From: a virus
Length of the DNA: 20,330 nt
IMG/VR virus record: IMGVR_UViG_3300042868_005476
Span: 1-20,330 of that record
Reading direction: 5' to 3' (one strand)
Below the pieces are notes generated by a model that was given only the letters and a program-made list of their open reading frames with translations, was not told the origin of the DNA and made no database searches. Of this stretch, positions 1 to 20,330 are shown piece after piece; the stretch's first letter is position 1; each line of letters opens with the position of its first letter. Both the position numbers and the translations under genes were made by a program.

Positions 1-948
1 TCATATTTCAAGCCTTTCAATTATGCATGGGCGTATGATGCTTGGCTAAAACATGAACAATCTCATTGGCTTCATACTGAAGTGCCAATGTTGGAGGACG
101 TAAAGGATTGGAAAAAAAGATTGACTCCAGAAGAGCAACAATTCCTAACTCACATTTTCAGATTCTTCACGCAAGGAGATATTGACGTTGCTGGTGGTTA
201 TGTTAGAAATTATTTGCCGTATTTTCCTCAACCTGAAATTCGTATGATGTTGATGGGTTTCGCCGCAAGAGAGGCGTTACACGTTGCTGCTTATTCTCAC
301 TTAATTGAAACTTTGGGTCTTCCAGAAACAACATATAATGAATTCTTAGAATATGCGGAGATGAGGGAGAAGCATGACTATCTAATGGATATTTCTGCTA
401 AGAATACAACAAAAGAAAATACTGCAACACATATTGCTGTGTTCTCGGCATTCACCGAAGGTATGCAGTTATTCTCATCATTCATTATGCTCTTGAACTT
501 TCCTAGAAATGGAAAGATGCGTGGAATGGGACAGATCGTTACGTGGTCGATTGTTGATGAAACTCAACATTGTGAATCGATGATTAAGTTGTTCCGCGCA
601 TACATCGAAGAGAATCGTGAAATTTGGACTGATGAACTTAAAGGCAAGATATATACAATTGCTGAGAGAATGGTCCAACTAGAAGATCAATTTATTGACT
701 TAGCTTTTAATTTAGGTGAAATGGAAAATTTGACGGCGGCCGATGTTAAGCAATATATTAGATACATCACTGATCGTAGACTTATTTCGTTAGGACTAAA
801 AGGTATCTTCAAGGTTAAGAGAAATCCTCTACCTTGGGTGGAAGAGATGATTAATGCTCCAACACACACAAACTTTTTCGAAAACCGAGCAACCGATTAT
901 GCTAAAGGTGCCCTATCGGGAGATTGGTCAGACGTTTGGGCAAACTAA
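1..948 (+). CDS. nrdB: Ribonucleoside-diphosphate reductase class Ia beta subunit NrdB (5' partial)
   Basis: The reading frame is open from base 1, so the N terminus lies outside the window; 315 residues are visible. NrdB carries the diiron centre and stable tyrosyl radical that the alpha subunit NrdA uses to reduce ribonucleotides, supplying dNTPs in the cytoplasm. Counting from base 1, the metal-ligand pattern is intact: Asp60 or Asp62 in GDIDVAGGYV, Glu91 and His94 in EALHVAAY, Glu153 in FTEGMQ, Glu187 and His190 in DETQH. Tyr98 lies seven residues after Glu91, the spacing of the E. coli radical tyrosine Tyr122 after Glu115. The HWLHTEVPM stretch near residue 22 is typical of phage and bacterial class Ia enzymes. 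nrdA is probably just upstream. All key residues are present, so the protein should be active. Confidence 0.96.
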   Translation, partial: SYFKPFNYAWAYDAWLKHEQSHWLHTEVPMLEDVKDWKKRLTPEEQQFLTHIFRFFTQGDIDVAGGYVRNYLPYFPQPEIRMMLMGFAAREALHVAAYSHLIETLGLPETTYNEFLEYAEMREKHDYLMDISAKNTTKENTATHIAVFSAFTEGMQLFSSFIMLLNFPRNGKMRGMGQIVTWSIVDETQHCESMIKLFRAYIEENREIWTDELKGKIYTIAERMVQLEDQFIDLAFNLGEMENLTAADVKQYIRYITDRRLISLGLKGIFKVKRNPLPWVEEMINAPTHTNFFENRATDYAKGALSGDWSDVWAN

Positions 949-972
949 TAATAAAAATAAAGGAGTTTACAA

Positions 973-1158
973 ATGGTAGAAAAAATGGTAACCGCAGAGT
1001 GTGAAAATTGTGAATCTGAATTCCAGATGCTTTATCATCAAGAAATGGTTTCCGATGAAACTCCATCTTTTTGTCCTTTTTGCGGTGAACGCATCGAAGA
1101 TCCTAAAGAAGAATATATAGAAGATGAGGACTTCGATGAGAATGAGGAATGGGAATAA
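973..1158 (+). CDS. Small acidic zinc-ribbon protein
   Basis: A 61-residue protein with two Cys-x2-Cys knuckles: Cys10/Cys13 (CENC) and Cys34/Cys37 (CPFC), followed by a very acidic tail of Glu and Asp. This arrangement should bind one zinc ion, as in treble-clef or zinc-ribbon folds. The start is supported by AAGGAG about 7 nt upstream. It follows nrdB closely and its 3' end overlaps the start of the GIY-YIG gene, so it is probably cotranscribed with nrdB. Small zinc-ribbon proteins of this kind are frequent in phages; a nucleic-acid or protein-binding role is an inference and no specific function is recognised. Confidence 0.85.
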   Translation: MVEKMVTAECENCESEFQMLYHQEMVSDETPSFCPFCGERIEDPKEEYIEDEDFDENEEWE

Positions 1159-1589
1159 ACTGGAAATATCAAAATAACGATTTTACTGAAAATGAAATTG
1201 GTGAAAACTATGGTTTTGTTTACGTAATAAAAAATCTAATTTCCGGAAAACAATATGTCGGCAAAAAGTTCTTTTACTCTATACGAACAAAAATCGTAAA
1301 GGGTAAAAGAAAACGGCAAAAAAACTTCTCGGATTGGCAAACTTACTACGGATCCAACACAGAACTCAAAAATGATGTTACAATACACGGAGAAGAGTCT
1401 TTCGAAAGAACGATAATTCATCTATGTGCGTCTAAGGGTGAATGCGGGTACCTTGAAGCGAAAGAGCAGTTTGATAGAGGTGTTTTGGAATCTAATGATT
1501 ATTATAACAATTGGATTATGGTGAGAGTTAGGAAATCACATATAAAGGCATTTAATGAACGAATTATTGCAAACATTAGAGACCAATGA
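1149..1589 (+). CDS. SegE-like GIY-YIG domain protein (putative endonuclease)
   Basis: A 146-residue protein with the GIY-YIG signature in degenerate form: Gly22-Phe-Val-Tyr25 and Tyr36-Val-Gly38-Lys-Lys, followed by Arg46 and a conserved-looking block ending in SKGECGYLEAKEQ, where a Glu near 101-104 could be the metal ligand. The C-terminal YYNNWIMVRVRKSH stretch resembles phage SegE-like proteins. GIY-YIG enzymes cut DNA, and in T4 relatives include homing endonucleases. It lacks a visible DNA-specificity domain. It overlaps both neighbours (10 bp upstream, 35 bp downstream), which is tighter than expected of a freshly inserted homing gene and hints at a domesticated role. A GAGG lies very close to the start, so translational coupling is likely. 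Confidence 0.78.
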   Translation: MGINWKYQNNDFTENEIGENYGFVYVIKNLISGKQYVGKKFFYSIRTKIVKGKRKRQKNFSDWQTYYGSNTELKNDVTIHGEESFERTIIHLCASKGECGYLEAKEQFDRGVLESNDYYNNWIMVRVRKSHIKAFNERIIANIRDQ

Positions 1590-1929
1590 TTATGATGGTC
1601 TGAATTTTTATTTTGATGACGAAGATGGTAACGTGGTGGTTGCAGGGTTCACTTTCAAAGTACCTGGTGAAAAATTGCCAGGATCTTCATTAGGTGATCT
1701 TTATGATATTATCATTATGTCAGATACTCAACCAAATTTACCAGAAAGATTTAAAGCAATTTTAATTTCTCCTGTAGATTATGTTAGGCGAATGCTGGCT
1801 GACGGTTTTGTTGGCATTCTTTCTAAAGCCACCACCACTTCAGATAGTTTTATGGATGATGCTTTTGAATCTATGCGGGAAAGTGCAGAATTAATTATGA
1901 AGGGAGAAAATGATGTTTCAGAAAATTGA
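1555..1929 (+). CDS. Hypothetical acidic phage protein
   Basis: A 124-residue acidic protein with no family that I recognise. The N-terminal half reads as a beta-rich domain around FYFDDEDGNVVVAGFTFKVPG, followed by a segment with hydrophobic strands (YDIIIMSD, FKAILISP) and an amphipathic C-terminal helix. There is no signal peptide or membrane segment. It starts inside the GIY-YIG gene and its end overlaps the next gene, so it belongs to the nrdB-downstream operon and is probably translated by coupling. The ATG is preceded by an AAAGG about 7 nt upstream. Confidence 0.75.
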   Translation: MNELLQTLETNDYDGLNFYFDDEDGNVVVAGFTFKVPGEKLPGSSLGDLYDIIIMSDTQPNLPERFKAILISPVDYVRRMLADGFVGILSKATTTSDSFMDDAFESMRESAELIMKGENDVSEN

Positions 1930-2191
1930 GTTGGTGGAATTCTTGAAGAATTCCGTTTCTACTGTAGTGTTCACCAAAGTCTCTGGTGAGGAACGGGAGA
2001 TGCGATGCACACTCCTACCAGAATATCTACCAGATGTAGTACAAAAACAACAAACTCTTAAAGAGTCCTTGCCACGGGCAGAAAATCCTAATACACTATG
2101 CGTATGGGATTTGGAAAATAACGCATGGCGTTCTTTCCGAGTCGATTCTGTAAAAGCCGTGATTGTTGAAGATGCGACCATTAACTGTTAA
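1913..2191 (+). CDS. WYL_2-type (Sm-like SH3 barrel) small phage protein
   Basis: A 92-residue protein matching the pattern of the WYL_2 family (formerly DUF2693): FTKVSGEEREMRCTLLPEYLP near the N terminus, then NTLCVWDLENNAWRSFR followed by VDSVKAV, i.e. short beta strands with the Trp-Arg-x-Phe-Arg core. These small phage proteins are described as Sm-like SH3 barrels related to WYL domains; a ligand or nucleic-acid binding role is usual but unproven. Two ATGs are in tandem at 1910 and 1913; the second sits 6 nt after AGGGAG and is preferred. It overlaps both neighbours in the operon. Confidence 0.75.
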   Translation: MFQKIELVEFLKNSVSTVVFTKVSGEEREMRCTLLPEYLPDVVQKQQTLKESLPRAENPNTLCVWDLENNAWRSFRVDSVKAVIVEDATINC

Positions 2192-3263
2192 AGATTTCCA
2201 AAAAGCATTGTCTGGTGATGAACCAACTTGGCAAGAGCCATTTGGTTCAATCACCGCTGCTCTAAACTGGTATAACTATTACTCTGATAGTAAAGAGAGT
2301 AAGAAGTTTGCTATTGAATATTTGAAGAGCCTTAAGTCTCCTAAGACGGATATTGAAACGGTATCTAAGGTTCCAGAAAACGAATTCAGTAATCTTGGCT
2401 TTCTATGTCGAATGAAGTTGCGAGGTGCTCCGTTCACTGATAAGAACCTTGAATATATTGATAATCAACTAAATCTGCTGAAACAAGAGAGAATAGAAGT
2501 TGTTGTCGAGTCTGTTGAGCCTGTTGCTAAGGTTATCAATATTCAAGAACGAGTACAAGAAAAAGTAAAAGAGTTTCTTGGAGAAATTGAAGGTCAATTG
2601 GATGATTGTTACCTTTCTAAGAACTATAAGTTGTTCGATCCTTACGCCTGGTTTCAAAAGAATCAAATCAAAGGTATGCACGCCAAATATATCAGCAACT
2701 TCTTTCAAAAACGTATTGCTGAAATTACTGAAGTTCTGGAAGGTAAAGATAAGCAACTTGTTGAGGCATATTCAAACTTTGGCAAAGTCCAATTGAAGCA
2801 GTATCTCGATCTCTTGAATAAGATTGTTTCCGACTGCGTAAAAATCTCACAAGTCTCTAAAGCAATTAGGGCACCTAAGAAAACTAAATCTAAACCTATT
2901 GAGAAGATAATCTCGAAGCTTACTTATAAAAAAGAAGATAATGAATATAAGATTGCTTCTATTAATCCTCGTGATATTATCGGAGCTTCGCAGTTGTGGG
3001 TATTCAACACAAAGACACGAAAACTTGGATGTCTTCTATCAAAAGATTCGGATGGATTGAATATCAAATCAACCTCCATTATTAACATCGATGAGGATTC
3101 TTCTTTACAGAAGACTTTGCGTAAACCCGAACCTGTCCTACAAAGTCTCTTAAAGTCTCCTAAAGGAGCACTTAAGAAATTCTTGTCAACTGTAAATTCT
3201 GTTGAGCAAAGGTTGACAGGACGCATAAACTGTGATACAATTCTTGTCCGAGTTGTTAAATAA
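2172..3263 (+). CDS. Conserved phage hypothetical protein, helical with structured C terminus
   Basis: A 363-residue protein of unknown function. The N-terminal third is helical; the middle (about 120-240) is Lys/Glu-rich with likely coiled coil, including a segment on INIQERVQEKVKEFLGEIEG and a basic RAPKKTKSKP linker; the C-terminal third is globular with LWVFNTKTRKLG and TLRKPEP motifs. It resembles a hypothetical family found beside WYL_2-like genes in T4-superfamily phages, from memory. The start chosen is the ATG at 2172, overlapping the previous gene by 20 bp; a TTG at 2163 is in frame but less likely. It lies directly before RNase H, so a role linked to replication or transcription is conceivable but not shown. 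Confidence 0.8.
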   Translation: MRPLTVKDFQKALSGDEPTWQEPFGSITAALNWYNYYSDSKESKKFAIEYLKSLKSPKTDIETVSKVPENEFSNLGFLCRMKLRGAPFTDKNLEYIDNQLNLLKQERIEVVVESVEPVAKVINIQERVQEKVKEFLGEIEGQLDDCYLSKNYKLFDPYAWFQKNQIKGMHAKYISNFFQKRIAEITEVLEGKDKQLVEAYSNFGKVQLKQYLDLLNKIVSDCVKISQVSKAIRAPKKTKSKPIEKIISKLTYKKEDNEYKIASINPRDIIGASQLWVFNTKTRKLGCLLSKDSDGLNIKSTSIINIDEDSSLQKTLRKPEPVLQSLLKSPKGALKKFLSTVNSVEQRLTGRINCDTILVRVVK

Positions 3264-3271
3264 GGTAAGAA

Positions 3272-4117
3272 ATGATTCTAGTTGATCTAAACCAAGTTAT
3301 TCTTTCTGGCCTGATGGCGCAGATTGCAAATCAAAAAAGTTTGAAAATCGAAGAAGATTTGGTTCGACACTTAGTTCTTAATATTCTTCGTGGCCACGTT
3401 AAGCAATTCAAGGCCGAATATGGTGAAGTGATCCTGTGTTGCGATAATCGCAGATATTGGCGTAAGGAAGTATTTCCTTTCTATAAGGCAGGCCGTAAGA
3501 AGACCCGCGAAAAGTCCGATCTGGATTGGCATCTTATCTTCGAAATTCTTGGTAAAATCAAAGAAGAGTTGAAGAACAATTTTCCGTACAAGGTTATCGA
3601 TGTTGATGGCGCAGAGGCTGATGATATTATTGGCACCTTGGCTCCTCGTCATTGTGGAACAGAAAAGGTCCTTATTCTTTCGAGCGATGGTGACTTCTTG
3701 CAATTGCAACAATACAACAATGTAAAGCAATACAATCCAACTCAACGTAAATTTATCAAATCTGTTAATCCTTCACAGGAACTTAAAGAGAAGATTATTC
3801 GCGGTGATAAGGGTGATGGTATTCCAAACATCTTGTCTTCGTCTGATTGTTTCGTTAGAGATATTCGTCAAAAGTCTATCACTAAAGGTAAACTGGAAGA
3901 ATTATTGAATGAAGAACCATCAAAGTATGATTCTGTAGCAAATACTGGTTTCTCAAGAAATCACACCCTAATCGATCTTCGGTGTATTCCAGAAGAGATT
4001 AGAAAATCTATTATAGATACATATGATAGTATCAAACCTTCTCCTCGCTCGAAGTTGATTAACTTCTTCATGGAAAAGAAACTGAAAAATTTAATGGACG
4101 TAATAGAGGAATTTTAA
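3272..4117 (+). CDS. rnh: RNase H / 5'-3' exonuclease of the T4 Rnh (FEN) family
   Basis: A 281-residue member of the FEN/RAD2 nuclease family, close in length to T4 RNase H. It should remove RNA primers and some adjacent DNA 5'-3' during lagging-strand synthesis. The acidic metal-binding clusters are visible in order: Asp5 in ILVDLN, Asp58 with Arg60-Arg61 in CCDNRR, Glu115-x-Asp117-Asp118 in GAEADD, Asp139 and Asp141 in SSDGDFLQLQ, and Asp179/Asp182 in GDKGDGIPN, the start of the helix-hairpin-helix region. AAGGTAAG lies 4-10 nt before the ATG. Its stop shares one base with the next start (TAATG), so the two genes are coupled. Not a T7-type or HI-type RNase H. Confidence 0.95.
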   Translation: MILVDLNQVILSGLMAQIANQKSLKIEEDLVRHLVLNILRGHVKQFKAEYGEVILCCDNRRYWRKEVFPFYKAGRKKTREKSDLDWHLIFEILGKIKEELKNNFPYKVIDVDGAEADDIIGTLAPRHCGTEKVLILSSDGDFLQLQQYNNVKQYNPTQRKFIKSVNPSQELKEKIIRGDKGDGIPNILSSSDCFVRDIRQKSITKGKLEELLNEEPSKYDSVANTGFSRNHTLIDLRCIPEEIRKSIIDTYDSIKPSPRSKLINFFMEKKLKNLMDVIEEF

Positions 4118-4542
4118 TGAGAAAAAATGTGTATGAAATTTTTGATGAGTTCGTTGCCGCACCCACCAAAAAAGAAAAAGTAGATGTTATGGCCAAATAT
4201 TGGTCACCAACATTAAAAGATATTTTGCAATGTGCATATCATCCAGATATTAAGTGGAAAATTCATAAGTTGCCAGATAGTTACAAGAAATCTGATACTC
4301 TTCCTGGCGTTTCTTATAGTTCTCTTTCTACAGAAATGCGTAGATTGTATATGTTCCAAGAAGGACATCCTACGGCAGAGAAATTGACGCCGAAGAAGCA
4401 AGATGAATTGCTTTCAAGTATGTTGGATTCTCTAGAAGTTCGTGAAGCCGAAATTGTTATGGGAATTTTTAAGAAAGATTTAGGTGTTAAGGGGTTGAAC
4501 TATAAGTTCATTCGTGATAACATTCCAGGTGTCTTACCCTGA
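4117..4542 (+). CDS. DUF6433-like phage protein
   Basis: A 141-residue protein that fits, from memory, the DUF6433 family of T4-like phages: an N-terminal helix (YEIFDEFVAAPTKKEKVDVM), a central ILQCAYHPDIKWKIHKLPDSY block, a region ending LLDSLEVREAEIVMGIFKKDL, and a C terminus ending FIRDNIPGVLP, the last motif being characteristic. Function is unknown. It begins on the last base of rnh, with GAGGAA about 8 nt upstream, and is the final gene of that operon: its stop codon lies in the loop of a terminator hairpin. T4 has the helicase loader gp59 near rnh, but this protein does not look like gp59. Confidence 0.72.
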   Translation: MRKNVYEIFDEFVAAPTKKEKVDVMAKYWSPTLKDILQCAYHPDIKWKIHKLPDSYKKSDTLPGVSYSSLSTEMRRLYMFQEGHPTAEKLTPKKQDELLSSMLDSLEVREAEIVMGIFKKDLGVKGLNYKFIRDNIPGVLP

Positions 4543-4571
4543 ATAGCCAATCAAAAGGTAAGACTTTTTTT
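4531..4571 (+). terminator. Rho-independent terminator after the rnh operon
   Basis: Perfect 8-bp stem GTCTTACC (4531-4538) with GGTAAGAC (4557-4564), an 18-nt loop and then seven T (4565-4571). The left arm is inside the last codons of the DUF6433-like gene and the stop codon TGA (4540-4542) lies in the loop, so ribosomes finishing translation would compete with hairpin formation. Confidence 0.8.
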
Positions 4572-4595
4572 AAGTAAATATCGGAGTAACAGTAA

Positions 4596-4784
4596 GTGGG
4601 AAAATTTGTTAGTAAATTCCGCAAAGATCGGGATTATTCAGATGAATACGGTGCAAAGAAAAGCAATAACAATCCTAATGAACGCAAAAAAGAGCATTCA
4701 GAACTTAGGAAAATGAAGATGCAGCGCAGGCAAGACGATTCTTTTTCTGATGAAGATTACTATGTGACCCCAAGATACAAGTAA
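4596..4784 (+). CDS. Small basic, hydrophilic phage protein
   Basis: A 62-residue, highly charged protein, rich in Lys, Arg, Asp, Glu, Asn and Ser, with almost no hydrophobic core (KSNNNPNERKKEHSELRKMK, then an acidic stretch SFSDEDYY). It is probably disordered or folds on a partner or nucleic acid. The start is GTG at 4596, 9 nt after GGAG (4583-4586). It is the first gene after the terminator at 4531-4571, so it needs a promoter in the short gap or read-through. Similar short basic proteins occur in T4-like phages, but no function is known. Confidence 0.65.
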   Translation: MGKFVSKFRKDRDYSDEYGAKKSNNNPNERKKEHSELRKMKMQRRQDDSFSDEDYYVTPRYK

Positions 4785-4827
4785 ATTATTATGTGCTAGT
4801 ATTGCTATCAACTACATTATTATTATC

Positions 4828-5163
4828 GTGATTATACATTGCAATGTTAGAAGGTCCAAATCAAAACTTGGTCCTAAGAAGGAAAGAGAAGAATATCAAG
4901 CCTGGCTTGATAAGCATAACTCTGCTTCCAAACTTGTTATTAGCAAAGCCACTAAACCACATCCTTTATTGACAAGGGATGTCGGTTTCAAGAGGACCGA
5001 AAAGATTTCTTCTCTGAATACTGGTTTGGCTTGGGCTGCGGCGCCGGCCAAGAAGGTTTATACTGGTGACAAAATGTTGGGCATCGGAACAATGCATAAA
5101 TCAAATGCTGTTCCTGTGTTTTCAAAAGAAGATGCCGTGGATATGGCTAAAATGAGGAGATGA
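4828..5163 (+). CDS. Conserved phage hypothetical protein, uncertain start
   Basis: About 111 residues, basic in the N-terminal half (RRSKSKLGPKKEREEYQAWL) and with a C-terminal block that I associate with a family in T4-like phages: SLNTGLAWAAAPAKKVYTG, then MLGIGTMHKSNAVPVFSKED and a final MAKMRR. No function is assigned. The start is a problem: there is no in-frame ATG before the conserved region, and the GTG at 4828 has no ribosome-binding sequence before it; a rare ATT/ATA start immediately downstream is an alternative. The stop overlaps the next gene region in ATGA form. Confidence 0.7.
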   Translation: MIIHCNVRRSKSKLGPKKEREEYQAWLDKHNSASKLVISKATKPHPLLTRDVGFKRTEKISSLNTGLAWAAAPAKKVYTGDKMLGIGTMHKSNAVPVFSKEDAVDMAKMRR

Positions 5164-5165
5164 AC

Positions 5166-5429
5166 ATGGAAAACACTAAAGAACTTGAACCGTGGCAAGA
5201 ATTGACTAATGTTGTTAACTCTTGGGTCACTAGTACGCCGCAAAAAGAACAGTTTTATGATCGATTTGTGACAATTGAAGATGCGGAAGACGGTTCCGGC
5301 GACGGAATTCTCACTTTTCCTGATGGAATGTGTGAAAGTCTAGGTTGGGCTGAAGGAGATGAACTTTCCTTTGAAGTTGACGAAGGAAAGTCTGTTATTA
5401 TTCGCAATACGAGCAAGAATCCGGCATAA
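5166..5429 (+). CDS. AbrB/SpoVT-like swapped-hairpin domain protein
   Basis: An 87-residue acidic protein whose C-terminal 45 residues have the pattern of an AbrB-like swapped-hairpin barrel: GILTFPDGMCESLGWAEGDE followed by LSFEVDEGKSVIIRN. Such domains dimerise and often act as transcription regulators or antitoxins; the N-terminal part (WQELTNVVNSWV) would be an extra helix. GAGGAG (5154-5159) abuts an ATG at 5160 but lies 6 nt before the ATG at 5166, so 5166 is the better start. Overall acidity argues against strong DNA binding, so a regulatory role is tentative. Confidence 0.65.
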   Translation: MENTKELEPWQELTNVVNSWVTSTPQKEQFYDRFVTIEDAEDGSGDGILTFPDGMCESLGWAEGDELSFEVDEGKSVIIRNTSKNPA

Positions 5430-5463
5430 AACCCAAATTGTTGTCAAAGAACAACAAAAAAAC

Positions 5464-5491
5464 TTGACATTCCTAACGTCTCCGTTATAAT
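5464..5491 (+). promoter_or_regulatory. Sigma70-type promoter before the CobT-like gene
   Basis: Consensus -35 TTGACA (5464-5469), 16-bp spacer and consensus -10 TATAAT (5486-5491). The expected start near 5498 gives a leader of about 20 nt to the ATG at 5518. It is preceded by a 7-bp A/T-rich hairpin (TTGTTGT/ACAACAA, 5439-5458) without a T tract on this strand. Confidence 0.85.
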
Positions 5492-5517
5492 AGACACATA
5501 ACTTGACGGAAAATCAA

Positions 5518-7722
5518 ATGCTCATCGAATCCAAATCAAATCTTGCTCGTCTGATGGCTACCGAAAATCTGGTGGTCGAACAAAAGAACGTTTCTACTGC
5601 TTCCTTCGACATTAAGAATCGTGTACTCACGGTTCCCATCTTGAGCGGCAAGCTTTCTCCCGAATTGTATGATCTTTTTCTTGGTCATGAAGTCGGACAC
5701 GCTCTGGAAACTCCAGAAGCAGGCTGGCATACCTCAATCACTGATCTGAAAGTTAATCGGTCAATTCTGAATGTGTGTGAGGATGTTCGTATCGAAAAGA
5801 AAATCAAGCGCCGTTATCCTGGTCTTAAGGTTTCCTTTCTTAAGGGTTATAACGAACTGATGAAGATGGATTTCTTCGGTGTCAAAGATATGAATCTTGC
5901 TAAGATGAATTATATTGACCGACTGAATATCCACACCAAGTGTGGCGCTCGCGTGAGTCTTGATTTCCATGGTTTCGAAGAAGAACTCCTGCAAGAAGTG
6001 GAATCTGCCGAGACCTTCGAAGAAACCGTCGAAGTCGCAAAGAAGATTCAAGCCTACATGAAAGAGGAACAGGAAAAGAAAAAGAACAGCTCGGCCGATA
6101 CATCAGAAATTGATGAGGGTGAAGATTCCGGTGAGGCCAAGTCCTTTGTCACTATGCCAGGTGATGGTGACGATTCAAATGATGATCCTGATGAGTCGGC
6201 CGATTCCGGCGATGCTGCTCCGGTAGAAGAGTCTACGGAAGACTCGGATGAGGACGGCGAGGCGCCAGGAACTTCTGGAGAAGGTTCTTACGAAGATGGC
6301 GTTATGGAGTCAAAGACAGATAATTTCTTCCGCGAAAAGGAAGAAGAACTCTATGAGAATACGAAGAATGTCGAATATGTGTATAGCAATATTCCCGATT
6401 TAAATCTGGAAAACATTATTGTCCCATACGCTCGTATTATGAAGGATATTCAAGAAGAGAATATGCTGTATCCGGACTTCTATAAGCCAGATGTACTGAA
6501 AGCAAATTTCAATAAGTTTCGCATTGAATCCAATAAGGTTGTTTCCTATCTTTGCAAAGAATTTGAACTGCGTAAGAATGCAGACCAAATGTCACGCGCA
6601 AAAGTATCAAAGACCGGTGAATTGAATATGAATAAGATTCATGAATACAAAATCACTGACGATATCTTTGCTCGTATGACTACTGTACCAAATGGTAAGT
6701 CGCACGGTCTTGTTATGTTCATCGACTGGTCCGGTTCAATGATTGACCATATTCATTCGACGGTAAAGCAATTGCTGAACCTTACTATGTTCTGCAAAAA
6801 AGTTAATATTCCTTTTGAGGTGTATGGCTTCACAACTTTTTCACCTTTCTCCGATCCGGCCGACTATTCGTATCGGCATTACTCACAACCGAAATATCAG
6901 AAGCCTGTTATCGGTGATCTGGCTGTTTCACAATTCTCGTTGTTGAATCTTCTTTCAAGCAAAATGTCAACAACTGAATATTCTAAAATGTGTTCTATTT
7001 TGTTGGACTATGGTCGACCTGAGCAACAATCATCTAAGCATTATACAAACATTTGTATTCCTGAAGTATACCTCCTTTCTGGTACACCTTTGAATGAAGC
7101 CATCATTGCTGCATTTAAAATTGTTCCAAAGTTCAAGGCAGATAACAAACTGCAAGTCGTGAATACTGTGTTCCTGACTGATGGCGAAGGTTCTTCTCTT
7201 CCTGGTCGAATCTCGAATATCGATGAAAAAACTGGACGGCATGTTATCGGTGGATCCATTTACGCCAATAGCCGTCAGAAGTCGATTCTTCGTGATCCTA
7301 TCACCAAGGCTACTGTTGAAATTGCCAGTCGCCGTGGTGCCTACGGTCATTCACCACAATCAATCAGCGAATCTATTGCCTTGCTGAATCTTTTCAAGCA
7401 ACGTGTTGATTCTAATCTTATTGGATTCTTTATTGCCAGCTCCCGCAACATCAAGTCTTCGTTGCAACAGTATTGTTCCAATATGGAAGAGTCTTATAGT
7501 CTGTCGGAACAATTTAAAAAGAAGGGCTTTTGCGTACTGAATGGTTCGGGTTATGATGACTATTACTTCATTCGTTCATCCGAACTTGATATTGATGAGG
7601 ACGCAGAGTTTGAAGTGAAGTCAAACACTACCCGCGGACTTGTCTCTGCATTCTCTAAATACAACGGAAACAAGATTTCGAACCGGATCGTACTTAACCG
7701 ATTTATTACCCTGATTGCATAA
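5518..7722 (+). CDS. CobT-like protein: HExxH metallopeptidase-like N terminus, acidic linker, von Willebrand A domain
   Basis: A 734-residue protein. Near residue 57 it has LGHEVGHALETP, a HExxH zinc motif (His57, Glu58, His61). Residues about 185-265 form a strongly acidic, low-complexity Asp/Glu/Ser linker. The C-terminal von Willebrand A domain has a complete MIDAS: Asp403-x-Ser405-x-Ser407 in FIDWSGSM, Thr523 in SGTPLNEA, and Asp555 in LTDGEG. The order resembles CobT, the VWA subunit that works with the AAA+ protein CobS in cobalt insertion, and MoxR-partner VWA proteins. Phage copies are often labelled CobT or peptidase, but cobalamin synthesis is unproven and no CobS is in the window. 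A TTG at 5503 is in frame, but promoter geometry favours ATG 5518. The gene is GC-richer than its upstream neighbours. Confidence 0.88.
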   Translation: MLIESKSNLARLMATENLVVEQKNVSTASFDIKNRVLTVPILSGKLSPELYDLFLGHEVGHALETPEAGWHTSITDLKVNRSILNVCEDVRIEKKIKRRYPGLKVSFLKGYNELMKMDFFGVKDMNLAKMNYIDRLNIHTKCGARVSLDFHGFEEELLQEVESAETFEETVEVAKKIQAYMKEEQEKKKNSSADTSEIDEGEDSGEAKSFVTMPGDGDDSNDDPDESADSGDAAPVEESTEDSDEDGEAPGTSGEGSYEDGVMESKTDNFFREKEEELYENTKNVEYVYSNIPDLNLENIIVPYARIMKDIQEENMLYPDFYKPDVLKANFNKFRIESNKVVSYLCKEFELRKNADQMSRAKVSKTGELNMNKIHEYKITDDIFARMTTVPNGKSHGLVMFIDWSGSMIDHIHSTVKQLLNLTMFCKKVNIPFEVYGFTTFSPFSDPADYSYRHYSQPKYQKPVIGDLAVSQFSLLNLLSSKMSTTEYSKMCSILLDYGRPEQQSSKHYTNICIPEVYLLSGTPLNEAIIAAFKIVPKFKADNKLQVVNTVFLTDGEGSSLPGRISNIDEKTGRHVIGGSIYANSRQKSILRDPITKATVEIASRRGAYGHSPQSISESIALLNLFKQRVDSNLIGFFIASSRNIKSSLQQYCSNMEESYSLSEQFKKKGFCVLNGSGYDDYYFIRSSELDIDEDAEFEVKSNTTRGLVSAFSKYNGNKISNRIVLNRFITLIA

Positions 7723-7723
7723 A

Positions 7724-8263
7724 ATGGTACTGATACAAGAAGACACACTATCAGAAGAACTTATAACCGAAATTCTAAATTGGAACGAAGAGACCAAGGC
7801 AGGAGATGTGTGGGCTTCTAATCATGCCAAGTGGACAGAAGTGCTCAAGTATGCAACAACCGGAACAATTCTTTCCAGAGTTTTTCCTGATGCTTTGAAA
7901 GTGAAGCTTTATCGAGAATTGCAATCTAGATGTAAACTCAACTATCTTCCATATTCTTCTTCTGCTCTTTTCTATGTCGGGTATCCCAACTCTTGTGTAA
8001 ACTGGCATAACGATTATTCCGATTATGATGCAATGTCTATCTACTTGAATCGAACGTATGATCCGAATTGGGGTGGTTGGTTCTCTTGGACCTCCGATTT
8101 CAACGGAATAGAAGGTGACATAAAGCCGCAACACGGTAAGTTTGTTGTTCCCGGCTTTAATCGATCTGTTCTTTCCACCGAAAAAGAGTGGCATTGCACG
8201 ACACCGCTAAGTCCTTTTGCACAACCTAGAATCTCCATTCAATTGTTCTTCTCCAAAAAATGA
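7724..8263 (+). CDS. 2-oxoglutarate/Fe(II)-dependent oxygenase
   Basis: A 179-residue protein with the facial triad of 2OG-Fe(II) dioxygenases: His95-x-Asp97 in NWHNDYSDYDAMS, distal His157 in EKEWHC, and Arg169 in QPRISIQLFF, the usual 2-oxoglutarate-binding Arg about 12 residues after the His. The WGGWFSW strand following YLN is typical of prolyl-hydroxylase-like members. Such enzymes hydroxylate proteins, nucleic acids or small molecules; the substrate here cannot be told. It begins one base after the stop of the CobT-like gene, so it is coupled to it, and its end overlaps the next gene by ATGA. No strong ribosome-binding site is seen. Confidence 0.87.
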   Translation: MVLIQEDTLSEELITEILNWNEETKAGDVWASNHAKWTEVLKYATTGTILSRVFPDALKVKLYRELQSRCKLNYLPYSSSALFYVGYPNSCVNWHNDYSDYDAMSIYLNRTYDPNWGGWFSWTSDFNGIEGDIKPQHGKFVVPGFNRSVLSTEKEWHCTTPLSPFAQPRISIQLFFSKK

Positions 8264-8640
8264 AAACTAAAAGCAAACCATTTAGCGCACAACTGGTCAA
8301 GTATCGAGAAGCCACGATGGAGTCTCCGGTATGGTTCTGGGTGAATCCGACGACCGGTGCGACACTATCTCCACACTTCGAAAATCAAAAAGATGCCGAA
8401 CAATGGTTCGATGACGTTGTAAAAATCCACACAGAAACCTATAACTTCTTGGACCGAATCAAGAACGGAACTATCTATAACCTGAAGTGTCGAGTTAAAT
8501 CTCCTCCATCCAAAACAAGATATCCGTTCTCTTTTAAGTATTATAATTCTGTCGTATCTGTGAGTATGCTGGGCGTCGATATCCGTGATGCAAGAAGCCG
8601 GATCGAACCATTTTTTGAAATCATTGAATGGCTTGAGTGA
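8260..8640 (+). CDS. Hypothetical phage protein
   Basis: A 126-residue protein with no family that I recognise. It has Trp- and Phe-rich stretches (SPVWFWVNPTTGATLSPHF), a helix around NQKDAEQWFDDVVKIHTETYN, a basic strand region (LKCRVKSPPSKTRYPFSF) and a C-terminal helix (PFFEIIEWLE). It overlaps the oxygenase gene by four bases (ATGA) and the next start overlaps its stop (TGATG), so it is made from the CobT-like operon by translational coupling. Confidence 0.78.
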   Translation: MKTKSKPFSAQLVKYREATMESPVWFWVNPTTGATLSPHFENQKDAEQWFDDVVKIHTETYNFLDRIKNGTIYNLKCRVKSPPSKTRYPFSFKYYNSVVSVSMLGVDIRDARSRIEPFFEIIEWLE

Positions 8641-8816
8641 TGTTTGAAAACAATTCGTTCTTTGCCATAGACATACAATCTATTAACCTTATCTCTTTTG
8701 TCGTAGGCGCATTCTTTGCCTCGATGTTGTATAGAGTGAAAGCCATGATTTTCGTCACTCTATATTTTATTTGCCTTTCCATCTATTTTGGTGTAAAATT
8801 ATATCCTATCAACTGA
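8640..8816 (+). CDS. Small two-helix membrane protein
   Basis: A 58-residue reading frame with two hydrophobic segments, about residues 16-32 (NLISFVVGAFFASML) and 37-52 (MIFVTLYFICLSIYF), joined by a short basic turn (YRVKA). This predicts a hairpin inner-membrane protein with the positive loop on the cytoplasmic side. Its ATG overlaps the preceding stop (TGATG), which supports translation as the last gene of the CobT-like operon. A weak promoter for the next gene lies in its 3' third. No function is recognised; small phage membrane proteins can act in superinfection exclusion or lysis control, but nothing here shows that. Confidence 0.65.
   Translation: MFENNSFFAIDIQSINLISFVVGAFFASMLYRVKAMIFVTLYFICLSIYFGVKLYPIN
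8771..8799 (+). promoter_or_regulatory. Possible promoter within the membrane-protein gene
   Basis: TTGCCT (8771-8776), 17-bp spacer and TAAAAT (8794-8799), followed by ATTATATCC. It resembles a degenerate member of the TTGCCA promoter family of the right half of the window and could drive the gene at 8837. Confidence 0.4.
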
Positions 8817-8836
8817 ATTAACTGGAGTGTATAACA

Positions 8837-9118
8837 ATGGGTAATGAACTAGATAAAGAAAAACATTCTCGCCGTTTCTATGATGACGACCTTCATGTTG
8901 AAAAACGCAAGAATTTGATCAAAGCAAAATCAGCCTACTTTGATGAACACATTATTGATAAACAACCACATAGACTGTATAAGTGTTCTGGAATGAACTG
9001 CGGAAAGTCAACCTGCCATATGTGCGGTAATCCAAGAAAGTTCTTTAAAGAGCCAACAATCAAAGAAAGATCCTTTGCCCAAACCCAACTTTGGTCCGAC
9101 ACAGATGAAACTCTCTGA
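8837..9118 (+). CDS. Conserved phage protein with Cys4 zinc-binding motif
   Basis: A 93-residue basic protein with four closely spaced cysteines, Cys50, Cys55, Cys60 and Cys63, in HRLYKCSGMNCGKSTCHMCG followed by NPRK, very likely a zinc site. The motif context HRL-K-SGM-CG---C-MCGNPR matches a family of short hypothetical proteins in many tailed phages, recalled from memory. The N-terminal half is helical and highly charged. GGAG (8824-8827) lies 9 nt before the ATG. Its last codons overlap the next gene. Function unknown. Confidence 0.8.
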   Translation: MGNELDKEKHSRRFYDDDLHVEKRKNLIKAKSAYFDEHIIDKQPHRLYKCSGMNCGKSTCHMCGNPRKFFKEPTIKERSFAQTQLWSDTDETL

Positions 9119-9341
9119 ATACTTCGCAGCCAATAGACCAACTCCACTGTACCAACTAGGTGACAGAGTACAAGGTAAATGGAATAAGATTCCTTTTAGA
9201 GGCACAGTAGGAGTAGACCATATGATTTCAGAAGAGGAAGGTCCTGTAGTGAAAATCTTCTCCGATCTTCCTATTGCGTATGAAGGTAAAGTCCATGATA
9301 TCATCACTGTAAAATACAAAGACCTTTCCAAACTAACTTAA
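9105..9341 (+). CDS. Conserved small phage protein with beta-barrel-like pattern
   Basis: A 78-residue protein from the ATG at 9105, overlapping the preceding gene by 14 bases. YQLGDRVQGKWNKIPFRGTV is followed by alternating strand-like segments (VVKIFSDLP, DIITVKYKDL), a pattern like small SH3-type barrels and similar to phage hypotheticals with a LGDRV-GKWN-IPF-GTVG motif. An in-frame TTG at 9075 would add ten residues; the conserved part begins after the ATG. No clear ribosome-binding site is seen, so coupling to the upstream gene is likely. Confidence 0.72.
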   Translation: MKLSEYFAANRPTPLYQLGDRVQGKWNKIPFRGTVGVDHMISEEEGPVVKIFSDLPIAYEGKVHDIITVKYKDLSKLT

Positions 9342-9353
9342 CCGAGAACAACT

Positions 9354-9557
9354 ATGAATGTATTGACCCTGTATAATGAATCCAAGAAAGCAAACGTAGC
9401 GAAGAACCTAGACGGGCTATTGTTCGTAGAGTGCTTCATTGATAATAGGGTAGTACAAAAGCTAGGACCTTATTATAACATTGATTATGCTAAAGATATT
9501 GCCGAAAATTTTGTCTCGGGTTCCCCTGAGGGTAATCCTCACTTCTTGACTGAATAG
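9354..9557 (+). CDS. Hypothetical small protein
   Basis: A 67-residue protein of unknown function, last gene before the strong terminator at 9585-9610. It has a strand-like centre (GLLFVECFIDNRVVQKLGPY) and a helix (YAKDIAENF). The ribosome-binding site is weak (CGAGA). It follows its neighbour by 12 bp in the same short operon. Confidence 0.65.
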   Translation: MNVLTLYNESKKANVAKNLDGLLFVECFIDNRVVQKLGPYYNIDYAKDIAENFVSGSPEGNPHFLTE

Positions 9558-9584
9558 TCTTCTCGACTGAGCACCTCTCATACT

Positions 9585-9610
9585 CCTCCGGCCCCTCCGG
9601 AGGTTTTTTT
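9585..9610 (+). terminator. Strong rho-independent terminator
   Basis: Perfect GC-rich 7-bp stem CCTCCGG (9585-9591) with CCGGAGG (9597-9603), 5-nt loop CCCCT, then seven T (9604-9610). It ends the AT-rich left-hand gene block and insulates it from the control region and the small-gene module that follow. Confidence 0.93.
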
Positions 9611-9717
9611 ATTCCGTCTAGAACCCCTCCTAGAAAAAATTCCTGGAACTCGCTGATACTCCCTCTGAGTCCTTTCTGGACGAAAACATAGAGCGACTTA
9701 GAATGACTTAGGACGAC

Positions 9718-9731
9718 TCTGGGGCCCCAGA
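9718..9731. repeat. 14-bp perfect palindrome
   Basis: TCTGGGGCCCCAGA, symmetric about 9724/9725 without spacer, directly after three phased GACTTAG/GACTCTG repeats at 9695, 9705 and 9715. A spacerless palindrome is poor as an RNA hairpin but suits a dimeric DNA-binding protein. Confidence 0.7.
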
Positions 9732-9844
9732 AAATAAAAAATAGAGAAAATGTGTTTGACCTAGAGCCAACTTTTACTCACACACGATTATTTTTTGGAC
9801 ACTGCCGGCCACATTTTTAACCCACCACCGTGGTCAACTACTGT

Positions 9845-9874
9845 TTGCCACTGTGGCTGTGTCTGTGGTACACT
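9845..9874 (+). promoter_or_regulatory. Weak promoter with GGTCAA box upstream
   Basis: TTGCCA (9845-9850), 18-bp spacer, TACACT (9869-9874). GGTCAA lies at 9832-9837, only 7 bp upstream of -35, unlike the 15-bp spacing of other copies. No gene follows for 250 bases. Confidence 0.4.
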
Positions 9875-9887
9875 GGACCAACCAGTG
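9871..9887. promoter_or_regulatory. Inverted repeat overlapping the -10 and start site (possible operator)
   Basis: CACTGG (9871-9876), 5-base spacer, CCAGTG (9882-9887). The left arm overlaps the TACACT -10 box and the whole element covers the expected transcription start, a typical repressor position. As RNA it would be a 6-bp hairpin at the extreme 5' end. Confidence 0.45.
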
Positions 9888-9943
9888 CGCACCGGCCGGC
9901 GTGTGGAGGGCACACCACCCCAGCCGCGACCGACGGTGCACCG

Positions 9944-9975
9944 CACTGCACCTCCACTGCACCCTCCACTGCACC
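9944..9975. repeat. Three iteron-like direct repeats CACTGCACC
   Basis: Exact copies at 9944-9952, 9955-9963 and 9967-9975, period 11-12 bp, i.e. about one helical turn, in a C-rich strand-biased stretch. The phasing suggests a protein array on one DNA face. Confidence 0.7.
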
Positions 9976-10062
9976 AGCGACATCCATGCACCATGACAAC
10001 ATAGCCATCCAGGTGCGTCATCCACTCGGTGCTCCCGATGTGAAAATAGTTGCCAAAAATGG

Positions 10063-10090
10063 TTGCCATTCCTGATGGCTGTGCTATAGT
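10063..10090 (+). promoter_or_regulatory. TTGCCA-family promoter 1
   Basis: TTGCCA (10063-10068), 16-bp spacer ending TGC, TATAGT (10085-10090), then CCATCCATCG at the expected start. A second TTGCCA is present 13 bp further upstream. Leader of about 29 nt with AAAGGA to the ATG at 10126. Confidence 0.85.
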
Positions 10091-10125
10091 CCATCCATCG
10101 TATCAAACAAAGCAAAGGAAACACC

Positions 10126-10398
10126 ATGCCAAAAGTCACCATCTCCGCGGCCGACACCATCTCCGATTTGATCGACGCCCTCCGTGAGCGCCAAGTGGAA
10201 GACGGCTCCACCTACGCCGACGCCTCTGCCTTCACGCTGGGCTACATCGGCTCCGCTCTCGGTGGTTTCATCGACGGACTGACACCTAAGGCCAAGGCAA
10301 CCATTCTGGCTGACCTTGAATCCCGCATCCGCACGGTCAACGATATCCGTGCCAAGCGCCGCGCTGAGGCCATCATGGCTCGGTCGGCAACCATCTGA
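10126..10398 (+). CDS. Hypothetical early-type phage protein
   Basis: A 90-residue protein, GC-rich in codon use, first gene of the small-gene module and directly under promoter 1. It is mostly helical: ISDLIDALRERQ, then a Gly/Ala-rich hydrophobic centre (FTLGYIGSALGGFIDGL) and a long basic helix (AKATILADLESRIRTVNDIR). The hydrophobic centre could be a buried helix or a weak membrane segment. AAAGGA lies about 10 nt before the ATG. No family is recognised. Confidence 0.72.
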   Translation: MPKVTISAADTISDLIDALRERQVEDGSTYADASAFTLGYIGSALGGFIDGLTPKAKATILADLESRIRTVNDIRAKRRAEAIMARSATI

Positions 10399-10431
10399 TT
10401 TTTTAACCTGTAAACTGTAAAAGGAAACACA

Positions 10432-10620
10432 ATGAACCAAACCATCACCACCGCTCCTGTTCTGGAATCTGCTCTGGCTGCCTTCGAAGCCGCCAAGGCT
10501 GCCGTAGTCCAAGCCCGCGCCGAGGCTAAGGCAGCCGAAGCCCGTAAGGTGGAAGGCACCAAGGCAGTCCGTGCTCTAATGAAGGAGTCCGGCGTCACCC
10601 TGGAAATGCTGGCTGCCTGA
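10432..10620 (+). CDS. Small Ala-rich coiled-coil protein
   Basis: A 62-residue protein, about a third Ala, with an uninterrupted charged helix (FEAAKAAVVQARAEAKAAEA) suited to a coiled coil, and a C-terminal MKESGVTLEMLAA segment resembling the end of short DNA-binding or H-NS-like proteins. That resemblance is weak. AAAAGGAAACACA precedes the ATG, the leader type used throughout the module. It follows its neighbour after 33 bp and probably shares promoter 1. Confidence 0.65.
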   Translation: MNQTITTAPVLESALAAFEAAKAAVVQARAEAKAAEARKVEGTKAVRALMKESGVTLEMLAA

Positions 10621-10631
10621 TAGGAAAAGAC

Positions 10632-10659
10632 TTGCCATCCGTTCTGGATGTGCTATAGT
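10632..10659 (+). promoter_or_regulatory. TTGCCA-family promoter 2
   Basis: TTGCCA (10632-10637), 16-bp spacer ending TGC, TATAGT (10654-10659), CCATCCATCGAATCAA at the start. Leader of about 30 nt with AAAGGAAACACC to the ATG at 10696. Confidence 0.88.
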
Positions 10660-10695
10660 CCATCCATCGAATCAACGAACAGCAAAGGAAACACC

Positions 10696-10989
10696 ATGAG
10701 CAAAATCACCAAAGCCACCTTCAAGTCCTTCCTCCGTAAGAATGAGTCCAAGGTTCTGGTCAAGGTCGGTTCGTCCTTCGATCCGATGGTCGATTGTGTC
10801 ATGCCAGTGGCCGACAAATTCGAGCCTGCACGGGAAGCCAACTATCCGTGTGAAAATAACCTGGGTCTGGCTGGCGTGTGGTTGGTTAGCGGATCAGGCA
10901 ACTACTTCACGGAATACGACCGCGAAGGTTTGAAGGGCATTCGGGTGTCGAATTGCTGTGGTGCCTTTGTGGTCGCCGTGCCTGCCTAA
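10696..10989 (+). CDS. Conserved phage hypothetical protein
   Basis: A 97-residue protein with an MSKITKATFKSFLRKNE N terminus, a middle with DCVMPVADKF and a C terminus with GIRVSNCCGAFVVAVPA. The paired Cys (Cys90/Cys91 region) and the overall layout match a hypothetical family in diverse tailed phages, from memory. The ATG at 10696 follows AAAGGAAACACC; earlier in-frame codons lie inside promoter 2 and are excluded. Function unknown. It is followed within 11 bp by the next gene, with AAGGAG overlapping its stop. Confidence 0.78.
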   Translation: MSKITKATFKSFLRKNESKVLVKVGSSFDPMVDCVMPVADKFEPAREANYPCENNLGLAGVWLVSGSGNYFTEYDREGLKGIRVSNCCGAFVVAVPA

Positions 10990-10999
10990 GGAGTACAGA

Positions 11000-11308
11000 A
11001 TGACCACACGGAATGTCCATGTTTTTCTAGCCCCGGACCATCTGTTCGGTTCCCTTGAATTCTATGGCTCCGACGCGCTGGAACAGGTCCGAAGCCGGCG
11101 GCCACACTATCGCCTGGCCGGTATGATTCCAACCGACCTGGTTGGCGAGGCTGCTGCGGAGATGGTGTTCGGGTTGTCCAACGATCCCTCCAAGGAGACC
11201 CTGCAGGAATCCATGGGTTGGACTGGTCGATCCTTGTCCGTTGGTGACATTGTAGTGGTCGACGGCGTGGACTTTGTGTGCCTGCCAGTTGGTTGGAAAA
11301 TTCTCTGA
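11000..11308 (+). CDS. Phage protein with YodL-like C-terminal motif
   Basis: A 102-residue protein. The C terminus GRSLSVGDIVVVDGVDFVCL followed by PVGWKIL resembles the 'S-SVGD-V' and 'VGW/VGF' pattern of YodL-like domains seen in phage and plasmid proteins; the N-terminal part (HVFLAPDHLFGSLEFYGSDA) may be a small alpha/beta domain. AAGGAG (10988-10993) is 6 nt before the ATG, which fixes the start. Cotranscribed with the upstream gene from promoter 2. Function is unknown; the family link is a motif-level judgement. Confidence 0.72.
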   Translation: MTTRNVHVFLAPDHLFGSLEFYGSDALEQVRSRRPHYRLAGMIPTDLVGEAAAEMVFGLSNDPSKETLQESMGWTGRSLSVGDIVVVDGVDFVCLPVGWKIL

Positions 11309-11317
11309 GGAAAGTGG

Positions 11318-11345
11318 TTGCCATCCTCACCGGTTGTGCTATAGT
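11318..11345 (+). promoter_or_regulatory. TTGCCA-family promoter 3 (leaderless arrangement)
   Basis: TTGCCA (11318-11323), 16-bp spacer ending TGC, TATAGT (11340-11345), then CCATCC and the ATG at 11352, where transcription should begin. Confidence 0.87.
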
Positions 11346-11351
11346 CCATCC

Positions 11352-11498
11352 ATGATGAAAAAACAAATCGCTAACACCACTCCCCTCCTGGTCCAAGACC
11401 GGAAGACCGGCCAATGGTACAATCCGCAGGAGGCATGGCTCAAGGTCATGGAGTCCAAGGAAGTCCGTGAGGTCATGGTCCGGTTGAAGAACCGATAA
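11352..11498 (+). CDS. Small hypothetical protein, likely from a leaderless mRNA
   Basis: A 48-residue basic protein: a strand-like LLVQDRKTGQWYNPQEAW segment followed by a Lys/Arg-rich helix (VMESKEVREVMVRLKNR). Tandem ATGATG at 11352/11355 begins 7 nt after the -10 box of promoter 3, so the transcript would have no leader and no ribosome-binding site. Codon use is GC-rich and coding-like to the stop. Function unknown. Confidence 0.65.
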   Translation: MMKKQIANTTPLLVQDRKTGQWYNPQEAWLKVMESKEVREVMVRLKNR

Positions 11499-11530
11499 TC
11501 CAGCCAGCCGGTCAACTATTCCACGGATGG

Positions 11531-11558
11531 TTGACAGATCCTTCGGATGCCGTATAAT
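11531..11558 (+). promoter_or_regulatory. TTGACA/TATAAT promoter 4 with GGTCAA box (leaderless arrangement)
   Basis: TTGACA (11531-11536), 16-bp spacer, TATAAT (11553-11558). GGTCAA at 11510-11515 is exactly 15 bp upstream of -35. The first ATG is at 11566, 8 nt after the -10 box. This copy has the consensus -35 and should be among the strongest. Confidence 0.88.
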
Positions 11559-11565
11559 GGACAAC

Positions 11566-11664
11566 ATGATGAAACGAAACGAGAAAATCAAGGAAGCGGT
11601 GCAGATGGTTGTCTGCTTGGTGTTAGTCGCCGGCATCGGTGTCCTCTTGGCCTGGAGGGGGTGA
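11566..11664 (+). CDS. Tiny single-pass membrane protein
   Basis: A 32-residue reading frame starting MMKRNEKIKEA and followed by one hydrophobic helix, about residues 13-29 (VQMVVCLVLVAGIGVLLAW), ending RG. Positive charges precede the helix, predicting N-in topology. It starts at the expected 5' end of the promoter 4 transcript and its stop is followed after one base by the next ATG, with GGAGGGGG in its last codons serving that gene. The combination of strong promoter, membrane helix and coupling supports a real gene despite its size. Confidence 0.6.
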   Translation: MMKRNEKIKEAVQMVVCLVLVAGIGVLLAWRG

Positions 11665-11665
11665 T

Positions 11666-11824
11666 ATGACCAGAATCCGTTTTGACCGTCGCCTAGGCCT
11701 GGAGGTGTTCCGTTACACCTCACTCCACAACATCGAGGTCGGTCCACTATGGTGCGTGGCTTGGGCCACCGACTCGGACCTGGAGACCTTCCGACTGAAC
11801 GATTGGTCCTTTGTTCCTGCGTGA
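11666..11824 (+). CDS. Small hypothetical protein
   Basis: A 52-residue protein, Trp- and Leu-rich (RLGLEVFRYTSLHNIEVGPLW, then WATDSDLETFRLNDWSF). GGAGGGGG lies about 7 nt before the ATG. It follows the membrane peptide by one base and ends just before promoter 5, so the two genes form one unit. No family recognised. Confidence 0.62.
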   Translation: MTRIRFDRRLGLEVFRYTSLHNIEVGPLWCVAWATDSDLETFRLNDWSFVPA

Positions 11825-11835
11825 GAATGGAATGG

Positions 11836-11863
11836 TTGCCATTCCGTCTGGAGTGTGTATAAT
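11836..11863 (+). promoter_or_regulatory. TTGCCA-family promoter 5, no clear gene downstream
   Basis: TTGCCA (11836-11841), 16-bp spacer, TATAAT (11858-11863), then GGACTCC. It is followed by the structured segment at 11885-11970, not by a convincing gene. Confidence 0.85.
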
Positions 11864-11869
11864 GGACTC

Positions 11870-11972
11870 CAGATCGAAGCGAAAGGCAGGGTGGACGTGG
11901 AGGCTGGGCGTCATCCTGCCATGACCTTCGCGTGTTTCAAATGCGCGAAGGTTCGCCATTTTCGAATGGCAG
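11870..11972 (+). ncRNA. Candidate structured small RNA from promoter 5
   Basis: Between promoters 5 and 6 three hairpins stack in series: GGCAGG (11885-11890) with CCTGCC (11915-11920); ACCTTCGCG (11924-11932) with CGCGAAGGT (11944-11952), a perfect 9-bp stem; and GCCATT (11955-11960) with AATGGC (11965-11970) around a TTCG tetraloop. No T tract follows, so the transcript may read into the next unit or be processed. The frame open through this stretch also runs through promoter 6 and does not look coding. Confidence 0.45.
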
Positions 11973-11976
11973 ATGG

Positions 11977-12004
11977 TTGCCATTCCATCCGGTTGTGCTA
12001 TAGT
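11977..12004 (+). promoter_or_regulatory. TTGCCA-family promoter 6 (leaderless arrangement)
   Basis: TTGCCA (11977-11982), 16-bp spacer ending TGC, TATAGT (11999-12004), then CCATTCC and ATG at 12012. Confidence 0.87.
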
Positions 12005-12011
12005 CCATTCC

Positions 12012-12392
12012 ATGGTGAACAAGGAGATCGAATTGAGCAAGTACCAATCCATGGACCTCTGCGAGCTGGGCGGCTATGCATCGGACTACCACAAGGATGT
12101 CCATGGCTTCCGTCCTCGCGGGGATGGTCTATACGCCAACCGCGAGGCGTTGATTGATATCATTGAAGGCCTGGACGCTTACATGGTTTCCCGCCGTTCC
12201 ACCTTCGCTGGACGTGAGTCCATGCGGGCTGACGGCTGGCACGTATTGGAGACCGAGCCAGAATTGATCCAGCGATCCATCTGGATTGCAGAGGAGCGGG
12301 ATCGGGACAACCGTGAGGCCAACGGTGACTGGTGGAAAGAGGACCACGCCGAGGCGCCACGCCTTCGCCGCCAGTACGGAATGGCGGAATAA
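12012..12392 (+). CDS. Conserved small phage protein (HGFRPRG motif)
   Basis: A 126-residue protein. The N-terminal SDYHKDVHGFRPRGDG resembles the 'Y-Y-HGFRPR' motif of short phage hypotheticals, and helices follow (REALIDIIEGLDAYMV). The C terminus is charged and Trp-containing (NGDWWKEDHAEAPRLRRQYG). The ATG at 12012 lies 8 nt after the -10 box, giving a leaderless mRNA; alternatively translation begins at the TTG at 12033, which has AAGGAG 6 nt before it. Codon use is GC-rich. Function unknown. Confidence 0.72.
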   Translation: MVNKEIELSKYQSMDLCELGGYASDYHKDVHGFRPRGDGLYANREALIDIIEGLDAYMVSRRSTFAGRESMRADGWHVLETEPELIQRSIWIAEERDRDNREANGDWWKEDHAEAPRLRRQYGMAE

Positions 12393-12395
12393 TGG

Positions 12396-12423
12396 TTGCC
12401 ATTCCTACTGGAACCTGTATACT
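12396..12423 (+). promoter_or_regulatory. TTGCCA-family promoter 7
   Basis: TTGCCA (12396-12401), 16-bp spacer ending CTG, TATACT (12418-12423), then a start region with CCATCGAATCAA. Leader of about 25 nt to the ATG at 12455. Confidence 0.83.
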
Positions 12424-12454
12424 TCATTCCATCGAATCAACAAAGGCACTAACC

Positions 12455-12640
12455 ATGACCATTGACCAACGCATCCAAGCCCTCCAAGAGGCCGAGCAGG
12501 CCTTCCGCAACGCCTGGTCCCTCATGGACGCAGCCATCGGCTATGATGCCTCCTCGGAGATCGGCGAGACCCGCACCGTGCAGGACATCATCCAGATCCT
12601 GGCATCGCCTGAGTTTATTGGCGTGGAGGAATCTGTATGA
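12455..12640 (+). CDS. Small hypothetical helical protein
   Basis: A 61-residue acidic protein, mostly helical (QRIQALQEAEQAFRNAWSLM, then TRTVQDIIQILASPEF). AAAGG lies about 11 nt before the ATG. Its stop overlaps the next start (ATGA), so the two are coupled. GC-rich codon use contrasts with the AT-rich gene that follows. No family recognised. Confidence 0.68.
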   Translation: MTIDQRIQALQEAEQAFRNAWSLMDAAIGYDASSEIGETRTVQDIIQILASPEFIGVEESV

Positions 12641-12810
12641 CCACCGTCGATTATCTGCTCTCCAAAGGTTACTCCGAAGAGGAGATTCAAACCATTATGG
12701 AGGAGATTGCTCTGTATAATGAAACTCCTTATCTGTATGATACTGAGCCACCTATGATGCGCGAGATTAACCGTTTCTTCGCTCCCGAGTTTGAAGATAT
12801 TCCATTCTGA
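12637..12810 (+). CDS. Small acidic hypothetical protein
   Basis: A 57-residue acidic protein starting MTTVDYLLSKGYSEEEIQTI, a pattern of two short helices like a UBA- or HTH-type fold, then a Tyr/Pro-rich stretch and a C-terminal REINRFFAPEFEDIPF. It overlaps the upstream gene by ATGA, with GGAGGA about 9 nt before the start. Codon use is markedly more AT-rich than the upstream gene. Confidence 0.65.
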   Translation: MTTVDYLLSKGYSEEEIQTIMEEIALYNETPYLYDTEPPMMREINRFFAPEFEDIPF

Positions 12811-12824
12811 TTGGAGATAAGATT

Positions 12825-13013
12825 ATGTCAATCATTTCAAATATGCCAATCGCCGAGTTGGATAATGTTAAGAGTATGCTTCGCGCCAGTGGCCAGAAGT
12901 TTCGTATTAGGTATCGCGGCCCTCGATTCAATATCGCAACGGATAATCGGCCGCGTGATTTGAAAAGGTCAACCTGCCTCAAGGTTAATGCCACCACATT
13001 TTCTGTATATTGA
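12825..13013 (+). CDS. Conserved small basic phage protein (RYRGPR motif)
   Basis: A 62-residue basic protein with MLRASGQKFRIRYRGPRFN, then RSTCLKVNATTFSVY at the C terminus. This layout matches short phage hypotheticals with RYRGPR and T-LK-DAT-FAVY motifs, recalled from memory. It is probably a small beta-rich domain that may bind nucleic acid; that is inference. GGAG lies 8 nt before the ATG. Confidence 0.72.
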   Translation: MSIISNMPIAELDNVKSMLRASGQKFRIRYRGPRFNIATDNRPRDLKRSTCLKVNATTFSVY

Positions 13014-13024
13014 ATAGGAAAAAT

Positions 13025-13237
13025 ATGCTAATTCCAAACGTATCGAAGTCCGAGTCCGCCATGCTTGACCAACTATGGGCCATCCAATCAGAGGACCAAC
13101 TGGAAGCCTTCCTGGAGTCTCGGACACCAAAGGGCAGGGCACTAGCCGAACGCATGGTCGCCACGCTGATCCTGGAGTCGGAATACGATAGGACCGACCA
13201 GATCCTGGAAAACACGCTCCCCTTGCCACTTTACTAG
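13025..13237 (+). CDS. Small hypothetical helical protein
   Basis: A 70-residue acidic helical protein (ESAMLDQLWAIQSEDQLEAF, then GRALAERMVATLILESEYDR). AGGA lies 6 nt before the ATG. It is GC-rich, unlike its AT-rich upstream neighbour 11 bp away, with which it probably shares promoter 7. It is the last gene before a 530-base gene-free stretch. Confidence 0.68.
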   Translation: MLIPNVSKSESAMLDQLWAIQSEDQLEAFLESRTPKGRALAERMVATLILESEYDRTDQILENTLPLPLY

Positions 13238-13369
13238 GCAAGGACCAGGCTACCCCCTTACCGCACACCAAAACGCGAAAAAACGAAAAAAGGCGCCGGT
13301 AAGCCATTGCCACCGTTGGCGTATTTTGAACGATTCCAGGAAAACACGAGTTTTTGAGTGTTCTACCCC

Positions 13370-13397
13370 TTGCCAAACCACTCGGAACCTGTATAAT
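13370..13397 (+). promoter_or_regulatory. TTGCCA-family promoter 8, no clear gene downstream
   Basis: TTGCCA (13370-13375), 16-bp spacer, TATAAT (13392-13397), then GGACTCCATTGA. About 200 bases to the next promoter without a supported gene. Confidence 0.85.
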
Positions 13398-13403
13398 GGA
13401 CTC

Positions 13404-13560
13404 CATTGATTCGAAGGGCAACTCCCGGGATGGACAGGGAGGCTATTTGATTGGTTCCGCCTCCGTCCAGGAATCATCGGAACCTCCAGCAAGGTCAACC
13501 ATCGCACGGAACACCGCAGGCGTTCCTGGACGGTCCTGGAAGGTTCGGAACGGATGAAGA
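13404..13560 (+). ncRNA. Candidate non-coding transcript from promoter 8
   Basis: The 5' part can fold as TGGAC (13431-13435) plus GGAGGC (13438-13443) with GCCTCC (13459-13464) plus GTCCA (13465-13469): 11 pairs with a 2-nt bulge and 15-nt loop. Downstream lie tandem decamers TCCTGGACGG/TCCTGGAAGG. A 26-base segment at 13519-13544 recurs with one mismatch at 16913-16938 behind promoter 13. The 3' end is unknown. Confidence 0.38.
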
Positions 13561-13598
13561 CATTCCTGGATGGAGAGGAAACCAATCATGGAAAGTGG

Positions 13599-13626
13599 TT
13601 GCCAAACCGTCGGAGACCTGTATAAT
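13599..13626 (+). promoter_or_regulatory. TTGCCA-family promoter 9, no clear gene downstream
   Basis: TTGCCA (13599-13604), 16-bp spacer, TATAAT (13621-13626), then GGACTCCATCGAA. Only 85 bases separate it from promoter 10; a 37-codon frame from 13650 runs through promoter 10 and has no proper ribosome-binding site. Confidence 0.83.
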
Positions 13627-13711
13627 GGACTCCATCGAACAGAGGGGGATGGACGCTGGACGTGGGCACCACTTTAATGTCACACCAAACCGGTCAACTA
13701 TCCGAAAACAC

Positions 13712-13739
13712 TTGCCATCCTCACCAGTACCTGTACAGT
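13712..13739 (+). promoter_or_regulatory. TTGCCA-family promoter 10 with GGTCAA box
   Basis: TTGCCA (13712-13717), 16-bp spacer, TACAGT (13734-13739), CCATCCATCGGATCAA at the start. GGTCAA at 13692-13697 is 14 bp upstream of -35. Drives the GP88-like gene. Confidence 0.82.
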
Positions 13740-13771
13740 CCATCCATCGGATCAACGAATAGATTATATCC

Positions 13772-14530
13772 ATGAAATTACTTTCCACTGGTAACCCCAA
13801 GATTCTCAAAGGTATCTCTGAGGGTTATAATACCTATATTCTACACCTTGCACCAGCGAGTTTGTCTGGTTATAATACCTGCGCCAAGGCTACGGCTGGT
13901 TGCAAGGCTGCCTGCCTTAACACCGCTGGCCGTGGTGGTATGTTCAAAAAGGGCGAGAATACCAACGTGATTCAAAAGGCCCGTATTCGCAAAACCATTA
14001 TGTTTTTCGAAAGTTATGATTCTCGCGCCGATTTTATGCGGTTACTGGTCAAAGATATTGAATTGGCCATTAAACAATCGGCTAAAAAAGGTCTTACACC
14101 AGTTATTCGCCTTAATGGTACTTCGGATATTCCATTCGAAAAGTATCCAGCCATTCGGGATGGTATTGAATATGCTAATATCTTCTTTGCATTTTCTGAA
14201 ATCCAATTTTACGATTATACCAAGATTCTTGGTCGTAAGATTAACCATATTGCCAATTACCACCTGACCTTTTCAGCCGCCGATGGTAATGATTCGGATG
14301 TTAATAAAGCGATCAACCTTGGATATAATATCGCCGTGGTATTTGGCATTAAGAAAACACTGCCAATGCCGGCCGAATATATGGATTTGACAGTATTCAA
14401 TGGCGACGATTCTGATTTGCGATTCTTGGATCCAAAACGTGTTATCGTCGGTCTGTATGCTAAAGGTAAAGCCAAGAAAGATACTTCGGGATTCGTTAAG
14501 TATCCTCAGATAATGCTGGCGGTTGCTTGA
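13772..14530 (+). CDS. GP88-family phage protein
   Basis: A 252-residue protein with the hallmarks of the phage GP88 family: LSTGNPKILKG at the N terminus, HLAPASLSGYNTC with three clustered cysteines (Cys37, Cys44, Cys48), LNTAGRGGMFKKGENTN, VIRLNGTSDIPFE, QFYDYTKI, NYHLTFS and the C-terminal RFLDPKRVIVGLYAKGKAKK. The family is widespread in phages but uncharacterised; the Cys cluster could bind metal. Length is normal for the family and all blocks are present, so it appears intact. There is no clear ribosome-binding site before the ATG (leader of about 26 nt). The gene is AT-richer than the preceding small genes. Confidence 0.85.
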   Translation: MKLLSTGNPKILKGISEGYNTYILHLAPASLSGYNTCAKATAGCKAACLNTAGRGGMFKKGENTNVIQKARIRKTIMFFESYDSRADFMRLLVKDIELAIKQSAKKGLTPVIRLNGTSDIPFEKYPAIRDGIEYANIFFAFSEIQFYDYTKILGRKINHIANYHLTFSAADGNDSDVNKAINLGYNIAVVFGIKKTLPMPAEYMDLTVFNGDDSDLRFLDPKRVIVGLYAKGKAKKDTSGFVKYPQIMLAVA

Positions 14531-14599
14531 TATTATTATCGGCAGCAGCAACTAAGACTCCAACACATTCCAATGCCGCGAATGGTTTACCCATACATT

Positions 14600-14638
14600 A
14601 TCTCTCCCGGTGGTATCCATTCTCTCCAGGTGGTATCC
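14600..14638. repeat. Imperfect tandem repeat
   Basis: Two adjacent units of about 20 bases, TCTCTCCCGGTGGTATCC and TCTCTCCAGGTGGTATCC, separated by AT, with a partial third copy TCTCTCCCGGTGG at 14698-14710. Confidence 0.75.
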
Positions 14639-14721
14639 GCGACAACCACCGCGACATTACTCCTGGACGGCGTGCTAAATAGCGTTTTCTCGGTATTTCT
14701 CTCCCGGTGGCTCTCCTATTC

Positions 14722-14738
14722 TTGACCAATCCGGTCAA
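14722..14738. promoter_or_regulatory. Perfect dyad TTGACC-N5-GGTCAA (best operator copy)
   Basis: TTGACC (14722-14727) and GGTCAA (14733-14738) with AATCC between. The right half ends 15 bp before the -35 box of promoter 11. Related dyads at the same distance precede promoters 12, 15 and 16. Confidence 0.6.
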
Positions 14739-14753
14739 GATTGGATAAAACAC

Positions 14754-14781
14754 TTGCCATCCTCTCTGGAAACTGTATACT
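14754..14781 (+). promoter_or_regulatory. TTGCCA-family promoter 11
   Basis: TTGCCA (14754-14759), 16-bp spacer ending CTG, TATACT (14776-14781), then a start region with CCATCGG. Drives the unit from 14819. Confidence 0.84.
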
Positions 14782-14818
14782 TCTCTCCATCGGTTCTTAC
14801 TACTTAATAAGGTTTATT

Positions 14819-14995
14819 ATGAAATATGTTGATTTGTATTTGATGCTGTCTGATATGACATTGCAGGAACTCCAGCAAACGGTTACTGTATATTCACAGG
14901 ATACTGAAGAATACTATCCCGGTGCGTCTTTTCAAGTATCTGATGACACTAATGATGTTTTGGATACTGGTTCACGTTTTATTGTTCTTGGTTAA
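14819..14995 (+). CDS. Small acidic hypothetical protein
   Basis: A 58-residue acidic protein: an N-terminal helix (VDLYLMLSDMTLQELQQTV) and a C-terminal part with FQVSDDTNDVLDTGSRFIVLG. AAGG lies about 8 nt before the ATG; upstream in-frame codons fall inside promoter 11. First of four AT-rich small genes in a unit running to 15656. No family recognised. Confidence 0.66.
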   Translation: MKYVDLYLMLSDMTLQELQQTVTVYSQDTEEYYPGASFQVSDDTNDVLDTGSRFIVLG

Positions 14996-15008
14996 GAGGT
15001 AAATTATT

Positions 15009-15191
15009 ATGATTAACATTGATCGTAACAAACTGCAAGCAGAGTATATCGACCGTATTCTTGAGGGTATGGATATGAGTACCTTGATGATGATTGCTCA
15101 AGAGAATCTGGAAGCCGAGTTTAATCAAATGGGCGATGTAGATTTTGTCAACGAAGTAACCTTTCATTATCCCGATTTGCTTGAAGATTAA
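15009..15191 (+). CDS. Small acidic hypothetical protein
   Basis: A 60-residue acidic helical protein (NKLQAEYIDRILEGMDMSTL, then IAQENLEAEFNQMG). AAGAGG lies about 9 nt before the ATG, within a 21-base sequence that is exactly repeated before the next gene. Function unknown. Confidence 0.66.
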   Translation: MINIDRNKLQAEYIDRILEGMDMSTLMMIAQENLEAEFNQMGDVDFVNEVTFHYPDLLED

Positions 15192-15204
15192 GAGGTAAAT
15201 TATT

Positions 15205-15366
15205 ATGAATAACTTTGTCATTCGTTGTTTTGGTGACCATACTCTACTCTGGTCTAATGATGAAGGTTGGACCGAATCTGATAATTTCGAGGTGTATACT
15301 CTCGAAGAATCCGAACAATATGATTTGCCACTCGGTGGTGAATGGGTCCGTCTCGAATCTCTTTGA
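15205..15366 (+). CDS. Small acidic hypothetical protein
   Basis: A 53-residue acidic protein starting MNNFVIRCFGDHTLLWSNDE and ending LPLGGEWVRLESL, beta-rich in appearance with three Trp. The same 21-base stop-RBS-start sequence as for the preceding gene (15188-15208 versus 14992-15012) precedes it, which supports translation and suggests that the unit grew by local duplication or by insertion at this sequence. Confidence 0.62.
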   Translation: MNNFVIRCFGDHTLLWSNDEGWTESDNFEVYTLEESEQYDLPLGGEWVRLESL

Positions 15367-15404
15367 TGTGCTAATATGATAGTGGTTACTAACAAGGAAC
15401 AATA

Positions 15405-15656
15405 ATGTTAATCGCTAATAGCTATTTCGCAACTCTAAACTATTCTGATACCGAACAGGTAGAAACTCTTCCACGGCAGGGATTCCATGAATTGGAAAAG
15501 GTGGCAGAATATGTTCGGGAAGAATTGGATGATATTGCAGAAGGTAATGATATACCATCTGGATTTTGGATTATGGACCAAAACAATCCAGAATGGATGC
15601 AATACATGGAAATTGAGGAGATTCCGCGGGCTTTCATCCTGAAGCCTAGAGTCTGA
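15405..15656 (+). CDS. Hypothetical acidic phage protein
   Basis: An 83-residue acidic protein. A helix (FHELEKVAEYVREELDDIAE) is followed by SGFWIMDQNNPEWMQYMEIE and a C-terminal PRAFILKPRV strand. AAGGA lies 9 nt before the ATG. It ends at the dyad of promoter 12. No family recognised. Confidence 0.68.
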   Translation: MLIANSYFATLNYSDTEQVETLPRQGFHELEKVAEYVREELDDIAEGNDIPSGFWIMDQNNPEWMQYMEIEEIPRAFILKPRV

Positions 15657-15669
15657 CCGGATTGGTCAA
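15654..15669. promoter_or_regulatory. Dyad TGACC-N5-GGTCAA upstream of promoter 12
   Basis: TGACC (15654-15658), GGATT, GGTCA(A) (15664-15669); 16 bp to the -35 box. The left half overlaps the stop of the preceding gene. Confidence 0.5.
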
Positions 15670-15685
15670 CAATTCCTCATGATGG

Positions 15686-15714
15686 TTGCCATTCCTCTTA
15701 CGTCGTGTTATAGT
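15686..15714 (+). promoter_or_regulatory. TTGCCA-family promoter 12
   Basis: TTGCCA (15686-15691), 17-bp spacer, TATAGT (15709-15714), TCATCCATCGG at the start. Drives the AAA+ ATPase gene with a leader of about 30 nt containing GGAG. Confidence 0.84.
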
Positions 15715-15752
15715 TCATCCATCGGTTAATTAAGACAACAACGGAGAAGTTT

Positions 15753-16574
15753 ATGCCAAGAGGCGTTCCAAAAGCAGGTTTTCGTATGACTAAAGCGGTG
15801 CTGGCTAATATGACCAACACCATCGAGGCGAAGCCCTCACGGTTCACAATCAACGAGCGGTTCGGTTTTGTCTCGGACATGGTGAGTATGCTGGCCAAAG
15901 GCGACCAGGCTTCGGTTGTGGTTTCTGGACCTGGCGGTCTCGGCAAGTCCCACACCGTCACGGCTGCGCTGGTTCGTTCCGGTCTGGTCGACGCTACACT
16001 CGCCGAGGACTTCGCCATCGGCGCGTCCATTAACTCACGGAAATCGTTCCGTGTAATCAAGGGTTATTCTACACCAAAAGGTCTCTATCGTACCCTTTTC
16101 GAGAATCGGGAAGGCGTGGTTGTTTTTGACGATTGCGATTCTGTACTGAAAGATCCAGTATCTGTCAATCTATTAAAGGCTGCACTGGATTCGTATGACC
16201 GCCGTATTATCTCATGGCGTGCCGATATTCGTGATGAAGAATTGCCTACTACCTTTGAATTCAAAGGCCGTGTAGTATTCATTTCGAATCTTCCTTCGAC
16301 TGCTATGGACCAGGCTATTATTACTCGGTCGCTGGCTGTTGACCTTACCATGACTATCTCGCAAAAGGTCGATAGGATGCGGTATCTACTCTCCCAATCT
16401 GATTTCATGCCTGAATTCGAAAAGTCTTTCAAATCTGATGCAATGGATTTGATTGATACTCTCCAAGATGATGTAAAAGAACTCTCCTTGCGAACCCTTA
16501 TTCAGGTCGTCAAGATTCGTAAATCTGCCGGTGCAAACTGGAAGAATCTGGCAGAATACGCCATCACCAACTAA
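15753..16574 (+). CDS. Phage AAA+ ATPase
   Basis: A 273-residue ATPase. Walker A is Gly59-Pro-Gly-Gly-Leu-Gly-Lys-Ser66, Walker B is VVVFDDCDS (122-130), sensor 1 is Asn179 in VVFISN, and Arg192 in IITRSLAVD fits an arginine-finger position. The IKGYSTPKGLYRTLFENREG segment and LDSYDRRIISW are shared with a family of phage ATPases of unknown role, from memory. GGAG 8 nt upstream fixes the start. It is the largest gene of the module. It is not CobS-like enough to be called the partner of the CobT-like protein. Codon use is GC-rich up to about base 16040 and AT-richer after, hinting at a recombination junction inside the gene. Confidence 0.87.
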   Translation: MPRGVPKAGFRMTKAVLANMTNTIEAKPSRFTINERFGFVSDMVSMLAKGDQASVVVSGPGGLGKSHTVTAALVRSGLVDATLAEDFAIGASINSRKSFRVIKGYSTPKGLYRTLFENREGVVVFDDCDSVLKDPVSVNLLKAALDSYDRRIISWRADIRDEELPTTFEFKGRVVFISNLPSTAMDQAIITRSLAVDLTMTISQKVDRMRYLLSQSDFMPEFEKSFKSDAMDLIDTLQDDVKELSLRTLIQVVKIRKSAGANWKNLAEYAITN

Positions 16575-16589
16575 TAAGGAATTCTTATC

Positions 16590-16730
16590 ATGAATGAATT
16601 TAACTATATTTCGCTGTTTCTCTCGGGTTCTAAGGATAAGGCGGGAGCCTTTGCTGAATCTATTATCGCGGAAACTCTAGGCAAATATGTGACCTCTGTT
16701 CGGTTTATTCCAGAGAAAAAGAAAAACTGA
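16590..16730 (+). CDS. Very small hypothetical protein
   Basis: A 46-residue reading frame after the ATPase, with AAGGA about 10 nt before the ATG: MNEFNYISLFLSGSKDKAGA, then AESIIAETLGKYVTSVRF and a basic PEKKKN tail. Probably coexpressed with the ATPase from promoter 12. Function unknown. Confidence 0.58.
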   Translation: MNEFNYISLFLSGSKDKAGAFAESIIAETLGKYVTSVRFIPEKKKN

Positions 16731-16749
16731 TCCTATTCGGTCGGGATGG

Positions 16750-16778
16750 TTGCCATTCCGATCGGCTTCTGCTATAGT
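16750..16778 (+). promoter_or_regulatory. TTGCCA-family promoter 13
   Basis: TTGCCA (16750-16755), 17-bp spacer ending TGC, TATAGT (16773-16778), then GTGATCCATCGG. Only a tiny frame follows. Confidence 0.82.
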
Positions 16779-16813
16779 GTGATCCATCGGTTCGAACAGC
16801 GAGGAGTCTGGGG

Positions 16814-16894
16814 GTGGACGAGGAGATCGACCTACCGGACCGGCAGGCAAAACAGGCTCGATTGGAGCGCCTATCCGAACCGGGAAGGTCCTAG
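16814..16894 (+). CDS. Possible 26-residue peptide
   Basis: A GTG start 7 nt after GAGGAG (16801-16806) opens a 26-codon frame with helical charged sequence (DEEIDLPDRQAKQARLERLS). The good ribosome-binding spacing is the only support; composition alone could produce it. Confidence 0.3.
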   Translation: MDEEIDLPDRQAKQARLERLSEPGRS

Positions 16895-16917
16895 TTCATG
16901 CTGGAACCTCCGGGCGT

Positions 16918-16937
16918 TCCTGGACGGTCCTGGACGG
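16918..16937. repeat. Tandem decamer TCCTGGACGG x2
   Basis: Exact copies at 16918-16927 and 16928-16937. Other exact copies at 13524 and 14661, and near copies at 13534 and 13564, all in the gene-free stretches. Confidence 0.75.
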
Positions 16938-17000
16938 TCCTCTTCCGTTCATCATAACGGCCAAGAGGCAAGAGGATGAAAGAGAATGAACCACCAAGCC

Positions 17001-17049
17001 GGTCAAGAATTCCTGCGATGGTTGCCATCCGTTCTGGTTGTGTTATAGT
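17001..17049 (+). promoter_or_regulatory. TTGCCA-family promoter 14 with GGTCAA box
   Basis: GGTCAA (17001-17006), 15 bp, TTGCCA (17022-17027), 16-bp spacer, TATAGT (17044-17049), TCATCCATCGAATTGAG at the start. The segment 17018-17081 recurs at 17541-17604 with a single mismatch. Confidence 0.88.
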
Positions 17050-17084
17050 TCATCCATCGAATTGAGAAACAAAGGAAACAAGTT

Positions 17085-17516
17085 ATGGCAACCCGTTCAA
17101 TGATAGGCGTCCAACGCGCCGACGGCTCGATCCGAGCGATTTACTGCCATTGGGATGGTTATCCGTCTCACCATGGTCCTATTCTCTTGACCGCATATAA
17201 TGGTCCACGCAAAATCGAAGCCTTGATCCGTCAAGGTGACCTTTCCTGTCTGGGCAGTATTCTGGTCGCCGATGCCACTGGTGCAGAGGATGAGGACGCC
17301 TGTTCCAACATTAACGGCTACGTTGGAGGCGACGGTGGCGATTCGGAGTGTTCCGCTAAGGTCTACACCAGCCTGGATGACCTCCGCGAGCGGCAAACCT
17401 GGTGCGACTACTACTACATCCACAAGGAAGGTCGGTGGTACGTCACCACGGATTCGGAAGAGGATGAGTTGGTCCTGTTGGAATTGGCTGGCTCGATTGT
17501 GCAATGGAAATGTTGA
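17085..17516 (+). CDS. Conserved phage hypothetical protein (MATRS...IYCHWDGYP type)
   Basis: A 143-residue protein of a family common in many tailed phages: MATRSMIGVQRADGSIRAIY followed by CHWDGYPSHHGPILL, LIRQGDLSCLG, and a C-terminal WCDYYYIHKEGRWYV with Trp-rich end. The function of the family is unknown. The ATG follows AAAGGAAACAAGTT. Codon use is GC-rich. It is the only gene of the unit driven by promoter 14, and its stop overlaps the left half of the next dyad (TTGACC). Confidence 0.82.
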   Translation: MATRSMIGVQRADGSIRAIYCHWDGYPSHHGPILLTAYNGPRKIEALIRQGDLSCLGSILVADATGAEDEDACSNINGYVGGDGGDSECSAKVYTSLDDLRERQTWCDYYYIHKEGRWYVTTDSEEDELVLLELAGSIVQWKC

Positions 17517-17572
17517 CCAATCCGGTCTGACATTCCTATGATGGTTGCCATCCGTTCTGGTTGTGTTATAGT
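17513..17572 (+). promoter_or_regulatory. TTGCCA-family promoter 15 with dyad
   Basis: Dyad TTGACC (17513-17518), AATCC, GGTCTG (17524-17529); 15 bp; TTGCCA (17545-17550); 16-bp spacer; TATAGT (17567-17572); CCATCCATCGAATTGAG at the start. Near-duplicate of promoter 14. Confidence 0.87.
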
Positions 17573-17605
17573 CCATCCATCGAATTGAGAAACAAAGGAA
17601 ACAAA

Positions 17606-17860
17606 ATGCGTCGTCGTCAAGTAATCAAGGGTTTCAAGAATAGCCAACGTATCCGTGTCATTATGGATGGTATTGGTTTTAACTCTACCGTGCAAGATGC
17701 ATTGGAAGGTCCGTTTACCATTCAGAATACGGTCATCCAAATCGCATTGGAGAAAATGATTAACGGCTCTCCAAAATCCACTGGTTTTGCTACTCGGGTT
17801 ACCACCTATGATAGCAAAATGCGTGCCAAAGATTTTGATATTCAAATTGATTTGCTTTAA
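17606..17860 (+). CDS. Small basic hypothetical protein
   Basis: An 84-residue basic protein beginning MRRRQVIKGFKNSQRIRVIM and continuing with DGIGFNSTV and TIQNTVIQIALEKMING, then a strand-rich C terminus (KDFDIQIDLL). AAAGGAAACA precedes the ATG. First gene of a unit of five under promoter 15. The family is not recognised with confidence; its basic N terminus would allow nucleic-acid binding. Confidence 0.7.
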   Translation: MRRRQVIKGFKNSQRIRVIMDGIGFNSTVQDALEGPFTIQNTVIQIALEKMINGSPKSTGFATRVTTYDSKMRAKDFDIQIDLL

Positions 17861-17868
17861 GGAATAAT

Positions 17869-18075
17869 ATGAATAAGACTGGTTTTGAATCTCTTGATGA
17901 TGAGATTGAATGTATTGAAAGAATGTATAAGTTCACCTCGATTCTAGATTCTCTTGAGTATATCAAGCGGAATTTCGATGAGGGTTACCGTGGCACCAAA
18001 TGTGGTCGAGAGTTTCAAGAATTCTGCCGTATTGGTCGCCAAATGTTTGAATCTGTTGAAAAGGAAAAGGTTTAA
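17869..18075 (+). CDS. Small hypothetical protein
   Basis: A 68-residue charged helical protein with two Cys (Cys15 and Cys45) and a helix-rich pattern (IECIERMYKFTSILDSLEYI). AAGGA lies about 6 nt before the ATG. It is separated from its neighbours by 8 and 2 bases, typical of a tight unit. Function unknown. Confidence 0.68.
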   Translation: MNKTGFESLDDEIECIERMYKFTSILDSLEYIKRNFDEGYRGTKCGREFQEFCRIGRQMFESVEKEKV

Positions 18076-18077
18076 TT

Positions 18078-18314
18078 ATGTCCGTTATGTCAACTCTTGC
18101 TATTGACCTCGAAAATATGATCGAATCGGGTTATGCCGATAATGAGATTGCAGAGGCTCTCGGTGTATCCATTATGATTGTGTCGCAGTTCCGTGAAGAA
18201 TTCATGGACTATGGACGTGATTATGACGATTCTATGGATGGTGATTTTGATTCGGGTATGGCTTCGGCTGGATTCGGAACCGATGAAGATTATGATGGTT
18301 ATACAGGTGAATGA
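18078..18314 (+). CDS. Small protein with helix-turn-helix-like segment and acidic tail
   Basis: A 78-residue protein. Residues 14-40, MIESGYADNEIAEALGVSIM followed by IVSQFREEF, follow the helix-turn-helix pattern (EIAEALGVS as the turn and recognition helix entry). The remaining 35 residues are almost all Asp, Glu, Gly, Ser and Tyr. A DNA-binding HTH beside so acidic a tail is unusual and could suit a DNA mimic or an RNA polymerase or protein partner. AAGG is about 10 nt upstream. No exact family recognised. Confidence 0.68.
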   Translation: MSVMSTLAIDLENMIESGYADNEIAEALGVSIMIVSQFREEFMDYGRDYDDSMDGDFDSGMASAGFGTDEDYDGYTGE

Positions 18315-18444
18315 CTCTAAATTTATTGTCAAGATGACGGCGCCAAAGCCTTATACTCGCAAGAGTATTAAGCCAAGGCAAGCCCATAAACTTGCAACCC
18401 GTTATCAGCGGAATTCTAAACACCGAGATACCTATGAAAATTGA
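18307..18444 (+). CDS. Small basic protein, GTG start
   Basis: A 45-residue strongly basic protein (MTAPKPYTRKSIKPRQAHKL, then ATRYQRNSKHRDTYEN). The GTG at 18307 overlaps the preceding stop (GTGAATGA), favouring coupling; an ATG at 18334 would give 36 residues. It overlaps the following start by 11 bases. The basic content suggests RNA or DNA binding, or charge pairing with the acidic neighbour. Confidence 0.5.
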   Translation: MNDSKFIVKMTAPKPYTRKSIKPRQAHKLATRYQRNSKHRDTYEN

Positions 18445-18694
18445 TTGGAAACTCTTGCGGGACCAAAAACTGTTCCTCTACGCCTTGGCAGACTCTCCAA
18501 ACGCTCACCAGCGATCCAACGCCTGGGGCCTCATCAACCTGTTGGACGCCCTCCAAGATGATGCCGTGGACTCTGGAGAGGCCTCGGAAGAAGAGGTGTT
18601 CGGTCCTGTGGAATCGGAGATGAGCCTCGCCGAACAGTTCGATCGGTTCGAGGAGGCAATGGCTGACCGGTTTTGTCAAGAATTAGAGGAATGA
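18434..18694 (+). CDS. Hypothetical acidic phage protein
   Basis: An 86-residue acidic, helical protein: MKIDWKLLRDQKLFLYALAD, then AWGLINLLDALQDDAVDSGE and a C terminus on FDRFEEAMADRFCQELEE. GC-rich codon use returns here after three AT-rich genes. The ribosome-binding site is weak. The right-half box and left dyad of promoter 16 lie in its last codons. Short early phage proteins have similar starts (M-K-W-LLR-QK), but no function is known. Confidence 0.68.
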   Translation: MKIDWKLLRDQKLFLYALADSPNAHQRSNAWGLINLLDALQDDAVDSGEASEEEVFGPVESEMSLAEQFDRFEEAMADRFCQELEE

Positions 18695-18722
18695 TTGCCA
18701 TCCGTTCCGGTTGTGCTATAGT
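18664..18722 (+). promoter_or_regulatory. TTGCCA-family promoter 16 with dyad
   Basis: Dyad TGACC (18664-18668), GGTTT, TGTCAA (18674-18679); 15 bp; TTGCCA (18695-18700); 16-bp spacer ending TGC; TATAGT (18717-18722); CCATCCATCGAATCAA at the start. The dyad is inside the upstream coding region. Confidence 0.87.
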
Positions 18723-18758
18723 CCATCCATCGAATCAATGAAAGAAAAGGAAAACATT

Positions 18759-19154
18759 ATGTCAGTAGTCGCTAACGTAGTATGTGATTTGTTTAATGCC
18801 AACGTGGTTTCTTCGTTGGATATTATCGCCCGCATTGAAGAATTGAAGGAGCAAGGTGATTTGGATGATAATGATTTTTATCATTTGAATGATGATGAAA
18901 AGGCCGAATTGGCTGCACTCCAAAAATTCGAAAAGGATTATGATTATGTCGATGACTGGAATTATGGTGCTCATTTTATTGCGGAAGAGCATTTCACCGA
19001 GTATGTCAAAGATATGTTGAACGACTGCGGTACTATTCCCCGTGATTTGCCCGATTATGTTGCAATCGACTGGGAAGAAACTGCCGACAATATCCGCTGT
19101 GATTATGCCGACGCAGAATTTAATGGAGTTTCGTATTATGTCCTCTCCGTCTAA
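18759..19154 (+). CDS. Conserved-looking acidic phage protein (DWE...DY...NGVSYYV C terminus)
   Basis: A 131-residue very acidic protein. Helices in the first half (LDIIARIEELKEQGDLDDND) are followed by NYGAHFIAEEHFTEYVKDML and a C terminus IDWEETADNIRCDYADAEFN then GVSYYVLSV. That ending recurs in many phage hypotheticals, and its 'DWE-A--L--DY-----G--Y' pattern recalls the end of ArdA antirestriction proteins; this is weak and the N-terminal ArdA blocks are not evident. The strong acidity would fit DNA mimicry. AAAGGA about 11 nt upstream; first gene after promoter 16. Confidence 0.75.
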   Translation: MSVVANVVCDLFNANVVSSLDIIARIEELKEQGDLDDNDFYHLNDDEKAELAALQKFEKDYDYVDDWNYGAHFIAEEHFTEYVKDMLNDCGTIPRDLPDYVAIDWEETADNIRCDYADAEFNGVSYYVLSV

Positions 19155-19392
19155 GTATCCACCCCGATTCTATGAAATAGTGCAGGAGGCATTGAAGGAT
19201 TCAGCAGTTGGTATTCCTCATGATGTATTGTATAAGTTTGCACGGTTAATCGCCCAAGAATGTTCAGATATTGCAATGGAACTAGGTCGAACTGATACCC
19301 ACGACGAATATAATGAATTGTCCGATTATGGTAAGGGTTGTGCAGATACTACAATGATACTCGCATCCAATATAAAATATATGTTTAGTTGA
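19138..19392 (+). CDS. Hypothetical small protein
   Basis: An 84-residue protein starting MSSPSKYPPRFYEIVQEALK, helical throughout (VLYKFARLIAQECSDIAMEL), with a SDYGKGCADTTMILASNIKY end. It overlaps the preceding gene by 17 bases with GGAG 9 nt before the ATG. Function unknown. Confidence 0.7.
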   Translation: MSSPSKYPPRFYEIVQEALKDSAVGIPHDVLYKFARLIAQECSDIAMELGRTDTHDEYNELSDYGKGCADTTMILASNIKYMFS

Positions 19393-19396
19393 TACT

Positions 19397-19567
19397 ATGA
19401 AAAAATACACCGTATCATTTACAATGGAACTCGATGATGTATTACCACACACTGGTGAAAAGGTAGAATATACTACAGAACTACTACATTATTTTATTAT
19501 GTCCGCATTCAAGGGTAGTTTGAACGATAATGAATGCATCGATGATTTGGTTATTATAGAGGCATAA
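19397..19567 (+). CDS. Small hypothetical protein
   Basis: A 56-residue acidic protein: beta-like KKYTVSFTMELDDVLPHTGE, then a helix (LLHYFIMSAFKGSL) and a final ECIDDLVIIEA. It starts 4 bases after the previous stop and ends 3 bases before the structured element at 19571-19673. No clear ribosome-binding site, so coupling is likely. Confidence 0.62.
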   Translation: MKKYTVSFTMELDDVLPHTGEKVEYTTELLHYFIMSAFKGSLNDNECIDDLVIIEA

Positions 19568-19570
19568 TGT

Positions 19571-19673
19571 GGAATAAGGCGTAACTATAATCAACTAATG
19601 ATACGAGTGGTAACCGTATATCTTGGTGGGGCTAACGAATTACCACGCCCCGATTATAGTTACACCTTATTCT
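19571..19673 (+). ncRNA. Candidate structured RNA: three-way junction with kissing loops
   Basis: Between two genes, 19572-19592 pairs with 19652-19672 (20 of 21 positions, one C-A mismatch at 19580/19664; 19571/19673 adds a G-U). Inside are hairpin 2, ATACG (19601-19605) with CGTAT (19615-19619) and a 9-nt loop, and hairpin 3, GGGGC (19628-19632) with GCCCC (19647-19651) and a 14-nt loop. The loops contain GTGGTAA (19607-19613) and TTACCAC (19640-19646), exact complements over 7 nt, giving a loop-loop interaction. It does not show the conserved residues of purine riboswitches or hammerhead ribozymes. It could be a cis-regulator of the SWIM gene, a processing or stability element, or an independent RNA. 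On DNA it is also a near-perfect inverted repeat, so a tiny mobile repeat is an alternative. Confidence 0.6.
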
Positions 19674-19690
19674 AAATTCTGGAATATAGA

Positions 19691-19999
19691 ATGAAAATCG
19701 CACAAGAAACTACTGTATGGAAAAGTGGTAAGGTCAAAAATCATACCTATATTCTAAATGATTCCATGACCAAAATGCATGGATACATCCCCGTGGGCCA
19801 AACAGAAAAAGTTATGTTCAAGAAAGAACAAAGCTTTGATAAAAGGTATCGACAGTTCGTAATACTGTCTGAAAAGGTACCTAAAGAAACCAAGGTGGTT
19901 CTTGGATCAAAAGGTGATAAGTATTTTGTCACGAAGAACTCATGTTCATGTCCTGGTTTTACATTCCGTGGTCAATGTAAACATTTGGTTAAGGTATGA
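19691..19999 (+). CDS. SWIM zinc-finger domain phage protein
   Basis: A 102-residue protein ending in a SWIM-type zinc finger: Cys85-x-Cys87 then Cys96-x-His98 in NSCSCPGFTFRGQCKHLVKV, the CxCx(n)CxH pattern. The preceding part is beta-rich and basic (FVILSEKVPKETKVVLGSKG, then DKYFVTK). SWIM fingers mediate DNA or protein contacts; phage copies of this size, with GSKGD--Y-VT--SCSCPGF-FRG-CKH, are common. The start is preceded by a weak TGGAATA and by the structured element, which places its translation under possible control of that RNA. Confidence 0.85.
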   Translation: MKIAQETTVWKSGKVKNHTYILNDSMTKMHGYIPVGQTEKVMFKKEQSFDKRYRQFVILSEKVPKETKVVLGSKGDKYFVTKNSCSCPGFTFRGQCKHLVKV

Positions 20000-20024
20000 T
20001 CCCGGTGGCCATCCAGGTAATGTT

Positions 20025-20105
20025 ATGAACCAGGGACACCGCGGAGGTTATACTGCTGGCAACCAAAAGTCAATAGGTATTGGTAAAGTATACCACATTA
20101 TTTAA
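20025..20105 (+). CDS. Possible 26-residue peptide
   Basis: Frame MNQGHRGGYTAGNQKSIGIG then KVYHII, with AGGT about 7 nt upstream. The frame is open further 5' and the residues look protein-like (Gly-rich turn then a strand), so the true start may be earlier and non-ATG. Weak evidence only. Confidence 0.35.
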   Translation: MNQGHRGGYTAGNQKSIGIGKVYHII

Positions 20106-20121
20106 TAGATAGGAAATTATA

Positions 20122-20301
20122 ATGGATGATGAAATATACGGTGAACGCAGAATGACAGTATTTTGTTCCGATTGTAGTGAACATCACTATACCGATTCTG
20201 TGAAATTTTTGAATATTGAAGAAGATTTTTGTGGTCGGGATTTAATGACATTCGAATGTTATGACACACATACAGTACAAAAGTCGAATGTTTTTCGTTA
20301 A
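20122..20301 (+). CDS. Small Cys-rich hypothetical protein
   Basis: A 59-residue acidic protein with four Cys: a CSDC knuckle (Cys15, Cys18) followed by HH, then Cys37 and Cys45 in separate strands; a small zinc-bound fold is possible. AGGA lies about 8 nt before the ATG. It ends 5 bases before the -35 box of the last promoter. Function unknown. Confidence 0.65.
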   Translation: MDDEIYGERRMTVFCSDCSEHHYTDSVKFLNIEEDFCGRDLMTFECYDTHTVQKSNVFR

Positions 20302-20306
20302 ACCAC

Positions 20307-20330
20307 TTGCCATTGTACCAAAATTGTGGT
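20307..20330 (+). promoter_or_regulatory. TTGCCA-family promoter 17, cut by the window end
   Basis: TTGCCA (20307-20312) followed by a spacer ending TTGTGG at the position of the usual TTGTGC; the -10 box would begin at about 20329. The promoter array therefore continues beyond the window. Confidence 0.6.

Follow-up and report, generated by a model that had tools for sequence, protein, structure and literature searches.

A phage VWA protein with a metallopeptidase-like head and a presumed, unlinked CobS partner: a probable remodelling machine outside cobalamin synthesis

The locus and its genes

The window, by which we mean the whole stretch of DNA analysed here, is a 20,330-base fragment of a T4-like bacterial virus. 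It encodes a 734-residue protein with a VWA domain, downstream of whose gene 12.6 kb remain. The features on which the interpretation draws are given below, where clade A is the window's own clade.

5464..5491, + strand: sigma-70-type promoter for the VWA gene, TTGACA-16-TATAAT, 12/12 consensus match
5518..7722, + strand: VWA gene, 734 aa, with gluzincin head, acidic linker and MIDAS-VWA (PHROG 459; T4-GC146 'peptidase' in cyanophages)
5518..6096, + strand: zincin-like N-terminal domain, residues 1-193, from the predicted structure (pLDDT 89.4); best Foldseek/VIA matches are HExxH metalloproteins
5686..5700, + strand: HEVGH (HExxH), residues 57-61, invariant in 40/40 relatives
5770..5790, + strand: NVCEDVR (NxxEDxR), residues 85-91, with the candidate third zinc ligand E88/D89, in 40/40 relatives
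6097..6312, + strand: acidic disordered linker, residues 194-265, by composition (28 D/E and 1 K/R in 72) and pLDDT (<50 at 194-261)
6376..7719, + strand: C-terminal half with MIDAS VWA, residues 287-734, structurally closest to NorD and the Rea1/midasin VWA
6724..6738, + strand: MIDAS DWSGS, residues 403-407, in 40/40 relatives
7084..7086 and 7180..7182, + strand: further MIDAS residues T523 and D555, in 40/40 relatives
7724..8263, + strand: putative 2OG-Fe(II) oxygenase, 179 aa, PF13640 below cut-off; found in L004, L030 and L033 of 34 clade-A loci
8260..8640, + strand: 126-aa protein, no Pfam/PHROG match; relatives in L001, L004, L029 and L030 of 34 clade-A loci
8640..8816, + strand: 58-aa probable two-helix membrane protein, from the translation; a single relative among 34 clade-A loci, in L054
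15753..16574, + strand: AAA-like ATPase of the T4 nrdC.10 type (PHROG 1250); present as well at L004 and L030, both from records with CobS

The coding part of the VWA gene spans 5518-7719, with the stop ending at 7722 and an alternative TTG start at 5503 that would add five residues. Its product matches the PHROG 459 profile ("peptidase") over the full length (E 2.5e-199, 665.6 bits, residues 4-734 against profile positions 5-736 of 736), is about 30-37% identical to the cyanophage members of this family, and has tblastn matches in 463 of 50,697 phage records. It is a member of a large, already described phage family, a point that the sequence-only reading had overlooked, as it had the usual position of cobS directly after the VWA gene. 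The composition which that reading had given for the protein, with MIDAS, HExxH and an acidic linker, was confirmed, the motifs being invariant in 9/9 and 40/40 aligned relatives. A search of PDB sequences with the VWA alignment returned no match below E 0.26, and a tRNA search found no tRNA genes.

A zincin-like head and a VWA half

In the structural model, the head contains helices at residues 48-64 and 81-99, the second of which harbours NxxEDxR. Together, H57, E58, H61 and, in the following helix, E88/D89 form a gluzincin signature that is invariant across the 40 aligned relatives. The top-ranked fold matches listed for the head are HExxH zincins, but they score poorly, with a Z of 5.2 and a Foldseek E of 0.068 at best. 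Among them, the mini-gluzincins selecase, abylysin and jannalysin, along with ArdC and IrrE, hold top ranks and share an HExxH helix followed by a Glu-bearing helix, although their scores remain low (Z of at most 5.2) and their context differs. Sequence and model together suggest that the head is metallopeptidase-like, a putative zinc protease.

In the C-terminal half, all five MIDAS residues (D403, S405, S407, T523 and D555) are complete and invariant, again in 40/40 aligned relatives. Comparison of the predicted structure by VIA matched this half to NorD in NorQ complexes (Z 15.5 and 15.1, the former for 9qh6_G over residues 287-734) and to the Rea1/MDN1 MIDAS domain (Z 14.6 for 6qt8, and 14.1). 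Complete MIDAS and NorD-like fold both bear out the earlier assignment to the VWA proteins that work with an AAA+ partner.

Linked and unlinked CobS

In T4-like cyanophages and pelagiphages, among them HTVC008M, OC, S-PM2 and Syn1, cobS is the gene immediately after the VWA gene. Across 56 cyanophage-like loci it is present in 52, in 51 of these on the same strand and 63-2594 nt downstream, and the four loci without it all end within 1.9 kb. Tallied by the first word of the organism name, VWA and CobS are equal in number (Synechococcus 365, Cyanophage 61, Prochlorococcus 24). In clade A the two are unlinked, with CobS lying 14.7-18.3 kb downstream in all three records that hold at least 31 kb downstream (G004, G012 and G032), each with a Walker A motif; one further clade-A record, with 15.3 kb downstream, holds no CobS. 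A profile search of the PDB with CobS matched midasin, CobS, CbbQ and NorQ. A defence-system identity was rejected on the grounds that the VWA protein lacks a PADLOC match and the AAA-type matches of CobS are marginal (best E 0.0011).

CobS is not in the 20,330-base window. That no AAA+ partner is adjacent, as had been remarked from the sequence, is true of the neighbourhood, but an nrdC.10-type AAA gene lies further along, and because the record is only a fragment the absence of the partner from it means little. The proposed look for a CobS/MoxR-type ATPase elsewhere yielded none in the fragment and CobS in each of the three close relatives reaching far enough. The seemingly missing partner is thus explained by the separation of VWA from cobS in this clade, at a distance that exceeds the 12.6 kb left in the window, and the CobS of the window phage, judging from these relatives, probably sits just past the fragment end. 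Rather than losing both the AAA+ partner and the HExxH and MIDAS residues, the three far-reaching relatives retain CobS, and all 40 aligned ones the residues.

One could instead speculate that CobS has been lost and that the nrdC.10-like AAA on the same contig serves as the partner, a proposal to which we attach next to no credence. This ATPase does recur in L004 and L030, but both records hold CobS as well, and phages of Escherichia, Klebsiella and Vibrio, none of which appear in the VWA tally, head its 1232 phage records. Given this different phage distribution and its coexistence with CobS, we rejected it; it is probably not the VWA partner.

Relation to CobT and cobalamin synthesis

The core genes of marine T4-like cyanophages include cobS, which is classed among the auxiliary metabolic genes for B12. 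Liu et al. (2021, PMC8651126) describe the cobT of the cyanophage pair as mis-annotated as a peptidase and deduce cobalamin synthesis with host CobN, so that viral CobST would act as a cobaltochelatase and raise cobalamin output. The CobS similarity behind this proposal is genuine (TIGR01650, E 5.5e-19), but its 68.5 bits are far below the cut-off of 558.55. For the VWA family, Pfam CobT (PF06213) matched 0/9 members at E <=0.1, and Pfam and NCBIfam gave no support for CobT other than one weak TIGR02442 match (0.011) in one of the nine. A profile-profile comparison with 12 cellular CobT was marginal (prob 19.5%, E 0.0012); the N-terminal domains scored 21.5 in hhalign, where 30 column shuffles reached no more than 17.9, with an E of only 0.02, and may be distantly related. 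In 15/15 loci of cellular CobT, the first 300 aa contain no HExxH, and the cellular CobT structures 9uka, 21vt and 21vu, which are in the PDB sequences, are not among the structure-search matches listed. With Pfam/NCBIfam support lacking and HExxH missing from the cellular loci, identity with cellular CobT was rejected.

CobN was found in 0/14 phage records, and likewise not in the Nonlabens isolate assembly whose phage contig carries the VWA-CobS pair; one of the six assemblies searched (G059) has it. Given its absence from the 14 phage records and the Nonlabens assembly, cobalt chelation is unlikely. Moreover, the clade carries a nrdB of class I, a class that requires no B12. We therefore consider a cobaltochelatase very improbable, and a chaperone or remodelling function, which the sequence-only reading had preferred to cobalamin synthesis, the better fit.

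Genomic setting

The genes 3' of the VWA gene are tightly coupled, as had been noted: the VWA stop ends at 7722 and the next ATG is at 7724, an ATGA overlap occupies 8260-8263, and the ATG at 8640 lies on the preceding stop. Of the gene identities proposed earlier, the oxygenase matches PF13640 weakly (E 1.8e-4, with 22.8 bits where the cut-off is 27), although HxD...H...R can be seen in its sequence, and the hydrophobic 58-aa product looks like a two-helix hairpin. Not supported is the further proposal that the VWA, oxygenase and hairpin genes form an operon acting as a functional system, as their occurrence in clade-A loci is 3/34 for the oxygenase, 4/34 for the 126-aa gene and 1/34 for the hairpin, where 14 of the 34 loci hold at least 3 kb downstream of VWA. 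On these sequences, the oxygenase/hairpin 'operon' is a local arrangement and no conserved system.

The VWA gene of clade A follows rnh-DUF6433 within the nrd region, at some 4-5 kb from nrdB, and one locus (L002) has NifU_N and Fe-S_biosyn genes beside nrdA/nrdB. This setting would suit a NorQD-like chaperone that inserts metal into, or activates, a metalloenzyme of the phage, for instance NrdB or a 2OG oxygenase, and the closest solved VWA domains are indeed NorD in NorQ complexes. Such a function is nonetheless improbable: in the HTVC008M, OC, S-PM2 and Syn1 stretches no nrd genes adjoin the pair, the HExxH head is left without a role, and T4 has nrdB but is not known to carry the VWA-CobS pair. 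According to PMC13036017, NorQ-NorD inserts iron into cNOR; no HExxH zincin head was shown for NorD in the present analysis.

Promoters and timing of expression

The consensus promoter claimed for the VWA gene is present, with all 12 positions matched. Defining a strong sigma-70 site as at least 10/12 within 120 nt upstream, for which the background is 6.0% of random windows, we found one before 27/35 clade-A VWA genes (window included) and 27/67 CobS genes, but only 19/58 cyanophage-like VWA genes, with none in S-PM2 and Syn1. The T4-type late motif lies upstream of 0/35 clade-A VWA, 2/58 other VWA and 3/67 CobS genes. Because both carry host-type sigma-70 promoters, VWA and CobS would probably be made early or mid-infection.

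These promoters, identified as consensus matches in related sequences, bear on the likeliest alternative, in which CobS-VWA is a late virion-assembly chaperone and processing protease whose zinc head cuts structural proteins. For group 2.2 jumbo phages, Iyer et al. (2021, PMC7824862) describe a vWA fused to an N-terminal metallopeptidase and paired with a MoxR AAA+, and propose an assembly role, for which the archaeal virus ATV provides a precedent. The VWA-CobS pair of cyanophages lies near gp55 and the clamp genes. However, in G043, G047 and G057 an exact T4-type late box precedes the gp23 capsid gene, whereas VWA and CobS have sigma-70-type promoters (overall, 3/7 gp23 genes examined have the late box). 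The near absence of late boxes before VWA genes and the nrd/rnh location in clade A, where a search found no gp23 in the 11 records given, also count against assembly, which we hold to be rather unlikely, even though early expression is compatible with it.

Regarding the pair's timing, we found nothing in the searched text of the transcriptome papers PMC5082946 (no occurrence of cobalt, cobalamin, peptidase or cobs) and PMC12753301 (cobS and cobalt unnamed). In PMC5349666, one phage promoter is placed upstream of the DLP6 peptidase gene.

Proposed mechanism

These observations are best accommodated by a machine that works early and uses ATP for remodelling or proteolysis, purely late virion assembly being less likely. 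We consider it fairly probable that the VWA protein is the VWA/metallopeptidase subunit of a two-protein 'peptidase + CobS' machine with an early remodelling function other than cobaltochelatase. CobS, an AAA+ ATPase of the MoxR/CobS type whose gene lies some 15-18 kb downstream in the clade, would as a hexamer bind the C-terminal VWA domain and twist or pull it at the expense of ATP, by analogy with NorQ on NorD; the MIDAS would grip the target protein, and the zincin head, on its long acidic flexible tether, would cleave or hold the remodelled target. Candidate targets would be a host protein or a replication or metal protein, rather than solely virion components late in assembly. The earlier interpretation is thus supported as to an AAA+-partner-type VWA protein with a metallopeptidase-like head in chaperoning or remodelling, and not supported as to the oxygenase/hairpin system.

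More specifically, and only tentatively, the assembly of MoxR-type AAA+ ring, VWA, acidic tether and zincin head could be an early ATP-dependent metalloprotease machine of new architecture that remodels or degrades host proteins at takeover, in which case a core gene of cyanophages would be wrongly labelled 'cobalamin'. The association of cobS with a VWA protein that retains a zinc-peptidase site, in phages lacking CobN and often with host-type promoters ahead of the genes, speaks for a new annotation of the pair, as an AAA+/VWA machine for remodelling or proteolysis, and opens its function to tests in phages and hosts that can be cultured.

Pairs of this kind had been reported in two papers of 2021, under the name cobST in the first and as a MoxR-vWA-metallopeptidase chaperone in the second. 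New here are the split arrangement, the predicted structures and the finding that VWA and cobS are preceded by sigma-70 promoters of host type rather than by late ones of T4 type; the searched portion of the open-access PMC literature held no statement of the split or of the pair's promoter class. The viral cobST is the same cyanophage gene pair, with a peptidase motif that is conserved in the phage family and absent from cellular CobT. The jumbo-phage pair resembles ours by its published description, but its authors favour virion assembly while the promoters here suggest early transcription. With NorQ-NorD and CbbQ-CbbO the likeness lies in the VWA half, which best matches NorD, and in the CobS profile, which matches NorQ and CbbQ, whereas the target of NorQ-NorD is cNOR. 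The T4-like cyanophage 'peptidase' (T4-GC146, PHROG 459), with its CobS (T4-GC150), shares full-length homology, domain order and the invariant HExxH, NxxEDxR and MIDAS motifs, and differs in that its cobS is the next gene, whereas in the window's clade the two are unlinked and VWA follows rnh-DUF6433.

Family and conserved motifs of the VWA protein

The window, a virus record of 20,330 bases, comes from a T4-like phage, and four of its features concern us here:

82-948, nrdB
3272-4117, T4-type RNase H
4117-4542, DUF6433
5518-7719, VWA protein, a full-length match to PHROG 459 ('peptidase')

Given this full-length match and the 463 of 50,697 phage records that were matched by tblastn with the VWA protein (in 451 of these over at least 80% of the query length), the family is well populated and the protein no orphan; it is an ordinary member of that family, found in an unusual place. 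The sequence-only reading had assigned to this 734-residue protein a HExxH motif and a complete MIDAS, and both are borne out: each of the 40 aligned relatives keeps HExxH (57-61), NxxEDxR (85-91) and all five MIDAS residues unchanged, as do 9/9 members of a smaller set. The linker is as highly acidic as had been described, with 28 acidic residues and 1 basic among 72.

The kind of system is already known, since viral cobST and MoxR-vWA pairs have been published, by Liu et al. 2021 and Iyer et al. 2021, respectively. The former describe viral cobST, note that cyanophage cobT is mis-annotated as a peptidase and propose a hijacking of CobN (PMC8651126); the latter describe jumbo-phage MoxR-vWA pairs with an N-terminal metallopeptidase and propose a role in virion assembly (PMC7824862). 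A pelagimyophage paper counts both cobS and cobT among the AMGs (PMC7029224). To this the present analysis adds the clade in which the pair is split, a zinc site invariant over 40 sequences, a fold match to NorD, the search for CobN and the class of promoter.

Predicted structure

The full-length model of the VWA protein has a mean pLDDT of 75.7. Its C-terminal half (287-734) aligns best with NorD as bound to NorQ (9qh6_G, Z 15.5, rmsd 4.6, 246 aligned; 9qhd_G, Z 15.1), followed by the Rea1/MDN1 MIDAS domains (Z 14.6 and 14.1), with Rpn10 and integrin domains at 12.8 or below, so that the top matches of the modelled half are VWA domains known to act on AAA+ rings. Modelled by itself, the head (residues 1-198) reached a pLDDT of 89.4, with the HExxH and NxxEDxR helices positioned as in gluzincins. 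Foldseek listed selecase, ArdC, abylysin and Mycobacterium regulators at the first ranks and IrrE lower, at a weak best E of 0.068, and VIA scores were likewise weak (ArdC 5.2, IrrE 4.8, selecase 4.8, BlaR1 4.7); HExxH zincins dominate the match list, albeit with weak scores. For NorQD, the published account shows a finger of the VWA domain reaching into the pore of the AAA+ ring, and its authors propose that metal is inserted via twisting (PMC13036017).

CobS and the cobalamin question

Profile matches of CobS in the PDB were midasin, cellular CobS, CbbQ and NorQ. Judged by profiles, the CobS of group A (the window's relatives, with unlinked VWA and cobS genes) is a CobS-like MoxR AAA+ protein, with AAA_5, AAA_3 and CbbQ_C above cut-off; it is no orthologue of CobS by the TIGR01650 criterion, since it scores 68.5 of 558.55 bits, far under the cut-off. 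The earlier preference for a function other than cobalamin synthesis agrees with the searches: none of nine VWA members matched PF06213, and a CobN profile search, whose control gave matches in 5/14 named genomes, returned nothing in 14 phage records. Cellular CobT has no HExxH in its first 300 residues (15/15 loci). A Nonlabens xiamenensis isolate assembly, in which CobN was not found either, holds a 188-kb contig with the order uvsY-uvsW-gp55-gp47-gp46-VWA-CobS-gp45-gp44, and co-assembly would make Nonlabens the host of that phage. This contig (NZ_RMVE01000006.1), with its T4-like replication genes, is probably a phage genome counted among the host sequence of the isolate.

Position of the CobS partner

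cobS is the next gene after VWA in HTVC008M, Ochrobactrum phage OC, S-PM2 (gp46-peptidase-cobS-gp45) and Syn1. IMG/VR loci were split into group A (34 loci and the window) and the cyanophage-like group B (56 loci). All 34 group A loci carry rnh and DUF6433 upstream of VWA, and none has CobS within the stretch covered. CobS is present in 52/56 group B loci, on the same strand and 63 to 2594 nt downstream of VWA in 51 of these (in the remaining one, L085, it lies on the opposite strand, upstream); the four loci lacking it stop 114 to 1898 nt past VWA. Among bacterial and MAG assembly loci, 12/17 have CobS, four of the remaining five come to an end no more than 667 nt from VWA, and the fifth, L142, shows no CobS across 6 kb. 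INPHARED tallies, counted by the first word of the organism name and not paired record by record, are equal for VWA and CobS (Synechococcus 365, Cyanophage 61, Prochlorococcus 24).

The sequence-only reading had noted that no AAA+ partner is adjacent, which holds, and had suggested looking for a CobS/MoxR-type ATPase elsewhere in the genome. Whole-record searches of group A with a CobS alignment found it in 3/3 records with at least 31 kb downstream of VWA, on the same strand and unlinked, lying 15.9 kb (G004), 14.7 kb (G012) and 18.3 kb (G032) downstream of that gene, distances derived by hand from match positions and record ranges. The next longest record, G038, has no CobS in its 15.3 kb downstream, and the remaining records extend at most 12.3 kb. 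The three records place CobS 14.7-18.3 kb away, and in the window 12.6 kb follow VWA; its CobS would most simply, and very probably, sit just beyond the contig end. Because two group B loci (L057, L061) carry rnh upstream of VWA, and L057 also CobS 152 nt downstream, the order rnh-VWA-CobS is probably older than the split.

Promoters of VWA, CobS and gp23

The consensus promoter proposed for the VWA gene was recovered as a 12/12 sigma-70 match. For scoring, the 120 nt ahead of each VWA start, as projected from tblastn, were scanned for their highest-scoring TTGACA-16..18-TATAAT match. Matches of at least 10/12 precede VWA in 27/35 group A members, window included (background 6.0% of random windows), and in 19/58 genes from group B and four named or isolate loci (background 5.8%; two further loci with too little upstream sequence were dropped), and precede CobS in 27/67 loci with a recovered start (background 5.9%), all being related sequences and hence not independent trials. 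The exact T4-type late box NATAAATA was found upstream of none of the 35 group A VWA genes, and a late box upstream of 2/58 and 3/67 in the other two sets. For the capsid gene gp23, taken as yardstick, the exact late box was present in 3/7 (G043, G057, G047) and absent from G050, S-PM2, HTVC008M and L010, and no sigma-70 site scored at least 10 in any of the seven. In G043, G057 and G047 VWA scores 10, 12 and 9 and CobS 12, 12 and 11; these scores, next to a late box at gp23, suggest that the pair is driven by host-type promoters, unlike the capsid gene of the same genomes.

Neighbouring features

Between VWA and the expected CobS location, at 10053-18754, the window carries a promoter-like repeat (TTGCCATCC ... 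TGTGYTATAGTCCATCCATCGAATC) ahead of short ORFs, which forms two overlapping families, each with 9 copies, with a GC of 0.41-0.55 vs 0.35-0.42 in 1-9 kb. Arrays of like kind occur in the group A locus L004 (13.5-19.3 kb), with fewer in L030. A same-clade phage contig, L002, has NifU_N (IscU-like) and Fe-S_biosyn (IscA-like) genes at 3894-4629, between an nrdA-like gene and nrdB. The window further encodes:

13772-14530, GP88-family protein (PF17338), in 6/34 group A loci, one of which (L030) has it on the opposite strand
15753-16574, T4 nrdC.10-type AAA protein (PHROG 1250), in 1232 phage records
19691-19999, small SWIM zinc-finger protein (PF04434, E 4.3e-5)
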